Origin: Haloferax denitrificans ATCC 35960
GTDB taxonomy: Archaea > Halobacteriota > Halobacteria > Halobacteriales > Haloferacaceae
Direction of reading: 5' to 3'
Assembly: GCF_000337795.1 (NCBI RefSeq)
Contig: NZ_AOLP01000008.1
Location: 248,001-312,000, forward strand
Length of the DNA stretch: 64,000 nucleotides
How positions within the stretch are numbered: position 1 is the stretch's first letter; each line of letters starts with the position of its first letter. The position numbers and the translations under genes were made by a program. The notes beneath the pieces were generated by a model, which did not search any database, was not told the origin of the DNA, and worked only from the letters and a program-made list of their open reading frames with translations. Positions 1-64,000 of the stretch are shown here, one piece after another.

Positions 1-181
1 GTATCATCCTGTTCAGTCGGTCGATGTCGACGCTCCCGCCGCTCTGCGAGAGGATAACGCTCCGCATCGCTTCCGTCGGGCCACCGGGCATGGCCTGATA
101 CAGCAGAAACGAGACCGTCATCGTGACGAAAAACGTCAGTATCGCTTGCCCGAGACGCTTCAACAAATACTTTGGTGTCAT
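1..181 (-). CDS. Peptide-type ABC transporter permease (DppB-like), N-terminal fragment cut by the window edge
   Basis: Only the first 60 codons are inside the window. The start ATG lies at 179-181. The product opens with a short basic stretch, then one long hydrophobic helix (about residues 12-30), followed by a 'PGGPTEAMR' periplasmic-loop segment typical of DppB/OppB inner-membrane permeases. It lies 73 bp downstream of the substrate-binding protein gene on the same strand, so the two form the start of a peptide/oligosaccharide importer operon that continues outside the window. The substrate is unknown. The family call rests on the helix, the loop pattern and the context. Confidence 0.8.
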   Translation of the reverse strand, partial: MTPKYLLKRLGQAILTFFVTMTVSFLLYQAMPGGPTEAMRSVILSQSGGSVDIDRLNRMI

Positions 182-211
182 TATTAATAGTTTGGCTTCT
201 AGCGTGAGAGA

Positions 212-232
212 GCTTAATTGTGGTGGTTAAGC
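212..232. repeat. Intercistronic inverted repeat between binding-protein and permease genes
   Basis: GCTTAA and TTAAGC arms (6 bp, perfect) flank a 9-nt spacer in the 73-bp gap between the solute-binding gene and the permease. As RNA it could form a weak hairpin that lets the abundant binding protein be made in excess over the permease. The function is inferred. Confidence 0.35.
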
Positions 233-254
233 CCGTTGGGGGTGCCGTCTCACC

Positions 255-2111
255 TCACTGCGAGTTGGAGCTAATCCATCCGTTCTTGAAGGAGAACTCG
301 CCCGGTCGGTTCGTGTTGAGTTCGTAGTCGTCGCCCGTCGGCATGGAGAAGTCCTGCGTGTCGCCCCAGTAGCCGGAGTCTTCCTCGACGAAGACGAAGT
401 CGGGAAGCGCGTAGTTGAACCACTGGACGAGGTCGCGGGTCCGCTCTTTGACCTGTTCTGCCGACTCGGAGTTCGGCAGGTCGTTCATCAGCTGTGCGGG
501 CTGAATCTCCTTGCCGCTCCCCGAGATTTCGGTCGCGCCGACCTCGCTCGGGATGGTCGTCGTAAACGGCTTGCCCGTCGGGCCGGTCTCGTTCCCGCTG
601 GAGGGGTCGCCGACCTCGATGCCGTAGAAGTTGTTCGAGAAGTACGCCGTCGGGTGCCACAGCGCCTTCGCGACGTGCCATATCCAGAAGATGTCAGCCT
701 CGTAGGTCTGGAGGCGCTGGTAGTAGTCGGTCGAGCTGACCGTGCTAATCTCGGTCTGGAGGCCGAACGCGTTGAGCTGGTCGTTGAAGACCTTCGTCGC
801 CTGCACCTGGGTGTTGTTGTTCTGCGTGAGGACGGTGAAGGTGAACGACTCGCCGTCCGGGTCGACCCACGTGCCGTTTTCCTTGGTGTAGCCGGCGTCT
901 TCGAGCAGTTGCGTCGCGGCGTCGAGGTCCTTGCCCACCGGGTAGTCGATGAGCTGGTCGACGAAGTCCTCGCCGAGGTACTCCTCGTGAATCGTCGAGC
1001 GCAGTGCCGTCTGGTTCTCGGCGGGCGCGCCGACGGTTCCGGCCTGTCGCATCGCGGCGACCATCGACTCGAAGTCGACCGCGTTGACGATGGCGCGTCG
1101 GACGGGAAGCCGCGCGATGTGCTCGTTTTTGAAGTTGAACGTGAACTTCTGCGTGCGGAACCAGTTGAGCCGGTAGACGTTCTCGATGTTGTCCGGGTAC
1201 CGTGACTGCTGGGACTCCGACATGAGCACGTCGGGGTTCATGTCGAGCTGGTCGTTCACCGACAGCGACTCCACGTCGGCGGTCGTCTCGGGGATGATGC
1301 GCACCTTCGGGATGTCCGTCCGGCTCGCGTACGGGTGGTCTTCGAACTTCTCGAGGACGGTCTCCGAGGAGTTGAAGCCGGTGACGCGGTACAGCGCGTT
1401 GCCGAGCCCCTCGTCGATGAGCTGTTGGGTGGTGATGCTCATGTCGAGGAGGTCGCTCGTCACGCTCTCGCGCTCGCTCTCGTTCGACGCTTCCTCGTAG
1501 CGGGTGAGGTACTCGCGGTAAATCGACCGCGGGGTGTTGACGAACGTCTCGGCGACGTTCGCCTTCATGAGGTTGGGCGAGACGGCCGTCTTGAACGTCC
1601 GCTCGATGGTGTAGTCGTCCACCAGCGTGTTGCTCTCGATGGGCGACTGCTCGGGCGACTGCAGGCGGTCGATTTCGAGGCCGATGTAGTAGTCTTCGGC
1701 CGTCAGGTCGTCGCCGTTCCACCACTTGAACCCCTCGGGGAACGTCAGCGTGAGCGTCCGCCCGTCGACGCTCATGTCGTCAAGCAGGTCGGGTCGGACC
1801 GTCCCGTCGGCGTAGCCGCGCGCGACTTCCTCGAACAGTTGGTCCTGCAGGGTGTGCGCGTAGTTGCCGAGGCTGTAACGGTTGAACTGCACGTCGGTCG
1901 CGGGTCGGCCCGCGGGGTAATCGAGGGTGTCGTCGGCGAGGCCCGCCCCGGATTCGGTGTTCGTGCCGCCGTCCGTGCCGTCTTCGGTGCCGCCGTCTTC
2001 GGTCGTCTGCCCCGAACTATCGAAACAGCCGGCCAGTCCAGCCGTCCCGGCCACCGCCCCGTACTTGATAAGGTCTCGTCTACTCCAGTTGGTTGAACGC
2101 TTTCCAGCCAT
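255..2111 (-). CDS. ABC transporter substrate-binding protein, SBP_bac_5 (peptide/nickel-type), TAT lipoprotein
   Basis: 618 aa extracytoplasmic solute receptor for a peptide-type importer. The N-terminus has a twin-arginine motif (RRDLIK, residues 11-16), a short hydrophobic stretch and a lipobox ending at Cys29, so it is probably exported folded and lipid-anchored. A low-complexity Gly/Thr/Asp/Glu linker (about 31-55) tethers the domain. The body has family 5 features such as 'GFKWWNGDDLTAEDYYIGLE' and a C-terminal half rich in Tyr/Trp. It is first in an operon with the permease at 1-181. A TATA box and an inverted repeat lie directly upstream. The ligand cannot be read from the sequence: peptides, glycosides and other oligomers are all known in this family. 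Confidence 0.9.
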   Translation of the reverse strand: MAGKRSTNWSRRDLIKYGAVAGTAGLAGCFDSSGQTTEDGGTEDGTDGGTNTESGAGLADDTLDYPAGRPATDVQFNRYSLGNYAHTLQDQLFEEVARGYADGTVRPDLLDDMSVDGRTLTLTFPEGFKWWNGDDLTAEDYYIGLEIDRLQSPEQSPIESNTLVDDYTIERTFKTAVSPNLMKANVAETFVNTPRSIYREYLTRYEEASNESERESVTSDLLDMSITTQQLIDEGLGNALYRVTGFNSSETVLEKFEDHPYASRTDIPKVRIIPETTADVESLSVNDQLDMNPDVLMSESQQSRYPDNIENVYRLNWFRTQKFTFNFKNEHIARLPVRRAIVNAVDFESMVAAMRQAGTVGAPAENQTALRSTIHEEYLGEDFVDQLIDYPVGKDLDAATQLLEDAGYTKENGTWVDPDGESFTFTVLTQNNNTQVQATKVFNDQLNAFGLQTEISTVSSTDYYQRLQTYEADIFWIWHVAKALWHPTAYFSNNFYGIEVGDPSSGNETGPTGKPFTTTIPSEVGATEISGSGKEIQPAQLMNDLPNSESAEQVKERTRDLVQWFNYALPDFVFVEEDSGYWGDTQDFSMPTGDDYELNTNRPGEFSFKNGWISSNSQ

Positions 2112-2114
2112 GCG

Positions 2115-2150
2115 GTATCATCTATCATGATACTCCCGGTTAATATAGAT
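2115..2150 (-). promoter_or_regulatory. Promoter and putative operator of the binding-protein operon
   Basis: On the minus strand a TATA-like ATCTATATTA lies at 2150-2141, about 30-40 nt before the start codon at 2111. GTATCAT (2115-2121) and ATGATAC (2127-2133) form a perfect 7-bp inverted repeat with a 5-nt spacer, placed where transcription should start. This is a good position for a repressor site. The regulator is unknown. Confidence 0.5.
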
Positions 2151-2226
2151 ACTGGATTTACCCATACTGACCATGATAGAGAAAATACCTGTTCTCTCGG
2201 TCACGACGGTCGCGTCGGCGTCCCCG

Positions 2227-2448
2227 TCACGCGCTCCTCGCCGTCCACAGCAACAGTCCGAGCATCAGGACCGCTAACCCGCCGAACGTCGTCAGCTGGA
2301 GATAGACAAGCGCGTGAGTCGTCGTCCCCGGCTCGATAGACGGAAGCGAGACGAGAAGCAGGGCGATGGAGGCGAGCGAGATGACGAGGACGAACTTCAT
2401 CCGGGTCTCGTAATCGCGGAGCACGTCGGCGAGACTCGTTTCGGGCAT
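2227..2448 (-). CDS. Small two-helix membrane protein, function unknown
   Basis: 73 aa. A charged N-terminus (about 1-17) is followed by two clear transmembrane helices, about residues 18-37 and 47-68, and a short basic tail (ARSA). Size and topology match many small haloarchaeal membrane proteins. I do not recognise a named family. It lies alone on the minus strand between the ABC operon and the divergent universal stress protein. Coding is supported by the hydrophobic periodicity and by the absence of a better frame in this stretch. Confidence 0.6.
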   Translation of the reverse strand: MPETSLADVLRDYETRMKFVLVISLASIALLLVSLPSIEPGTTTHALVYLQLTTFGGLAVLMLGLLLWTARSA

Positions 2449-2555
2449 GTCTGCGTAGAGTACCGCGGTGTATTTCAGTATACTGCCCCGCCCGTCGCCC
2501 TCGCGCCGTCCGTTCCTGCGGTAGACTTAGATAAGACGAGGCGGAATGGAGGTGC

Positions 2556-3017
2556 ATGGACAGAGGCTTAGTACTCATCGAGAACACCGACTCGCACGCC
2601 GACCTCCTGCGGGAGGCCAGAGAACACGCGCTGGGCGCGGACGCCGACCTCGTCCTCCTCGTCACGCTCACCGAAGACGAGTTCGAGGAGACCCAGGAGG
2701 TCCTCGACACCATCGGCGACGTCGAACACACGTCGTACACGGAACAGGACGCCTTCCGGGGCGCGATGAACGACGCCGAGGAAGTCGCCCGCGAGGTCTT
2801 TTCGACCGACGACGAGGTGTCCTACGACATCGTCCCGCGAATCGCCAGCGAGAAAGAGCGCGCCGAGACCGTCATCGAGGTCGCAGAAGCGGAGGGCGCA
2901 GACCACGTGTTCATCCTCGGTCGGAACCGGTCGCCGACCGGGAAAGCGCTGTTCGGCGACCTCGCGCAGTTCGTGATTCTCAACTTCGACGGCTACGTGA
3001 CGCTTCACACCGAGTGA
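2556..3017 (+). CDS. Universal stress protein (UspA family)
   Basis: 153 aa, one Usp domain. The N-terminal beta strand (GLVLIENTD), the alternating alpha/beta pattern, and the C-terminal segment 'GADHVFILGRNRSPTGKALF' followed by 'GDLAQFVILN' fit the nucleotide-binding G-2x-G-9x-G-(S/T) region. Here the last part reads GRNRSPTGKALFG, so ATP binding is plausible but not certain. Cytoplasmic, and probably transcribed alone: divergent from the small membrane-protein gene and followed by a hairpin and T-run. No specific stress can be assigned. Confidence 0.85.
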   Translation: MDRGLVLIENTDSHADLLREAREHALGADADLVLLVTLTEDEFEETQEVLDTIGDVEHTSYTEQDAFRGAMNDAEEVAREVFSTDDEVSYDIVPRIASEKERAETVIEVAEAEGADHVFILGRNRSPTGKALFGDLAQFVILNFDGYVTLHTE

Positions 3018-3056
3018 GCGTCGCCGCGGCGGACTGACCCGATTCTCGTTTTTTCT
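3018..3056 (+). terminator. Hairpin plus T-tract after the universal stress protein gene
   Basis: CGCCGCGGCG, a perfect self-complementary stretch, is followed about 15 nt later by TTTTTTCT (3049-3056). Archaeal termination relies mainly on the T-tract. Confidence 0.5.
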
Positions 3057-3098
3057 GCCCCCGCGACCGCGTAGCCGCCTGTACTCAGTCGTCCGAGA

Positions 3099-3938
3099 CT
3101 ACTCCGGCGGGCTGTCCCACTCCTCGCCGTCGTCCTGCGGGTGGTAGCCGATTTGCGAGCGGGCGTGTTCGAGGTCGTACCACCGGCGCTGGTTGTCACT
3201 CACGCCGCTGAAGATGCCGAACTCGACGTTGTCGTCCTGCAGACAGCAGTCGATTTCGTGGGCGAAGTCGCGGCGGGACTGCCACATCGCCTTCATGCGA
3301 CCGACGGTCTCTTGGTACTCGGCGCTCCCGCGCTCGAACTCGCCGTTCTCGACGGCGGCCTCGGCGTCGCCGTAGGGGTGGTCGTACTCGGGCATCCGGA
3401 CACTGCACACCCGGAGGGCGTAGAACTGCTTGGGGTATTCGTAGTTCTCGACGTAGTACCGGCCCATGTCCTCGCCGTAGGCCTTCGACGCGCCGTAAAA
3501 CGAGTCGGGGCGGACGGGGTCGTCGTGGCCGATGACGAGCCCGTGACCCGGCTCGTAAATCTCGGGGGCGAACTCGTCTTCGTAGCCGCCCATCACGTGG
3601 TTGGTCGAGAGGAAGACGAACGATTCGATTTCGTTCTCGCGGGCGACTTCGAGCGCGTTGTACATCCCGATGATGTTGGGCTCGAAGATGTCCTCCCACG
3701 TGCCGTCGGTGTAGGGGTACGCCGCCATGTGGACCATGGCGTCCTGTCCCTCAGCGGCGTCGTCGAGGGCGTCGTAGTCGGACACGTCGCCGACGACGGT
3801 GTCGTAGCCGCCGTAGGGGTGGTCGTCGGGTCGGTCGGAGCGGTTGAAGTACGTGAAGTCGTAGGCGTCGTCGTCGTGCAGGTGGTCTATGACTGCGGTG
3901 CCGCACCGGCCATAGACGCCGGTCATCAAGACGTCCAT
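3099..3938 (-). CDS. NAD(P)-dependent extended SDR, uronate dehydrogenase / Azf-like
   Basis: 279 aa cytoplasmic Rossmann protein predicted to oxidise C1 of a sugar or uronate. Seen: the nucleotide-binding TGVYGRCG motif (about 6-13), HMAAYP, 'NIIGMYN', STNH (active-site Ser/Thr region), the catalytic YGASK (Tyr-x3-Lys), and the tail 'SGVSDNQRRWYDL'. From memory these blocks follow bacterial uronate dehydrogenases and the haloarchaeal glucose-6-phosphate dehydrogenase Azf, which belong to the same subfamily. Divergent from the kdgD-like gene, with its own TATA box 23 nt upstream, so probably leaderless. Context (KdgD, aldehyde dehydrogenase, GH105) favours a uronate or 5-keto-4-deoxyuronate substrate. 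Substrate choice is inference. Confidence 0.85.
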   Translation of the reverse strand: MDVLMTGVYGRCGTAVIDHLHDDDAYDFTYFNRSDRPDDHPYGGYDTVVGDVSDYDALDDAAEGQDAMVHMAAYPYTDGTWEDIFEPNIIGMYNALEVARENEIESFVFLSTNHVMGGYEDEFAPEIYEPGHGLVIGHDDPVRPDSFYGASKAYGEDMGRYYVENYEYPKQFYALRVCSVRMPEYDHPYGDAEAAVENGEFERGSAEYQETVGRMKAMWQSRRDFAHEIDCCLQDDNVEFGIFSGVSDNQRRWYDLEHARSQIGYHPQDDGEEWDSPPE

Positions 3939-3960
3939 ACGAATCCACTCTGACCAAATC

Positions 3961-3970
3961 GTAATAAATT
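3961..3970 (-). promoter_or_regulatory. TATA box of the uronate dehydrogenase-like gene
   Basis: AATTTATTAC on the minus strand, 23 nt before the start codon at 3938. The spacing implies a leaderless transcript. Confidence 0.5.
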
Positions 3971-4040
3971 GATGGGTGACCGCGAAATCCGACTTCGCCT
4001 CGGGTGCCGCGCCGGCCCGCTGGTTCGGTTCACAAAGCCT

Positions 4041-4060
4041 GAACGTCGCGGAACGTCGCG
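4041..4060. repeat. Perfect 10-bp tandem duplication in the divergent intergenic region
   Basis: GAACGTCGCG occurs twice back to back, midway between the uronate dehydrogenase-like and kdgD-like genes. It may be a paired regulator site or a chance duplication. Confidence 0.4.
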
Positions 4061-4123
4061 TCCCAGATGGACGATTCGCGGGCCCTCTCGCGCGCGAACG
4101 CCGGATGCAGGGGTTGACGATGG

Positions 4124-4131
4124 GTTTATCA
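4124..4131 (+). promoter_or_regulatory. TATA box of the kdgD-like gene
   Basis: GTTTATCA lies 25-32 nt before the ATG at 4156. This spacing implies a leaderless mRNA beginning at about 4153-4156, and it argues against the longer upstream reading frame that could be drawn from 3976. Confidence 0.5.
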
Positions 4132-4155
4132 CGGTTGACTCAGATTGACTGTACC

Positions 4156-5094
4156 ATGCCACTCGCAGACGACCGTGTACGTAGTCGTCTCCGTGGCGTC
4201 GCCGTCGGCTTGCTCACGCCGTTCGACGACGACCTGGAGATTCAACACGACAAACTCGAAGCGAACGCGAAGTCGCTTTCCGGCGACGGTATCTCGTCGT
4301 TCCTCGCGGCCGCGAACATCAGCGAATATCACTCCCTCACCCAACAGGAGCGCGTCGACGTGACGGAGACGAGCGTCGAAGCCCTCCCCGACAGCGCCTG
4401 CGTCCTCGCCGGCGTCGGCGGGTCGACGAAGGCCGCGACGGAGTTGATGGACGCCTACGACCGCGTCGGCGTGGACGCCATGATGGTCATGCCGCCGGAC
4501 CACACCTACGTCCACGAGCGGGGACTCATTCGCTACTACGAGAAACTCGACGCCGCGACCGACACGCCGCTGGTTCCCTACGTCCGCGGCTTCGACCCCT
4601 CGGTCTCTTTCCTCCGCGACCTCTCTCGCATCGAGGGCGTCGTCGGCGTCAAATACGCTATCGAGGACCCGGTCAAACTCGGCTCGGCCGTCGCCGCCGC
4701 GGACGACGACGTGGTCTGGGTGGACGGCCTCGCGGAACCGTTCGCCGTCTCGTTTTGGAACGAGGGTATCGAGGGCTTCTCGGCGGGCGTCAGTAACTTC
4801 CGCCCCGAAATCGGCCTCGCGCTGTTCGACGCGCTCGCCGCGGAGAACTGGGAACGCGCCCGCGAGATTCGCGACCTGACGCTTCCGTTCCAAGCCCTCC
4901 GCGGCGAGACGGGCCAGGACAACGACCTCCCCGGCGCGATAAGCGTCCCGGTGGTGAAGAAAGGGCTCGAACTGGCCGGCCTGCACGGCGGGTCGGTCCG
5001 CGAGCCGATTCGGTCGCTGTCGGCCGAAGACGAGCGCCGCGCCGAGGAGTTGTACGAGGAACTCGACGACGGTATCGCCCGCGTCATCGACTGA
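4156..5094 (+). CDS. kdgD: Dihydrodipicolinate synthase family protein, probable 5-dehydro-4-deoxyglucarate dehydratase (KdgD-like)
   Basis: 312 aa class I aldolase-fold enzyme. The KdgD reaction dehydrates and decarboxylates 5-keto-4-deoxyglucarate to alpha-ketoglutarate semialdehyde. Seen: the Schiff-base lysine K166 in GVKYA, the preceding tyrosine Y142 in PYVRG, and KdgD-like landmarks 'DGLAEPFAVSF', 'SAGVSNFRPE' and 'GLHGGSVREPI'. I chose ATG 4156 because the conserved domain begins at once (GLLTPFDDD) and a TATA box sits about 30 nt upstream. The neighbours, a uronate dehydrogenase-like SDR and an alpha-KG-semialdehyde-type dehydrogenase, complete an oxidative uronate route. A KDG or KDPG aldolase of the same fold is the main alternative. 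Confidence 0.85.
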   Translation: MPLADDRVRSRLRGVAVGLLTPFDDDLEIQHDKLEANAKSLSGDGISSFLAAANISEYHSLTQQERVDVTETSVEALPDSACVLAGVGGSTKAATELMDAYDRVGVDAMMVMPPDHTYVHERGLIRYYEKLDAATDTPLVPYVRGFDPSVSFLRDLSRIEGVVGVKYAIEDPVKLGSAVAAADDDVVWVDGLAEPFAVSFWNEGIEGFSAGVSNFRPEIGLALFDALAAENWERAREIRDLTLPFQALRGETGQDNDLPGAISVPVVKKGLELAGLHGGSVREPIRSLSAEDERRAEELYEELDDGIARVID

Positions 5095-5774
5095 CTCGGC
5101 GACCTCGACCGGACCGCGCCCGATGCCCGAACCGCACCGAAACCGACGACTCGGACCCCACCGAAACCGACTGACCACCACCCACACTGCCTGACGCCTC
5201 CCGACTGCATCGGTCGGGGGCACCCACCACCGCCTTCTGCCGTCTCACCGCCGAGTCGCTTCCGGGCCGCTGTCCTTCGCATCTCTGTCCCCTTCGACAT
5301 CGCTCCGTTCTCCCGGCCGCGATGGTCAGCCGCGCTCGCCTGCTCGCTTGCTTCCGACAGCGGAGCGGGTGAGCTGGGTGAGCCGGCTGACACGACCGTC
5401 GCGGCGTCGTCGTATTCTCGCGCGGCGTTCGCGGGTGGGGAACGGACTTCCGGCGAATTGTGCCCGATTGTTCATCTGCAATGGTTTTCCTGTTCCCTTC
5501 TTGCGAACGTGCTTGTTCGGGGCCTGTAACGTCGGAATCCGAGCGATCTGGTGATTTATCGCTTCCGGACAGCCGTCTGTCGTCGACGCCCAACGCGCGA
5601 ATTCGGAGCCACAGTCGCCGGACTATTACAAGCATATGTCTGTAATTTTCCCGCCTCGGGAACCCGACTGCCGAATCGGGCTTCTTTCGCCCCGAGTCCC
5701 GCGGCGCTCGTCGCCGCGCGTCGGCGGTCGGAGGTAGGGATAAGTAGGTGCGGCGTGTGCGTGACTCACACGGC
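5095..5774. other. 680-bp gap without a supported gene
   Basis: The first 150 bp are rich in degenerate ACCGAAACCGAC-like repeats. Frames through the rest are Arg/Ser-rich and unlike the neighbouring proteins. The only feature I can point to is a 15-bp palindrome at 5648-5662, which is shared with the IclR promoter at 10241. The second half is less GC-rich and may hold a promoter. Confidence 0.5.
5648..5662. promoter_or_regulatory. Putative IclR operator, copy 1 (TTCCCG-CCT-CGGGAA)
   Basis: Perfect 6-bp inverted arms with a 3-nt spacer. The 16-nt string TTCCCGCCTCGGGAAC is identical to the one at 10241-10256 next to the IclR gene. It lies 113 bp upstream of the SGNH esterase gene. Confidence 0.5.
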
Positions 5775-6809
5775 ATGCAGCACGACGATATCCAGCACGA
5801 CGACGTTCAGTTCCACAACGTCAGGGCGCTCCAGCGGGTCAGACCGCACGAGGGACTTCGACTGCTCCGCGTCCCGGAGGCCGTCAGGAGCGGCCTGAAC
5901 GCCGGCGCGCAGACGCGGATGTCCCACCCGGCTGGGACCGAGATTCGGTTCGTCCCCGAGGAGACGGTTCGAATCACGCTCTCCTCCGAGGAGCGAAACA
6001 GCCTCGTTCGCCCGTTCTGGGGGGATTTTCAGGCCAGCGGCGAGGAGTTCACGCTCGGCTCGGAGCCGAAGACGGTGGAACTGTCTCCCCCGGAGTCGCT
6101 TTCCGACCTCGACCCGGCGGCGACCGGCGAGATGCGCTACGCGCCCGAGGTGTGCCGACTCGTCTTCCCCGGCGACCACCGCGGCGGCCACATCTACTAT
6201 CACGACGTCGAGGGCGCGTGCCGGCCGCCGACCGCCGACGAGGTGCCGAGCCTCCGGTACCTCGCGTACGGCACGTCGATTACCGAGGGCGAGGCCCCGT
6301 CGGCGGAGATGCTCACGTACGTCAACCAGACGGCGCGGCGACTCGGCGCGGACCCGATAAACCTCGGATCCTGCGGGACCGCCTACTGCGACCCCGCGAT
6401 GGCCGACCACATCGCCGCCCGCGACGACTGGGACGTGGCGACGCTCTCGCTGTCGGTGAACATGGTCGGTCGATTCTCGCCCGACGAGTTCCGCGAGCGG
6501 GCCGCCGACATGGTCGAGACCGTCGCCGCGGCGAACCCGTCCAAACCCGTCGCTTGTATCACGCTGTTCCCGCACGTGCGCGAGTACAAACGGGACCACG
6601 AGGAGGCGACGCTGTCCGAGACGTTCCGCGACCACCTCCGCGACGTGGTCGCCGACTGCGGCTACGACAACGTCCACCTCGTGGAGGGACCGGACCTCCT
6701 GCCGACCGCCAGCGGGATGACGACCGACCTCGTCCACCCCGGCGACGACGCGATGATTCGCATCGGCGAGCGCCTCGCGCGCGAGCTCGAATCCCTCATG
6801 GACGATTAA
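5775..6809 (+). CDS. SGNH/GDSL-family carbohydrate esterase, two-domain
   Basis: 344 aa. The N-terminal half (about 1-150) is a beta-rich domain without a hydrolase motif. The C-terminal half is an SGNH hydrolase: block I GTSIT with nucleophile S168, block II GSCGTAYC, block III LSVNM with the oxyanion Asn, and block V DLVHPGD with D318 and H321. The likely reaction is removal of acetyl groups from sugars, and the setting beside GH105 and uronate genes points to rhamnogalacturonan or pectin fragments. No signal peptide is visible, so it would act on imported substrate. Start ATG 5775 removes an atypical Arg-rich leader present in the longer frame. Substrate is inferred. Confidence 0.8.
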   Translation: MQHDDIQHDDVQFHNVRALQRVRPHEGLRLLRVPEAVRSGLNAGAQTRMSHPAGTEIRFVPEETVRITLSSEERNSLVRPFWGDFQASGEEFTLGSEPKTVELSPPESLSDLDPAATGEMRYAPEVCRLVFPGDHRGGHIYYHDVEGACRPPTADEVPSLRYLAYGTSITEGEAPSAEMLTYVNQTARRLGADPINLGSCGTAYCDPAMADHIAARDDWDVATLSLSVNMVGRFSPDEFRERAADMVETVAAANPSKPVACITLFPHVREYKRDHEEATLSETFRDHLRDVVADCGYDNVHLVEGPDLLPTASGMTTDLVHPGDDAMIRIGERLARELESLMDD

Positions 6810-6907
6810 CTAGAATCCGTGCGATTCAGGCGCTCTCGTGCTCGAATTATCCGAACGAAATCTCCGCGAGCGTAACACGGAAGGACCCCCCTGTTCGATG
6901 GAAGGGT

Positions 6908-7816
6908 ATGACCGTCGCCGCAAATCTGGGCTACATGCTCGGGGTGCTCTGCCTCGGGGCGCTAGCGAAGCGCCTCGGCCTCCTCGACAGCGGCCGTCGC
7001 GACAAACTCACGTTCTTCGCGTTCGCCTTCGCGCTCCCCGCGCTCGTGTTCACCTCGACGTACGACCAGCCGATTCGCGAGGTCATCGAGCCGACGCTCC
7101 TCTTTGGCTTCTGGCTCGTCCTCTTCACCATGCTCGCCGTCGGCTGGGTCGTCCACCGCCGGGTGTCGCCGGACTCGGTTCGGAGCGTCGCCATCGTCCA
7201 GTCGTACTACTCGAACCTCGGCTTCCTCGGCCTCCCGCTCGTCAGTTCGACGTTCGGCTCGCTGGCGTCGGCGAAGGCGGCCGTCATCCTCGGCGTCGGC
7301 GCGCTCACTCACGTCCCGCTCACTATCAGCGTCCTCGTGCTCGTCAACGGCGCTGACGTGTCGTTCAAAGAGGAGTTCGTCGGCGTGCTCAAGACGCCGG
7401 TCATCCCGGCGCTCGTGTTGGGCCTCGTCTTCTCCGGGCTCGGCCTCGGCGTCCCCGGCGTCCTCCTGACGGGCCTCGACGCGCTCGCCTCGCTCGCGCT
7501 CCCCGTGGCACTGCTCTCCATCGGGGCGTCACTCACCGTCTCCACCGAGTCGTTCGACTTCCGCACCGTCGGCGCCGTCGTCGGGAGCAAGGTCGTCCTG
7601 ATGCCGCTTCTCGCCTTCGCGGTGTTCTCGACGTTCGCGTCGAGTTGGTCGACGGTCCAAGCCGGCGTGACGATGCTCGCGACGCCGACCGCCGTCTCGT
7701 CGTTCGTCTACGCGAACGAACTCGGCGGCGACGCCGACCTCGCGTCGATGAACGTGTTCGCCACCACCGCCGTCTCGGTCGCGACGCTCTTCGTCGTCCT
7801 CCAGTTCCTGCTCTGA
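6908..7816 (+). CDS. AEC-family (auxin efflux carrier type) membrane transporter
   Basis: 302 aa, almost wholly hydrophobic with about ten predicted helices. It has the family's internal two-half layout and a central cytoplasmic loop (about 155-170, VNGADVSFKEEF). AEC proteins in prokaryotes move small carboxylates such as malate or malonate. It follows the esterase by 98 bp and precedes the aldehyde dehydrogenase, so it could carry an acidic pathway intermediate or product. ATG 6908 is the first in-frame ATG before the first helix; a longer frame overlapping the esterase gene is an artefact. Substrate unknown. Confidence 0.85.
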   Translation: MTVAANLGYMLGVLCLGALAKRLGLLDSGRRDKLTFFAFAFALPALVFTSTYDQPIREVIEPTLLFGFWLVLFTMLAVGWVVHRRVSPDSVRSVAIVQSYYSNLGFLGLPLVSSTFGSLASAKAAVILGVGALTHVPLTISVLVLVNGADVSFKEEFVGVLKTPVIPALVLGLVFSGLGLGVPGVLLTGLDALASLALPVALLSIGASLTVSTESFDFRTVGAVVGSKVVLMPLLAFAVFSTFASSWSTVQAGVTMLATPTAVSSFVYANELGGDADLASMNVFATTAVSVATLFVVLQFLL

Positions 7817-7956
7817 GTCGACGGCGGCCCGTCGCTCTTCCTTTGAACGGCCCGAATTCGCGTGTCTCACGCCCCGTGTCGGTCTCGAGCGAACGGCCGG
7901 CATCCACGTTCGCCATGAGAAGCTTACTTAGTGATGGATGCACATAGCTAGGTCGA

Positions 7957-9408
7957 ATGTCGAGAACGTACGGTAACTTCATCGACGGCGAATGGACAGA
8001 CTCCCACTCCGGAGAGACGTTCGAAGTGACGAACCCCGCGGCGGCCGGCGAGGTCGTCAGCGTCCACCCGGCGTCCTCCAAAGAAGACGTCGAGGCGGCG
8101 CTCGACGCGGCGGTCGCCGCGCAGGACGAGTGGGCGTCGACGCCCGGCCCGTCCCGCGGCGCGATTCTCCGCGAGGCAGGTAACAACCTCGAAGCGCGGA
8201 AGGACGAGGCGACCGAGGTGCTCGTCCGCGAGGAGGGCAAGACGCGCTCCGAGGCGGGCGGCGAAGTACAGCGCGCAATCGATATCTTCCACTACTACGG
8301 CGCGAAGGCGCGGGACGTCGGCGGCACCGTCAAGTCCGCGAGCGCCCCCGGAAAGGACCTCTACACGAAGCACGAACCCCTCGGCACGGTCGCGCTCATC
8401 ACGCCGTGGAACTACCCCATCGCCATCCCGGTCTGGAAGCTCGCCCCGGCGCTCGCCACCGGCAACACCGCGGTCCTCAAGCCGGCGTCCGAGGCACCGG
8501 GCGTCGTCTCTATCGTCCTCGAATGTCTCGACGACGCGGGCCTCCCGGCCGGCGTGGCGAACGTCATCACCGGGTCCGGGAGCGAGGTCGGCGGCCCGCT
8601 CATCGAGAGCGAGCGCATCGACGGCGTCTCCTTTACCGGGAGCACCGCCGTGGGGACGATGGTCGCCGAGACGGCCGCGGTCGACCTCACGCGCGTCCAG
8701 TGTGAGATGGGCGGGAAGAACCCGACCGTCGTGATGCCCAGCGCGGACATCGAAGACGCCGCCGAGACCGTCGGCGTCGGCGCGTTCGGCACGACCGGCC
8801 AGTCGTGTACGGCCACCTCGCGCGCCATCGTCCACGAGGACGTGTACGACGAGTTCGTCGCGGCCGTCTCCGACTACGCCGAGTCGCTCGTCGTCGGCGA
8901 CGGCCTCGACGACCCCGACATGGGCCCGCACGTCTCCGAGAACGAACTCTCCTCGACGCTCGAATACATCGACATCGGCTCCGCCGAGGGCGCGACGCTC
9001 GAAGCCGGCGGGGGCAGGCTCTCCGGCGACGACTACGACGACGGCTACTTCGTCGAGCCGACGGTGTTCTCCGGCGTCGAAAACGACGCTCGCATCGCCC
9101 AAGAGGAGATTTTCGGCCCCGTGCTCGCGGTCGTCGAAGCCGAGTCGTTCGAGGACGCGCTCGCCCTCGCTAACGACGTGGACTACGGCCTGTCGGCCAG
9201 CATCGTCACGCAGGACCTCAGCGAGGGCAAGCGCTTCGTCAACGAGGTCGAAGCGGGCGTCGCGAAAATCAACGAGAAGACGACCGGCCTCGAACTCCAC
9301 GTCCCCTTCGGCGGCTACAAGGACTCGTCGACCAACACGTACCGCGAGCAGGGCGACGCCGGCCTCGACTTCTTCTCGTCGGTGAAGACCATCTACGAGA
9401 ACTACTGA
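7957..9408 (+). CDS. NAD(P)-dependent aldehyde dehydrogenase, probable alpha-ketoglutarate semialdehyde dehydrogenase
   Basis: 483 aa, normal length for the ALDH superfamily. Seen: N-terminal 'NFIDGEW', cofactor region TPWNYP, 'FTGST', catalytic Glu in CEMGGKN, catalytic Cys284 in GQSCTA, and EEIFGPV near the C-terminus. Paired with the KdgD-like gene at 4156, the expected reaction is oxidation of alpha-ketoglutarate semialdehyde to alpha-ketoglutarate, feeding the citric acid cycle. The same kind of enzyme (XacF) ends the Haloferax pentose pathway. Lactaldehyde, succinate semialdehyde or glycolaldehyde cannot be excluded from sequence. It is transcribed towards a convergent IclR gene. Confidence 0.88.
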   Translation: MSRTYGNFIDGEWTDSHSGETFEVTNPAAAGEVVSVHPASSKEDVEAALDAAVAAQDEWASTPGPSRGAILREAGNNLEARKDEATEVLVREEGKTRSEAGGEVQRAIDIFHYYGAKARDVGGTVKSASAPGKDLYTKHEPLGTVALITPWNYPIAIPVWKLAPALATGNTAVLKPASEAPGVVSIVLECLDDAGLPAGVANVITGSGSEVGGPLIESERIDGVSFTGSTAVGTMVAETAAVDLTRVQCEMGGKNPTVVMPSADIEDAAETVGVGAFGTTGQSCTATSRAIVHEDVYDEFVAAVSDYAESLVVGDGLDDPDMGPHVSENELSSTLEYIDIGSAEGATLEAGGGRLSGDDYDDGYFVEPTVFSGVENDARIAQEEIFGPVLAVVEAESFEDALALANDVDYGLSASIVTQDLSEGKRFVNEVEAGVAKINEKTTGLELHVPFGGYKDSSTNTYREQGDAGLDFFSSVKTIYENY

Positions 9409-9432
9409 GCGCCGCCCCGCGTCGCCCCGCGC

Positions 9433-10206
9433 TCAGGAGAACTTCGTATTCAGTTCGATGACGTTCGCGGCGCTCCGGACGTAGTCCGCGAGTTCGCCGT
9501 GGAGGCGGTCTTCGGTGAACCGACTCGACGGACCGGTGATGCTTATCGCGCCGAGAATCGTCTCGTCGTTCTTGACGGGCGCGGAGACGCACCGCAGGCC
9601 GTCGATGTTCTCCTCGTCGTCGATGCCGTACCCCTGCTCGCGAATCGTTTCGAGCTCCGCGAACAGCTCTTCGGGCCCGGTGATGGTGTTTGCCGTCTTG
9701 GGTTCGTACTCCATCGCCGCCGCGATTTCCTCGATGCGCTCGGGCGGCAGGTACGCGAGAATCGTCTTGCCGAGCGACGTGGAGTACATCGGCTGTTGAG
9801 TCCCCACCCGCGACAGCGTCTCGACGGCGTGTTCCCCCTGCGCCTTGTGTAGATACGACACCTTACCGTACTCCTCGACGCCGAACTGGACGATTTCGCC
9901 CGTCTCCTCGGCCAGCGAGTCGACCTCCTTCTGGACGATGTCGAAGTTGCCTATCTGGTCGCGGACGTGCGAGGCGACGTCGAGGAATCGCAGTCCGAGC
10001 CGGTAGCCGTCGCCCTCGCGCACGATGACGCGCCGCTCTTCGAGCGTTCGGAGGTGGCTGTGGACGGTGCTCTTCGAGTGACCGAGCTCGTCGGCGATTC
10101 GCGTCACGCCGATGCCAGCCTCCTCCTGGAGGAGGTCGATGATATTGAACGCTATCTGGACCGAGCGGATGGTCCGGCCGGGGCGTTTGTTCGGTTGGGG
10201 GCTCAT
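9433..10206 (-). CDS. IclR family transcriptional regulator (uronate/pectin region)
   Basis: 257 aa. An N-terminal winged helix-turn-helix (about 8-70; 'GVTRIADELGHSKSTVHSHL') is followed by the IclR effector-binding GAF-like domain ('MYSTSLGKTILAYLP', 'GYGIDDEENIDGLRCVSAPV', 'GAISITGPSSRF'). I chose ATG 10206 (MSPQPN), since the longer frame adds an Arg/Gly-rich leader containing the promoter. A TATA box (10230-10239) and a palindrome (10241-10255) lie just upstream, suggesting autoregulation. The second copy of the palindrome lies before the SGNH esterase gene. Effector unknown; a sugar acid is likely from context. Confidence 0.92.
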   Translation of the reverse strand: MSPQPNKRPGRTIRSVQIAFNIIDLLQEEAGIGVTRIADELGHSKSTVHSHLRTLEERRVIVREGDGYRLGLRFLDVASHVRDQIGNFDIVQKEVDSLAEETGEIVQFGVEEYGKVSYLHKAQGEHAVETLSRVGTQQPMYSTSLGKTILAYLPPERIEEIAAAMEYEPKTANTITGPEELFAELETIREQGYGIDDEENIDGLRCVSAPVKNDETILGAISITGPSSRFTEDRLHGELADYVRSAANVIELNTKFS

Positions 10207-10229
10207 GGTGTGACAGTCGAACCAGAGCC

Positions 10230-10255
10230 GTATATATCTGTTCCCGCCTCGGGAA
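10230..10255 (-). promoter_or_regulatory. IclR promoter with putative operator, copy 2
   Basis: On the minus strand AGATATATA (about 10239-10230) is a TATA box some 25 nt before the IclR start. Directly upstream lies TTCCCG-CCT-CGGGAA (10241-10255), the same palindrome as at 5648. It lies in the shared divergent region with the GH105 gene, so it could control both. Confidence 0.6.
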
Positions 10256-10391
10256 CGTGGCTGTCGCGGCGAACGAGCGACCGAGGTGCCCGGACCGATA
10301 GACCGGCGCGCTCCGGCCGCCGTCCCGCGGCGGCGCGTCGCCATGGGATACATTTTTCATCCCCGCACGTCTTCGTGTGGGTACCGTACTC

Positions 10392-11459
10392 ATGCCAGCA
10401 GACGAGCTTACACCAGTCCAGCGCGCCGCCTCGTATCTCCGGTCGCTGGACATCGACGGTCAGTCGTGGATTACCGGCGTCGCCATCAACGGCCTGCTCG
10501 CCGAGGGGGGAGACGAGTCGGTCGAGCGCGCGAAGCACCTCGTCGACACCGCGGTGGCGACCCAGAACGACGCCGGGCAGTTGAGCTACGGCCCGAGCTA
10601 CCCGATAGAGGTCTTCAGCCACGGCCGCGAGTACGAGGCGAGCTGGGAGCTGACCGTCAAGAAGTGCATGAACACGAACAACAGCACCGCCATCGGTCAC
10701 GGCGTCCTCGACTTCTACGACCGGACGGGCGAGGACCGCTACCTCGACGCGGCCGAACGCGCCTACGAGTCGCTTCTGTCCTTCGACCGGACCGAAGACG
10801 GCGGCATCCCCCACCACGACCCCGACCTCGCGGGCATCAAGTCGCTGTGGATAGACTCCGTCTACATGATGTGTCCCTTCCTCGCCCGCTACGGCGAGGC
10901 CGCGGGCGACGCCGACGCCTTCGACGAGGCGGTCGAGCAGATTCTGATTCACGCCAAACACCTCCGCGACGGCCACACGGGGCTGTTCCGACACATCTGG
11001 GTCGAACAGCCGAACCACTACCCGCAGGGCGCGTTCTGGGCGCGCGGAAACGGCTGGGCCGCCGCCGCGTCGGCGGACGTGCTCGAACGGCTCCCCGAGG
11101 ACCACCCGAAGCGCGACGACCTCCTCGACCTGTTCCGGTCGCACTGCGAGGCGCTCCTCCCGCTTCAGGACGGCAGTGGCTTCTGGCACAACCTCGTCGA
11201 CGACCCGCACACGCCGCTTGAGTCGTCGGGGACGCTCATGTTCGCCTACGCCTTCGCCCGCGGCATCGACCTCGGCATCCTCGACGCGGAGACCTACCGC
11301 CGACCCGCCGAAGACGGGCTCGCGGCCGTCTCCCGCGTCGTCGGCGAAGCGGGCGCGGTCAACCGCGTCGCCGGCCCGCCGGGCGGCCCCGAGGCCCCGC
11401 TGACGGACACGCCCTACGGACAGGGCTGGTTCCTGATGGCCGCGAACGCGCTCGACTGA
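10392..11459 (+). CDS. Glycoside hydrolase family 88/105, unsaturated rhamnogalacturonyl hydrolase-like (YteR type)
   Basis: 355 aa alpha/alpha-barrel hydrolase. Seen: the SWITG substrate-binding start, 'LWIDSVYMMCPFLARYG' with the general acid/base Asp155 (matching D143 of Bacillus YteR), WARGNGW, 'SSGTLMFAYAFARG' and GQGWFL at the end. These enzymes hydrate the double bond of an unsaturated galacturonate at the non-reducing end of a rhamnogalacturonan disaccharide, releasing L-rhamnose and a 5-keto-4-deoxyuronate. No signal peptide, hence cytoplasmic. ATG 10392 is preferred to an in-frame GTG at 10377. The presence of a rhamnose pathway next door supports the substrate. Confidence 0.9.
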   Translation: MPADELTPVQRAASYLRSLDIDGQSWITGVAINGLLAEGGDESVERAKHLVDTAVATQNDAGQLSYGPSYPIEVFSHGREYEASWELTVKKCMNTNNSTAIGHGVLDFYDRTGEDRYLDAAERAYESLLSFDRTEDGGIPHHDPDLAGIKSLWIDSVYMMCPFLARYGEAAGDADAFDEAVEQILIHAKHLRDGHTGLFRHIWVEQPNHYPQGAFWARGNGWAAAASADVLERLPEDHPKRDDLLDLFRSHCEALLPLQDGSGFWHNLVDDPHTPLESSGTLMFAYAFARGIDLGILDAETYRRPAEDGLAAVSRVVGEAGAVNRVAGPPGGPEAPLTDTPYGQGWFLMAANALD

Positions 11460-11531
11460 GGTTCCGGACCGGCACCACAGTTATGCGCCCCGGCGCACAT
11501 TGACGAACGAACTCGGGCGACAGGAGACACT

Positions 11532-12629
11532 ATGACTTACCACGCAGGCATCATCGGCACGGGCGGAATCGCAGGGATGGGCATCCTCGGCATGCACGAC
11601 GAGGACGCCATCGGCAGAGAGAAAATCGACGCGAGCCACGCGGGCGGCTACGCCGCGACCGACGACATCGAACTCGTCGCCGTCGCCGACGTGGACGAGT
11701 CGAAACTGGACACCTTCGGCGAGGCGTGGGACATCCCCGCGGACCGCCGCTACGTCGGCCACGAGGCGATGCTCGAAGCCGAGGACCTCGACGCGGTGTC
11801 AGTCTGCACCCCGTCGTTCCTCCACCGCGACCACGTCGTCGACGCCGCGCGCTCCGCGGCCGACCCCTCGGTCGTCTGGTGCGAGAAACCCATCGCGTCC
11901 TCCGTCAGCGACGCCGAGGAGATGGTCGAAGTCTGCGACGAGACCGACACGGAACTCGTCGTCAACCACTCCTTTCGGTTCACGGACAAGCTTCGCCGAC
12001 TCCGCGACCTCGTCCGCGAGGAGGGTATCCTCGGCGACGTGAAGTCCGTGAGCGCGCAGTACCGCATGGAACTCATGCGGAACTCCACGCACGTCCTCGA
12101 CACGCTCGTTTACCTCCTCGACGCGCGGGCCTCGCGGGTGAGCGGTCACATCACCGGCGAGAACGAGGCGCTCGACGCGCTGGACGCCACGGGTTCGGTC
12201 GACGACGCCGGCGGCGGCGGGCACGTCGTCATGGACGACGGCACGTTCGTCACCGTGGACTGCACGATTCCGCGCGAGGTCTCGTCGATGACGCTGAGCT
12301 TCATCGGAACCGAGGGCAAACTCTACATGAACAACGACGACGGCGAGTGGCGCTACTGGTCGCTCGAAGACGGCGAGCACGTCGAGCGACCGCTCCCGGG
12401 TATCGAGGGCGCGTGGACGTGGGAGGACGACTACAAGGGGTCGTTCGCCAACGCGGCGGCCCACGTGCAGGACCTCCTCGACGGCGACGCCGAAAACTAC
12501 TCGCCCGGCGTCGCGGCGACGCGCTCGCTCGAAATCATCGTCGGGTTCTACCTCTCGCACTACACCGACTCGACGGTCGACGTTCCGCTTCCGGGGCCGC
12601 TCCGCGAGGTGCCCATCACGTCGTGGTGA
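11532..12629 (+). CDS. Gfo/Idh/MocA family NAD(P)-dependent oxidoreductase
   Basis: 365 aa. N-terminal Rossmann domain with GIIGTGGIAGMG (6-17), VADVDE, and the family's EKP motif (CEKPIA) that places the catalytic Lys. The C-terminal beta-sheet domain follows ('MELMRNSTHVLDTLVYLL' contains the His of the active site). Members oxidise or reduce hydroxyls of sugars, sugar acids or inositols. It starts 72 bp after GH105 on the same strand, suggesting an operon and a role in processing a released sugar. The exact substrate cannot be read from sequence. Confidence 0.88.
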   Translation: MTYHAGIIGTGGIAGMGILGMHDEDAIGREKIDASHAGGYAATDDIELVAVADVDESKLDTFGEAWDIPADRRYVGHEAMLEAEDLDAVSVCTPSFLHRDHVVDAARSAADPSVVWCEKPIASSVSDAEEMVEVCDETDTELVVNHSFRFTDKLRRLRDLVREEGILGDVKSVSAQYRMELMRNSTHVLDTLVYLLDARASRVSGHITGENEALDALDATGSVDDAGGGGHVVMDDGTFVTVDCTIPREVSSMTLSFIGTEGKLYMNNDDGEWRYWSLEDGEHVERPLPGIEGAWTWEDDYKGSFANAAAHVQDLLDGDAENYSPGVAATRSLEIIVGFYLSHYTDSTVDVPLPGPLREVPITSW

Positions 12630-12667
12630 GTGCGGTCGGGTGATTAGCCGCTCACTCCGGAACGGTG

Positions 12668-12682
12668 TCCGGCATCACCGGA
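12668..12682. promoter_or_regulatory. Putative IclR-type operator TCCGG-N5-CCGGA (site A)
   Basis: TCCGGCATCACCGGA: 5-bp inverted arms, 5-nt spacer. Near copies occur at 13004, 22951, 25647 and 26220, that is, around the rhamnose gene block. Confidence 0.45.
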
Positions 12683-12991
12683 CGCGAATCCGCGGTCGGA
12701 ACTCTTCGGAGATACCGCGAATATCCGCGATAGATGCGGCGTCAGTACGGAAACGCGCCGTTTCGTGACACGCGACCACGGTGGTCGGTGTCGCCATCGA
12801 TTCGAGACTGACCGCGAACTGTCTCTCAGAAGTCGACTGACCGGAGTTAGCTCTGAATTACAGTTCTATGAGCGTAATCTTTCGGGCGTATGGCCCGCCT
12901 CGAGGACGGAAACGTGCAATTATCGCCGTCGACCTCACCTCGACGGACGACCACCGCTGGTCGATTCAGTCCCGAATAAATTTCCGACACC

Positions 12992-13018
12992 ACCGGATAG
13001 GTATCCGGTAAGACCGGA
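12992..13018. promoter_or_regulatory. Putative operator cluster (site B), three overlapping half-sites
   Basis: ACCGGATA-GG-TATCCGGT (12992-13009) is a perfect 8-bp inverted repeat, and its right half starts a second palindrome TCCGG-TAAGA-CCGGA (13004-13018). The arrangement suits cooperative binding of a dimeric or tetrameric regulator. Confidence 0.5.
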
Positions 13019-13173
13019 CTCACAGAGACTTCCGAGAATCGTCCCGATATACGGGCTGATGCGGTCGAAAACGAGAGTCTATGGGGATTTATTCGATGGT
13101 GGTGGTGTTGATAAATTCGGTCGGCACGGCGTTTCGTCCGCCATGCCCGGACGTTTCTCGGGGGTTTCGACTG

Positions 13174-13476
13174 TCAGACCATCCGATAGACTTCGTCCAT
13201 CCAACTGTCGTCGGTTTCGACGGTGATGCCGCTCATCTCCTCGGCCCAGTCGGCCTGCGCCTCGCTGTTGTCCATCACGTCTTGGATGGCCTCGGGGTCG
13301 TCGACTTCCATGAAGCCGAAGACGTGGCCGTCTTTCTCGAAGACGCTGTAGGTCTGCAGGCCGGCGTCGGAGTCCAAGTAGGCCGATTCGAGCGCCTCGG
13401 GGACGTTCTCGTGTTTCGTTCGGTACTCCTCTCGCTTGCCGTCTTCTATCTCTAAGTGGAACGCGATTCGCGCCAT
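13174..13476 (-). CDS. rhaM: L-rhamnose mutarotase (RhaM family)
   Basis: 100 aa, the usual length of RhaM (ferredoxin-like fold, dimer). It interconverts alpha- and beta-L-rhamnopyranose. Tyr18 and His22 (EEYRTKH) fall at the same positions as the active-site Tyr18/His22 of E. coli RhaM, and the C-terminal 'WMDEVYRM' resembles the family's end. Divergent from the lactonase gene, sharing an 80-bp promoter region with a TATA-like element on each strand (about 13525-13535). Supports L-rhamnose as the imported sugar. Confidence 0.88.
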   Translation of the reverse strand: MARIAFHLEIEDGKREEYRTKHENVPEALESAYLDSDAGLQTYSVFEKDGHVFGFMEVDDPEAIQDVMDNSEAQADWAEEMSGITVETDDSWMDEVYRMV

Positions 13477-13555
13477 GCGGCCTCCGATTCGGCGGCACCC
13501 GTCTTAGCTTTTCGGCGGGTAAGATTTAGTACGGGGACGGCCGTCGTCGATTGTA

Positions 13556-14425
13556 ATGATAGACGCCCACACCCACGCGTGGGGTGCCGCGAGCCCGGAA
13601 CACCCGTGGACCAACGGCCCCATCTTGGACCTCGTGGACAGCTTCGACGTACACACCGTCTACACCGCCGAGCGCCTGCTCGCCGACATGGACCGAAACG
13701 GCGTGGACGAGGCCGTCGTCGTGGGCTATCCCATCTGCGACTGGACGGACAACTGGTACACCCGCCGGGCCGCCGGCGAGTACGACCGACTCCACGGCAT
13801 CGTGATGCTCGACCCCTTCGCCGACGACGCGGTCGAGCGTCTCGACCGCTGTATGGAGACCGACGGCGTCCTCGGCTTCCGCCTCGGCGCGGCCTGCCCG
13901 TACGACCGCATGTGGGAGACGTTCGACCCGAGCGTGACGTGGCTCCGAGAGAGCGTCGAGGAGACCGCGTTCTGGGAGGCCGCGGTCGACCACGACGCGA
14001 CCGTCCAGATTCTCTGCGACCACGGCCAGCTCGACCAGGCGCTCGAACTCGTCGAGGCGTATCCCGAACTCACCTACCTGTTCGACCACTTCGCCCACGC
14101 CGGCCCCGAAACCCCCACCGACGAGGGGACGTTCGGTCGGTTCGCCGACCTCGCGGAACACGACTCGGTCGCGGTGAAGGTCTCGGAAATCGTCCACATG
14201 TCCGACTCGGCGTTCCCCTACGCCGACATGCACGACCACGTCCGGTGGCTCCTCGACACCTTCGGTCGCGAGCGGGTCGTCTGGGGCTCCGACTACCCGA
14301 ACGTCAGCGACGTCGCCAGCTACGCGGAGGCGTGCAACTGGCTCAAACAGGTCGACTCGCTGTCGGCGGCCGACCGGTCGTGGCTGACCGGGAAGTCGTT
14401 CCGCCGGCACGTCGACCTCGGGTGA
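13556..14425 (+). CDS. Amidohydrolase family (Amidohydro_2), probable L-rhamnono-gamma-lactonase
   Basis: 289 aa metal-dependent TIM-barrel hydrolase. Seen: the N-terminal DAHTH metal motif (3-7), a mid-protein His in LCDHGQ, and VWGSDYP near the C-terminus with the catalytic Asp. Related enzymes open sugar lactones. The placement between the mutarotase and a sugar importer, with L-rhamnonate dehydratase downstream, makes L-rhamnono-1,4-lactone the likely substrate. 4-Sulfomuconolactone-type or fuconolactone hydrolases are related alternatives. Start ATG follows the promoter directly. Confidence 0.82.
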   Translation: MIDAHTHAWGAASPEHPWTNGPILDLVDSFDVHTVYTAERLLADMDRNGVDEAVVVGYPICDWTDNWYTRRAAGEYDRLHGIVMLDPFADDAVERLDRCMETDGVLGFRLGAACPYDRMWETFDPSVTWLRESVEETAFWEAAVDHDATVQILCDHGQLDQALELVEAYPELTYLFDHFAHAGPETPTDEGTFGRFADLAEHDSVAVKVSEIVHMSDSAFPYADMHDHVRWLLDTFGRERVVWGSDYPNVSDVASYAEACNWLKQVDSLSAADRSWLTGKSFRRHVDLG

Positions 14426-14506
14426 GCGTAACCGGTCGTCATCGCGTGCCTCGCTCGCACCGTCGTCGATCCGGTGGCTGAACTCTCCATCTCCGAATGA
14501 CACCGG

Positions 14507-14516
14507 TATATTTATT
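14507..14516 (+). promoter_or_regulatory. TATA box of the sugar ABC importer operon
   Basis: TATATTTATT in an AT-rich stretch 34-43 nt before the binding-protein ATG at 14550. It is the strongest AT block in this part of the cluster. Confidence 0.5.
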
Positions 14517-14549
14517 ATAATGAACTATAGTGGTTTGTAATAGCACATC

Positions 14550-16016
14550 ATGACTGATAGTGGTTCACAGAACCGGCTCAGTAGGCGGCGGTACGTGACC
14601 GGACTCGGAGCAGGTCTCACAGCGGCACTAGCGGGTTGTATGGGTGGCGGGAACGGCGGCGGCAGTGGTTCCGATGGCGGTTCCGACGGGGGAGGCTCCG
14701 GCGGCGGTGGCGGCGACTCCGGGTCGCAGTCCCTCGACTTCTGGCTGTTCGGCGGCATCCCCGCCGAACGAGAGTACATCAGTAACCACTACAGCAGTTA
14801 CAGCGACCACGACGTCACCTACCAGCACCAAGAGTGGGGGCAGAAGTACCAGATTATCGCGTCCGCGGCGGCGAACAACAACCTCCCGGACGTGATGGCC
14901 GGCCAGACCCAGCAGATTCCGGACTACGTCGGCGCGAGCGCCATCCAACCGCTCGACCAAGAGCAGTTCGCCGACCAGTTAGAGGAGATAAACAGCCGGT
15001 TCATCCAGGCGAACGTCGACACGCAGATTTACGACAGCCTCGGCGACACCGAAGGAGAGCGGCAGTGGGGGCTTCCCGGCGGCTACGCCGACCTCGGTCC
15101 GTTCGTGGACATCCGAACCGACTACCTCGAACAGACGAGCTTCGACAGCCCGCCGCGCAACTGGGAGGAACTTATCCAACTCGGCGAGGAGATGCAGGAG
15201 CTCGACGAGGTGTCGGCGGCGATTACCGCGCCGGGGACCGACTTCGGCCTGACGACCGGCTACTTCATCGGCTTCGTCTACGCCAACGGCGGTCGGTACT
15301 TCGACCCCGAGACGCTGGAGGCGACGGTCGACCAACCCGGCTTCGTCGACGCCGTCAGGCTCTATCAGGACATCGCCGAGGCCGGCCTGTTCCCCGACTC
15401 GATGGCCGAGAACGACCACATCGGCGCGGGACGGCTCCTCCGCGAGGGCGAGTCCGGCATCTTCATCACGTACTCCCACGCGAACGCGGTCTACCAGACG
15501 ACCGGCGCGCCGCAGGCGTGGCTCGACGGCGAGGGCCACACCGTCACCCGCGCGCCGCTTCCGGACAGCCCGTCGGGGAGCTTCGAACCCCGCGACCTGC
15601 TCCTGCAGAACGCGCAGGGCTTCATGCTCGGCAACGGCACCGACTCGGAGGCCGAACTGCAGGCCGCCTTCGACTTCACCGAGTGGTGGAACTCCGAAGA
15701 ACAGCTCGCGCCGTGGACCTACGACGCCGAGAACGACGTGGGCATCCGCGGGCGCGTCCCGACGCTCGAAAGCGCCTTCGAGGACCCGAGCGACCTCTTC
15801 CGGAGCCAGTTCGGCGACCTCGTGACGCTGTACGAGAACGACGACCTGTTCACGCGCACCTCGCGGTTCCCGTCGTTCTCGGGCATCGCGTCGGTCCAGA
15901 GCATCATCAACACCGAGGTCATCCAGCCGGTCGTCCTCGGCAACGCGACGGCCGAGGAGGCCTGTAGCACCGCCAACGAATCGGTTCAGGAAGTCATCGA
16001 CGAGGAGTTGGCCTGA
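14550..16016 (+). CDS. Sugar ABC transporter substrate-binding protein (SBP_bac_1), TAT lipoprotein
   Basis: 488 aa. Signal with RRRY twin arginines (12-15), hydrophobic segment and lipobox Cys30, then a Gly/Ser/Asp-rich flexible linker to about residue 58. The mature domain has the family 1 pattern ('DVMAGQTQQIPDYV', 'ESGIFITYSHANAVY', 'AAFDFTEWWNSEEQ'). It captures a mono- or oligosaccharide at the cell surface for the two permeases and ATPase that follow. Rhamnose or a rhamnose-containing pectin fragment is expected from the surrounding enzymes. The highly expressed first gene carries the operon promoter. Confidence 0.92.
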   Translation: MTDSGSQNRLSRRRYVTGLGAGLTAALAGCMGGGNGGGSGSDGGSDGGGSGGGGGDSGSQSLDFWLFGGIPAEREYISNHYSSYSDHDVTYQHQEWGQKYQIIASAAANNNLPDVMAGQTQQIPDYVGASAIQPLDQEQFADQLEEINSRFIQANVDTQIYDSLGDTEGERQWGLPGGYADLGPFVDIRTDYLEQTSFDSPPRNWEELIQLGEEMQELDEVSAAITAPGTDFGLTTGYFIGFVYANGGRYFDPETLEATVDQPGFVDAVRLYQDIAEAGLFPDSMAENDHIGAGRLLREGESGIFITYSHANAVYQTTGAPQAWLDGEGHTVTRAPLPDSPSGSFEPRDLLLQNAQGFMLGNGTDSEAELQAAFDFTEWWNSEEQLAPWTYDAENDVGIRGRVPTLESAFEDPSDLFRSQFGDLVTLYENDDLFTRTSRFPSFSGIASVQSIINTEVIQPVVLGNATAEEACSTANESVQEVIDEELA

Positions 16017-16074
16017 CGATGCGACTCGGACCGTCGCTCGAACGACCACGGGCCCGCGGTGGTGAGCCGAGGCC

Positions 16075-17001
16075 ATGAGTTACTCGAAGCAGGCGAGAGG
16101 CTCGTTCGAGAGCGTCTCCGAGCGGATTCCCGAGGGTGTCAAGGTGTACCTCCCGATTCTGCCGGTGACGGCGCTCGTCGGGCTGTTCATCCTCTACCCC
16201 ATCGCGCAGGCGATCTATTCGAGCTTCTTCAACAAGGACCTGCTCGCGCCCAGCGAGGCCGAGTTTATCGGACTGGCGAACTACGCCGAAATCTGGTCGA
16301 ATCCGACTATCCATCAGGTGCTGTGGAACACGCTCATCTGGGTCGTCGTCGGCAGTTCCGCCGCCATCGTCCTCGGCTTCCTGATGGGCTGGCTCCTCCA
16401 CGAGAAACTGCCGTACACGAGCGTCGCGAGCGCAATCGTGCTCATCCCGTGGGTCCTCCCGCGGGTCGTCGGCGCGTCCATCTGGCAGTTCATGTTCGGC
16501 GGGTCGCAGGGCATCATCAACGAACTGCTCGTCCAGCTCGGCGTCATCGACGAGTACATCGTCATGCTCGGCTCGACGGAGCTCTCGCTGTGGCCGCCCA
16601 TCATCGGGATGATTTGGCGGCTCGCACCGCTTTTCGCGCTGTTGACGCTCACGTCCCTGCAGGGCATCGACGAGCATCTCTACGAGGCCGCGCGCATGGA
16701 CGGCGCGACGCCGTGGGAGCAGTTCCGCTTCATCACCATCCCGATGATGCGGTACAACCTCGCCATCGGGTTCCTCCTGATGCTCATCTACAACATCAGG
16801 AACTTCTCGATGATTTGGGTGATGACGAAGGGCGGCCCCGGCGTCTCCAGTAGCACGCTCCCGGTCATGATCTACCGGACGGCGTTCGTCGATTTCGACG
16901 TGGGGCTGGCGTCGGCGCTCTCGCTCATCCTGTTCATCGTCCTGCTCGTGTTCTCGTACTACTACATACAGGTGTACGACCAAGTGCGGGGTGACGTCTG
17001 A
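16075..17001 (+). CDS. Sugar ABC transporter permease (MalF/UgpA type)
   Basis: 308 aa inner-membrane subunit with six predicted helices. The coupling EAA loop is clear: YEAARMDGATPWEQF (about 201-215), followed by the helix 'LAIGFLLMLIYNIRNFSMIW' and the MalF-type 'TKGGPG' motif. Starts 58 bp after the binding protein gene; its stop overlaps the start of the next permease by 1 nt, indicating translational coupling. It forms the channel with the product at 17001. Confidence 0.92.
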   Translation: MSYSKQARGSFESVSERIPEGVKVYLPILPVTALVGLFILYPIAQAIYSSFFNKDLLAPSEAEFIGLANYAEIWSNPTIHQVLWNTLIWVVVGSSAAIVLGFLMGWLLHEKLPYTSVASAIVLIPWVLPRVVGASIWQFMFGGSQGIINELLVQLGVIDEYIVMLGSTELSLWPPIIGMIWRLAPLFALLTLTSLQGIDEHLYEAARMDGATPWEQFRFITIPMMRYNLAIGFLLMLIYNIRNFSMIWVMTKGGPGVSSSTLPVMIYRTAFVDFDVGLASALSLILFIVLLVFSYYYIQVYDQVRGDV

Positions 17002-17966
17002 TGGCGGCGCAAGACCCCGACCCGACCGCCGAGTTCCGGCGGAACGAGTCGTGGCTGTTCGACACCACGGCGGGCGCGTACGTCCGCAAGACGGCGGTCG
17101 CGCTCCTGACGCTCGTCGTCTTCGCGTTCGTCCTCTTCCCGCTGTACTGGATGGTCGTGACGGCGTTCAAGACCACCGCGGAGATTCAGCAGATTCCGCC
17201 GACGGTGTTCCCGAACGATTTCTCGTTGGAGGGCTTCCGGCTCGTCGTCGAGTCGTCGATTCAGGCGGGCGGCTACACCTCGCTGTTCGCTAACCTGTTC
17301 GGCTGGCAGGCGTCGTCGGCCATCGACATCGACATCCTGTCGCTCGTGCTGAACAGCCTGAAAGTCGCCATCGGCGCGGGCGCAATCGCGCTCGTCTTCG
17401 GGACGGCCGCGTCGTACGTGCTCTCGCGCCGCGACTTCGCCGGGAAGAACGCGCTCATGAGCATCTTCCTCGCGTCGCTGATGTTCCCCGGGACCGCCAT
17501 CATGGTCCCCGAGTGGGAACTCGTCTCGGCGCTCGGCCTGTTCAACACGCACCTCGTGTTGATTTTCATCTACGGCGCGATGACCGCGCCGTTCGTCGTC
17601 TGGCTGATGAAGGGCTTCTTCGACGACTTCCCGGACTCGATTATCGAGGCCTCCCGAATCGACCAGTGTAGCTCGATAGAGACGTTCTGGTACGTCATCG
17701 TCCCGATGGCGCGGAACTCGCTCATCGCGTCGTTCATCTTCGCGTTCCTCCTCGCGTGGAACGAGCTGGTGTTCGCGCTGACGCTCCTCGACAACTCGCG
17801 GTACACGGTTCCGCCGGGACTCCTGACGTTCGTGCAGGGGTTCAACACCCAGTGGAACGTCGTCGCCGCGGCCTCCATCATCATCTCGCTTCCCGTCCTG
17901 CTCGGACTGGCCTACATCCAGCGCTACTTCGTGCAGGGGCTCACCGGCGGCGCGATTAAGGGATAA
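17001..17966 (+). CDS. Sugar ABC transporter permease (MalG/UgpE type)
   Basis: 321 aa second channel subunit. A cytoplasmic N-terminus of about 30 residues precedes the first helix (LLTLVVFAFVLFPLYWMVV), which ends in the MalG-like 'KTTAEI'. The EAA loop reads EASRIDQCSSIETFWYVIVP and the C-terminus ends YFVQGLTGGAIKG, the classic MalG ending. The gene overlaps the upstream permease by one base. Contains an unusually long segment between helices 1 and 2 (about 60-110), as in several haloarchaeal sugar permeases. Confidence 0.92.
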   Translation: MAAQDPDPTAEFRRNESWLFDTTAGAYVRKTAVALLTLVVFAFVLFPLYWMVVTAFKTTAEIQQIPPTVFPNDFSLEGFRLVVESSIQAGGYTSLFANLFGWQASSAIDIDILSLVLNSLKVAIGAGAIALVFGTAASYVLSRRDFAGKNALMSIFLASLMFPGTAIMVPEWELVSALGLFNTHLVLIFIYGAMTAPFVVWLMKGFFDDFPDSIIEASRIDQCSSIETFWYVIVPMARNSLIASFIFAFLLAWNELVFALTLLDNSRYTVPPGLLTFVQGFNTQWNVVAAASIIISLPVLLGLAYIQRYFVQGLTGGAIKG

Positions 17967-18030
17967 CACCCTTCGCCCGCCGTCTCTCGGTGCCGCACGT
18001 CGCGGTCAATTTTCGTCGTCAGTCGCTAGG

Positions 18031-18037
18031 TTTAAGG
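18031..18037 (+). promoter_or_regulatory. TATA-like element before the importer ATPase gene
   Basis: TTTAAGG lies 25-31 nt before ATG 18062, the spacing of a leaderless archaeal promoter. The ATPase may thus be transcribed separately as well as with the permeases. Confidence 0.4.
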
Positions 18038-18061
18038 GGTGTTCTACGGTAATGTTTTACA

Positions 18062-19243
18062 ATGACACACCTAACAGTAGACGGTGTCACGAAGATTTTC
18101 GGCGACCCCGACAAGGACGGTGTCGTCGCAGTCGACGACCTCGACATCGACGTCGAAGACGGGGAGTTTCTCGTTTTGCTCGGCCCGAGCGGGTGCGGGA
18201 AGACGACGACGCTCCGGATGATCGGCGGACTGGAGACGCCGACCTCCGGTGAAATTCGCTTCGACGACGTCGTCGTCAACGACATCAAAGCCCGAAACCG
18301 CGACGTGGCGATGGTGTTCCAGGACTTCGCGCTCTACCCGCATATGACCGTCCGGGAGAACCTCGGGTTCGGCCTCAAGCGGGAGGACAACGGCATGTCG
18401 ACGGCGGACGTCAACGAGCGGGTCGAGGAGGTGGCGACGATGCTCGAAATCGAACAGCTCCTGAACAACAAGCCCGCACAGCTCTCGGGCGGACAGAAAC
18501 AGCGCGTCGCGCTCGGCCGGGCTATCATCCGCGAGCCGCGGCTGTTCCTGTTCGACGAGCCGCTTGCGAACCTCGACGCGAAGCTCCGCAAGACGATGCG
18601 GACCGAAATCGACGAACTGCAGTCCGAGGTCGGCATCACCTCCGCGTACGTCACCCACAACCAGGAGGAGGCGATGACCATCGCCGACAAAATCGCCGTC
18701 CTCAACGACGGCGCGCTCCAGCAACTGGGTCGCCCGGAGGAGGTGTTCAACGAGCCCGCGAACCTCTTCGTCGCGCAGTTCGTCGGCAGTCCGGACATGA
18801 ACATCTACGACGGCGTCGTCGAGGAGGCCGCCGACGGCGTTCGCGTCGAACTCGACGGCGTGAGCTTCGAACTGCCGAGCGATGCCCTCGACTCGGAGGT
18901 CCCGCCCGGCGGCGTCAACGTCGGCTTCCGGCCGCAGGACTTCTACCAGACGGGCAAGCGGCGCGCCGACGGACTGACCTTCGACGTCGATATCCGCGTC
19001 ATCGAGCCGGTCGGAACGAAAGCCATCGTTCACGGCGACGGCCCCATGGGCGACGTCACCGCCGAAATCGGCGAGTTCCACGGGCTGTCGGCCGGCGACA
19101 CGCTGTCGCTTTCTATCGCGCCCGAACACGTCTACCTGTTCGACGCCGAGACGGAGGCACTGCGCAAGGGCCGGCGTATCGAGAACCGGGCGTCCGTCCA
19201 ATCGCAGTCCCAGTCGTCGGAGTCGGACGGCGTCGAAATATAA
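18062..19243 (+). CDS. Sugar ABC transporter ATP-binding protein (MsmK/UgpC/MalK type)
   Basis: 393 aa. Walker A GPSGCGKTTT (about 41-50), Q-loop VFQDFALYPHMT, signature LSGGQKQRVALGRA, Walker B LFLFDEPLANLD and the H-loop THNQEEA. After about residue 240 come two OB-fold/TOBE-like units with GFRPQD, typical of sugar-import ATPases. It energises the permeases encoded just upstream (95-bp gap). Such ATPases can serve several sugar importers in one cell. The C-terminal 20 residues are Gln/Ser-rich and probably disordered. Confidence 0.93.
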   Translation: MTHLTVDGVTKIFGDPDKDGVVAVDDLDIDVEDGEFLVLLGPSGCGKTTTLRMIGGLETPTSGEIRFDDVVVNDIKARNRDVAMVFQDFALYPHMTVRENLGFGLKREDNGMSTADVNERVEEVATMLEIEQLLNNKPAQLSGGQKQRVALGRAIIREPRLFLFDEPLANLDAKLRKTMRTEIDELQSEVGITSAYVTHNQEEAMTIADKIAVLNDGALQQLGRPEEVFNEPANLFVAQFVGSPDMNIYDGVVEEAADGVRVELDGVSFELPSDALDSEVPPGGVNVGFRPQDFYQTGKRRADGLTFDVDIRVIEPVGTKAIVHGDGPMGDVTAEIGEFHGLSAGDTLSLSIAPEHVYLFDAETEALRKGRRIENRASVQSQSQSSESDGVEI

Positions 19244-19303
19244 CTCGGCGCGACTGTCGCCCATCGAACGTCAGCGGGCGTGGTGTCTCGCGCCACCCAG
19301 AGC

Positions 19304-19319
19304 CGCGGCTTCAGCCGCG
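19304..19319 (+). terminator. GC-rich hairpin after the importer operon
   Basis: CGCGGC-TTCA-GCCGCG: perfect 6-bp stem with a tetraloop, 60 bp past the ATPase stop and before the next TATA-like CATATTAATC (about 19350). There is no T-tract, so it may be an RNA-stabilising stem. It also resembles the 'GGCTTCAGCC' hairpins found at ends of haloarchaeal IS200/IS605 elements. Confidence 0.35.
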
Positions 19320-19411
19320 CTACCGCCGAAATTCCCCGCCCGCACCCAAACATATTAATCGGTGTACCCTCATGATGTGAATGAGACGAACTCACACGGT
19401 TATTCGCAACT

Positions 19412-20446
19412 ATGAAAGCCATCATTCAGACCGGGCCGCGCTCGGTAGAGACACAAGAGCGGGAGGTACCCACTCCCGACGCAGACGAACTGCTCATCAA
19501 GGTCCACTCCGCGGGACTCTGCGGCAGTGACGCCCACGCCTACAAGTACGACGGCGGCTACGAGTGGATTCCCATCCCCCGTATCATGGGCCACGAGTAC
19601 TCGGGGACGGTCGCGGAGGTCGGCGAGAGCGTCGAGACGTTCGAGGTCGGCGACAAGGTCATCGAGGAACCGATTCACGACTGCGGTCACTGCTTCCAGT
19701 GCAAGAACGGCCAGCCGAACGTCTGCCAGAACTTCTCCATCACGGGTATGCACCGCGACGGCGCGTACACCGAGTACGTCACCGTCACCCCCGAACACGT
19801 CCACGCGGTCCCCGAGGACGTGCCCCTCCGACACGCCGCCATCACCGAGCCGACGAGCATCGCCACGCGCGCGGTCCTCGACCAGTCGGTGACGACGCCG
19901 GGCGACAACGTCCTCGTCGAGGGGCCGGGTCCGATCGGCGTCCTCGTCGCCGCCGTCGCCGACTCCCTCGGCGCGAACGTCGTCGTCTCCGGGCTCGGTC
20001 AGGACGCGTCGTATCGCCTCCCACTCCTCGAAGACCTCGGCATCGACACGGTGAACCTCGAAGAAGAAGGCGGTCTCGACGAGCGGGTGGAGTCGCAGAC
20101 CGACGGCATCGGCTTCGACGTGGTCTTCGACGCGACGGGCCACCGAAGCGGCGTCGTCTCCGGGAACGACGTCGTCCGCAAGGGCGGCCAAATCGTCGTC
20201 GTCGGCATCCCGAACTCGCCGAGCGAACTCAGCCTCACCTCGACCGTTCGCGGTGAAGTCGACATCAACACCTCCTACGGCTCGACGTGGACCAACTTCG
20301 AGCAGGCGCTTCGGCTCATGGAGCGCGGCGAAATCGCGGTCGACAAGATTCTCGACACCTCCTACAGCGTCGACGAACCGGCCGAGGCGTTCGAGGCGTT
20401 CCTCAACTCCGAGACCTGCAAGCCGGTCTTCCAGTTCGACGGCTGA
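19412..20446 (+). CDS. Zinc-dependent medium-chain dehydrogenase (sorbitol/threonine dehydrogenase type)
   Basis: 344 aa. Catalytic zinc residues in GLCGSD and GHEYSG; all four structural-zinc cysteines in CGHCFQCKNGQPNVC; nucleotide-binding GPGPIGV. It oxidises a secondary or primary alcohol with NAD(P). Located 88 bp before the L-rhamnonate dehydratase gene. The pathway needs two dehydrogenases (L-rhamnose at C1, and 2-keto-3-deoxy-L-rhamnonate), and this protein is a candidate for either, with the SDRs at 24746 and 40971 as the others. Sequence alone does not decide. Confidence 0.85.
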   Translation: MKAIIQTGPRSVETQEREVPTPDADELLIKVHSAGLCGSDAHAYKYDGGYEWIPIPRIMGHEYSGTVAEVGESVETFEVGDKVIEEPIHDCGHCFQCKNGQPNVCQNFSITGMHRDGAYTEYVTVTPEHVHAVPEDVPLRHAAITEPTSIATRAVLDQSVTTPGDNVLVEGPGPIGVLVAAVADSLGANVVVSGLGQDASYRLPLLEDLGIDTVNLEEEGGLDERVESQTDGIGFDVVFDATGHRSGVVSGNDVVRKGGQIVVVGIPNSPSELSLTSTVRGEVDINTSYGSTWTNFEQALRLMERGEIAVDKILDTSYSVDEPAEAFEAFLNSETCKPVFQFDG

Positions 20447-20487
20447 ACGACTCCGCTTTCCGGCCGCGAACCGCTCGACGACAGAAA

Positions 20488-20496
20488 CTATTTTAC
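20488..20496 (+). promoter_or_regulatory. TATA-like element before the rhamnonate dehydratase gene
   Basis: CTATTTTAC, about 38-46 nt before ATG 20534. Suggests an internal promoter giving a short leader. Confidence 0.35.
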
Positions 20497-20533
20497 CCGT
20501 GCCGATTGGATGTGAGGTCGTACCAAACAAATC

Positions 20534-21739
20534 ATGGAGATTACAGACATCTCAGCGACGAAAATCAGCAACGAATCGTGGGGCGAGTTCATCGAGTTCC
20601 CGCTCGTCACCATCATGTCGAAGTACGACGAGTACCGCAACGTCGACGGTGAGAACCCGCAGGCCCGCCGCAAGTGGATGGGTCCCGTGGGTGACGTGGT
20701 GGTCGAAGTCGAGACGGACGCGGGCATCACCGGCGTCGGCGTCGGCAACTGGGGTTCCGGGGCCATCGCCACCGTCGTCGAGGAGACGCTCTCGAAAATC
20801 GTCGTCGGTGAAGATCCGACACAGCGCGAGCTTCTCTGGGAGCAGATGTACCGCGCGACGCTCCCGTTCGGCCGGAAGGGCGTCGCCATCATGGCCATCA
20901 GCGCGGTCGACCAGGCGCTGTGGGACATCGCCGGGAAGGAAGCCGGCAAGCCGGTGTACGAACTGCTCGGCGGCCCCACCAAAGACGAGATTCCCGCCTA
21001 CGCGTCGAACCTCCACCCCGTCGACATGGAGAAGCTCGAACGCGAGGCCATCCAGTACGTCGAGGAGGGCTTCGACGCGATGAAGCTCCGCTTCCTCCAC
21101 GGTCCCGAGGACGGCCGCGCGGGCATGAAGAAAAACGAGGAAATCGTCGCGACGGTCCGCGATGCCGTCGGCGACGACATCGAAATCGCGGGCGACGCCT
21201 ACATGGGCTGGTCGGTCAAGTACGCGAAGGAGATGACCCAACGGCTCGGCAAGTACGACATGGCGTGGGTCGAGGAGCCGGTCATCGCCGACGACATCTC
21301 CGGCTACGCCGAGGTCCGCGAGGCCGCGCCGATGCCGATTTCGGGCGGCGAACACGAGTTCACCCGCTGGGGCCACGAGGACCTCCTCGAAGAGGGCGCG
21401 GTCGACATCCTCCAGCCCGACGTGGGCCGCGTCGGCGGTATCACGGAGCTCCAGAAGGTCGCCGACATGGCCGAGGTCCACGACGTGCCCGTCATCCCGC
21501 ACGCCGGCACGAACCCGACGCTCCACGCCATCGCCGGGCACACGAACATGCCGATGGCGGAGTACTTCCCGACCCCCGAGTGGTTCGAGGAGCGCCAGGA
21601 GAAACGCGAGTCCACCTACGCCGACGCCATCTTCCAGAACCCGCCGTCGCCCGAGAACGGGTCGATTCCGCTCCCCGACGAGCCCGGCGTCAGCACCCAA
21701 CTGAACCGCGAGGCGCTCGAACACTTCGCCATCGAGTAA
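20534..21739 (+). CDS. rhmD: L-rhamnonate dehydratase (enolase superfamily)
   Basis: 401 aa. Dehydrates L-rhamnonate to 2-keto-3-deoxy-L-rhamnonate. From memory it tracks E. coli RhmD closely: 'FPLVTIMSKYDEY' then WMGP near the N-terminus, 'SAVDQALWDIAGK', 'GPVYELLGG'-like region, an Mg-ligand series (D in AGDAYM, E in WVEEP, E in SGGEHE), DILQPDVGRVGG and the base-pair His in VIPHAG. The C-terminus 'DEPGVSTQLNRE' also matches the family. Its stop is 2 nt before the LLM gene start, so the two are co-translated. This assignment anchors the whole region as rhamnose catabolism. Confidence 0.92.
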   Translation: MEITDISATKISNESWGEFIEFPLVTIMSKYDEYRNVDGENPQARRKWMGPVGDVVVEVETDAGITGVGVGNWGSGAIATVVEETLSKIVVGEDPTQRELLWEQMYRATLPFGRKGVAIMAISAVDQALWDIAGKEAGKPVYELLGGPTKDEIPAYASNLHPVDMEKLEREAIQYVEEGFDAMKLRFLHGPEDGRAGMKKNEEIVATVRDAVGDDIEIAGDAYMGWSVKYAKEMTQRLGKYDMAWVEEPVIADDISGYAEVREAAPMPISGGEHEFTRWGHEDLLEEGAVDILQPDVGRVGGITELQKVADMAEVHDVPVIPHAGTNPTLHAIAGHTNMPMAEYFPTPEWFEERQEKRESTYADAIFQNPPSPENGSIPLPDEPGVSTQLNREALEHFAIE

Positions 21740-21741
21740 CG

Positions 21742-22770
21742 ATGTCTGACATCAGCTTCGAGTACAACGTCCCCGTCTTCGCCGGCGCGCCCGACGAGGG
21801 GACCGAGCCGACGCACCGCGACACCCCGGCGTACGAGTCGCTCGACTGGGAGGCGACCAAGATGGGCGTCCAGAAGGCGGAGGAACTCGGCTTCGACGCG
21901 GTGTGGGCACCCGACCACCTGCTTTTGGGCCGCGACCACGCCGAGTACGAGTGCTGGACGCTGTTGTCGGCCATCGCCGGCTTCACCGAGGACATCAACC
22001 TCGGCTCGCTCGTCCTCTGTAACGACTACCGCAACCCGGCGCTCGTCGCCAAGATGGCGGCCACGCTCGACGTGATTTCCGACGGTCGACTCGAACTCGG
22101 CCTCGGCGCGGGCTGGCACGAGCCGGAGTACGACGCCTACGGCTGGGAGTACCGCGACGGCTTCGAGCGCCTGATGCGCCTCGACGAGTCCATCCGCCTG
22201 ATGAAGCGCATGTGGGCCGCCGGCACGGACGGCGCGAGCTTCGACGGGAAGCACTACCAAATCGAGGACGCCTACTGCGTTCCCGGTCCCGTGCAGGACC
22301 CGCACCCGCCGATTCTCGTCGGCGGGCAGGGCGAGGAGGTCACGCTCAAACTCGTCGCCAAGCACGCCGACGTGTGGAACACCGACGTGTTCAACGGCGA
22401 CGTGGAGACGCTCGAACACAAAATCGACGTCATCGAAGACCACTGCGAGACCGTCGGCCGCGACCCCGACGAAATCGAGTACTCGTGGGACGGCCACGTC
22501 ATCTGTACCCGCGACGAGGGGAAGTTCGACCGCCTGCTCGACCTGATGACGCCCATCCAGTTCGAAGAAGAGTATCAGGACCAAGCGCCCATCGTGACGG
22601 AGGAAGACGCCCGCGAGTACTTCATCATGGGGACGCCCGAGGAGTGCGCGGAGGCCATCGAGCGCCGCATCGACGCGGGCGTGACGAAGTTCCAAGGCTG
22701 GTTCATCGACTTCCCCGATACCGACGGGATGGAACTGTTCGCGGACGAAGTCATCCCGCAGTTCAACTGA
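21742..22770 (+). CDS. LLM-class flavin/F420-dependent oxidoreductase in the rhamnose operon
   Basis: 342 aa luciferase-like TIM barrel. Seen: 'EELGFDAVWAPDHLLL', 'INLGSLVLCNDYRNPALVAKMAATLD', 'GRLELGLGAGWHEPEY' and 'HPPILVGGQGEEVTLKL', the usual cofactor-pocket blocks. Haloarchaeal members generally use coenzyme F420 or FMN. The gene begins 2 nt after the rhamnonate dehydratase stop, which strongly ties it to that pathway, yet no LLM step is part of the known route. F420-dependent glucose-6-phosphate dehydrogenase is in this superfamily, so a sugar C1 dehydrogenase role is conceivable. Function unproven. Confidence 0.85.
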   Translation: MSDISFEYNVPVFAGAPDEGTEPTHRDTPAYESLDWEATKMGVQKAEELGFDAVWAPDHLLLGRDHAEYECWTLLSAIAGFTEDINLGSLVLCNDYRNPALVAKMAATLDVISDGRLELGLGAGWHEPEYDAYGWEYRDGFERLMRLDESIRLMKRMWAAGTDGASFDGKHYQIEDAYCVPGPVQDPHPPILVGGQGEEVTLKLVAKHADVWNTDVFNGDVETLEHKIDVIEDHCETVGRDPDEIEYSWDGHVICTRDEGKFDRLLDLMTPIQFEEEYQDQAPIVTEEDAREYFIMGTPEECAEAIERRIDAGVTKFQGWFIDFPDTDGMELFADEVIPQFN

Positions 22771-22948
22771 GGCGTCCCGCGAGTCGAGCGCGCCGCGCTC
22801 GGTTCGCGCTCGCACTCGCGCTCTCGTTTTCGTTTCCGTCTTGGTTTCGCCGTTTCTGTCATTCGTCTATTCGAGCCCTCGCGGGGACCGAACCGTCCAG
22901 ATTCTCCCACACGTGGGGGTTCCGACTCGACGCACGACCCACGGAACA

Positions 22949-22967
22949 TTTCCGGCGATAGCGGAAA
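22949..22967. promoter_or_regulatory. Putative operator upstream of the rhamnose-region IclR gene (site C)
   Basis: TTTCCG-GCGATAG-CGGAAA, perfect 6-bp arms with a 7-nt spacer, centred 42 nt before ATG 23000. Its core TCCGG-CGATA-GCGGA differs by one base from the TCCGG-N5-CCGGA motif. The position suggests autoregulation. Confidence 0.5.
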
Positions 22968-22999
22968 GACATTTGAGGGATGAGGATTCATAACCAACT

Positions 23000-23758
23000 A
23001 TGGCGAAGGACGTTCCGGTCAACGCGGTCAAAATCTCGCTCGAACTCGTCGACCTCCTGCGGGAACTCGACGGGGCGGGCGTCTCGGAGGTAGCCAAGCG
23101 GCTGGACAAGCCGACCAGCACGATTCACGACCACCTGCGGACGCTGGAGAAACAGGAGTACCTCGTCAAGGAGGGCGACACCTACTACGTCAGCACGCGG
23201 TTCCTCCAGTTGGGCGCTCACGCGCGGTCGCGACAGAAGGTGTTCAACATCGCTCGCCCCGAGATAAACGAACTCGCGCAGGTGACCGGGGAGCACGCGA
23301 ACCTGATGATAGAGGAACACGGCGTCGGCGTCTTTCTGTACCGTTCGCGGGGCCCCGACGCCGTCCGCCTGGATACCCACGCTGGGATGCGCGTCCCGTT
23401 GCAGACGACGGCGCTCGGGAAGTCCATCATGGCGAACCGGCCGCGGGAGGAAGTCGAGCGAATCCTCGACCGCCACGGCTTGGAGTCGGTGACCGACCGC
23501 TCTATCACGGACCGCGAGGAGCTGTTCGACGTGTTGGAGCAGGTCCGCGAGCGCGGCTACTCGTACGACGACGAAGAGCGCGTCAAGGGCATGCGCTGTG
23601 TGGCCGCGCCGATACTCAACGAGGACGACTACGCCATCGCCGCCGTCAGCGTCTCGGGACCGAAAAGCCGGATGCGCGAGGAGCGCTTCACCGAGGAACT
23701 GCCGAACCAGATTCTCAAGAGCGCGAACGTCATCGAGGTGAACCTGACGTACTCGTAG
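23000..23758 (+). CDS. IclR family transcriptional regulator (rhamnose region)
   Basis: 252 aa. Winged helix-turn-helix at about 10-75 ('VSEVAKRLDKPTSTIHDHLRTL') and the IclR effector domain ('RVPLQTTALGKSIMANRP', 'GYSYDDEERVKGMRCVAAPI', 'IAAVSVSGPKSRMREER'). Encoded inside the rhamnose block between the LLM and FAH genes, so it probably controls these genes, sensing rhamnose or a breakdown product. A palindrome matching a repeated motif lies directly upstream. Distinct from the regulators at 9433 and 29105. Confidence 0.92.
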   Translation: MAKDVPVNAVKISLELVDLLRELDGAGVSEVAKRLDKPTSTIHDHLRTLEKQEYLVKEGDTYYVSTRFLQLGAHARSRQKVFNIARPEINELAQVTGEHANLMIEEHGVGVFLYRSRGPDAVRLDTHAGMRVPLQTTALGKSIMANRPREEVERILDRHGLESVTDRSITDREELFDVLEQVRERGYSYDDEERVKGMRCVAAPILNEDDYAIAAVSVSGPKSRMREERFTEELPNQILKSANVIEVNLTYS

Positions 23759-23842
23759 TCGACGGGCCGCGGACTCATCCCCGTCGTCGCAATCCTGCGT
23801 AGAGCGCAACAGTTACGTATCACGCTGTGGCAGAGTGTAACG

Positions 23843-24694
23843 ATGCAACTCGTTCGATACACCGCGGGCGGTGCCCCCGAGTGGGGCGTCCGCCGCGACG
23901 ACGACGTCGTCCCGCTTTCCGGCCTCCGCGAGGACGTCACCGTCCAGAACCTCAACAGCCCCGGCTTCCTCACCGTGGTCGAGGACGCCGCGGACGCCGC
24001 CGAGGACCAGTCGGTCCCCGTCGAGGACGTGAAACTCCTCGCGCCCGTGCCGCGCCCCGGCAAAATCGTCTGCGTCGGACTCAACTACCACGACCACGCC
24101 GAAGAGCAGGACGAGGAAGTCCCCGAGCGCCCGCTCCTGTTCGGCAAGGCCGGCACGTCCGTCACGAACCCCGGCGACCCCATCGTCCACCCGGCGGCCA
24201 TCGACGAGGTCGACTACGAGGTCGAACTCGGCGTCGTCATCGGGCAGACGGCAAAGAACGTGGACGCCGAGGACGCCTTCGACTACGTCGCGGGCTACAC
24301 CGCCATCAACGACGTGAGCGGCCGCGACGCGCAGTTCGACGACGGGCAGTTCTTCCGCGGCAAGAGCTACGACACGTTCGCCCCGATGGGGCCGACGTTC
24401 GTCCCCGAGGACGACCTCGACCCGCACGACCTCGACGTCGCCTGCCGCGTCAACGGCGAGACGAAACAGGAGTCCAACACCGCCGAGTTCATCTTCGGCG
24501 TCGACGAGGTCGTCGAGTACATCAGCGGCATCACGACGCTCCGACCGGGCGACGTCATCTCCACCGGCACGCCCGGCGGCGTCGGCATCTTCCGCGACCC
24601 GCCGGAACTGCTCGAACCAGGTGACAGCGTCGACGTGGAAATCGAGGGTATCGGCACGCTCACCAACCCCGTCGTCGCCGAGCGCGACGAGTAA
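23843..24694 (+). CDS. Fumarylacetoacetate hydrolase family protein, probable 2,4-diketo-3-deoxy-L-rhamnonate hydrolase
   Basis: 283 aa. An N-terminal cap of about 65 residues is followed by the FAH fold: 'KIVCVGLNYHDHAEE' with the catalytic His, DYEVELGVVIG with metal-binding Glu residues, 'GYTAINDVSGRDAQF' with a metal Asp, GKSYDTFAPMGP with the conserved Lys, and TGTPGGVG. In the rhamnose diketo-hydrolase pathway this family cleaves 2,4-diketo-3-deoxy-L-rhamnonate to pyruvate and L-lactate. Other FAH enzymes act on acylpyruvates, so the call depends on the adjacent RhmD, lactonase and mutarotase genes. Confidence 0.87.
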   Translation: MQLVRYTAGGAPEWGVRRDDDVVPLSGLREDVTVQNLNSPGFLTVVEDAADAAEDQSVPVEDVKLLAPVPRPGKIVCVGLNYHDHAEEQDEEVPERPLLFGKAGTSVTNPGDPIVHPAAIDEVDYEVELGVVIGQTAKNVDAEDAFDYVAGYTAINDVSGRDAQFDDGQFFRGKSYDTFAPMGPTFVPEDDLDPHDLDVACRVNGETKQESNTAEFIFGVDEVVEYISGITTLRPGDVISTGTPGGVGIFRDPPELLEPGDSVDVEIEGIGTLTNPVVAERDE

Positions 24695-24713
24695 CCGGCC
24701 GCAGTACAACACA

Positions 24714-24723
24714 CTTATTTATA
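24714..24723 (+). promoter_or_regulatory. TATA box of the downstream SDR gene
   Basis: CTTATTTATA, 23-32 nt before ATG 24746, the canonical spacing for a leaderless haloarchaeal promoter. Confidence 0.55.
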
Positions 24724-24745
24724 GGATATCGCGGTACTACCGACT

Positions 24746-25543
24746 ATGAGCACGCACACAGACACCCGACTGAGAGACAGGCATATCGTCGTCACCGGCG
24801 GCGCGCGCGGCATCGGCCGCGGCATCGCGGTTCGGTGCGCCCGCGCCGGTGCCGACGTATCGATTTTCGACACGAAACCCGAAGTGGCCGCCGAGACGGC
24901 CGACCTCGTCCGCGAGGAGGGCGGCGGGGCCGAGGTGTACGAGGTCGACGTGACCGACGCCGCGGGCGTCGAAACCGCCGTCGACGCCGCAATCGAGGCG
25001 CTCGGACCTATCCACGGCCTCGTGAACAACGCGGGCGTCCAGCAGGCAATCCCGCTCCTCGAAACGACCGAAGACGACTGGGACCTCCACTTCGAGGTGA
25101 ACGCCAAGGGGACGTTCCTCGTCTCCAAGGCCGTCGCCGCCCGGATGGTCGACGGTGACATCGGGGGGAGCATCGTCAACATCTCGTCGGTCGGCGCGGA
25201 GCGACCGTTCGCCGGACAGGGCGCGTACGGCGCGTCCAAGGCGGCCGTCCTCGCCTTCACGACCGTGCTGGCGAAGGAACTGAGCGACCACGGCATCACC
25301 GTCAACGCGCTCAAACCGGGCACCGTCGAGACGCCGATGGTCGAGGAATGGCTCGACGAACACGCCGAGCAGTCCGGCAAGTCCCCGGACGAAATCCTCG
25401 CGGAGACGCTCGACGTCCACATCCTCGACCGCATCGGTCAGCCCGAGGAAGTCGGCCACGTCGCAGTCCTGCTCCTCTCCGAGGAGGGCGACTGGATAAC
25501 CGGCGAGTCCATCGCGGTCGACGGCGGCTACCTCAAACACTAG
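24746..25543 (+). CDS. SDR family oxidoreductase, probable rhamnose-pathway dehydrogenase
   Basis: 265 aa classical short-chain dehydrogenase. Cofactor motif TGGARGIGRG, NNAG, catalytic Ser in NISSVG and YGASK, C-terminal 'ESIAVDGGY'. Asp in IFDTKP after the second strand suggests NAD preference. Last gene of the rhamnose block, 51 bp after the FAH gene with its own TATA box. It could be L-rhamnose 1-dehydrogenase or 2-keto-3-deoxy-L-rhamnonate 4-dehydrogenase; both are SDRs in characterised bacterial pathways. Enzyme choice is not resolved here. Confidence 0.88.
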   Translation: MSTHTDTRLRDRHIVVTGGARGIGRGIAVRCARAGADVSIFDTKPEVAAETADLVREEGGGAEVYEVDVTDAAGVETAVDAAIEALGPIHGLVNNAGVQQAIPLLETTEDDWDLHFEVNAKGTFLVSKAVAARMVDGDIGGSIVNISSVGAERPFAGQGAYGASKAAVLAFTTVLAKELSDHGITVNALKPGTVETPMVEEWLDEHAEQSGKSPDEILAETLDVHILDRIGQPEEVGHVAVLLLSEEGDWITGESIAVDGGYLKH

Positions 25544-25646
25544 CGTTCGCCGCGACGGCTTCGAGAGCCGTCCGAAGCGCCCCGAACCGGTGCTTTCAAT
25601 CGCTCATCTGTGGACCGCGCTCTCGGCCACAGTCACTCACTCGCTG

Positions 25647-25691
25647 TCCGGAATTGCCGGATATCGATTGTGTAGAACTCCGGTAGCCGGA
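25647..25691. promoter_or_regulatory. Two TCCGG/CCGGA palindromes (site D)
   Basis: TCCGG-AATTG-CCGGA at 25647-25661 is an exact match to the 15-bp motif seen at 12668 and 13004. TCCGG-TAG-CCGGA follows at 25679-25691 with a shorter spacer. They lie about 100 bp past the last rhamnose gene. Confidence 0.45.
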
Positions 25692-26218
25692 CGGACTGAA
25701 AGCGCCGTGTGACCGTCGCGGCGCACGCGACTGCCGCGGTGATGCGATGTCGGAGCGGCTCGGAGACGCCTACATCGCCTCGCACCAGCGCACTTGGTGG
25801 TCTGTCGTCGACTCCGCGACACGCACGAGTCGTTTCAGAGACTCAGTGGCGGGCTCGCGGCGTTGAACCCCAACTCTCGCCCGTTCGGCAATAATGGTCA
25901 CAGTCAAAACATGGATACTGGTGTGTCGCACAGTAGCACATGGTCGGAGCAATCTGACCCATGCGCAATCAGCATCCCGTGCGACCAGCACGATAGCCAT
26001 CAGTACGTCAGTCAAACTGTACGCGCGTAGCCTCCACGAGTACGCCTGCCAACGAGTACTCATGAACACGTGGCGCGCTACCGATTGAGCACAACGTCCC
26101 ATTGATGCTCTATTTTTTCGACTGCTTCGCGGTGAGTTGTGACTGTCTAATCGTTTCGGAGTCCGCCCGTCAGCGCCCGCTCGGTTCTCGTTCGGGCTCT
26201 CTCCGTGTCTACCTCACC

Positions 26219-26235
26219 ATCCGGCATCGTCGGAT
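26219..26235. promoter_or_regulatory. Palindrome related to the TCCGG motif (site E)
   Basis: ATCCG-GCATCGT-CGGAT, perfect 5-bp arms, about 45-60 bp upstream of the RdfA-like promoter. It differs by one base from TCCGG-N5-CCGGA. Confidence 0.35.
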
Positions 26236-26278
26236 GACTCCCGGGCGCTCGGGCCGTCGACTCGGGCCCCGAACCTGA

Positions 26279-26303
26279 AGATATTTCACGCCACCGTGTG
26301 AAA
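26279..26303 (+). promoter_or_regulatory. Promoter and operator-like inverted repeat of the RdfA-like gene
   Basis: GATATTTC-type TATA element at about 26279-26286, 26-33 nt before ATG 26312. Overlapping its end, TTTCAC (26284-26289) and GTGAAA (26298-26303) form a perfect 6-bp inverted repeat. A protein bound here would block transcription start. Confidence 0.45.
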
Positions 26304-26311
26304 AGCGGGTA

Positions 26312-26935
26312 ATGGGTACCGACCAAAGCACGAACCGTCGCCTAAGCAAGGTCGAACGGGTTATCGAAACGTACGATTTAGACGGCTTCGGCGAGCGACT
26401 CGCCGAGCGGTGGACGGCTCCCGAGGACAGCGACAGCCTCCGGGACCTCGCGGACCTGATGAACGAGAAGGTGCTCGACGCCGCGCTCCGGGAGGCGGGC
26501 GAGGACGTCCTCGAAGGCGAGGTCGAGAACCTGTACACGCTTCTCACCGGCGACGAGACCACGGAGGGGATGCGCGTGCAGGCGAAGAACACGCTCCAGT
26601 CCCGCGGCGTCGACGTCGACCAACTGCTCTCGGATTTCGTCTCTCATCAGGCGGTCTACACCTATCTGACGGAGATTCGCGGCGTCTCGAAGGACTCCTC
26701 GTCCGGAAACAGAATCGACAACGTCATCGAGTCCATCCAGCGACTCCGCGGCCGACTGGTCGCGGTCATCGAACAGAGCCTGAGCTCGCTCCGCAACACG
26801 AGCAAACTCCGGCTCGGCGACTTCGACGTCCTCGTGGACACGCAGGTGTACTGCCGCGACTGCGGGACGCAGTACGAGGTCATCGAACTGCTCCAGCGCG
26901 GCGGGTGCGACTGCGACGAGAGCGCATCGAACTAG
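26312..26935 (+). CDS. RdfA-like protein (rod-determining factor family)
   Basis: 207 aa. Recognised from memory as the haloarchaeal RdfA family, whose founding member is needed for rod-shaped cells in Haloferax volcanii. Seen: N-terminal 'KVERVIETYDLDGFGERL' and 'RWTAPEDSDSLRDLADLMNE' (wHTH-like), a central helix block with 'LLSDFVSHQAVYTYLTE', and a C-terminal zinc-ribbon-like end with CRDCG and CDCD. Cytoplasmic. Sits 79 bp before the SMC-like gene, the arrangement I recall for the H. volcanii shape locus (rdfA with sph3). Whether this copy is the shape gene or a paralogue cannot be decided here. Confidence 0.82.
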   Translation: MGTDQSTNRRLSKVERVIETYDLDGFGERLAERWTAPEDSDSLRDLADLMNEKVLDAALREAGEDVLEGEVENLYTLLTGDETTEGMRVQAKNTLQSRGVDVDQLLSDFVSHQAVYTYLTEIRGVSKDSSSGNRIDNVIESIQRLRGRLVAVIEQSLSSLRNTSKLRLGDFDVLVDTQVYCRDCGTQYEVIELLQRGGCDCDESASN

Positions 26936-27014
26936 ACGATTACATACTTAGTCCTGTCACATTCTCTCTAAGTCAACGGGTGATTTTATATTGGTGTACC
27001 TGTTGAGTCAAGGT

Positions 27015-28964
27015 ATGAGCTCAGAACAAGTGTCAAAATCCAAAGTCCACCTTTCGGTCGAGAACATCGGTGGCATCGACAATCTGTCAACGTCGTTCGA
27101 GCCGGGCGTAACGGTGTTGGCGGGTCGCAACGCAACGAACCGAACGTCGCTCTTGCGGTCCATCATGGCCGCACACGGAAGCGACGACGTCGCGCTCAAG
27201 GGCGACGCCGACGAGGGGTCGGTGGAACTCACCATCGGCGACGAGACGTACACTCGGACGTTCGAGCGGCAGGGTGACGCCGTCATCTCCGGCGGAGAGC
27301 CCGTCCTCGACGACCCGGACCTCGCGGACCTCTTTTCGTTCCTGCTCGAGACGAACGACGCCCGACAGGCGGTCGCCCGCGGCGACGACCTCCGCGACCT
27401 CATCATGCGTCCGGTCGACGTCGAGTCCATCAACGAGCAGATCGAGTCGCTCCAACAGGAGAAACGCGACATCGCCGACGAGCTCTCGACGCTCAGCAAC
27501 CTCTCTGACCGCCTGCCGCAACTCGAACGCCGGCGGACGAAGCTCGAAGGCCAAATCGAGGAGAAAGAAGACGAACTCGCGGAGAAAGAACAGGAGGTCG
27601 AGGAGTACGACGCCAGCGTCAGCGAGCGTCAGGAAGTCGAGAGCGAACTCGAATCGAAGCTCGGCGACCTCCGGAGCAAGCGCCGCGACATCAACGACGT
27701 CGACCGCCGCATCGAGACGGAGAAACAGAGCCTCGACGCGCTCGAATCCGAGGAAGACGAACTGGCGGACGACGCCGAGGACCTCCCGGAGGTCGCCGGC
27801 GGCAAAATCGACGAAATCGAGTCCGAAATCAGCCGGCTCCGGACGCGCCGGCAGGAGATTCAGTCGACCGTCAACGAGCTTCAGTCCGTGATTCAGTTCA
27901 ACGAGGAGATGCTCTCGGGAACCTCCTCGGACGTCGTCGACGCGCTCCGTGACGCCGACGATTCCGGCGGGAGCGTTACAGACCAGCTCCTCGGCGACGA
28001 CCAGGTCGTCTGCTGGACGTGCGGCTCCGAGGTCGACAAATCGGAAATCGAGGGGACGCTCGAACGTCTCCGGACGCTCCGCGAGGAGAAACTCGAAGCC
28101 AACCGCGAACACCGCGAACAGCTCTCCGAACTCGAAGACGAGAAGTCCACCTACGAGCGTCGCCAGCGCGAGCGCGACCGCATCGAGCGCCGCCTGTCGG
28201 AAATCGAAAGCGAGCGCGAGACGCGCCAAGAGCGCATCGAGGAGCTCAAATCCGAGCGCTCGGACCTCGAAGCCGAAATCGACTCGCTCGAACAGACCGT
28301 CGACGAACTCGAAAGCGAGGAACACGGCGACCTGCTCGACCTCCACCGCGAGGCGAACCAGCTCGAATACGACCTCGGACGCCTCCGCAGTGACCTCGAA
28401 GACGTCGAAGACGAAATCGACGACATCGAGCGCAAACTCGACGAGCGCGACGAACTCGAAGCGGCCCGCGAGGACATCGAAGACGAACTCGAAGAGCTTC
28501 GGACGCGCATCAAGCGCCTCGAATCCGAGGCCGTCGAGGAGTTCAACACGCACATGGACGACGTGCTCGACGTGCTCGAATACGACAACCTCGACCGCAT
28601 CTGGATCGAGCGCACCGAAAAGCGGGTTCGGGAGGGCCGAAGGAAGGTCACGAAGTCCGTCTTCGACCTCCACGTTATCCGGACGAACGAAGACGGCGTG
28701 AGCTACGAGGACTCCGTGGCGCACCTCTCGGAGTCCGAGCGCGAGGTGACCGGCCTCGTGTTCGCGCTCGCGGGCTACCTCATCCACGACGTCTACGAGA
28801 CGGTGCCGTTCATGGTCCTCGACTCGCTCGAAGCCATCGACTCGAACCGCATCTCGCGGCTCGTGGACTACTTCGCCGACTACGCCGACTACCTCGTCGT
28901 CGCCCTCCTCGAAGAGGACGCGCAGGCCGTCGACAGCGCGTACCCGCGCTACTCGCCGGCGTAA
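27015..28964 (+). CDS. Archaea-specific SMC-related coiled-coil protein (Sph3-like)
   Basis: 649 aa. A head-coil-hook-coil-head plan: N-terminal nucleotide-binding half (1-140), Glu/Arg-rich coiled coils (about 145-320 and 340-520), a central zinc-hook-like Cys333-x2-Cys336 (CWTC), and the C-terminal head half. The Walker A position reads GRNATNRT (37-44), with Arg43 in place of the essential Lys. The signature-like region reads LSESERE, and Walker B is VLDSLEA around Asp603, with Ser where catalytic Glu is usual. ATP hydrolysis is therefore doubtful. ATG 27015 is preferred to an in-frame GTG 24 nt upstream. Pairs with the RdfA-like gene; probably a cell-shape or signalling complex. Confidence 0.87.
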   Translation: MSSEQVSKSKVHLSVENIGGIDNLSTSFEPGVTVLAGRNATNRTSLLRSIMAAHGSDDVALKGDADEGSVELTIGDETYTRTFERQGDAVISGGEPVLDDPDLADLFSFLLETNDARQAVARGDDLRDLIMRPVDVESINEQIESLQQEKRDIADELSTLSNLSDRLPQLERRRTKLEGQIEEKEDELAEKEQEVEEYDASVSERQEVESELESKLGDLRSKRRDINDVDRRIETEKQSLDALESEEDELADDAEDLPEVAGGKIDEIESEISRLRTRRQEIQSTVNELQSVIQFNEEMLSGTSSDVVDALRDADDSGGSVTDQLLGDDQVVCWTCGSEVDKSEIEGTLERLRTLREEKLEANREHREQLSELEDEKSTYERRQRERDRIERRLSEIESERETRQERIEELKSERSDLEAEIDSLEQTVDELESEEHGDLLDLHREANQLEYDLGRLRSDLEDVEDEIDDIERKLDERDELEAAREDIEDELEELRTRIKRLESEAVEEFNTHMDDVLDVLEYDNLDRIWIERTEKRVREGRRKVTKSVFDLHVIRTNEDGVSYEDSVAHLSESEREVTGLVFALAGYLIHDVYETVPFMVLDSLEAIDSNRISRLVDYFADYADYLVVALLEEDAQAVDSAYPRYSPA

Positions 28965-28968
28965 CGTC

Positions 28969-28997
28969 GCAGACAGCGTCTGCTTTTCTCGTTTTTT
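28969..28997 (+). terminator. Strong terminator after the SMC-like gene
   Basis: GCAGAC-AGC-GTCTGC is a perfect 6-bp hairpin, directly followed by TTTT and then TTTTTT (28992-28997). It closes the rdfA-like/SMC-like unit. Confidence 0.75.
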
Positions 28998-29104
28998 CGC
29001 ACCCGCGACGAACCGTGTCGCGACCAGCACGTCCCGTTTCGAGTTACACTATTAGGAGTGTCACGAGATGGGGGACTGACGGCGACAGCGACGGGGCGGC
29101 GCGT

Positions 29105-29896
29105 TCAGGAGAGCGCGATGCTCAGTTCGAGTTCCTCGGCGATGCCGAGGAGGACCTCGGTGAGGCGGTCGAACTGCTCGCCTTTCATCCGATTGGAGGG
29201 GCCGGCGACGCTCAGCGCGCCGAACACGTCGCCGTCCGGTCCCATGACGGGGGCTCCGACCGCGCGGACCCCGCTAATCTGCTCTTCGACGTTGAGCGCG
29301 TAGCCGCGCTCTCTGATTTCGGCGAGTTCGTCGAACAGCGCCTCCTCGTCGTGAATCGTCTGTTCCGTCTCCTTGGGGAGGCCGACCCGGTCGATGATTT
29401 CGCGGACCCGCGCTGTCGGCATGTGGGCGAGGATGGCCTTCCCGCTCGCCGTCGAGTGGAGGTAGACGCGCTTCCCCACGGTCGACTGCGTCCAGACGCC
29501 GTGTTTTCCGGGTGCGGTGTGGACGTACACGCCCCGTCCGTGCTCTTCGACGGTGAAAATCGAGCGCCGCTCCGACTCCTCGGAGAGGACGTTGGTGTAG
29601 TGTTCGGCCTTCCCGAATTTGCGTTTCCGCGTCCGAACGAAGTTCCCGAGACCGAGGAAGCGAAGCCCGAGATGGTAGGTATCGCCCTCTTTAACCACGT
29701 ATTCCTGCGCTTCGAGAGTCGTCACGTGAGTGTGTGCGGTGCTCGGCGCGATGTCGAGTTCGCGGGCGATTTCGGTCACGCCCGCCCCGTCGCGTTCCCT
29801 GAGCAATTCGACGATTCTGAGGGTCGTGACCGTCGTTTTGAGCGAGCGGTCGTTCGCGGTTTCGGTCATTACCTGCGGGTCGTCACCATCGCACAT
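29105..29896 (-). CDS. IclR family transcriptional regulator (amide-catabolism region)
   Basis: 263 aa. Winged helix (about 20-85; 'GVTEIARELDIAPSTAHTHVTTL') plus IclR effector domain ('VYLHSTASGKAILAHMP', 'GYALNVEEQISGVRAVGAPV', 'GALSVAGPSNRMKGE'). Divergent from the M20 amidohydrolase gene across a 336-bp region, so it probably controls that gene and perhaps the downstream importer. An in-frame ATG at 29869 gives a start more typical of the family (MTETANDRS) and is a real alternative. The effector is unknown. Confidence 0.92.
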   Translation of the reverse strand: MCDGDDPQVMTETANDRSLKTTVTTLRIVELLRERDGAGVTEIARELDIAPSTAHTHVTTLEAQEYVVKEGDTYHLGLRFLGLGNFVRTRKRKFGKAEHYTNVLSEESERRSIFTVEEHGRGVYVHTAPGKHGVWTQSTVGKRVYLHSTASGKAILAHMPTARVREIIDRVGLPKETEQTIHDEEALFDELAEIRERGYALNVEEQISGVRAVGAPVMGPDGDVFGALSVAGPSNRMKGEQFDRLTEVLLGIAEELELSIALS

Positions 29897-29995
29897 AGTC
29901 GTTTCGCCTCTCCCGAATACCAGTTGTCAGATAGCGAATGCGGGCCACGCTGACGCCGAAACGAGTCGTTTGTGAACGATACGCATGATTCGCGG

Positions 29996-30024
29996 CTGGG
30001 TTGGGGTGCGAATCCCCGCCCCAG
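29996..30024. other. Hairpin resembling a tRNA T-arm
   Basis: Arms of 11 nt (one mismatch, one G-T pair) close a 7-nt loop TGCGAAT, and the loop flanked by GGGG/CCCC looks like a tRNA T-arm (TTCGAAT). I find no matching anticodon or D-arm upstream, so I do not call a tRNA. It could be a regulatory RNA stem or a tRNA 3'-end remnant. Confidence 0.35.
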
Positions 30025-30059
30025 ACACGGCGAAATCGTCGACCGAAATCGGCGGAGAG

Positions 30060-30073
30060 CGGTTCGAGAACCG
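30060..30073. promoter_or_regulatory. Perfect palindrome in the IclR/M20 divergent region
   Basis: CGGTTC-GA-GAACCG, 6-bp arms. It is a candidate site for the IclR protein encoded at 29105. Confidence 0.35.
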
Positions 30074-30232
30074 TCGAATCGCCGGGATTCGGTCGCGATC
30101 TCGATTTCGGCGTCTCCCGGTGTTTCCATTCGCTCCTCGTGAATCTCAACCCTTGTTCCGAATTTAGAGCCCGAACGTCCATCGCTCCGGAAGTGTTATT
30201 ATCGTTTCTCCAGTCCAATCGCACGAGACGCA

Positions 30233-31645
30233 ATGAACCACAACGAGACGTTCGAGGCGGTCGAGTCGCTGGAGGCGGAACTCGTCTCACTCACCGAGTC
30301 GCTCTGGGAGGAGCCGGAACTCGGCCTTCACGAGACCGAATCCGCCGAGTTGCTCTCGTCGGTCCTCCGCGACGCGGGATTCGACATCACCGAGGGCATC
30401 GGCGGGATGCCGACGGCGTTCAGCGCGACCTACGGCGAGGGCGAACCGCACGTCGGCATCCTCGGCGAGTACGACGCCCTGCCCGGACTGTCGCAGACGG
30501 TGTCGTCGGGCAGGGAACCCGTCGAGCCCGGCGCGCCGGGCCACGGCTGTGGCCACAACCTGTTCGGCGTCGCCGGCGTCGGGGCCGCCCTCGCCGCGAA
30601 GCGCGCCATCGACGACGGGCGGGCCGAGGGGACGGTCACGTTCTTCGGCTGTCCCGCCGAGGAGATACTCGTCGGCAAGGTGTTCATGGCCCGAGACGGG
30701 GCGTTCGACGACCTCGACGCCGCGCTCACGTGGCACCCGAGCCACCTCAGCGCGCCGTTCATGGCGCAGACGCTCGCGATGAACTCCGTCGAGTACACGT
30801 TCCACGGCGAGTCGGCCCACGCCGCCGACAGCCCACAGTCCGGGCGGAGCGCGCTCGACGCCGTCGAACTGCTGAACACCGGGTCGGAGTTCATGCGCGA
30901 GCACGTCTCCGACGACGCCCGCATCCACTACACCATCCCCGACGGCGGCGGCGCGCCGAACGTCGTCCCCGCGGAGGCGACGGCGTGGTTCTACGTCCGC
31001 GCGCCGACCCGCGACGAGGTCGACCGCATCACCGACTGGCTCGACGACGTGGCCGAGGGCGCGGCGCTCATGACCCAGACGACGGTGTCGCGGCGGTTCC
31101 ACACCGGCTGTTACGACTACGTGGCGAACCACGCGCTGTCCGACAAACTGCTGGAGAACATGCGGCTCGCCGGCCCCATCCCGTACACCGACGAGGACCG
31201 CGAGTTCGCCGCGGAGCTTCAGGAGACGCTCTCGGCGGAGACCATCGAGGCGCGGACCGCACAGCTCTCCGAGGAGCGACGCGAGGCGGCCCGCTCGTCG
31301 GTGCTGTATCCGGACGCCCAGCCCTCCTACGACGTGGGGACCGTGCTCAACGGTTCAACGGACGTCGGCGACGTGAGTTGGATTACGCCGACCGCGCAGT
31401 TCTGGGCGGCGTCGTGGCCGGTGGGGACGCCCTCGCACACGTGGCAGGCGGTCGCCGCCAACGGGAGCTTCGGGTCGAAGGCCGCGGTGTACGCCGCGAA
31501 GGTCCTCGCGGCGACGACGCTCGACCTCTTTTCGGACGACGAGTTGGTGGCGGCGGCCCGCGAGGAGTTCGAGGCGTCGGTCCCCGGCGAGTACGAGTGC
31601 GCCCTCCCGGAGGGGACGGAACCGCCGTTCCACCTCACGCTGTAG
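30233..31645 (+). CDS. M20 family amidohydrolase (AbgB-like)
   Basis: 470 aa, the length of AbgB, the p-aminobenzoyl-glutamate hydrolase subunit. Di-zinc aminoacylase fold: 'GILGEYDALPGL' (metal Asp), GHGCGHN (metal His), 'GCPAEE' (catalytic Glu/metal Glu), TWHPSH (metal His), and the inserted dimerisation domain with 'GESAHAADSP'. It should hydrolyse an N-acyl amino acid, an N-carbamoyl compound or an indole/aryl conjugate in the cytoplasm. It is controlled from the divergent IclR region and is convergent with the creatininase gene. Exact amide unknown. Confidence 0.9.
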   Translation: MNHNETFEAVESLEAELVSLTESLWEEPELGLHETESAELLSSVLRDAGFDITEGIGGMPTAFSATYGEGEPHVGILGEYDALPGLSQTVSSGREPVEPGAPGHGCGHNLFGVAGVGAALAAKRAIDDGRAEGTVTFFGCPAEEILVGKVFMARDGAFDDLDAALTWHPSHLSAPFMAQTLAMNSVEYTFHGESAHAADSPQSGRSALDAVELLNTGSEFMREHVSDDARIHYTIPDGGGAPNVVPAEATAWFYVRAPTRDEVDRITDWLDDVAEGAALMTQTTVSRRFHTGCYDYVANHALSDKLLENMRLAGPIPYTDEDREFAAELQETLSAETIEARTAQLSEERREAARSSVLYPDAQPSYDVGTVLNGSTDVGDVSWITPTAQFWAASWPVGTPSHTWQAVAANGSFGSKAAVYAAKVLAATTLDLFSDDELVAAAREEFEASVPGEYECALPEGTEPPFHLTL

Positions 31646-31747
31646 GCGTCGAGCGTCGGGAAAATCAGCTCTCGTTTCGGTTCCGGTTCCGGTTTCGGGT
31701 CGCGGGTTCGTTCGCTTCTGTCTGTCACTCCGTCGCCGAGGCTCGCG

Positions 31748-32488
31748 TTACTCCAGTTCCGACCGGAGATGCGTCAGGATGCGGTCGGTCGTCGCCTCGA
31801 TGACTTCTTCGAGGAACTCGGGGTCGGACTGCGTCGGGTCGCCGAGGCCGCCCTCGACGGTCAGGTCGTCGAAGTGGGCGTACTGGCGGACCTCGTAGCG
31901 GTTCTTCTTCGTCTGCGGCGTCTTGCGGTCGCCGCGGACGAGGTCGGGCCGGTAGTGCTCGATGACGCTCGTCTCGTACTCGCCGGCGTGGCCCCACTCG
32001 GTGCCGAACCGCGCTTCCAACTGGTCGCGGGCGAAGTTGGTCCAGTGGGCGTAGTACGAGTCGAGTCCGTGGTCGCGCTGGAGTCGGTCGAGAGCGAGTT
32101 TGTGCGGCTCGATGTTGCCCCCGTGGAAGTTGGCGACGAGAAACCGGGTCCCGCCGTGGCGCTGGACCGACCGCCCCACGTCGATGATTATCTCCTGGTA
32201 CGTGTCGGCTCCGAGCGAAATCGTCCCCGCGTAGTTGATGTGGTGCTCCGAGTAGCCGTACGGGAGGACCGGGAGAACGAGGAGATTCAGGTCGTGTTCC
32301 GGGGCCGCCGCGGCGAGTTCCGCGGTCAGGTTCTCCGCCCGGATGGAGTCGACCGAGGTCGGGAGGTGCGTCGAGTGCTGTTCGGTTGCCCCACAGGGGA
32401 GCACGACGAAGTCCGCCTCGTCGAACGCGGTTTCGGCTTCCTGCCACGTCATCTCCGCTAGGAGTGACTGTGACTCCGTTGAGTCCAT
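31748..32488 (-). CDS. Creatininase family amidohydrolase
   Basis: 246 aa, normal size. Metal ligands and active-site blocks: 'LPCGATEQHSTHLPTSVDS' (Glu, His, Asp), NFHGGN and HAGEYETS with Glu. Family members open cyclic or formyl amides: creatinine to creatine, FAPy compounds, mycofactocin peptide. Divergent from the peptide-type importer. Together with the M20 hydrolase and the imidase-like CE4 protein downstream it points to breakdown of an imported cyclic or substituted amide. The mycofactocin role is unlikely, as no other mft gene is present. Confidence 0.9.
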   Translation of the reverse strand: MDSTESQSLLAEMTWQEAETAFDEADFVVLPCGATEQHSTHLPTSVDSIRAENLTAELAAAAPEHDLNLLVLPVLPYGYSEHHINYAGTISLGADTYQEIIIDVGRSVQRHGGTRFLVANFHGGNIEPHKLALDRLQRDHGLDSYYAHWTNFARDQLEARFGTEWGHAGEYETSVIEHYRPDLVRGDRKTPQTKKNRYEVRQYAHFDDLTVEGGLGDPTQSDPEFLEEVIEATTDRILTHLRSELE

Positions 32489-32509
32489 AGGGAGATACGC
32501 ACAGTTGTC

Positions 32510-32524
32510 GTATATAATAATTCA
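32510..32524 (-). promoter_or_regulatory. AT-rich promoter of the creatininase gene
   Basis: TATATAATAATTCAC (plus-strand reading) lies 22-36 nt before the creatininase start at 32488; on the minus strand it supplies an ATTATTATATA TATA box. Confidence 0.5.
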
Positions 32525-32590
32525 CTATCCGGCAGTATAGGTGGGTAAGAGGAAACAAACGCACAGTATGCAAACACTTATGTTGGTGAT

Positions 32591-32606
32591 GCCGAAATGA
32601 TTCGGC
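32591..32606. repeat. Inverted repeat directly before the importer binding-protein start
   Basis: GCCGAA-ATGA-TTCGGC, perfect 6-bp arms, ending 4 nt before ATG 32611. With the TATA-like ACTTATG at about 32576 it lies at the transcription start. It may be an operator or a 5' stem in the message. Confidence 0.45.
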
Positions 32607-32610
32607 GTCA

Positions 32611-34257
32611 ATGATGAGAGAGAGTGTCTCACGTAGAGATATACTGAAAACGACGGGTGCGTCGATACCCGTCTTGCTCGCCGGCTGTACGTCCGATTCC
32701 GGGTCCGAAACGACGACCGAGGGCGACGGCGGCGGCGGCACAACCACGAGCGGCGGAACGGGGACGTCCTCCGGTAGCTCCGACGCGACCATAAACATCG
32801 GACAGTCGCTGAACCCCGTCCGATTCGACCCGATAACACAGCTTTCGAACCCCGACGCGCTCGTCGCGAACCGGGTGTTCAGCCAGCTGTACACCTACGG
32901 GGAGGGGACCGACGTGGTCCCGAACCTCGCGACGAGCATGCCGACCATCGAGCGGGACAACACCCGCTACGTCGTCGAAATCGTCGATAACGCGATGTTC
33001 CACAACGGCGACCCGGTCACCGCCGAGGACGTGGCCTACTCGTTCCGTGCGCCCATCGAGGAGGAGACGCCCCTCCTGGGCATCTTCAGCGTCATCGACT
33101 CCGTCGAGGCAATCGACGAGACGACGGTCCAGTTCGACCTCTCGAACCCCTACGCGATGTTCCAGCACGTCCTCACCCACCAGGTCGTGCCGGAGGCCGT
33201 CCGCGAGGAGGACAAAGAGGCGTTCAGCACCCAACAGCCCATCGGGTCGGGGCCGTTCAAGTTCGTCGAGTGGGAAGAGAGCAACTACGTCACGCTCGAA
33301 CGCTGGGACGACTACTGGGGGGACGAACTGCCCAACGTCGCGGGCGTGGAGTTCACGCCGATTACGGAGTCGACGACGCGCGTCACCAACCTCCGGACGG
33401 GCGACGTGGACGTCATCGAGACCATTCCGCCCCGACTCTGGGACACCGTCGAGAGCACCGAGGACACGAGCATCTCCGAAATCGAGAGCGTCGGGTACTT
33501 CTACGTCGCGTTCAACTGCAACGAGGGGCCGACCGCCGACAAGCGCGTCCGCGAGGCCATCGACTACAGCTTCTCGATGGACGACGCGGTCGACCGCTAC
33601 ATCGACCCGGCCGGACTCCGCCAGTACGGCCCGCTTCCGGGCCCGATGGTCGAAGAGTGGGACATGCCGCTCGAAGAGTGGATGGAGATTCCGAACGACA
33701 AGGACGTCGAGCAGGCGACGGCGCTGTTCGAGGAGGCCGGCGTCCCCGCCGACTGGGACGCGAAAATTATCGTCCCGCCGGACGACAACCGCGAGAACAT
33801 CGGCCTCTCCATCGCCAACGGCATCAAGGAGGCCGGCTACGAGGCCCACGTCGAACGGCTCGACTGGGGCGCGATGCTCAGCCGCGCGTACACCGGCAAC
33901 GCCTCGGACTACAACATCTACGTCCTCGGGTGGGTCCGCTACCCCGACCCGGACGACTTCATCTACAACCTGTTCCACGAGGACTCAGAGGGCGTGAACC
34001 AGGGCGTCTACTACCGGAACGACGAGGTCATGGAGCAGATTCAGGGCGCGCGCGAATCGACCGACCGCGACGAGCGCCAACAGCTCTACCAGTCGGCCAT
34101 CTCGACGCTCTTAGAGGAGAAGGTCCACCTCCCCGCGTTCAACTACAAGAACTCCTACGGCGTGAAATCCGCCGTCAGCGACTTCCAAGTCCACCCGGTC
34201 TCGCCGCAGAACCCGCGGCTCCTCACCGACTACAACAACGTCTCGGTCGACAGATAA
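32611..34257 (+). CDS. ABC transporter substrate-binding protein, SBP_bac_5 (dipeptide type), TAT lipoprotein
   Basis: 548 aa. Twin-arginine SRRDILK (7-13), lipobox Cys26, then a Gly/Thr/Ser linker to about 52. Mature domain with family 5 hallmarks ('NAMFHNGDPVTAEDVAYSF', 'QQPIGSGPFKFVEWEESNYV', 'GVEFTPITEST'). It is the receptor for the permease pair and fused ATPase that follow. The second ATG (32614) is also possible. From neighbours the ligand may be an amide-containing compound rather than a plain peptide. This is a different receptor from the one at 255, with independent promoters. Confidence 0.92.
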   Translation: MMRESVSRRDILKTTGASIPVLLAGCTSDSGSETTTEGDGGGGTTTSGGTGTSSGSSDATINIGQSLNPVRFDPITQLSNPDALVANRVFSQLYTYGEGTDVVPNLATSMPTIERDNTRYVVEIVDNAMFHNGDPVTAEDVAYSFRAPIEEETPLLGIFSVIDSVEAIDETTVQFDLSNPYAMFQHVLTHQVVPEAVREEDKEAFSTQQPIGSGPFKFVEWEESNYVTLERWDDYWGDELPNVAGVEFTPITESTTRVTNLRTGDVDVIETIPPRLWDTVESTEDTSISEIESVGYFYVAFNCNEGPTADKRVREAIDYSFSMDDAVDRYIDPAGLRQYGPLPGPMVEEWDMPLEEWMEIPNDKDVEQATALFEEAGVPADWDAKIIVPPDDNRENIGLSIANGIKEAGYEAHVERLDWGAMLSRAYTGNASDYNIYVLGWVRYPDPDDFIYNLFHEDSEGVNQGVYYRNDEVMEQIQGARESTDRDERQQLYQSAISTLLEEKVHLPAFNYKNSYGVKSAVSDFQVHPVSPQNPRLLTDYNNVSVDR

Positions 34258-34269
34258 ACGCTCACAGTC

Positions 34270-34295
34270 GGTAACAGTTACCAAACGTTATATGC
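34270..34295 (+). promoter_or_regulatory. Palindrome and TATA box before the dppB-like gene
   Basis: GGTAAC-A-GTTACC (34270-34282) is a perfect 6-bp inverted repeat, followed by CGTTATATGC (34286-34295), a TATA box 23-32 nt before ATG 34318. The permeases can therefore be transcribed separately from the binding protein. Confidence 0.45.
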
Positions 34296-34317
34296 TCACT
34301 CCCCATCCACCCAATCA

Positions 34318-35325
34318 ATGACGACAACCGGCTACATCGGACGGCGATTACTCCAAATCGTTCCGGTCTTGCTGTTCGTCGTTACGGTCACGTTCGTCCT
34401 CATCAACTCGATACCCGGCGACCCGGTTCGCATCCTCGTCGGGCCGGCCGCCGACGCGGCGGCCATCGAGGCCGCTCGCGCGAGATACGGTCTCGACCAA
34501 CCGTTGTACATCAGGTACATCAGGTACGTCGCGGCCGTCGCCACGGGCGACTTCGGGACGAGCATCCACTACGGGGGAGTCCCGGTCACGGAGAAAATCT
34601 TCGAGCGGCTTCCGGTGACGCTTCTGCTCCTCGCGTCGAGTTTCACCCTCGCCATCGGCTCCGCGATTCCGCTGGGCATCTTCGCCGCCAAGAACCGTAA
34701 CAACGGCTACGACCACCTCGCTCGCATCACGTCGCTCATCGGCGTCAGCACGCCCAGCTTCTGGGTCGGGCTGTTGCTCATCATCGTGTTCGCGTACTAC
34801 GGCGACCTCCTGCCGCCGAGCGGACTCGTCATGCCGTGGGCCGACCCCGCGTCGGTCGACGGCGCGACGTCGAGACTGGACGTACTCGCGACCGCGGCGT
34901 CGCATCTGATACTCCCCTCTATCACGCTGGGGACGCTCCAGATGGCGGCCATCACGCGCATCGAGCGGTCGTCGATGCTCGAAGTGCTCAACAAGGACTA
35001 CGTCCATCTCGCCCGCGCCTACGGCGTCTCCGAGCGGACGATTCTCCGGCGGCAGGCGTTCAAGAACGCGCAACTGCCGGTGCTCACCGTCATCGGCATC
35101 CAGATGACGACGGCCCTCGGCGGCGCGGTGCTGACCGAGACGGTCTTCAACATCAACGGGATGGGGAACCTCATCATCACCGCGGTCCGGGCGCAGGACT
35201 ACCAGCTCATCATGGGCACGACGATATTCTTCGCCATCGTGTTCGTCCTCGGCGTGCTCGTCGTGGACGTGCTGTACGCGGTCATCGACCCGCGCATCTC
35301 CTACGGGGGCGGTGCCGGTGAGTGA
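34318..35325 (+). CDS. ABC transporter permease (DppB/OppB type)
   Basis: 335 aa with six predicted helices. N-terminal 'IGRRLLQIVPVLLFVVTVTFVL', then PGDPV and 'ARYGLDQPLYIRY' as in DppB. The EAA loop is 'LARAYGVSERTILRRQAFKNA', and the C-terminal half has 'GAVLTETVFNINGMG'. Forms the membrane channel with the next gene product. Its stop overlaps the start of the next gene, so translation is coupled. Confidence 0.93.
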   Translation: MTTTGYIGRRLLQIVPVLLFVVTVTFVLINSIPGDPVRILVGPAADAAAIEAARARYGLDQPLYIRYIRYVAAVATGDFGTSIHYGGVPVTEKIFERLPVTLLLLASSFTLAIGSAIPLGIFAAKNRNNGYDHLARITSLIGVSTPSFWVGLLLIIVFAYYGDLLPPSGLVMPWADPASVDGATSRLDVLATAASHLILPSITLGTLQMAAITRIERSSMLEVLNKDYVHLARAYGVSERTILRRQAFKNAQLPVLTVIGIQMTTALGGAVLTETVFNINGMGNLIITAVRAQDYQLIMGTTIFFAIVFVLGVLVVDVLYAVIDPRISYGGGAGE

Positions 35326-36298
35326 TTCGACGGCCGCCGTCGGCGACTCGGCTCACACGGGCGGCGTCGCGGACGCCGACGAGCGCTCCGCCGTCTCGCG
35401 CACGTCGCAGGTCGTCCGACAGCTCAGGCGCAACTCGGCGTCGCGCGTCGGCCTCTACGTCATCGGGCTCGTGACGCTCGTCGCGCTGGTGACGACCATC
35501 GACGCCGACCTGTTCGACTACCAGTTCGCGGCGACGTTCTGGTACCACCCGGAGAACGACCCGGCCGGGAGCACCATCCTGCTCCCGCCGGTCGGCATCG
35601 AAAACAGCTTCGGGACGGGGACGTGGGCGCATCCGCTCGGGACGGACCACCGCGGCCGCGACGTCCTCGTCAGGCTGGTGTACGGAACGCGAATCGCCGT
35701 TCAGGTGGGTCTCATCGCGACGGGCATCGGGATGACCATCGGGACGGTCGTCGGCGCGGTCTCCGGCTACTACGGCGGGTGGGTCGACGACGTGCTCCAG
35801 CGCTTCGTCGAATCGCTGTACGCGATTCCGTTCCTCATCCTCGTCATCGCCATCATGTCCGCGTTCGGCCGCGAGCTCGGCATCGCCATCATCGGCGTCT
35901 CCATCACGACGATTCCGGTGTTCACGCGGCTGATTCGCTCGCAGGTGCTGAGCGTCCGGGAGATGGAGTACGTCGAGGCCGCGAAGGCCGCCGGCGTCCG
36001 CGACCGCCACATCATCTTCCGCCACATCATCCCCAACAGCTTCGCGCCGGTGCTCGTCCAGTCGACGCTTCAGGTCGGCGTGAACATCCTCATCGTCGCG
36101 TCGCTGTCGTTCCTCGGGTTCGGGGTCCAACCCCCGACGCCGTCGTGGGGGCAGATGCTCGCCCACTCGCGGCAGTACATGATCGTCAACCCGTGGTTCA
36201 GTCTCTGGCCCGGCCTCGCGATTCTCGCGACGGTCGTCGGCTTCAACCTGCTGGGCGACGGCCTGCGCGACGCAATCGACCCGCGGTCGAACGACTGA
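35312..36298 (+). CDS. ABC transporter permease (DppC/OppC type)
   Basis: 328 aa. A long hydrophilic N-terminus (about 45 residues) leads to the first helix, then 'HPLGTDHRGRDVLVRLVYGTRIAV', the diagnostic OppC segment, and the EAA loop 'YVEAAKAAGVRDRHIIFRHI'. It ends 'LGDGLRDAIDPR', also characteristic. The start is a GTG: 35312 (overlap 14 nt with the upstream gene) or 35318 (overlap 8 nt). Both are compatible with coupling. About 180 bp of unassigned sequence follow before the ATPase gene. Confidence 0.92.
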   Translation: MPVSDSTAAVGDSAHTGGVADADERSAVSRTSQVVRQLRRNSASRVGLYVIGLVTLVALVTTIDADLFDYQFAATFWYHPENDPAGSTILLPPVGIENSFGTGTWAHPLGTDHRGRDVLVRLVYGTRIAVQVGLIATGIGMTIGTVVGAVSGYYGGWVDDVLQRFVESLYAIPFLILVIAIMSAFGRELGIAIIGVSITTIPVFTRLIRSQVLSVREMEYVEAAKAAGVRDRHIIFRHIIPNSFAPVLVQSTLQVGVNILIVASLSFLGFGVQPPTPSWGQMLAHSRQYMIVNPWFSLWPGLAILATVVGFNLLGDGLRDAIDPRSND

Positions 36299-36478
36299 CG
36301 ATGAACGGACGACACCACTCACCGACCGTTCGCCGCGGGGCCGGGAGTCGCCCGGCCCCCGCCAGTCGCTCGCCCGCCGAACTATCGCTCCCTACTCGGG
36401 GCGGCGTCGGAACTCGCTCTCGCGGTTCTGCAGAGGCACCCATCTCACGCACCGACGCCCCCCACGATTCCACGACCA

Positions 36479-38959
36479 ATGTCTGATACGCTACTCACCG
36501 TCCGCGACCTGCACACCCACTTCCGCACCGACGCGGGGACCGTCCGGGCCGTCGATGGTATCTCGTTCGAGGTACAGCGCGGCGAAGTGCTCGGTATCGT
36601 CGGCGAAAGCGGCGCGGGAAAGAGCGTCGCGGCGCGGAGCGTCATGCGCCTCATCGACTCGCCGGGCGTCATCGTCAACGGCGAGGTCCGCTTCGAAGAC
36701 GACCTGCTCGTCGGCGTCGAGCGCGGCGACGGCCCCGACGACGAACCCCGGCAGGACCCCGAGATGCTGTCCAGCCGCGAGATTCGCGAGCGCATCCGGG
36801 GCCGCGAAATCGCGATGATATTTCAGGACCCCACGGAGAGCCTCAACCCGGTGTTCACCGTCGGCGAGCAGTTGAGCGAGATTATCGGGCTCAACCGCGA
36901 CGTGTCGGCGGCAGAGGCCGAGGCCATCGCCGTCGAGCGCCTCCGCGAGGTCGGAATCCCCGAGGCCGAACGCCGGATGGACGACTACCCCCACGAGTTC
37001 TCCGGCGGGATGCGCCAGCGCGTCCTCATCGCGATGGCGTTCGCGTGCGAACCGAGCCTCGTCATCGCCGACGAGCCGACCACCGCGCTCGACGTGACCG
37101 TCGAGGCGCAGATTCTCGACCTCGTGAAGGACCTCGCGGCGCGCTACGACACGTCGTTCGTCTGGGTCACCCACGACATGGGCGTCGTCGCCGAGATATG
37201 CGACCGCGTGGCCGTGATGTACCTCGGCGAAATCGTCGAGCAGGCGACCGTCGACGACCTCTTTCACGACACGAAACACCCATACACCGAGGCGCTCCTC
37301 GGGTCGATTCCCCGGCCCGATCGCGACGTGGACGGCCTGTCGCCCATCGAGGGCATCATGCCGGAAGCCATCAACCCCCCGCAGGGCTGTCGCTTCCACA
37401 CGCGGTGCCCGCACGCCCGAGAGGCGTGTCTGCACGCCCACCCCGACGCCCGGCGCGTCGACGGCGGCGGCGACGAAGACGGTGACGTGGCGATGCCGAC
37501 CGCCGACGGCACCACCGTCACCGAAGTCGCCGCGGCCTCGTCCCACCGGGCGGCGTGCCTGCGAAACGACTCGTTCGCCGAGGCGGGCTACTGGGAGAGC
37601 GCCCCGCTCGACGACGCCGAGTCGGAGTCGGCCTCGAACGCCGCAGAGTCAGCTTCCGCCTCCGCAGGTGACACCGCCGATGCCGACACCTCCACCGGGT
37701 CCACCTTCGACCCCGACGCCGACCCGCTCCTCAGCGTCCGCGACCTGCGGAAGTACTTCGACGCGAGCGACGGCTTCCTCGACCGCCTCCGGTTCGACCG
37801 CGACGCGGGACTGCTCCCCTTCTCTGCCGACCGCGAGTACGTCCGCGCGGTCGACGGCGTCTCGTTCGACATCCTGCCGGGCGAGACGCTCGGCCTCGTC
37901 GGCGAGTCCGGCTGTGGGAAGTCCACGCTCGCGCGGACGCTCCTCCGGTTGGTCGACCCGACCTCCGGCGACATCGTCTTCGACGGGGAGAACCTCGCCG
38001 ACCTGTCGAAAGAGGAGCTTCGGAAGCGCCGCAAGCGCATGCAGTTCGTCTTTCAGGACCCGCAGGCGTCGCTCGACCCGCGGATGACCGTCGGCGAAAT
38101 CGTCGAGGAGCCGATGCAGGCCCACGGGCTCTACGAGGACGACCGCGAGGGGCGGGCGCGCGAACTGCTGGAGACGGTCGGCCTCGACGCCGACCACTAC
38201 AACCGCTACCCGCACCAGTTCTCCGGCGGCCAGCGCCAGCGGGTCAACCTCGCGCGGGCGCTCTCGGTCGACCCCGACTTCATCGTCTGCGACGAGCCGA
38301 CCTCGGCGCTCGACGCGTCGGTGCAGGCGCAGGTGCTCAACACGATGAAGGAGCTCCAAGACGAGTTCGGGCTGACGTACCTCTTTATCAGCCACGACCT
38401 GAGCGTCATCCGCCACGTCTGCGACCGCGTGGCCGTGATGTACCTCGGCGAACTGGTCGAACTCGCCGACAAGGACGACCTGTTCGAGTCGCCGAAGCAC
38501 CCCTACACCCGGGCGTTACTCTCGTCGATTCCGGTTCCCGACCCGCGGGTGTCCCGCGAGACCGTCCCGCTGTCCGGCGACGTGCCGTCGCCGATTCACC
38601 CGCCGAGCGGCTGTCGGTTCCACACCCGGTGTCCGAGCCTCGTCGCCCCGGACGGACTCGACCTCGGCGACGACGAGTGGGACCGCGTACGCCGGTTCGT
38701 CAGAGCCGTCCAGCGCGAGTCCCCGGACGTCGCCGCCGCCGACGCACAGACGACCTACTTTCCCGACGGCCTCCCCGCCGGCGACGCGGGCGCGACCGTG
38801 GAGCGCGCGCTCTCGCTCGCATCCGACGGCGCGTGGCGCGACGCCGCGTCGCTCCTGACGGAGACGTTCGTCGAGCCGAGCGTCTGCACCTCCGAGGTGC
38901 CGACGCTGGAGTCGCCCGACGGACTCGACCGTATCGTCAGCTGTCACCACTACTCCTGA
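36479..38959 (+). CDS. Fused dipeptide ABC transporter ATPase (DppD-DppF type, two nucleotide-binding domains)
   Basis: 826 aa carrying both ATPases of an Opp/Dpp importer in one chain. Domain 1: Walker A GESGAGKS (42-49), signature FSGGMRQRV, Walker B '[12 protein letters not shown]'. It is followed by a cysteine-containing oligopeptide C-terminal segment ('[14 protein letters not shown]') and an Ala/Asp/Ser-rich linker of about 50 residues. Domain 2: Walker A GESGCGKS (475-482), signature [17 protein letters not shown], again with '[14 protein letters not shown]'. The last 110 residues are unlike standard DppF. Both domains appear catalytically intact. Works with the permeases at 34318 and 35312. 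Confidence 0.93.
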
Positions 38960-38960
38960 A

Positions 38961-38977
38961 AAAGCGCCGCCGGCTTT
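38961..38977. terminator. Bidirectional terminator between convergent ATPase and deacetylase genes
   Basis: AAAGC and GCTTT arms with a GC-rich centre. Read on the minus strand it is a GC-rich stem ending in GCTTTTT, which suits the CE4-like gene ending at 38987. Confidence 0.45.
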
Positions 38978-38986
38978 AGTTCGCCC

Positions 38987-39850
38987 TCACGCCGACCCGA
39001 ACCGGTCGGCGACTTCGGCCACGGTTTCGAAGGCGATTCCCGGCGCGTCGGCGACGTGTTCGACGAACGATTCGAGCCGGGCGAGCCGGTGTGACTGCCC
39101 GATGACCTGCGGGTGCATCGTGAGGACGAACACGCCGCCGTCGACGTTGTCGACCATCCAGTCGAACTGCTCGCGCCACTGGCGGAACACCGCTTTCTCG
39201 TTCGCGTAGCCCCGCTTGCGGTTGAACGCGAACGCCGGGAAGTCGTCGCGTTGCCACGAGACGGGCACCTCGACGATGTCGGTCTCGGTGCCGCGCTCGA
39301 AGGGGGCGTCGGCGGGCGCGGCCCACCCCTCGCGGACGCGGTACGGCTCGAAGTCGGTCGCCATCTGGCTGGAGTCCCACTCGAAGCCGAGTTCGTCGAG
39401 GATGCCGAGCGTGTGGGTCGAGAAGTCCCACGAGGGCGAGCGGTAGCCGGTCGGCCGCCGGCCCGTGAGGTCCACGATGCTCTCGACGCCGCGTTTCACG
39501 TCGTCGTACTCCGCCTCTCTCGACTCGTACTGTCCCGGGCGGGTGTGCGACCAGCCGTGGTGCTGGATATCGTGGCCGCGGCTCCACACCTCCTCGGCGG
39601 CCTCGGGAAAGCTGTCGATGGTGTGGCCCGGCGTGAACCACGTGGTCTCGACGCCGACCTCGTCCAAGAGGTCGAGGACGCGGGGTGCGCCCACGTCGAC
39701 GCCGAAGAGTCCTCTCGACAGTTTCGTCGGGCTGTCCGGCGACTCGAAGGAGTGTATCCACGAGGAGACGCCGTCGAAGTCGAACGTGAGGCAGACGCTG
39801 TGGTGAGTCACGTTTCGACGTACGAAAATCGATGTGATAGCTGTTTCCAT
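38987..39850 (-). CDS. Polysaccharide deacetylase family protein (HpPgdA / cyclic-imidase-like)
   Basis: 287 aa CE4-type fold. Seen: LTFDFDGVSSW with the catalytic/metal Asp pair, 'LSRGLFGVDVGAPRVLDLL', 'TTWFTPGHTI', 'GHDIQHHGWSHTRP' with metal His residues, GYRSPSWDFS and TMHPQV. This series follows H. pylori PgdA and, in the same subfamily, bacterial cyclic imide hydrolases and PuuE-type allantoinase. No signal peptide, and archaea lack bacterial peptidoglycan, so an imidase-like role on a small molecule is more plausible than wall deacetylation. ATG 39850 is the first before the domain. On one strand with the LLM gene, 45 bp apart. Confidence 0.85.
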   Translation of the reverse strand: METAITSIFVRRNVTHHSVCLTFDFDGVSSWIHSFESPDSPTKLSRGLFGVDVGAPRVLDLLDEVGVETTWFTPGHTIDSFPEAAEEVWSRGHDIQHHGWSHTRPGQYESREAEYDDVKRGVESIVDLTGRRPTGYRSPSWDFSTHTLGILDELGFEWDSSQMATDFEPYRVREGWAAPADAPFERGTETDIVEVPVSWQRDDFPAFAFNRKRGYANEKAVFRQWREQFDWMVDNVDGGVFVLTMHPQVIGQSHRLARLESFVEHVADAPGIAFETVAEVADRFGSA

Positions 39851-39894
39851 GCCGCACCCAAACGCTGGCGGCCTATCGTCTCTCGTCCCGCGAG

Positions 39895-40848
39895 CTACCG
39901 AAACGCCGGCGCGACGTGCTCGGCGAACAGTTCGGCGCTCGTCGTCTCGGGGAAGTCGACGAACTCGACGACGACTTCGCCGAAGCCCATGTCGGCGAAC
40001 GTCTCCAGTCGCTCGCGGACCTGTTCGGGCGTGCCGACGAGCGGATACTCGCTGTCGGCGACGTTCTCGGGCTTGAACCGCGGGAAGTGCTCGTCGAGGA
40101 GGGCGTCGAGTTCCGCCTCGTCCTCGCGTAGCAGACACCGCGCGAACCACGAGCGCTCTATCTCCTCGAACGGCCGGCCGTAGCCCTCGCAGTGGCGTTC
40201 GAGCACGTCCAGTTTGTGTTGCATCACCTCCGGCGGTCCCCAGAAGTTCCACGAGTCGGCGAGTTGGGCGGTGATTCGGAGCGTGAACGACTCGCCGCCG
40301 CCCCCGACCATGATTGGCGGGTGCGGGTCGGAAACGGGATGCGGCCGGCACATCGCCTCGTCGAGGCTGTAGTAGTCGCCGTCGAAGCTGACCGTCTCCT
40401 CGGTCCACAGGCGCTTGAGCATCCGAATCGACTCCTCCAGCATCCGAAGGCGGGTCGGCGCGTCCGGCCAGTCGTAGCCGTAGGCCCGCGCCTCGCTCTC
40501 CTTCCAGCCGGCTCCCATGCCGAGTTTCAGTCGCCCGTCGCTCACGGCGTCGAGCGTGGCGGCCTGCTTGGCGAGGAGCGCCGGGTTCCGGAAGTGGTTG
40601 TTCACCGTCTTCGGGTAGAGGTACACGTCTTCCGTCTCGCGGGCGATGGCGGCCAGCGTGACGAAACACTCCGTCGTCGGGCCGCTCCCGGTCATGACGT
40701 GGTCGGGGACGGCGACGCCGTCGAAGCCGAGGCCCTCCATCGCCACGGCGAACTCCGCCTGCGCGTCCCACGAAATCTCGTCGCAGAACGCCAACTGAGA
40801 GTGAACGGAGTCGCCGGCGCTGGTCGGAACGTTGACTGCGAACTGCAT
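39895..40848 (-). CDS. LLM-class F420-dependent oxidoreductase
   Basis: 317 aa luciferase-like monooxygenase fold. 'MEGLGFDGVAVPDHVMTG', 'VYLYPKTVNNHFRNPALLAKQAATLD', 'GRLKLGMGAGWKESEARAYG' and 'HPPIMVGGGGESFTLRI' mark the F420/FMN pocket. It is related to, but clearly diverged from, the LLM protein at 21742. Probably an operon with the downstream CE4-like gene (45-bp gap). It would oxidise or reduce an intermediate of the amide pathway. Pyrimidine and nitrilotriacetate degradation use LLM enzymes, so a ring-opening step is possible. Confidence 0.87.
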   Translation of the reverse strand: MQFAVNVPTSAGDSVHSQLAFCDEISWDAQAEFAVAMEGLGFDGVAVPDHVMTGSGPTTECFVTLAAIARETEDVYLYPKTVNNHFRNPALLAKQAATLDAVSDGRLKLGMGAGWKESEARAYGYDWPDAPTRLRMLEESIRMLKRLWTEETVSFDGDYYSLDEAMCRPHPVSDPHPPIMVGGGGESFTLRITAQLADSWNFWGPPEVMQHKLDVLERHCEGYGRPFEEIERSWFARCLLREDEAELDALLDEHFPRFKPENVADSEYPLVGTPEQVRERLETFADMGFGEVVVEFVDFPETTSAELFAEHVAPAFR

Positions 40849-40970
40849 ACGAACGGCTCACGCGCGACCACGAAAACAGTTACCACTTCACTCGCTTCTT
40901 CACTGTCCCACTCGCTTCCTCACTCGCCGCCACCCCAACACGTACTACGGTCCGAGCCGTCTCGAACCAC

Positions 40971-41696
40971 ATGACGGACCACCAGCGCGCGGCAATCGTG
41001 ACCGGCGCGTCCAGCGGTATCGGACGGGCGGTCGTCGAGCGACTCCGAGCGGACTACGACTACGTCGCCTGCTTCGATATCGAGACCGGCGAGGCCGACT
41101 GGGACGACGAAAGCGTTCGCGAGTTCGCGGTCGACGTTCGCGACCCCGACGCGGTCGCGGACGCGGTGGCGGCGGTCGAATCGGTCGCCGACGTGGCGGC
41201 GCTCGTGAACAACGCGGGCATCTCGCGGGCGGTCTCCCTCGCGGACCTCGACCCCGACGAGTGGGACCGCGTCCTCGACGTGAACCTCAAGGGCCAGTAC
41301 GTCGTCGCCCGCGCCGTCGCGCCGGGCATGGTCGACCGCGGCGAGGGTGCCATCGTCAACGTGTCGAGCGTCGCCGGCCTCCGAGGGAGCGCGACCGGCG
41401 GCGTCCACTACTCCTCGTCGAAGGCGGGCGTCTTCGGGCTGACGAAGGGTCTGGCGAAACAGCTCGGTCCCGAGGTGCGCGTCAACTGCGTCGCGCCGGG
41501 ACTCGTCGAGACGCCGCTTCTCACCGAGTCGAACCTCTGGACCGAGGCGGCGCTCGCCGAGTACGCCGCCGACCTCCCGCTCGAACGCATCGGAACGCCC
41601 GAGGAAGTCGCCGACGTGGTCGCGTTCCTCTGCGACGGCGCGGGCTACATGACGGGTACGGTGTTGACCGTCGACGGCGGGTCGATGCTCCGGTGA
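40971..41696 (+). CDS. SDR family oxidoreductase
   Basis: 241 aa classical SDR: TGASSGIGRA, a second-strand Asp (CFDIETG) favouring NAD, NNAG, Ser in NVSSVAG, YSSSK with catalytic Tyr/Lys, and TVDGGSML at the C-terminus. Divergent from the LLM/deacetylase pair across 122 bp. Resembles 3-oxoacyl-ACP-reductase-like sugar dehydrogenases, so it could belong either to the amide pathway or to rhamnose metabolism. Nothing in the sequence fixes the substrate. Confidence 0.88.
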   Translation: MTDHQRAAIVTGASSGIGRAVVERLRADYDYVACFDIETGEADWDDESVREFAVDVRDPDAVADAVAAVESVADVAALVNNAGISRAVSLADLDPDEWDRVLDVNLKGQYVVARAVAPGMVDRGEGAIVNVSSVAGLRGSATGGVHYSSSKAGVFGLTKGLAKQLGPEVRVNCVAPGLVETPLLTESNLWTEAALAEYAADLPLERIGTPEEVADVVAFLCDGAGYMTGTVLTVDGGSMLR

Positions 41697-42317
41697 CGCG
41701 TTGAGTGATTGCGGCCGCGGTCGGTCTGGCCCATCGCCCGGACCGAGCGGACATCTCAATAATATAAAATATCTGGCTATACTCTATTTCTTATACTTTT
41801 GTCGAACGGTCGGTCGACTTCGGACACGTCGTCGTCTGCGGTCGCTTCGAGTCTCGCTCTCGGTTCTGTTTCGACCGATTCGCCCGTTTCGAGCGTCGAC
41901 GTCGGTCTCGTCTCGACGTTCACGTTTCCGTGGTGACTCCAGTCTCTCCTCTCCGCGGGCGTTCGAGTAAGGACCGACTGCGAGCGCCCGATATAGTTCA
42001 TTTGCCCCGTGATTCCCCCGTTTTCGACGACGAACCTGATGACTGGTGGTCGTCTTATTCGAGACGGATTTCGTCGTGACTGGGGTTATTCTCCGAAACT
42101 GGCGAACCGAGCGTTCGAAGCGACTGAGACGACGGTTTCGCGCCGATGTGGGGGTCAGTTGGCTCTCAAAGACACGACCCGTTGTGATTACTCAAAATAC
42201 AGTACTGTCTGCTTAATAGTCGGGAAGCCAATATTTATCTCCCCGTTCGTCCCGCAACGTTGAGCCTTTCAAAACATATTACGCCGCCGGCGCTGTACCG
42301 GACGCTCGGGCACAACC
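41697..42317. other. 621-bp gap, AT-rich at its left end, no supported gene
   Basis: 41757-41810 is strongly AT-rich (AATATAAAATATC and similar) and could carry promoters in both directions. A 74-codon minus-strand frame (42001-41777) has no recognisable motif. CAATATTTATCT at about 42229 is a plausible TATA box, but it is 80 nt before the next gene. Confidence 0.5.
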
Positions 42318-42725
42318 ATGGACTACGTCAAAGAAGACGATACGGTCGTCGTCAGGCTGGACCCCGGCGAACAGGTCCTCGACTCGCTCGCGACGGTTCG
42401 CGACGAGTTCGACATCGAACACGGCTTTCTCACGGGTATCGGCGCGGTCGACTCCGTCACGCTCGGCCACTACGACGTGGACGACCAGGAGTACCTCGAA
42501 GAGGAGTTCACGGGCCAGTTCGAGGTGACGAGCTTCCTCGGCAACATCGGCCCCGACAAGATTCACACGCACATTCAGGTCGGCACGCGCGAGTTCGAGA
42601 CGCTCGGCGGCCACTGTTCCGGCGCGCGCGTCTCCGGGACGTTCGAGGTCGTCATCCATCTCGGCGAGACGCCGCTGACCCACCACCTCGACGAGCGGAC
42701 CGGCCTCGACGTGTTCGACATCTGA
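42318..42725 (+). CDS. PPC-domain (DUF296) protein
   Basis: 135 aa single PPC/AF0104 domain. 'GEQVLDSLATVRDEFDIEHGF' then TGIGAV, 'LGHYD', 'EVTSFLGNIG', the metal-binding-like HTHIQVG and 'GGHCSGARVSGTFEVVIH' are the hallmark order. In plants the domain accompanies AT-hooks; in prokaryotes it is a small trimeric protein of unknown, possibly metal- or nucleotide-binding role. No AT-hook here. Isolated gene, followed by a long non-coding stretch. Confidence 0.88.
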   Translation: MDYVKEDDTVVVRLDPGEQVLDSLATVRDEFDIEHGFLTGIGAVDSVTLGHYDVDDQEYLEEEFTGQFEVTSFLGNIGPDKIHTHIQVGTREFETLGGHCSGARVSGTFEVVIHLGETPLTHHLDERTGLDVFDI

Positions 42726-43322
42726 ACTGGCCCGGCCCAGCTCGGGCCGAGCCGCACTGAGCCGAATCGAATCGGACCGAACCAAACCGGACCGAACTAA
42801 ACCGAACTGAACTGAATCGAGCGAGCCGCGGTGCGGACACTCGTTCGCTTTTTCGTGCGTCCGCTGTGGGTCGAGAGCGCCGCGCTCGTCGGCTGATGTG
42901 AGGCGATTCGGAGCAAGAAAAGGCGGTGCTGTCGGAGCGTCGGCCGGTGGTGGAGGGCCGAAGCGTGGGGGCTGGAGGGCGCGTGTCGGCGGACTGGCCG
43001 ACGCCCCGAGCGCACCGGGCGAAGGTTCCGGGGGGTCGTCCGCCGACGCGGGTTCCGCCGCGGGGACGCGACCGGGGACCGCTGGTCGCGCCGCCGTCGG
43101 CGGGTCGCAACCGCCGGTCCGTTGGAGCGCGGCCGGCGGCAACTATTCGTAGTCGGTAACCCACATTGTCGGTTCCTCGCTTACTACCGTTAGTTACGTG
43201 AGTAGCGTGAATAGCGTGTGTTTCTCGGAGTCTCGGGTGTACGGGCGCAGTATCGGTCGTCTGCGGATGAATCTCCCAATCGAATGACTTTCGACGCGGG
43301 GGGTCGTGGCCGAGAGTGACAG
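42726..43322. other. 597-bp gap: degenerate ACCGAAC repeats then very GC-rich DNA
   Basis: 42757-42823 is a run of imperfect CCGAACT/ACCGAAT units. 42890-43145 is extremely G- and C-rich, and its frames are Gly/Arg/Pro-rich without a motif. I see no gene. 43185-43225 contains short TAGCGTGAATAGCGTG-like direct repeats near the next gene. Confidence 0.5.
42757..42823. repeat. Degenerate tandem CCGAAC/ACTGAA repeat
   Basis: A 67-bp tract of 5- to 8-nt units such as ACCGAACC, AAACCGGACCGAACT and GAACTGAATCGA just after the PPC gene. Probably slippage-derived; its transcript would be weakly structured. Confidence 0.45.
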
Positions 43323-44186
43323 ATGAAACGACATCTCCGCGTTCACATCGTCCCCCTGTGGCGCGAACACGACCGCATCGTCGGCCCCATCGAGGACGAC
43401 CGGCCGGACAAGGTCTACCTCCTCGAACACGAGGACCCCGCGGTCGAGCGGCCGACCTACCACGAGGCGGTCGTCGACCGCATCGCCGACGTGGTCGGCT
43501 CCCCGCCGGACGTCGAGTACTTGGACCTCTTCGACATGTACGAGGTGATGGGCGCGATTACGACCATCGCCGACTGGCACCCCGACGACTTCGTCCGCGT
43601 CAACGTCACCGCCGGCACCAAGCGCGCGGCCGTCGGCGCGACGATGGCCTGCATGGACGAACACACCGACGCCGAACCGTACGTCGTCGACCCCGAGGTC
43701 CGGCCGCACGGCCTCGACGCGCCGGTCACGGAGGGCTTCGCGCGGGCGTCGCTCCTGACGACCTACCAAATCGACTCGCCGTCCCCCGACCAGGTCGCCG
43801 CGCTCGCCTTCATCGAGGCCCACGACACCGACGCCAAACGCGCGAAAAAGAAGACGCTCATCACCGAGGCGGCCCGCTACGGCCTCGATTTCATGCGCGG
43901 CCGCGTCGACGGCGACGCCGAGGACTACGACCCCGTCACCGGCGACTACAACGTCCTCGACAACCGCGTCACCGCGACGCTCGAACATCAGGGCTACGTC
44001 ACGGTCACCCAGCGCGGAACCCGCCGGTACCTCGAACTCACGGAGGAGGGGAGACAGACGCTCCGCGCGTTCCGCCACCGGGCCGAATCGGTCGTCTCGG
44101 ACCTCGAAGCCCGGACCGACGACCCCTCCGAGAACGTCGATTTCGCCCTCGACAACCCGGTCGACGCGCTCGTGGAGAACCGGTAG
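43323..44186 (+). CDS. HFX_2341 family transcriptional regulator (DUF6293-like)
   Basis: 287 aa. The N-terminal alpha/beta domain (about 1-165) contains 'VRVNVTAGTKRAAVGATMA', a pattern I associate with CARF-type ligand-binding folds. The C-terminal part has a winged-helix region ('KKKTLITEAARYG', 'DNRVTATLEHQGYVTVTQRGTRRYLELTEEGRQTL'). It would bind a small ligand, possibly a nucleotide, and DNA. No CRISPR or effector nuclease gene is nearby. Known widely in haloarchaea, but its target is not known to me. Confidence 0.85.
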   Translation: MKRHLRVHIVPLWREHDRIVGPIEDDRPDKVYLLEHEDPAVERPTYHEAVVDRIADVVGSPPDVEYLDLFDMYEVMGAITTIADWHPDDFVRVNVTAGTKRAAVGATMACMDEHTDAEPYVVDPEVRPHGLDAPVTEGFARASLLTTYQIDSPSPDQVAALAFIEAHDTDAKRAKKKTLITEAARYGLDFMRGRVDGDAEDYDPVTGDYNVLDNRVTATLEHQGYVTVTQRGTRRYLELTEEGRQTLRAFRHRAESVVSDLEARTDDPSENVDFALDNPVDALVENR

Positions 44187-44291
44187 GACGAGGTGCCATC
44201 CCCGCGGTTACTGCCTCCGCCGGGCCCCCTCCCTCGTCCCTGCCGCTTCGAGGGAAACTGTTAGTACGGTCGCGGCGGGACACGAACATGT

Positions 44292-45521
44292 ATGCCCTCC
44301 AACATGCACACGCGCAGAGCCGTCCTCGCGGCTGGTGGCGCGACCGCCCTCGCGTCGCTCTCTGGCTGTGTCGCCCGCGCGCTCGGTGCCCTCGACGTCG
44401 AGCGAGACTACCGCCGCGACGCGCCCGTCGGCGACGTGACGGGCGCGTGGCCGACCTACCAGCGCGACTTCGCCAACACCGGTTACACGACCGACTCCGG
44501 CCCCTCGGCGGACGCGAGCGTCGAGCGAATCGCGTCCGGCGACGCGGCGCTCGCCACCTCGGTCGCGCTCGCCGACGGGCGGGGCGTACTCGGCCACAGC
44601 GACGGCGACGGGGAAGACGGCGTCTATCGCGCTCTCGACCTCGATTCCGAGACCGCCCCCGCCGAATCCGACGACGCATGGACCGTCGATTACGCGCACG
44701 GCAAGTCCACGCCCACGCTGGCCGGCGACGCGATGTTCGTCTCGACCGCCGAGTTCGTCGCGGCCTACGACGCTCGGACCGGCGAGCGGTGCTGGCGGAC
44801 GAGTAACGGCGGGTACGGGACCCCCGCGAACGCGCCGGTGCTCGCGGCGGGGACGCTCGTCGACGGCGGCGGGTCGACCGTCTTCGGGCGCGACCCGGCG
44901 ACTGGGAAGGAGCAATGGAGCTACGACGCCGGCGAGGCGTCTCCCGGACTCGTCGCCCGCGACGGCGTCGTCTACACGCCAATCGGCGTCGACCACGAGC
45001 AGACCGGCGTCGCCGCGCTCGACGCCGCGACCGGCGAGGAGCGGTGGCGGCGCGATGACCTCCCGCAGAGCGGCGTCCCGCTCGCAGTGGGCGATTCCCA
45101 TCTCTACTACAACGCCCACCGCGGGAACGTGTTCGCCCTCGCCCTCGAAGACGGGTCGACGCAGTGGCAGGCGTCGATTCCGCTCCCGGAGAACGGTAGC
45201 CCGCGGACCGCCGTCGCGGGCGACACGCTCCACGCCCAGACTTCGCGGGGGAGCCTCGCCGCGTTCGACGCCGCCGACGGCGCGACGAAGTGGTCGCTGT
45301 CGCTCGATGCGGATACGTTCGCCCGGCCGCCGGTCGTCGCCGACGACACCCGATTCGTGGCGAGCGACGACCGACTCTACGCCGTCTCGGCGGCGTCCGG
45401 CGATGAACTGTGGTCGAAGGCGCTCGACGCCCGACCGACGGGCGGTCTATCGGTCCGCGGCTCCGAGATTTACTTCGCCGGAATGGGACGGGACCCCGGC
45501 GTGTTCCGCGTGGCGGACTGA
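44292..45521 (+). CDS. PQQ-like beta-propeller lipoprotein (1 of 5 in this window)
   Basis: 409 aa. TAT-like RRAVLAAGG (8-16) and lipobox Cys26, then repeated blade motifs such as 'YDARTGERCWR', 'RDPATGKEQWSYD', 'LDAATGEERWR' and 'FDAADGATKWS'. It is predicted to be exported and membrane-anchored. The WxxD cofactor signature of true quinoprotein dehydrogenases is not evident, so a scaffold or BamB-like role is as likely as catalysis. An in-frame ATG at 44304 (MHTRR) is an alternative start. Convergent with the ABC-2 permease gene. Confidence 0.85.
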   Translation: MPSNMHTRRAVLAAGGATALASLSGCVARALGALDVERDYRRDAPVGDVTGAWPTYQRDFANTGYTTDSGPSADASVERIASGDAALATSVALADGRGVLGHSDGDGEDGVYRALDLDSETAPAESDDAWTVDYAHGKSTPTLAGDAMFVSTAEFVAAYDARTGERCWRTSNGGYGTPANAPVLAAGTLVDGGGSTVFGRDPATGKEQWSYDAGEASPGLVARDGVVYTPIGVDHEQTGVAALDAATGEERWRRDDLPQSGVPLAVGDSHLYYNAHRGNVFALALEDGSTQWQASIPLPENGSPRTAVAGDTLHAQTSRGSLAAFDAADGATKWSLSLDADTFARPPVVADDTRFVASDDRLYAVSAASGDELWSKALDARPTGGLSVRGSEIYFAGMGRDPGVFRVAD

Positions 45522-45582
45522 CGCCCGCGAGTCGTCGTCCGTCGCGATTGCGTTCCGCCCCGACCGACGACGCCAGCCCCCG

Positions 45583-47208
45583 TCAGTCGAACGTGTACGT
45601 CCGGTACCGCCGAATCGCGTAGCGGTACGAGCCGTAGGAGACGCCGACGGTGAGGAGGAGGTACAGTCCGAGTCCGGCGGCGAGAAGCGGCGTCGGAGCG
45701 AGGTGGCCGGTGACGCCGAACCACGTGGCGACGAGGCCGATGACGGTGCCGGGGCCGACGACGAACATGAACGCCATCAGCACGAGCGTCGAGGGGACGA
45801 CCGTCGTCGCGCCCCAGAACTCGCGTTCCTCGTATATCGGGTAGGCCGCGCCGAGGCCGACCGCGAAGGCCGCCGCGGCGAGGCACATGAACACGCCGAC
45901 GAGCGCGAACGCGACCGCCGACAGCGGCGGCGTACCGAGGGCGACCGTCGCCAGCGGGAGCGCCGCCGCGACCGGAACGCCGAGAATCGCGCCGGCGAGG
46001 ACGCGTCCACGGACCAGCGTTCGCGGCGCGGTCGCGGTCAACAGCAACAGCGGGAACTGCGGGCGGTCGTCGCCGATGGGGTTGAGGCCGAACGTCGCGC
46101 CCGCGAGGTAGGTCCCGAGGCCGGCCCCGCTCGCGGCGAGTATCGGGCCGAGTCCGTCGGCCGAGGACTGGACGATGGTCGTGCCGAGCGGGCCGAGGAA
46201 GAACACCAGCATGACGAGGTGCGTGAACTTCTGGGGGTGGCGCACGCCGCGGACGAGCAGGCCCCACGCGACGTGGCCGCCTTTCGTCGCCGCGAGGGGT
46301 CTCGGCGTCGAGAAGCCTCCGTGAGACCCGTCAGCCTTCGCGCTCGCCGCCGAGCCTCGGTCGCCTCCGGTCGCGTGGTCGGTGAACCAGAGCGCGCTGG
46401 CCTGCCGGGTGGCGACGACGAGGCCGACGGGTGTGAGCGCGACGATGGCCGCGAGGGTGGCGACGGCGGGCGCCGAGAACGGTCGAGCCAGCGGCGTTCC
46501 GACGAACGCGAGCGCGAGGTAGTCGGCGAGCGGGTCGAACGTCAGCGTCGCCGCCAGCGTGTCGACCGGGAGCGAGCCGTCGGCCAGCGACCGGCCGAAC
46601 GACTGCGAGACGAGGACGAGCCCCGCCATCGCGACGAAGCCGACGACCTTGAGCGTGCGCCGGACGCCGGGCAGGCGCTCGAATCCGCGGAGCACGGCGA
46701 CGCCGGCCGCGTAGCCCCAGACGGTCGTACAGCACGCGAGCGGGGCGACGACGGCGACCGCCGTCACCAAAAGCGACGGCGCGCCGAGGCCGGCCGTGAA
46801 CGTTGCGGCGACGACAGCGAACGGGAGTCCGAACCAGAGGCCGATGCGGCCGACTTCGGCCGCGATGAGTCCGACGACGACGGCCCGCGGGTGGACCGTC
46901 GTCAGCACGAGCGACTCGTGTTCGACGCGGCCGATGCGTTCGAGCGTCCGGAACGTCGCGAGGAGGGTGAGCACCACGGGGACCGCGGTGGCGACGAGGC
47001 CGAAGAGTGGAATCTCGGTCACGGACTGCGCGCGCCGGCCGGCGACGTAGACGACCGGGAGCGAAAACAGGAGGTTGCCGCCGAAGACCAACGCGAGAAG
47101 CAGGAGGCCGACGACTCGGCGCGTCTCGGAGGCGTATCCCCGGACGCTCCGAACGAACTCGGCGCGCCCGATTCGCAGGCCGTGGCGAACGTCTCGTCGC
47201 AGGCTCAT
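45583..47208 (-). CDS. ABC-2 type exporter membrane subunit (large, about 12 helices)
   Basis: 541 aa, hydrophobic throughout, with two six-helix halves separated by a hydrophilic loop (about 295-320, Gly/Ser/Ala-rich). The first cytoplasmic segment has 'RIGRAEFVRSVRGY', resembling ABC-2 permeases. Its start overlaps the stop of the ATPase gene in an ATGA, so the two form a translationally coupled two-gene exporter. Substrate not identifiable. It contains no catalytic motif of its own. Confidence 0.85.
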   Translation of the reverse strand: MSLRRDVRHGLRIGRAEFVRSVRGYASETRRVVGLLLLALVFGGNLLFSLPVVYVAGRRAQSVTEIPLFGLVATAVPVVLTLLATFRTLERIGRVEHESLVLTTVHPRAVVVGLIAAEVGRIGLWFGLPFAVVAATFTAGLGAPSLLVTAVAVVAPLACCTTVWGYAAGVAVLRGFERLPGVRRTLKVVGFVAMAGLVLVSQSFGRSLADGSLPVDTLAATLTFDPLADYLALAFVGTPLARPFSAPAVATLAAIVALTPVGLVVATRQASALWFTDHATGGDRGSAASAKADGSHGGFSTPRPLAATKGGHVAWGLLVRGVRHPQKFTHLVMLVFFLGPLGTTIVQSSADGLGPILAASGAGLGTYLAGATFGLNPIGDDRPQFPLLLLTATAPRTLVRGRVLAGAILGVPVAAALPLATVALGTPPLSAVAFALVGVFMCLAAAAFAVGLGAAYPIYEEREFWGATTVVPSTLVLMAFMFVVGPGTVIGLVATWFGVTGHLAPTPLLAAGLGLYLLLTVGVSYGSYRYAIRRYRTYTFD

Positions 47209-47981
47209 TCGTCGGCGACACCCGTCAGTCGCGTCTCGTCGCTCGTGACCGCGAGGAACGCGTCTTCGAGCGAGCCCTCGCCGCCCGTCTGGGCGCGCGA
47301 TTTCACCTCGTCGGGCGTCCCCTCGGCGACGACGCGGCCGTCGAACAGGACGCCGACCTCGTCGGCGACGGCCTCGACCACGGGGAGGATGTGCGTCGAG
47401 AGGAAGACGGTCGACCCCGAGGCGGCCACGTCGCCGATGGACGTTCGAATCTGTCTCGCCGCGCGGGGGTCGAGCCCCGAGGTCGGCTCGTCGAGAAACA
47501 GCACGTCCGGCTCGTGGAGCACGCTCTGGATGAACGCGGTCTTCTGTTTCATCCCCTTCGAGTACGTGCCGATGCGCTTGTTCGCGTCGCCGACGAGGCC
47601 GAACCGGTCGAGCAGGTCGTCGATGCGCGCCTCGGCGGTCTCCGCCGGGATGTCCCGGAGGTCGGCGACGTAGTCGAGTTGCTCGCGGGCGCTGAACTCG
47701 TCGTACAGCGGCGGCGTCTCCGGGAGGTAGCCGACGTGCGGCGCGAGTTTTCCGCGGTCGCTCACGTCGAGTCCGCAGATGCGGACCGACCCCGAGGTGG
47801 GCTGTGAAAGCCCCGTCAGGATGCGCATCGTCGTCGTCTTTCCCGCGCCGTTCGGCCCGAGAAAGCCGTACACCGTTCCGCTCGGAATCGACAGCGAGAC
47901 GCCGTCGAGCGCGACCTCGGAGCCGTAGGACTTCCTGAGGTCGACCGCTTCAATCGCGGCGTCCGCGTTCGTGGAGGGCAT
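47205..47981 (-). CDS. ABC exporter ATP-binding protein (CcmA/ABC-2 type)
   Basis: 258 aa single nucleotide-binding domain. Walker A GPNGAGKTTT (about 40-49), Q-loop 'YLPETPPLYDEF', signature region 'YSKGMKQK' (the YSxGMxx form typical of this class), Walker B 'LFLDEPTSGLD' and the H-loop STHIL. The C-terminal 30 residues are basic and short. It powers the membrane subunit encoded immediately downstream. Drug, lipid or protein export are all possible. Confidence 0.93.
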   Translation of the reverse strand: MPSTNADAAIEAVDLRKSYGSEVALDGVSLSIPSGTVYGFLGPNGAGKTTTMRILTGLSQPTSGSVRICGLDVSDRGKLAPHVGYLPETPPLYDEFSAREQLDYVADLRDIPAETAEARIDDLLDRFGLVGDANKRIGTYSKGMKQKTAFIQSVLHEPDVLFLDEPTSGLDPRAARQIRTSIGDVAASGSTVFLSTHILPVVEAVADEVGVLFDGRVVAEGTPDEVKSRAQTGGEGSLEDAFLAVTSDETRLTGVADE

Positions 47982-48060
47982 GGGACGACCCCCGATTCAC
48001 CCCCCTGACGCCTAACGGTTGCGAATGACACGTGAGCGACAGAACCTGCGGCGACTCGGC

Positions 48061-48124
48061 CGTCGTCTCAGGGAGTCGTCGTCTCAGGGTGTCGCCGCCT
48101 CAGGGTGCCGTCGTCTCGGGATTC
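48061..48124. repeat. Four 16-bp imperfect tandem repeats over the end of the membrane-protein gene
   Basis: Units such as CGTCGTCTCAGGGAGT and CGTCGTCTCAGGGTGT start at 48061, 48077, 48093 and 48109. The stop codon of the minus-strand gene (48100-48102) lies inside the third unit. The period is not a multiple of three, so copy-number change would alter the protein end. Confidence 0.6.
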
Positions 48125-48966
48125 GCCGGACGAATCGACCGGTAGAACGCCGTCGAGTAGGCGGCGAAGAAGCCGCCGACGAGACCGCTGACGAGCACGA
48201 GTCCGACCGCGACGACGACCATGCCGACGACGCCGACCGTCGGGAGACTCGAAAACGCCGACGCGGCGGGAGCGCCGGAACCCGCCCCGGCCACCGCGGC
48301 CCCCTGATGTCGGAGCGACGGGGTGAGCAGGAGCGAGATGACGACGGCGAACGCGCCGGCGAGGACGCCGCCGAGGCCGGTGATGACCGAGTAGCCGAGG
48401 ACCGACACGATGTTGTTCCTGACGCAGGAGACGCTCCGCTTGATGCCGTCGACCGCGCCGAGGTCGTCGATGACGATGGCGTGGCCGAAGAACTGCACGA
48501 CGAACACCACGGCGAGGTAGGTGAGAGCCACGGCGAGGACGACGACGCCCAGAACCGCGAGCGCGACGGTACTCATCTCGCCGTTGCTTCCGAGGACGGC
48601 GATGCCGACGAACACCGAGGCGAAGACGCCGACGAACGACAACACGAAGTTGACGACGAGCAGGGAGAAGTACACCACGAGCAGTGAGACGTAGTGCGTC
48701 TTCCCCTCGCTGACGAACGTGCCGAGCGAGGTGCGACCGTCGATGGCCTCGTTGGCCATACCGAGAACGCCGCCGAGGAAGAACGGGACGATGAATATCG
48801 TGAGTCCGCTGAACCCCAGCGAGATGATGCTCCCGATGAACGGGCTGACCGCCTGCGCGAACACCGACGGGAGTTGAATCAGGCTGAACGCCATGGCGAC
48901 GACGAACAGTATCGGGTTCCGTCTGAGGGACCCGGCGGCTGTACCGATGGATTGGAGGGCTGACAT
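48100..48966 (-). CDS. Multi-helix membrane protein of unknown function
   Basis: 288 aa. Predicted helices at about 17-60 (two), 85-110, 115-140, 155-175, 185-215 and 235-275, with Ala/Gly/Val-rich composition. It resembles the DUF6159/DUF7847 haloarchaeal membrane proteins, but I make the family call only loosely. ATG 48966 (MSALQSIG) is preferred over an in-frame GTG at 48975. The C-terminus is encoded by a 16-bp tandem repeat. It lies alone between the exporter and a hydrolase gene, all on the minus strand. Confidence 0.75.
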   Translation of the reverse strand: MSALQSIGTAAGSLRRNPILFVVAMAFSLIQLPSVFAQAVSPFIGSIISLGFSGLTIFIVPFFLGGVLGMANEAIDGRTSLGTFVSEGKTHYVSLLVVYFSLLVVNFVLSFVGVFASVFVGIAVLGSNGEMSTVALAVLGVVVLAVALTYLAVVFVVQFFGHAIVIDDLGAVDGIKRSVSCVRNNIVSVLGYSVITGLGGVLAGAFAVVISLLLTPSLRHQGAAVAGAGSGAPAASAFSSLPTVGVVGMVVVAVGLVLVSGLVGGFFAAYSTAFYRSIRPANPETTAP

Positions 48967-49119
48967 ACTGACCACGTCTCCGCATCGAGCAAAGAATGTT
49001 TGGTTGACTGGTCGTCGCGTGTGGTCCGCGCCTCGAACCGCGAGCCGCCCGGAGACGACTGCGAAACGGCTCGTGCTTCCGCAATTGTCGTCACACGAGT
49101 ACCGGCGTGGTCGGCGTTT

Positions 49120-49938
49120 TCACGGGTGAGCGACCCGGTCACGAATGAACGAATCGACCGCGGCCGCGACGCGTTCGGGGTCGTCGCCGGGGCCGCCGTG
49201 GCCGAGCGCGTCGAACTCGACGAACCGACTGGTCGGGAGGGCGTCGTGGACGTTTCGGGCGCTCTCGCGGAGGAAATCGGGGCCGTCGGTGCCGGCCAAG
49301 ACCACGGCGGGCGCGTCCACGTCCAAGCGGGCCGGAAGCCGGTACTGCTCGACGGCGCGATTCATCCGGACGACCTCCTCGGCGAGGGCGACGCAGTCGG
49401 GCCAGACGGGCCACTCGTCGAGCCACGCGTCGAGGTCGTCGATGCCGTCGGGGTGGAGCACCTGCTCGACGTAGCGTTTGACCGCCTCGCGTCGCTCCCC
49501 CGCCTCCACGAGCGCGGCCATGCGCTCCGAGAGGTCCGCCTCGGCTCGGTACGCTTCCGGGAGCACCGCCGGTTCGTAGGCGGCGACGGCGGCCACCCGC
49601 GCGTCGGTCGCCGCTTCGAGGGCGGTGAGCGCGCCGTAGGAGTGACCGAACAGCGCCGGGTCGCGCCCGGTCGCCGCGCGAATCTCGTCGACGAGTTCAC
49701 GGACGTACTCGGCCTCGCGCTCCAGCACCGCCTCGGGGGGCGTCGTCTCGGCGTCGTCCAGACAGGTGCCGAAGCCGGGTCGCTCCGGGACGACGACCTC
49801 GTACCCATCGAAGTGCGGGACGATTGGGTCCCAGAACGCCGGTGGTGCCATCCCGCCGTGACAGCACAGAAGCGGCGTGCCGCTCCCGAATCGCTCGTCG
49901 GACAGTTCGACTCCGGGTTCGAATCGAATCGGTTGCAT
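49120..49938 (-). CDS. Alpha/beta hydrolase
   Basis: 272 aa. Oxyanion region LLCCHGG, nucleophile elbow GHSYG (Ser near residue 99), an alpha-helical lid (about 125-180), an acid Asp in 'LAGTDGPDFL' and a catalytic His in 'ALGHGGPGD'. Cytoplasmic serine hydrolase acting on an ester, lactone or peptide. Shares its upstream region (about 130 bp) with the divergent HTH regulator gene. No substrate can be inferred. Confidence 0.88.
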   Translation of the reverse strand: MQPIRFEPGVELSDERFGSGTPLLCCHGGMAPPAFWDPIVPHFDGYEVVVPERPGFGTCLDDAETTPPEAVLEREAEYVRELVDEIRAATGRDPALFGHSYGALTALEAATDARVAAVAAYEPAVLPEAYRAEADLSERMAALVEAGERREAVKRYVEQVLHPDGIDDLDAWLDEWPVWPDCVALAEEVVRMNRAVEQYRLPARLDVDAPAVVLAGTDGPDFLRESARNVHDALPTSRFVEFDALGHGGPGDDPERVAAAVDSFIRDRVAHP

Positions 49939-50070
49939 CGCACTCTCGCTTGTCGCCGGCGGCGGCTAAGTCGCACTCTCAGCCGTGCGGCCGTTTACAT
50001 GGGGGCGGAAGACGGCGACTGTCTCGGCCGCTCCGACACGCCCTTGACCGACCGCCGAGAGGGCGGACGT

Positions 50071-50757
50071 ATGGGGCTCATCGCCGAGTTCGACATCGAC
50101 TGCGACGCGCTCCCGCTGACCGGGGTCGCGGCGGCGGTCCCGGAGGCGACGCTCGCGCTGGAACTCCAGTACAACCACGGCGAGCGGCCGATGTTCGTCG
50201 TCACGGTCACGGGGGGTTCGACGCGGGCGCTCGAACGCGCCATGGACGACGCCTCAGACGTGGCCGACTGGACCCGAATCGGCGAGTCGGGCGAGACGCG
50301 CCGGTATCAGGCCGTCCCGGGGTTGAGCTTCGAAGAACAGCTCGGGGACAGCCTCGACGACCTCGCCGGATTGGAGGCCCTCGCCACCGCCGACGCCATC
50401 ATCGAGCGCATCGAGGTCCGACCGGCGGGCTGGCGACAGACCGGCTGGTTCGCGGACCGCGACGCGTTCGGGCGGTTCGCGTCGTTCTGGCGGCGGAACG
50501 CCGGCTTCGACCTCCGACGCCTCGCCCGCGACGGCGACCCCGAACCGCCGGGCGAGGGACTCACTGACCGGCAGGACGAGGCGCTCCGGACGGCGTACGA
50601 ACTGGGCTACTTCGACATCCCCCGCGGGGCCACCCTGCGGGAGGTCGCCGACGAACTCGGCATCACCGCCTCCTCGGCCTCCGAGCGACTCCGGCGCGCG
50701 CAGACCCGGCTCATCGCCGAGACGGTGGCGACGACGTGGCCGCCGCTTCCGAACTGA
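50071..50757 (+). CDS. Bacterio-opsin-activator-type HTH regulator (HTH_10)
   Basis: 228 aa. The N-terminal domain (1-150) resembles the bacterioopsin activator sensor region common in haloarchaea. The C-terminal HTH_10 reads 'LTDRQDEALRTAYELGYFDIPR' followed by 'GATLREVADELGITASSASERLRRAQTRL'. ATG 50071 is preferred because the sensor domain starts there, whereas the longer frame runs antisense through the hydrolase gene. Divergent from the alpha/beta hydrolase, which it may regulate. Confidence 0.87.
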   Translation: MGLIAEFDIDCDALPLTGVAAAVPEATLALELQYNHGERPMFVVTVTGGSTRALERAMDDASDVADWTRIGESGETRRYQAVPGLSFEEQLGDSLDDLAGLEALATADAIIERIEVRPAGWRQTGWFADRDAFGRFASFWRRNAGFDLRRLARDGDPEPPGEGLTDRQDEALRTAYELGYFDIPRGATLREVADELGITASSASERLRRAQTRLIAETVATTWPPLPN

Positions 50758-50834
50758 AGAACAACGAGCCGACGGCCCGACCACCAGACGAGCCGGCGGC
50801 CCGACCAGTCGAGTGACGGCCGGCGACGGACGCC

Positions 50835-52058
50835 CTAACTGAGTCGGACGACGGCGTTCCGCCCGGCGAAGTAGACGCCGCCCCCGGCGACGCTCGGCCC
50901 GATATCGAAGCGCTGGCGTTCGTCTCCGGCCAGTTCCTGTTGCGTATTCCCGGTGGCGGCGTCGAGGACGGTCATCGCGCCGCCGCTGTCGTCGTGCGTC
51001 GGGACGAACACCTTTCCCGCGCCGACGGCGATGCCGCTCGCGTAGCCCCCGGCGTAGTTCCGGTTGTCCCAACAGCGGGTCCCGTCAGCCAGCGCGAGCG
51101 CGACCAGTCGGTCGTCGGTCGCGACGTACACCCGGCTCCCGTCGGTCGCGATGGTCTCGGGCCGCCTCGGTCGACGTTCACCCCTCGCCCGCCGCGGTTC
51201 GAGTCGGTAGCGCCAGCGTTCCTCGCCGGTCTCGGCGTCGAACCCGAGCACGTTCCCGGCCCCGGTCCCGACGAGGACGGTTCCCGCGACGACCGAGACG
51301 TTACACGCGATTCGGGCGCTCGTCTTCGCGCGCCAGCGCTCCGCCCCGTCGGCCGCGGCCAGCGCCCGGACGTAGGTGTCGTCGCCGGCGGTGTAGACCG
51401 TGTCGCCGTCGACCGCGGGCGTCGAGTCGGAGGGGAACCCGGTCGCGGTCCGCCAGCGCGTCTCACCGGTCGAACGCGACAGCGCGTGGGTCGCCACGCC
51501 CGACTGGACGTAGACGGTGTCGCCCGCGACGATGGGGCTCGCGCCGAAGATGCCGCCGCCGAGGTCGTCTCGCTTCCAGCGCCGGTCTCCCGTCGCCGCG
51601 TCGAACGCGTGGGTCTCCTCGCCGGTCACGACGACGAGCGTCCCGCCGCCGACTGCGGGCGCGGGTTCGGGGTCGGTGAGCGGTCTGGTCCACATCCGCT
51701 CGCCGGTCTCGGCGTCGACCGCGGAGAGTTCGTCGTCCATGTCGTGGACGTAGACGGTGCCGTCGGCGACGACCGGGACGTGGTGGCCCACGTAGGTCTC
51801 GACGGGCACCGTCCAGTCTATCGCGAGGTCGCCCTCGGGGACCGCCTCGGCCGCGACGGCCCCGGTGTTCGTCGTCGGCCCCAGCACGCCGCGCCAGTCC
51901 GTCGTCGCCGGTTCGACGGGGTCGTACTCGGGGCACTCACCGCTCGTCGGGTTGTGTTCCGACCGCGTTCCGAGACAGCCCGCCGCGCCGACGGCGGCGG
52001 CGCTTCCGAGACTCGCCAAGAGCCGTCGCCGAGTCGGTCGCCGGTCGGCGTCGGTCAT
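50835..52058 (-). CDS. PQQ-like beta-propeller lipoprotein (2 of 5)
   Basis: 407 aa. TAT signal RRRLLASLG (10-18) and lipobox Cys28, followed by blade repeats: 'VDAETGERMWTRPL', 'FDAATGDRRWKRDDL', 'LSRSTGETRWR', 'LAAADGAERWR', 'FDAETGEERWRYRL' and 'LDAATGNTQQELAG'. Start ATG 52058 gives the signal peptide directly; the longer frame runs into the upstream gene. Its start overlaps the stop of the gene at 52055 by 4 nt, so the two are co-translated. Role unknown. Confidence 0.88.
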   Translation of the reverse strand: MTDADRRPTRRRLLASLGSAAAVGAAGCLGTRSEHNPTSGECPEYDPVEPATTDWRGVLGPTTNTGAVAAEAVPEGDLAIDWTVPVETYVGHHVPVVADGTVYVHDMDDELSAVDAETGERMWTRPLTDPEPAPAVGGGTLVVVTGEETHAFDAATGDRRWKRDDLGGGIFGASPIVAGDTVYVQSGVATHALSRSTGETRWRTATGFPSDSTPAVDGDTVYTAGDDTYVRALAAADGAERWRAKTSARIACNVSVVAGTVLVGTGAGNVLGFDAETGEERWRYRLEPRRARGERRPRRPETIATDGSRVYVATDDRLVALALADGTRCWDNRNYAGGYASGIAVGAGKVFVPTHDDSGGAMTVLDAATGNTQQELAGDERQRFDIGPSVAGGGVYFAGRNAVVRLS

Positions 52059-53344
52059 GCGACCTTCACCACCCCGCGGTGTGGGTGAGTCAGATACATC
52101 GCGTCTCCGGTGACGACCGGCGACGCCATCGGTCGCCTGTAGTACGGTTCGGCGAAGTAGTTCCCCGACTGGAGCCACTCGTCGGCGTCGCCGCCCCACA
52201 GCCGCGTTCCGTCGGTGGCAGAGACCGCTCCGGTCCGGAGGTAGACCCGGCCGTCGGCGACGGGCGGACGAGCGAGATACGGGAGCGCCGTCGGGTCGCG
52301 GTGGTGGCTCGGCGGCGCTTCGTTCACCACGCGCCATTGTTCGACGCCCTCGCTCCGGGAGAGCGCGTAGAGGTTCTTCGCGCCGACGTACACTCGCTCG
52401 TCGTCGACCGTCGGCGGGCCTGCCACCGTCGAGCCGGTCACGAACCGCCACCGCTCCTCGCCGGTGTCGGCGTCCAGCGCGTAGACGGTCCCGCCGACGG
52501 TCGCGTACAGCGCGTCGTCGGTGACGGCGAGGCCGTTAGGCGATCGGCCGTACCGCCCGTCGAGCACCGCCCGCCAGCGCCGCCCACCGCCGTGGTCGTA
52601 GCCGAGGACGACGACCGCCTCGCGCTCCCGCTCGAACGGCGTGAAGGCGGCGTAGACGCCGCGGTCGTCGGCGACGGGCATCGTCGTCTCGACCGGCTCG
52701 TCCGGGCCGACGAGGAGTTCCGACGGACCCGGTCGGTCGGCGGCCCACAGCCGGTCTCCACCGCTCCCGACGGCGTGCAGGCGACCGCTCCCGCTTTCGA
52801 CGTACAGTCGGTTTCCGTACGCCGTCGGCGTGCCGAGCCGGCCGCCGAGGTCCGCGGTCCACTCGCTCGACCCGTCGCTCCCGACGGCGTGGAGCGCGCC
52901 GTCGTACCCGCCGACGACGACGGTTTCGGAGTCGTCGCCGACGACCGCGGGGCCGCCGCCGAGTCCCCCCGCGAAGCCTTCGACCCACCGGACCGACCCG
53001 GACGCGGCGTCGATTGCGGCCAGCGGGCTCACGAAGTCGTCCGGCCTGTAATAGTGGGTGGCGAGCCCGGCGACGTAGACGGTGCCGTCGGCGACGACCG
53101 GCGGGGAGAGCGCGCCGTAGAGCGGTGGGTCGGCGGAACTCCGCGAGACGCTCCACGAGACGGTTCCCTCGGTCGGGCCGGCGGGCGCGTGACCCGTCGC
53201 CCCCGGGTCGTAGCCGGCGGTCGGCCACGCCGTCGTCGGCGCGTCGAACGTCGCGTCCGGGGTCGGCGGGGAACCGCCACAGCCGGCGAGACCGACCGCG
53301 AGCGCGGCTCCGCCCGCGGCCAGCACCTCGCGTCTGGAGAGCAT
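52055..53344 (-). CDS. PQQ-like beta-propeller lipoprotein (3 of 5)
   Basis: 429 aa. Signal RREVLAAGG (4-12), lipobox Cys22, then blades such as 'LAAIDAASGSVRWVEGFAGG', 'AVGSDGSSEWTADLGG', 'LDADTGEERWRFVTG' and 'LSRSEGVEQWRVV'. First gene of a two-gene minus-strand operon with the paralogue at 50835. Divergent from a second two-gene operon of the same family starting at 53472, which suggests that the cluster grew by duplication and inversion. Confidence 0.88.
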   Translation of the reverse strand: MLSRREVLAAGGAALAVGLAGCGGSPPTPDATFDAPTTAWPTAGYDPGATGHAPAGPTEGTVSWSVSRSSADPPLYGALSPPVVADGTVYVAGLATHYYRPDDFVSPLAAIDAASGSVRWVEGFAGGLGGGPAVVGDDSETVVVGGYDGALHAVGSDGSSEWTADLGGRLGTPTAYGNRLYVESGSGRLHAVGSGGDRLWAADRPGPSELLVGPDEPVETTMPVADDRGVYAAFTPFEREREAVVVLGYDHGGGRRWRAVLDGRYGRSPNGLAVTDDALYATVGGTVYALDADTGEERWRFVTGSTVAGPPTVDDERVYVGAKNLYALSRSEGVEQWRVVNEAPPSHHRDPTALPYLARPPVADGRVYLRTGAVSATDGTRLWGGDADEWLQSGNYFAEPYYRRPMASPVVTGDAMYLTHPHRGVVKVA

Positions 53345-53471
53345 ACGCCCGCCGTCTCGGCGCGGGGTAAAAGGCTTCGTGGCTTTCCGCTCGGAGACCC
53401 GCCGGCCGAGGCCGGTCGCGCCGCCGTCGAAACCAACAGGAGTATTATCAACCGGGTCACACGTTCCCGCG

Positions 53472-54662
53472 ATGCCCTCCTATTCGAGACGCGACGCGCT
53501 GAAGGCGATTCCCGCGCTCGCCGCCGGCCTCGCCGGCTGTGCGAGTCTCACGGGCCGCGACGATTCGCTCCCGATGCCGACCGCGTGGACGGCGGACGTG
53601 CGAACTCCGACCCGCGCCCTGCGACCGTCGTCCGGCCCCTTGCTCGTCGGGACTGGGAGCCCGTTTCACGCCGACCCGATGGTGTCCGCGCTCGACCCCG
53701 AAACCGGCGAGGAGCGCTGGGCGGTGACCGGTCGAAAAGGACACCGGTCGCCCCTCGCCCTCGACGACCGCCACGCCTACCTGTTCTCGAAGGCGGAGCG
53801 GGCCACGGCGGTCGATTACGAGACGGGCGAGAAATCGTGGACCACCGGGTTGACGGGTGTGGACAGAGCCGACCCGGGCGTCGTCCAATATCCGCCGGTC
53901 GTCGCCGGCGACACCGTCGTCTTCCCCATCTCGGGCACGGAAAACGACGTGGTGGACCGACTGCTCGGGCTGTCCCGCGAGGAGGGCGAGCGACGCTTCC
54001 GCGCCGAACTTCCGGCGTCGCTCGCCGGTGCGCCCGCCGCCGCACCCGCCGGCGACGGCTCCGATGCCGGCGTCGTCGCGCCCGTCCTCGACGGAACGCT
54101 TCGCCGGTTCGCAACTGACGGCTCCGAGTCGTGGCGCGTCGACGTGGGCCCGTCGCCGTCGTCGGTGGCGGTCGCCGGCGACACCGTGTTCGTCGGGAGC
54201 GCGACCGAGGAACTGCTGGCGCTCGACGCGGCGACCGGCGAGGTTCGGTGGCGCGCGCCGCTCCGAAACACCGTGTTCGCCCGGCCGCTCGTCGCCGACG
54301 GCCGCGTGTACGTCGGCGGCGCGGACTACTTCGTGTACGCCTTCGACGCCGAGACGGGAACCCGGCTGTGGCGGGACGAACTGGCCGGCCCCGTGACCTG
54401 CGGGCCGACCCGCGTCGGCGACCGACTGGTGACCGTCGTGGGGTCGGACATCCTCGTCCGGGGGCACAGCGGAACCGTCCCGTTCGACCCGACCGCGCTG
54501 TACGTCCACGCGACCGACGGGACGCTCGTCGACGAATATCGGCTTGAGCGAACTCCCGACGGCGGCAGGGTGAACTGGGCCGTCGCCGCCGGCGACGGCG
54601 TCTACGTCGGACAGGAGTGGCAACTCGCCCGCCTCGACGCGGAGGTGCTCGATGCCGAGTGA
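53472..54662 (+). CDS. PQQ-like beta-propeller lipoprotein (4 of 5)
   Basis: 396 aa. Signal SRRDALKAIP (5-14), lipobox Cys23. Blade motifs 'LDPETGEERWAVTG', 'VDYETGEKSWTTGL', 'LDAATGEVRWRAPL' and 'FDAETGTRLWRDEL'. ATG 53472 places the twin arginines at the usual distance from the N-terminus; the longer frame adds an implausible leader. The stop overlaps the next gene by 11 nt. Divergent partner of the gene at 52055 across 127 bp. Confidence 0.88.
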   Translation: MPSYSRRDALKAIPALAAGLAGCASLTGRDDSLPMPTAWTADVRTPTRALRPSSGPLLVGTGSPFHADPMVSALDPETGEERWAVTGRKGHRSPLALDDRHAYLFSKAERATAVDYETGEKSWTTGLTGVDRADPGVVQYPPVVAGDTVVFPISGTENDVVDRLLGLSREEGERRFRAELPASLAGAPAAAPAGDGSDAGVVAPVLDGTLRRFATDGSESWRVDVGPSPSSVAVAGDTVFVGSATEELLALDAATGEVRWRAPLRNTVFARPLVADGRVYVGGADYFVYAFDAETGTRLWRDELAGPVTCGPTRVGDRLVTVVGSDILVRGHSGTVPFDPTALYVHATDGTLVDEYRLERTPDGGRVNWAVAAGDGVYVGQEWQLARLDAEVLDAE

Positions 54663-55908
54663 GCGCTCGGAGCAGTCTGACTCTACCGGGAATCGGCACC
54701 GAAACGTCACCCGCCGCGAAATGCTCGGCGGCCTCGCGGCAGTCGGCTCGCTCGCGGTCGCCGGCTGTAGCTCGATTCCCGGGCTCAACGGGCGACGACC
54801 CGTCTGGCGACGTGATATCGACGGAGCGTACATGGCCGGCCCGCTCGCCGTCACCGACGACCTCGTCCTCGCCGGGATGCAGGACAAGGCGCTGTACGGC
54901 CTGCGGCGCGAGGACGGGTCGACCGCCCTCCGGTTCGAGACGGGCGGCCCGATAGAGGCGCGACCCGTCGCCCCGCCGTCCGGCGGCCCGTACCACGTCC
55001 ACAGCACCGACGGCGACCTCTACGCCGTCGATTCGTCGGGCGAGGAACTGTGGCGCGACGAGGGCACGGCGCGCCGGGCGCGACTCGTCCGCACCGGCTC
55101 GCTCGTCGCCGAACTCGACTTCGCGGGCTCCGAGGACACGCTCACCGGCTACGACTCCCAAACCGGCGACCGACGCTTCGACCGGGCTGTCTCGTCGTAC
55201 TTCCTCAACGGCGTCACCGACGACTCGCTCGTGGTTCCCGTGCCGGCGGGGGGGAGCGAATCGCGCGTCGTCTCGCTCTCGCCGGCGGACGGAAGCGTTC
55301 GATGGCGGACCGAGCCCCGGCGGTGGTATCCCAACGTCGCCGCGGACTCCCGACTCGCCGTCGCCGCGAGGGACGGGACGCTGGTGGCTTACGAACCCTC
55401 CGACGGGAGCGTTCGGTGGCGCGTCCCCGTCGGCGACGTGGGACGGACGACGGTGCTCGGGTCGCAGGCGTACCTCACCCGCGACCGGGACGGCGGGCGG
55501 CAGGAACTGCTCGCGTTCGACCGGGAGACCGGCGAGCGCCTGTGGGCGAACCCCACGGGCTACCAGATTCGGGCGGTCGAGCCCACGGACGACGCGGTGT
55601 TCGTCGGGAGCCGCGTCGACGACCCCGACGGCGGGATTCTCGGCCGGGTCGACTGCTTCGGCCTCGACGGCACGCGGCGGTGGCGGACCGTGACCGGACT
55701 CCCGTCGCTCGACTCGCTCGGCGTCACGGACTCCCGCGTCGTCGCCGTCTGGGACCGCGGCTTCGAGGTGCTGGCCCGCGAGACCGGCGCGTCGCGGTGG
55801 TCGTACGAACCGGACTCGTACAGTCGGCTCTCGTCCCGCGTCGAGTCTGCGTCGGTGTTCGTCTCGTACGTCGACGACGGCGCAGTCGCGCGGTTCCCGC
55901 TGGACTGA
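54652..55908 (+). CDS. PQQ-like beta-propeller lipoprotein (5 of 5)
   Basis: 418 aa. A longer N-region (19 residues) precedes TRREMLGGL and lipobox Cys39. Blades include 'GLRREDGSTALRFETGG', 'YDSQTGDRRFDRAV', 'LSPADGSVRWRTEP', 'YEPSDGSVRWRVPVG' and 'FDRETGERLWANPTG'. Overlaps the end of the upstream paralogue by 11 nt and is followed after 93 bp by the HEAT-repeat gene, which may be in the same transcript. Confidence 0.88.
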   Translation: MPSERSEQSDSTGNRHRNVTRREMLGGLAAVGSLAVAGCSSIPGLNGRRPVWRRDIDGAYMAGPLAVTDDLVLAGMQDKALYGLRREDGSTALRFETGGPIEARPVAPPSGGPYHVHSTDGDLYAVDSSGEELWRDEGTARRARLVRTGSLVAELDFAGSEDTLTGYDSQTGDRRFDRAVSSYFLNGVTDDSLVVPVPAGGSESRVVSLSPADGSVRWRTEPRRWYPNVAADSRLAVAARDGTLVAYEPSDGSVRWRVPVGDVGRTTVLGSQAYLTRDRDGGRQELLAFDRETGERLWANPTGYQIRAVEPTDDAVFVGSRVDDPDGGILGRVDCFGLDGTRRWRTVTGLPSLDSLGVTDSRVVAVWDRGFEVLARETGASRWSYEPDSYSRLSSRVESASVFVSYVDDGAVARFPLD

Positions 55909-56001
55909 CGCCGCGTCCCCGACCCCTCGATTCGACGACGCGCTCCCCACCAACTTATTGCCGTGCCGAGGGGATACTCCGCCAACGAGGGACACGAACC
56001 G

Positions 56002-57018
56002 ATGGACGACACACGCCGCGCGTCTCCGCTGGAGCGCCTCGTCGAAGCAGTCGAGACCCGGGCCGACGAGGAGGTGAGCGACTCTCTCGGGGCGCTCCGG
56101 ACGGCGTCGGACGAGGACCGTAAACAGGCGCTCCGAGAGCTTCGAGGCCTCGCGGACGACCGGCCGACCGCGTTCGAGTCGTTTCTTCCCGCCGTCACGC
56201 CGTTTCTCACCGACGACGACCGCGCCGTCCGACTGCTGACCGCGAAGGCGCTCGTCGCGGTCGCGGCGGCCGCTCCCGACGCGGTCACTCCCGCGATTCC
56301 GGCGCTCGCCGACCGCCTCGCCGACGAGGAGGAGTTCTACTACGTCCGCGCCCGGTCGGCCGAGGCGCTGGGCTACGTCGCGCTCGAACACCCCGACGCG
56401 GTCGCCTCGCCGGACGTGCTCGCGGACCTCCGCGTCGGCCTCTCGTTCGACGAACCCGAGGTGAAACAGAAGCTGGCGAAGGCGCTCGAATGCGTCGCGC
56501 TCGGCGACCCCGGCCGGCTTCGCCACCGCGTCTCGGCGCTCGTCGAACACCTCGACGACCGAGACGAACTCGTCCGATACCACCTCTGTACGGCGATAGC
56601 GGCCGTCGGCTGTGACGCCCCGGACTCGCTCGGCGCGGGTCGGTCGGCGCTCTCCGCTCGGCTCGCCGACGAGAACGCCTTCGTCCGGGGCCGCGCCGCC
56701 GAGGCGCTCGGGCTGTTGGCCCGCGAGCGCGGCGAATCGGTGATGGCTCCGGACTCGGAGCTCGGTGCGGAGTCCGACGAGGCGACCGCGTTCGTCGCCG
56801 AGCGAGTCCGCTTTCTCCGGGCGTCGGGTGACGGCGATGACAGTGACAGTGACTCGCCGGCCGACGGCGTCGGGACGCTCGCCGGCGTTCGAGACACGAC
56901 CGCGGACGCGGTCGCCGAGATTACGTCGACCGACGCGGACGGGGAGTGTCCCCATTGCGGTGTCGAGCTCCCCGAGGGCGCGCCGCCGATGTGTCCGAGT
57001 TGCGGCGTTCCGTACTGA
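56002..57018 (+). CDS. HEAT-repeat protein with C-terminal zinc ribbon
   Basis: 338 aa. About 12-260 is a series of paired helices with HEAT-like signatures ('DRAVRLLTAKALVAVAAAAPDAV', 'YVRARSAEALGYVALEHPDAV', 'EPEVKQKLAKALECVALGDP', 'FVRGRAAEALGLLARER'). An acidic, Ser/Asp-rich linker follows, and the protein ends in two CxxC pairs (CPHCG...CPSCG), a zinc ribbon. Probably a cytoplasmic protein-protein scaffold. ATG 56002 (MDDTRR) preferred over an in-frame GTG at 55963. Downstream of the propeller genes; a functional link is inferred from position only. Confidence 0.85.
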   Translation: MDDTRRASPLERLVEAVETRADEEVSDSLGALRTASDEDRKQALRELRGLADDRPTAFESFLPAVTPFLTDDDRAVRLLTAKALVAVAAAAPDAVTPAIPALADRLADEEEFYYVRARSAEALGYVALEHPDAVASPDVLADLRVGLSFDEPEVKQKLAKALECVALGDPGRLRHRVSALVEHLDDRDELVRYHLCTAIAAVGCDAPDSLGAGRSALSARLADENAFVRGRAAEALGLLARERGESVMAPDSELGAESDEATAFVAERVRFLRASGDGDDSDSDSPADGVGTLAGVRDTTADAVAEITSTDADGECPHCGVELPEGAPPMCPSCGVPY

Positions 57019-57048
57019 GTCGGCCGTCTCGCCCTCCGTGCGCCGTGT

Positions 57049-59223
57049 TCACGCCCGGCCGTCGGCGAAGTCGACGCCCGTGATTTCGAAGCGGGTGCCT
57101 CCCTCGGCGGACTCGGTGACGCGGACCTCCCAGCCGTGGGCTTCCGCCACCTGCTTGACGATGGCGAGACCGAAGCCGGTCCCCGAGCGCGAGGTGGTGT
57201 ACCCGGCCTCGAAGACCGTGTCGCGGTGGTCGGCCGAGATGCCGTCGCCGTCGTCGGCGACGTAGAAGCCGTTCGGGAGGTCGCCGACCGTCACCGTCAC
57301 GCCCGGGCCGCCGTGCTCGACCGAGTTACGGACGAGGTTCTCGATGAGTTGCTGGAGCCGGCTTCGGTCGGCGACGACGGTCGTCGTCAGGTCGTTTCGG
57401 AGGTCGGCGTCCGCCGTCTCGACGGTCCGCCAGCAGTCGTCGACGAGCGACGACAGCGCCACGGTTTCGCAGTCGCCGACGTCGTCGCCCTCGCGGGCGA
57501 GCGTCAGCAGGTCGTCGATGAGGTCACCGATGCGGTCGAGCGCCTCCGCGGCGGTGGCGAGCCGGTCGCTGTCGTGTTCCTCGCGCGCCAGCTGAACGTT
57601 GCCGGTGGCGACGTTCAGCGGGTTCCGCAGGTCGTGGCTGACGACGCTGGCGAACTCGCTCAGCCGCTCGTTCTGCCGCTGGAGCTGTCGTTCGCGCTCG
57701 CGTTGTTCGGTCGTGTCGCGGTACATCCAGAGGTGGCCGGTCCCCTCGGGCAGTTCGATGGGTTCGTAGCTTCGGGCGAGCGTCCGGCCGCGCGCCAGTT
57801 CGACCGACTCGGAGTAGACGGATTCGGACCCGGATATCAGCTCGTCGACGCGCTCGACGAAGCCCTCGGGGTCGGTGGTGAGTTCGCCGGCCTCTCGCGC
57901 CAGTTTCAGACAGTCCGCGTCGACGAGCTCCGCGGGCGACTCCTGGATGTCGAACAGTTCGAGCAGTCGGTCGTTGACCGCGAGGACGGTCCGGTCGCTG
58001 TTCTCGGCGAGGACCCCGACCGGGAGCGCCCCGACGAGCGTCGAGAGCAGGACTTTGGTCCGTTCGAGTTCGTCTTCGTGGTCGACGCGCTTGGAGATGT
58101 CGCGGCTGATGGCGACGAAGCGGTCCTCGCCGGCGAGGTCGAGCCGGCGGACGTGGACCTCGACCGGGAACGTCGAGCCGTCCTTGCGGGTGTAGGCGCC
58201 CTCGATCCGCCGCCTGTCGCCTTGCTCCATGTCGTTCCAGATGTCCGTGGCTCGCTCGGCGCCCAGCGTTCGGTCCAGGTCCCAGACCTTCATCTCGGTG
58301 AGTTCCGCGGCGCTGTAGCCGGTCGCCTCGCACAGTTGGGGGTTCGGGTCGAGGATGTCGCCGTCGACGTTGTGAACGTTGACCATGTCGGGCGACTCCT
58401 CGAAGAGCGCGGTGAGCCGCGCCGTCGTCTCCCGGAGTCGCGCCTCGCGCTCGATGCGCTCGGTCACGTCCTGAAACAGCGAGAAGACCGCGACGACCTC
58501 GCCGCCGTCGTCGGTGACGACGCGGTTGTGCCACTCGCAGTGGATGTGTTCACCGTCCTTTCGGACGTTCTCGTCGACGCTGTGGTAGCCTCCGGTGTCC
58601 GTGGCGAGCTGGTCCGTGACGGTGTCGACGTTGTCGTAACTGCCCTCCGTGACGATGGCCTCCCAGGTGTGGCCGCGCAGTTCCGCCTCGGAGTAGCCGA
58701 GAATGTCTTCCGCACGCTCGTTGAGGCCGACGATGCGGAAGTCGCTGTCGTACTCCAGGACGCCGAGGGGCGACTGTTCGATGAAAAGCGAGAGACGCTG
58801 TTCGCTCGCCTCGAGCGCGCGCTGTGAGCGGTACTGCTCGACCGCGTTCTCGATGCGGTTGGCGAGGACGGTGTACTGACTGGTCCCGTGTTCCTTCTGG
58901 AGGTAGTCGGTGACGCCCGCGGAGATGGCGTCGCTCGCGACCTCCTCGCTTCCTTTGCCAGTAAAGAGGATGAACGGGAGGTCTGGGGCGTCCTCGCGGA
59001 GGGCTTCGAGGAAGTCGAGACCGTCGAGGCTTGGCATGTCGTAGTCGGAGACGACGCAGTCGAACTCCTCGTCGGCAAGTCTGTCGAGTCCCGCCGCCAC
59101 CGACGTTTCGGTCTCGACCCGGAACCGGTCGTGCATCCGTTCGAGGAACGCGGCCGCCAACTCCGCGAAGGCCTCGTCGTCGTCGACGTGCAGGACGGCC
59201 ACCTCGTTCACCGTCTCACTCAT
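57049..59223 (-). CDS. Receiver-PAS-PAS-PAS histidine kinase
   Basis: 724 aa cytoplasmic hybrid kinase with the receiver at the N-terminus. Receiver 1-125 with acidic pocket HVDDDE, phosphoacceptor Asp60 and Lys110. PAS domains at about 140-265, 270-390 and 395-505 (PAC-like ends 'FSLFQDVTERIERE', 'FVAISRDISKR', 'LWMYRDTTEQRERE'). HisKA with His520 in VVSHDLRNPL, then HATPase with N-box 'LVRNSVEHGG', DGDGIS and 'GTGFGLAIVKQVAEAHGW'. No membrane segment. The PAS domains may bind heme, flavin or ligands, which is not visible. No dedicated response regulator nearby; it probably signals through a phosphorelay. Confidence 0.93.
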   Translation of the reverse strand: MSETVNEVAVLHVDDDEAFAELAAAFLERMHDRFRVETETSVAAGLDRLADEEFDCVVSDYDMPSLDGLDFLEALREDAPDLPFILFTGKGSEEVASDAISAGVTDYLQKEHGTSQYTVLANRIENAVEQYRSQRALEASEQRLSLFIEQSPLGVLEYDSDFRIVGLNERAEDILGYSEAELRGHTWEAIVTEGSYDNVDTVTDQLATDTGGYHSVDENVRKDGEHIHCEWHNRVVTDDGGEVVAVFSLFQDVTERIEREARLRETTARLTALFEESPDMVNVHNVDGDILDPNPQLCEATGYSAAELTEMKVWDLDRTLGAERATDIWNDMEQGDRRRIEGAYTRKDGSTFPVEVHVRRLDLAGEDRFVAISRDISKRVDHEDELERTKVLLSTLVGALPVGVLAENSDRTVLAVNDRLLELFDIQESPAELVDADCLKLAREAGELTTDPEGFVERVDELISGSESVYSESVELARGRTLARSYEPIELPEGTGHLWMYRDTTEQRERERQLQRQNERLSEFASVVSHDLRNPLNVATGNVQLAREEHDSDRLATAAEALDRIGDLIDDLLTLAREGDDVGDCETVALSSLVDDCWRTVETADADLRNDLTTTVVADRSRLQQLIENLVRNSVEHGGPGVTVTVGDLPNGFYVADDGDGISADHRDTVFEAGYTTSRSGTGFGLAIVKQVAEAHGWEVRVTESAEGGTRFEITGVDFADGRA

Positions 59224-59478
59224 AGCTGTTCTCCGTGAAAGTTCGACGGGAGATACTTAACCGTGACTGGCCGGCCGCTCAGTCGGAGACGCCGACGTTT
59301 CGACTCGGTGAACTGTTCGCTCGACTCGCGGGCGGTCCCGGATATCCGGACGAGTTCCACCACCGGCGTCTCGGACTCGTCGCCCCGACGGTCGCGGTAG
59401 ATGGTCGTTTCGCTCACGCATGCGGTCGAACTTTCACCGCCGGACGGGCGACGTAGCGACGGCGTTCGACGTCGAACC

Positions 59479-59498
59479 AATATTATATGTATAATATT
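59479..59498. repeat. Perfect AT-only palindrome
   Basis: AATATTATA-TG-TATAATATT: 9-bp arms, 2-nt spacer, followed by further TATATAT. It could serve as a bidirectional TATA element or be cruciform-forming. Confidence 0.6.
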
Positions 59499-60055
59499 AT
59501 ATATGGTGAAATATAAGAAACATGACTATTCTTCAGCTTGGTTTTCCTCGACGTGTTCGGCGCTGGTTCACGTTTCGTGATACCCGCGTTACGACAGAGG
59601 CCTGTGCGGGTCGAACTCACTTTCGGGGTTGCGTGAGGCCGACGAGACGACTTTCACGGGATAGTTTATCTCGACTCAGATTGGCGCGTGGACCACCTCT
59701 CGACCAGAACCGTGGGTGAACGGGAGTCGTGACGGTCTCTGTCGCGGCGGACGGTCGGGTGGTACCCATCGAGACGAATCGGGTCTCACCGACGCACCCC
59801 CTCCGAACCACGCCCGGTTGAGTGTCGCTCGTCTCCGACGACGCACGGTTGACGAGACGGCGCTTGTCGCCGATACTATCAGATAACAGTATTATATATG
59901 TGTCTGTCTGTTTCGGCCCGAAACGCGACGAGCGAGCAAGTGGAACGGCGCGGGCGTCACCCCAACTGTTCTCGCTCATTCGTCGCGTACTCGCCCCGCG
60001 ATTCGCTCCGCCTGTGGTCTGGCGTCCGCGATACTGGGGTGACATCCCCGTACAA

Positions 60056-60063
60056 CTATACTA
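60056..60063 (+). promoter_or_regulatory. TATA-like element before the zinc alcohol dehydrogenase gene
   Basis: CTATACTA lies 25-32 nt before ATG 60088, consistent with a leaderless transcript. Confidence 0.45.
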
Positions 60064-60087
60064 ATTGCCAGCAATCACCATGGTACG

Positions 60088-61149
60088 ATGCGCGCAGTAA
60101 CTTTCACAACTCCCGGTGAGCCGCTCGAAATTCGGGAGGTCGACGAACCGGCACTAGACGAGGCGGGTGTCATCGTGGAGACGGAGGCGTGCGGAATCTG
60201 CCGAAGCGACTGGCACGCGTGGCAGGGCGACCCGCTCTGGGAGTCTCGGGATTTCGACGACGGACACGTCTTCGGTCACGAACCGGCCGGCGTCGTCGTC
60301 GAGGTCGGCGACGAGGTTGAACACGTCCGCGAAGGCGACCGAGTGACAGTCCCCTTCAACCTCGGCGACGGGACGTGTCCGTCCTGTCGGTTGGGTCGCT
60401 CGAACGTCTGCGATAACCGGGTCCCGCTCGGACTCGCACCCGAGGCCAACGGGGCCTTCGCCGAACGATTCCACGTGCCGTGGGCGGATTACAACGTCGT
60501 CCAGCTCCCGGACAGCGTCGCGTCGGTCGAGATGGCCGGTCTCGGCTGTCGGTTCATGACCTCGTTTCACGCTCTCGTCCACCGTGCAGACGTCACCGCG
60601 GGAGACTGGGTGGTCGTCTACGGCTGTGGTGGCGTCGGCCTGTCCGCCGTTCACATCGCCGACGCGCTGGGGGCCAACGCCGTCGCCGTCGACCTCTTCG
60701 ACGAGAAACTGTCGTTTGCGCGCGAACTAGGCGCTGTCGAAACGCTCAACGCAAACGACCTCGCTGACGTTCCGTCGGAGGTGCGAGGGCTGACAGACGG
60801 CGGCGCTCACGTCTCGGTCGACGCCCTCGGAATCGCCGAAACGTGCCAAAACGCGGTCAAGAGCCTCCGAAAGAGAGGTCAGCACGTGCAAGTCGGACTC
60901 ACGTCGAACGAGGAGGGCGGAGAGGTCGCGCTCCCGACAGACCGGATGGTACTCGACGAACTCCAGTTCATCGGTGCGGTCGGGATGCCTCGACCACGCT
61001 ACGACGAAATCTTCAGAATGATGGACCGCGGCGCGCTCGAACCGGCGGCAGTGATATCCGAAACGGTGTCTCTCGACCAGACACCCGAACTGCTAGCCTC
61101 GATGACGGACTTCGACACCGTCGGCATCCCAGTGATTGACACGTTCTGA
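60088..61149 (+). CDS. Zinc-dependent medium-chain alcohol dehydrogenase
   Basis: 353 aa. Catalytic-zinc residues in CGICRSDWH and GHEPAG; nucleotide-binding GCGGVGLS. The structural-zinc lobe reads GDGTCPSCRLGRSNVC: three cysteines are present, and the position of the usual first Cys is an Asp, a variant that can still bind zinc. It would oxidise an alcohol or reduce an aldehyde with NAD(P). It is followed by two aldo-keto reductase genes, suggesting a local redox module for carbonyl compounds. Substrate unknown. Confidence 0.87.
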   Translation: MRAVTFTTPGEPLEIREVDEPALDEAGVIVETEACGICRSDWHAWQGDPLWESRDFDDGHVFGHEPAGVVVEVGDEVEHVREGDRVTVPFNLGDGTCPSCRLGRSNVCDNRVPLGLAPEANGAFAERFHVPWADYNVVQLPDSVASVEMAGLGCRFMTSFHALVHRADVTAGDWVVVYGCGGVGLSAVHIADALGANAVAVDLFDEKLSFARELGAVETLNANDLADVPSEVRGLTDGGAHVSVDALGIAETCQNAVKSLRKRGQHVQVGLTSNEEGGEVALPTDRMVLDELQFIGAVGMPRPRYDEIFRMMDRGALEPAAVISETVSLDQTPELLASMTDFDTVGIPVIDTF

Positions 61150-61233
61150 CGGCGGAGATCGAACCGAGGTGCTGGCAAACCGCGCTCCGTGCGCCACACA
61201 GACAACGGAACCACCTTCGTCAGGTCGAACCGA

Positions 61234-62085
61234 CTACTCTGGAACCCCGTACACCTCTCGAGACCAGTCCTGTTCGAGCGTATCGTAGACCGGCTGGTTC
61301 CGGTCCAGTTCGTCGATACGCCGTTGGTCTTCCGCGTCGAGTTCCCAGTCGAACAACGCACCGTTTTCGGCGATGTGCGTCGCGGAACTCGACTTCGGCA
61401 GGACGACGACGTCCTTCTCGACGGCCCATTTGAGGACGATTTGCGCGGGAGATTTGTCGTACGTCTCTGCGATAGCCTGAATCGTCGCGTCTTGCAGTAC
61501 CTCCGTCCGCCCGAGCGGTGCCGCGGCTTCGACGGCCACCCCGTTCGACTGGCAGTAGTCGACCAAGTCGCGCCGCTGGAACCAGGGATGGAACTCGATT
61601 TGATTGACGGCGATGGGGACGTCCGTGATGTGTAACGCGTTACTCAGCTGATAGCCGCTGAAGTTGGAGACGCCGACGTTGCGCACCTTCCCGTCGTCGG
61701 CGAGCGTCTTCATCGCATCGAGCGTCTCTCGGAGCGAAATCGCCGGGTTCGGCCAGTGAATCAGATACAAATCGAGATAGTCGGTTCCGAGTCTGTCGAG
61801 TGAGTTCTCGCACGACTCGATGACGCTACCGTAGTTGAGGTTCGCCGGCAGTACCTTCGACGTGAGAAACAGGTCTTCGCGGTCGTAGTCCGCGAGCGTC
61901 TCACCGATTTCGCCCTCGTTTTGATATCCCTCAGCCGTGTCGACGTGGGTGTAGTCACCGTCGAGCGCGGCGCGTACAGACGCGCGAACGGTCGCGCCAT
62001 CGATATCCCACGTTCCGAGGCCGACCTTCGGAAGGTCGTCTCCGCTTGGAAGTCTGACAGTCAAACTCGTCATCGGACCGTACAT
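61234..62085 (-). CDS. Aldo/keto reductase (2,5-diketo-gluconate reductase type)
   Basis: 283 aa (beta/alpha)8 NADPH enzyme. Catalytic tetrad visible: Asp in 'DGDYTHVDTAEGYQNE' with Tyr in GYQNE, Lys in TSKVLP, and His in LIHWP. C-terminal cofactor segment 'VVLPKSSSATHIAEN'. Shares an intergenic region (131 bp) with the divergent paralogue at 62217. An in-frame ATG at 62073 (MTSLTV) is an alternative start. Probably reduces a sugar-derived or toxic carbonyl; physiological substrate not evident. Confidence 0.9.
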   Translation of the reverse strand: MYGPMTSLTVRLPSGDDLPKVGLGTWDIDGATVRASVRAALDGDYTHVDTAEGYQNEGEIGETLADYDREDLFLTSKVLPANLNYGSVIESCENSLDRLGTDYLDLYLIHWPNPAISLRETLDAMKTLADDGKVRNVGVSNFSGYQLSNALHITDVPIAVNQIEFHPWFQRRDLVDYCQSNGVAVEAAAPLGRTEVLQDATIQAIAETYDKSPAQIVLKWAVEKDVVVLPKSSSATHIAENGALFDWELDAEDQRRIDELDRNQPVYDTLEQDWSREVYGVPE

Positions 62086-62216
62086 TCGTCCGCCGTCGTA
62101 TCAATCTACCCCAGCGCGCGGAGACGAGACTCCCCGCTCCGGATTCGTCCCGGTGGGCCGGCGGGGGGCACGCCGACGGCGAAAGAGTTTACTTGCAGAT
62201 ACGGGTGATACGTCGT

Positions 62217-63023
62217 ATGGTATCACCTCTGCCACCAATCGGGCTCGGAACGTGGGAAAACGACGACCCGACGCAGTGCGCCCGGTCGGTCCGGACCGCC
62301 ATCGAACTGGGGTACAGACACGTCGACACCGCAGAGCACTACGGGAACGAATCGGCCGTCGGCGACGGCATCGAGGAAGCCGACGCGCCTCGCGACGAGC
62401 TGTTTCTCGCCACGAAAGTCCACCCGATAAGCGGTGGGATGACCCACGACGAAGTCCTCGAAGAGGCCGACGCGAGCATGGAGCGGCTCGGCGTCGACTA
62501 CCTCGACCTCCTGTACGTTCACTGGCCGGTCGGGGAGTACGAGGCCGCCGAGACCCTCGGCGCGTTCGAACATCTCGTCGAGGCGGACCGCGTCCGACAC
62601 GTCGGCGTGTCGAACTTCGACGTCGACCTCCTCGACGAGGCCCGCGAGGTCCTCGACTCACCGCTTTTCGCACACCAGGTCGAGCTACACCCGTTTTTGC
62701 CGCAACGCGAACTCGTCGAAGACGCCCAGCGGCACGAGTACACGCTCGTCGCGTACTCGCCGCTCGCACGCGGCGAGGCCCTCACGAACGAGACCATCTA
62801 CGACATCGCCGAACAGTACGAGACGTCGCCCGCGCAGGTGTGTCTCGCGTGGGTGACGAGCCACGAGAACGTCGTCGCGATTCCGAAAGCAACCTCCAGC
62901 GCCCACCTCGAAGACAACCTCGGTGCCGCCGCGCTCGAACTGGACGACGAAGACATCGCCCGCATCGACGACATCGAACGGCGCACGCGCTTCGTCGAGC
63001 GCGACGGTGCGCCGTGGCAGTGA
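62217..63023 (+). CDS. Aldo/keto reductase (divergent paralogue)
   Basis: 268 aa. Tetrad residues: Asp in 'ELGYRHVDTAEHYGNE' with Tyr in HYGNE, Lys in ATKVHP, and His in YVHWP. Cofactor segment 'VVAIPKATSSAHLEDN'. Starts at ATG 62217 (MVSPLPPIGLGTW), which begins directly with the first strand; a GTTTACT TATA-like element lies about 25-30 nt upstream. Paralogous to the protein at 61234 but well diverged, so an old duplication. Confidence 0.9.
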   Translation: MVSPLPPIGLGTWENDDPTQCARSVRTAIELGYRHVDTAEHYGNESAVGDGIEEADAPRDELFLATKVHPISGGMTHDEVLEEADASMERLGVDYLDLLYVHWPVGEYEAAETLGAFEHLVEADRVRHVGVSNFDVDLLDEAREVLDSPLFAHQVELHPFLPQRELVEDAQRHEYTLVAYSPLARGEALTNETIYDIAEQYETSPAQVCLAWVTSHENVVAIPKATSSAHLEDNLGAAALELDDEDIARIDDIERRTRFVERDGAPWQ

Positions 63024-63549
63024 CCCCTCCGGCGGTCCCGCAGAGATACTGAGAGACGGTTGCATCGGAGCCACCGGCTTCGTCGTCGGGAGCGTCGACT
63101 CCTCCGATTAGCGGCGACGCCAATCGGCCGACTCCCCCGTACGCCATCTCTGAGACCCGTCTGCCTCCGAGGGAGGAACGTGGAACGACTGTTCGAAACT
63201 CCACTCCTGCGGGGGTAGTGGCGAGCCGGCTGGTCGGTGTGCGACGAGAGCGAACGTACTCGCTGTTCACCGCGAGCACGTCGAGCGACACATTACAGGC
63301 GTACATGTGTAATTGTTCGAGGACTGGCGCCCTCCGTGTTCGATGATAGTAAACCGCGGTGCGGCGAGCGGCGACCACGCGGAGCGTTCACAGCTACGGT
63401 TCGCTCTGGTAATTCGGGACACGGCGTTATCGACGCCGTCGCGTCACTCCGTGCGAACGTTCAGTCGTGTCGAACGCGACTCAAACGTCCCGACACGGGG
63501 GACCGGTTAAGTCGGTCGCGCGCGAGGCGCCCGTACGGACGTTCAACCG
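63024..63549. other. 526-bp gap without a supported gene
   Basis: Contains a TTACA...TGTAA inverted repeat near 63294-63313 and a TTAAGTCGG element at about 63506, either of which could belong to a promoter of the disrupted cupin. Frames here are Arg-rich shadows. Confidence 0.45.
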
Positions 63550-63878
63550 ATGACGGGCGACGGCGAGGAGATACTCGACGGGGTCCACCCCGCACAGCTC
63601 GCGGCGGGGCGGCAGGGCAGTGTTCAACACTCCCGTATCGAGTCGGGCGGCTCGTCGGAACGCACAGCCACGAACACGAACAGAACGGATGGGTGTCGTC
63701 GGGGGAGTTGCTGTTCACGGTCGACGACGAAGAGTACCTCGTCGGACCGAACACCTCCTCCGTCATTCCGGGAGCGGTCCCCCGCTCTGCCGAGAACCGC
63801 GGCGAGGTCGACGCCGTCGGTATCGAAGTGTTCTCACCGCCGCGGGTGACACCGCCGTGGGAGGGTGACGACGAATAA
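63550..63878 (+). pseudogene. Cupin-domain protein, frameshifted
   Basis: The first part (63550 to about 63655) reads 'MTGDGEEILDGVHPAQL' to 'SVQHSRIESGG' in one frame. The rest, starting 'GTHSHEHEQNGWVSSGE' through 'VIPGAVPRSAENRG' to 'FSPPRVTPPWEG', continues in another frame. Joined, they give a normal small cupin of about 109 residues with the metal-binding His motif (HSHEHEQ) and the second half motif. The total length (329 nt) is not a multiple of three. A one-base deletion near 63650-63657 explains it. This is either a real pseudogene or a sequencing error. Confidence 0.65.
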
Positions 63879-63902
63879 ACGGGATTCACACCCGAAACTG
63901 AC

Positions 63903-64000
63903 TCACCAGCCCTTGCGGACGAAACCGCGTGAGCTGAGGTTCGACGCCGGACTACGGGGGAGTTCTTCGAGTTCGGCCTCCTCCGAGCGTCGAGGTGCGG
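63903..64000 (-). CDS. C-terminal fragment of a gene continuing beyond the window
   Basis: Minus-strand frame of 31 codons plus stop (63903-63905), ending 'ASNLSSRGFVRKGW'. Its start is acidic (SEEAELEELP), which suits a haloarchaeal protein tail. The other frames on this strand contain a stop or are Arg-rich. Too short to name. Confidence 0.35.
   Translation of the reverse strand, partial: APRRSEEAELEELPRSPASNLSSRGFVRKGW

Follow-up and report, generated by a model that had tools for sequence, protein, structure and literature searches.

The window analysed here is the whole 64,000-nucleotide stretch of the Haloferax denitrificans ATCC 35960 genome, located on a 380-kb contig. It contains an adjacent pair of genes encoding an RdfA paralogue and an SMC-like protein of the archaea-specific SMC-related protein family (ASRP). 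Both open reading frames were found as a preliminary description from sequence alone had reported them, and their families were confirmed by profile searches. The RdfA protein matched PF21811 (249.5 bits, cut-off 27) and adjoins the SMC-like gene, and the ASRP matched NCBIfam NF045487 over its full length (709.9 bits, cut-off 300). The arrangement is common in the family, with an RdfA gene located within 1.5 kb of the ASRP gene in 61 of 75 non-redundant loci picked by similarity to the window ASRP. ATG 27015 is a likelier start for asrp than TTG 26991 because of the conserved TATA-like box 27 nt upstream of it. The two TATA-like boxes, read by haloarchaeal promoter rules, suggest that rdfA and asrp probably each have their own leaderless promoter. 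The coordinates of all features are collected in Table 1.

Table 1. Features of the rdfA–asrp locus and its flanks (window positions)
Feature	Position	Strand	Basis
L-rhamnose catabolism genes	20534..25543	+	sequence; rhcF annotation of similar gene
Rhamnonate-dehydratase-like enolase	20534-21739	+	
Luciferase-like oxidoreductase	about 21832-22686	+	
IclR-family regulator, rhamnose side, ~2.5 kb 5' of rdfA	23000..23758	+	sequence
FAH-type 2,4-diketo-3-deoxy-L-rhamnonate hydrolase	23843-24694	+	
SDR	24746-25543	+	
TATA-like box, ~28 nt 5' of rdfA ATG	26281..26286	+	sequence; conserved in close orthologues
rdfA paralogue, 207 aa	26312..26935	+	RdfA family PF21811, Pfam
IclR-type palindrome ATTACATACTTAGTCCTGTCAC, 5' of asrp, 2 mismatches to ATTACA-N10-TGTAAT	26939..26960	.	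sequence
TATA-like box TTTATATT, 5' of asrp ATG	26985..26992	+	sequence; conserved in orthologues, including 80% identical ones
ASRP/SMC-like protein (asrp), 649 aa from the ATG	27015..28964	+	NF045487
Degenerate Walker A GRNATNRT (Gly to Asn, Lys to Arg)	27123..27146	+	sequence, alignment
Zinc-hook CWTCG	28011..28025	+	sequence, alignment
Signature-motif position LSESERE	28725..28745	+	sequence, alignment
Walker B and D-loop position MVLDSLEAID (catalytic Glu to Ser)	28812..28841	+	sequence, alignment
Weaker palindrome GTTACACTATTAGGAGTGTCAC, 3 mismatches, between asrp and IclR gene	29043..29064	.	sequence
IclR-family regulator, convergent with and directly 3' of asrp, position of HVO_B0119	29105..29896	-	IclR_C match

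The neighbourhood of the pair is catabolic on both sides. Upstream lies an L-rhamnose cluster comprising an ABC transporter, a dehydrogenase, the enolase, the luciferase-like gene, an IclR regulator, the diketo-hydrolase and the SDR, and the carbohydrate setting claimed in the preliminary description was thereby borne out. Downstream of asrp are a second IclR gene, 141 bp from the asrp end, an M20 amidohydrolase and a peptide-type ABC transporter. The core gene order around the pair is common to six Haloferax species, and in a more distant Haloferax an 80% identical pair is located beside different catabolic genes and a different IclR gene. Elsewhere in the window, the stretch 44001-58000 has a G+C content of 0.71-0.73, markedly above the rest.

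The genome contains three RdfA/ASRP pairs on three contigs, so that the window pair is a paralogue, as had been proposed, and not a single housekeeping pair. The copy on contig C10 is matched at similar identity in nearly every Haloferax genome searched, with the counterpart on the largest replicon wherever that is assembled, and is taken here as the presumptive Sph3. The copy on contig C15 is of the Sph1 type and is 90% identical to copies on pHV4-sized plasmids. In Haloferax volcanii, Sph2 (HVO_B0118) and Sph4 (HVO_B0173) are both encoded on pHV3, and HVO_B0113 has been described as a distant relative of Rv0132c, i.e. a luciferase-like protein. In the window, asrp is the fifth gene after the luciferase-like one (order luciferase-like, IclR, FAH, SDR, RdfA, ASRP), and no other luciferase-like gene fits. 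As this spacing equals that from HVO_B0113 to HVO_B0118, the window ASRP is probably the orthologue of Sph2, which likewise belongs to this family and has an adjacent RdfA gene; the match is one of gene order. By position, the IclR gene downstream of asrp is probably HVO_B0119.

This assignment bears on the expected phenotype. Deletion of sph2 in H. volcanii gives rods in all growth phases, over-swarming and slightly slow growth, reduces survival in a gene-conversion assay to ~3-5%, and is not combinable with loss of Sph4 (PMC11276520). Sph2 is also among the proteins found with Cas1 (PMC9051519). The characterised sister pair RdfA/Sph3 (HVO_2174/2175) belongs to the same family and has the same adjacent arrangement but, unlike Sph2, whose loss gives rods, is needed for rods (PMC10869688, PMC11276520). 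The earlier statement that RdfA relatives set rod shape therefore does not cover the whole family, as Sph2, the orthologue indicated by gene order, promotes disks and is needed for gene conversion. The introduction of one paper describes Sph3 as a plate-maintaining factor (PMC13286277); the original report had the opposite, deletion of sph3 giving only disks.

To place the neighbourhood in context, the flanks of the 75 loci were compared. An IclR-family gene was located within 1.5 kb of the pair in 33 of them. IclR density was 170/Mb at 0-1.5 kb and 11/Mb at 3-10 kb of the same flanks, a 15-fold difference (38 versus 10 genes, p ~2e-18); the genome-wide density was ~1.6/Mb across 39 genomes. 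In an evenly drawn genome sample the association was weaker but clear, with at least 8 of 47 ASRPs having an IclR gene within 2 kb where 0.3 were expected. Apart from RdfA, no gene family as frequent as IclR was found beside the pairs in the loci surveyed. The neighbourhood is thus not random. The adjacent regulators are scattered over the IclR tree, with 26 label changes of which at least 18 are forced (a few cut regions having been labelled by hand), and the idea of a single-origin third component of the pair was rejected for this reason.

In Halobacterium salinarum, the founding sph1 (Hp71) and rdfA (L254:3868-7887) adjoin an IclR gene and the arginine-fermentation genes arcA, arcC and argF. 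Such an arginine-deiminase cluster fits as a second catabolic setting for a pair of this kind. Across 145 Halobacteria genomes, the RdfA and IclR families were concordant in 137, being both present in 120 and both absent in 17, with one family only in 8 (5 and 3); these counts ignore kinship.

A palindrome, ATTACA-N10-TGTAAT, was found close to many of these genes. The window contains four sites with at most 2 mismatches against 0.06 expected; in addition to the one ahead of asrp, perfect or near-perfect copies are located near other catabolic genes at 5625-5646, 12857-12878 and 63292-63313. The asrp site is imperfect in this genome and perfect in the 80% identical orthologue on pHG3. Among the 75 loci, 37 have a palindrome with at most 3 mismatches in the 260 bp upstream of asrp. 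With at most 2 mismatches allowed, 26 of the 34 loci that have an IclR neighbour and 17 of the 41 that lack one had a site inside or close to the pair, where ~7% was expected. A reversed control pattern was nearly absent. The palindrome was also found near 15 of 32 IclR genes that have no close ASRP, compared with 12% of random 2-kb stretches. In 145 genomes, the number of exact copies tracked IclR gene number (rho 0.56); with IclR allowed for, it did not track the number of RdfA genes. Because the counts follow IclR and the sites adjoin IclR genes lacking an ASRP, ATTACA-N10-TGTAAT is most likely an IclR-family operator; the alternative that the palindromes are RdfA sites was dropped as first choice on the same genome counts.

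With a predicted operator ahead of asrp and an IclR gene just downstream, the window pair is probably under IclR control, a reading based on gene and motif positions. Points against it are that an adjacent IclR gene is present in only some half of the close relatives and one-sixth of the even sample, that the asrp palindrome is imperfect here, and that the convergent downstream regulator may have nearer targets in the M20 and peptide-transport genes. No IclR neighbour was seen at the other two pairs of this genome, the chromosomal Sph3 and the pHV4-type Sph1, which indicates that the linkage is not required for function. The main rival is that the pair merely sits at junctions between megaplasmid catabolic blocks, most of which end in an IclR regulator gene, pair and IclR-regulated operons both being accessory and the palindromes serving the regulators' own operons. 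Two different catabolic blocks do meet at the window pair, the adjacent regulators belong to many lineages, and both families are accessory and absent from largely the same genomes. Such hitch-hiking is nevertheless rather unlikely as the explanation, given the concentration of IclR genes at 0-1.5 kb relative to 3-10 kb of the same flanks, the palindromes at the promoter position of asrp even in loci with no nearby IclR gene (e.g. L084 and L085), and the orthologous pairs of 80-97% identity found beside different IclR genes in different catabolic settings.

The second property of the pair concerns the ATPase head of the ASRP. The canonical Walker A motif is GxxGxGK[ST]. In the window protein it reads G36-R-N-A-T-N-R42-T43 (numbering of P0001), so that the third and last Gly and the Lys are both replaced (N41, R42). 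The hook is C332-W-T-C335, the signature position lies at 570-576 and Walker B has D602-S603. Where an active SMC/Rad50-type ATPase would have the Walker A Lys, LSGG and the Walker B Glu, the protein has NRT, LSES and DS; the motif positions are present and the key residues absent, as is the case for the whole Sph2/3/4 clade. The motifs and the CxxC hook were thus as first described, the hook being CWTC.

The distribution of these replacements was examined among ASRPs collected with search patterns that excluded Walker A. Walker A ends in NRT in 126 of 133 full-length ASRPs and LSESERE is present in 125 of the 133, nearly all NRT members also having Ser after the Walker B Asp; the CWTC hook was found in 152 of 178 long ASRPs. 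The replacement residues are invariant across 40 aligned sequences with a mean column identity of 63%, although for the signature this invariance must be read with the partial inclusion of that region in one search pattern. Sph1-type paralogues, including Halobacterium Sph1, have ASN[WF]QGKSS, LSEGE and Asp-Gly or Asp-Arg, and lack the Walker B Glu. Both GK[ST] and the Walker B Glu are retained by the three ASRPs G173:C2, G200 and G241, which come from other classes of the phylum, and other non-halobacterial ASRPs retain GK[ST] with Asn or Asp at the Glu position.

In the head tree, NRT members form one clade (support 99/95), the outgroup branches being long and the root and outgroup order unsure. 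The simplest history would be that haloarchaea first lost the catalytic Glu and that the Sph2/3/4 line later lost the P-loop Gly and Lys as well, a state that then became fixed. The Arg thus does not mark a special copy but is a clade-wide trait, near-universal in haloarchaeal Sph2/3/4 and with one origin on the tree. In the comparison across pairs that had been proposed as a check, the Arg is thus found in 126 of 133 full-length ASRPs, Sph1-type copies keeping GKS.

With the Gly and Lys of the P-loop, the Gly-Gly of the signature and the Glu of Walker B all lost, the ASRP should not hydrolyse ATP. Motifs that have decayed and yet do not vary point most naturally to a non-hydrolysing head, as the preliminary description had ventured. 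We regard the window ASRP with considerable confidence as an old, fixed pseudo-ATPase. A P-loop Arg may in principle still bind nucleotide, which counts against this reading. An active but unorthodox enzyme, in which Arg42 and other residues substitute for the canonical ones and the head cycles with ATP, would account for the invariance of the replacements, for the retention in the alignment of the Walker A Thr, signature Ser and Walker B Asp, and for the intact head fold in the predicted structure and fold matches. It is improbable, since four catalytic features have gone together and the Walker B Glu is already missing in Sph1-type paralogues.

The AlphaFold2 model of the ASRP has an SMC/Rad50-like head and coiled coils (mean pLDDT 83.7). 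Its nearest solved folds are Rad50, Smc5/6, MukB and Lamassu LmuB, with 7zr1 the best Foldseek match; no solved relatives were found by sequence. A defence-system reading was rejected, as the PADLOC matches to LmuB, JetC and PbeC cover chiefly the coiled coil and partner genes of Lamassu or Jet type were not seen. The RdfA model (pLDDT 91) has a helical N-terminal domain, a long helix at 131-162 and a zinc-ribbon-like C-terminal end with CxxC...CxC. Against the PDB, this confident model gave no match, whether to a kleisin or winged-helix KITE fold or to any other, at E<=0.001 and none above Z 5.

With other members of the ASRP family, including Sulfolobus coalescin ClsN and Halobacterium Sph1, the window protein shares N- and C-terminal head halves, coiled coils, a Cys zinc hook and NF045487 (PMC9389158). 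It differs in that its clade lacks the P-loop Gly and Lys, whereas Sph1 keeps GKS and several non-halobacterial members keep GK[ST] and the Glu. The published survey of the family, in the parts consulted, gives Walker A and B as present and does not mention the residue loss of this clade (PMC9389158). Rad50/SbcC have the head fold and Cys hook in common with the window ASRP but, unlike it, possess canonical catalytic motifs, and the recurrent partner gene of the ASRP is RdfA and not Mre11. Arcadin-4 is also SMC-like and tied to cell shape, associating with crenactin, but is placed with Rad50 and not ASRP in the published tree (PMC10869688, PMC9389158).

At the start of three haloarchaeal plasmids, the pair has a ParA-family gene no more than a few kb away (L194:575-2584, L195:409-5776 and L196:11220-16154). 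In Natrinema gelatinilyticum, four one-mismatch palindromes with 40 bp spacing form an array-like row just after the ASRP gene (L133:12010-12190). A role in replicon maintenance, with RdfA binding palindromes as a centromere-like mark and loading its SMC-like partner for megaplasmid segregation or copy equalisation, would accommodate this row, the occurrence of the module on more than 100 plasmid records, ParA nearby in 3 of 4 plasmids inspected and 7 of 80 loci, and the impaired gene conversion on Sph loss, but is very unlikely given that ParA linkage is rare, that palindrome numbers are not tied to RdfA once IclR is allowed for, and that the triple sph1/3/4 deletion of H. volcanii grows normally (PMC11276520).

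On balance, the explanation we lean towards is a non-hydrolysing, SMC-like structural pair that has repeatedly been put under IclR, and hence nutrient, control. The pair would be the RdfA/ASRP pair of Sph2 type that is encoded on a Haloferax megaplasmid. Its ASRP head would keep the fold and dimerise through the coiled coil and Cys hook. Accompanied by RdfA, the ASRP would act as a clamp or filament, either static or gated by nucleotide, on DNA or on a partner from the cytoskeleton. That RdfA and ASRP act together, presumably as a complex, is likely because their genes are adjacent both in published work and in this analysis. The pair would influence the rod/disk choice via chromosome architecture or recombination, a DNA-side role being favoured by the gene-conversion phenotype of the sph2 deletion. 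The IclR-type palindromes by the asrp promoter would probably place pair dosage under nutrient control. In the link between nutrient state and shape suggested at the outset, the nutrient part is backed genome-wide by IclR adjacency and IclR-type palindromes; that substrates physiologically alter cell shape via the pair is doubtful.

Both protein families are already known, and a deletion of the H. volcanii counterpart has been published. The clade-wide loss of ATPase residues, the IclR association and the palindrome were not found in a search of the open literature, which did not extend to subscription papers, so that priority is uncertain.

SMC proteins are textbook ATP-driven DNA machines. 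A large, ancient clade without the ATPase but with the fold, hook and partner would indicate that proteins of SMC architecture can function without hydrolysing ATP, a proposition that the genetics of Haloferax make testable. More speculatively, and with small probability, a clade of dead-headed SMC proteins, each with an RdfA partner, may serve IclR nutrient sensors in haloarchaea as interchangeable output modules, so that every catabolic island would have its own sensor and shape or chromosome module; if so, cell shape or recombination would be tuned to substrate. The palindrome provides a concrete predicted operator, and an IclR link would tie metabolism to the rod/disk switch and gene conversion in polyploid archaea, a connection left open by the cell-shape papers.
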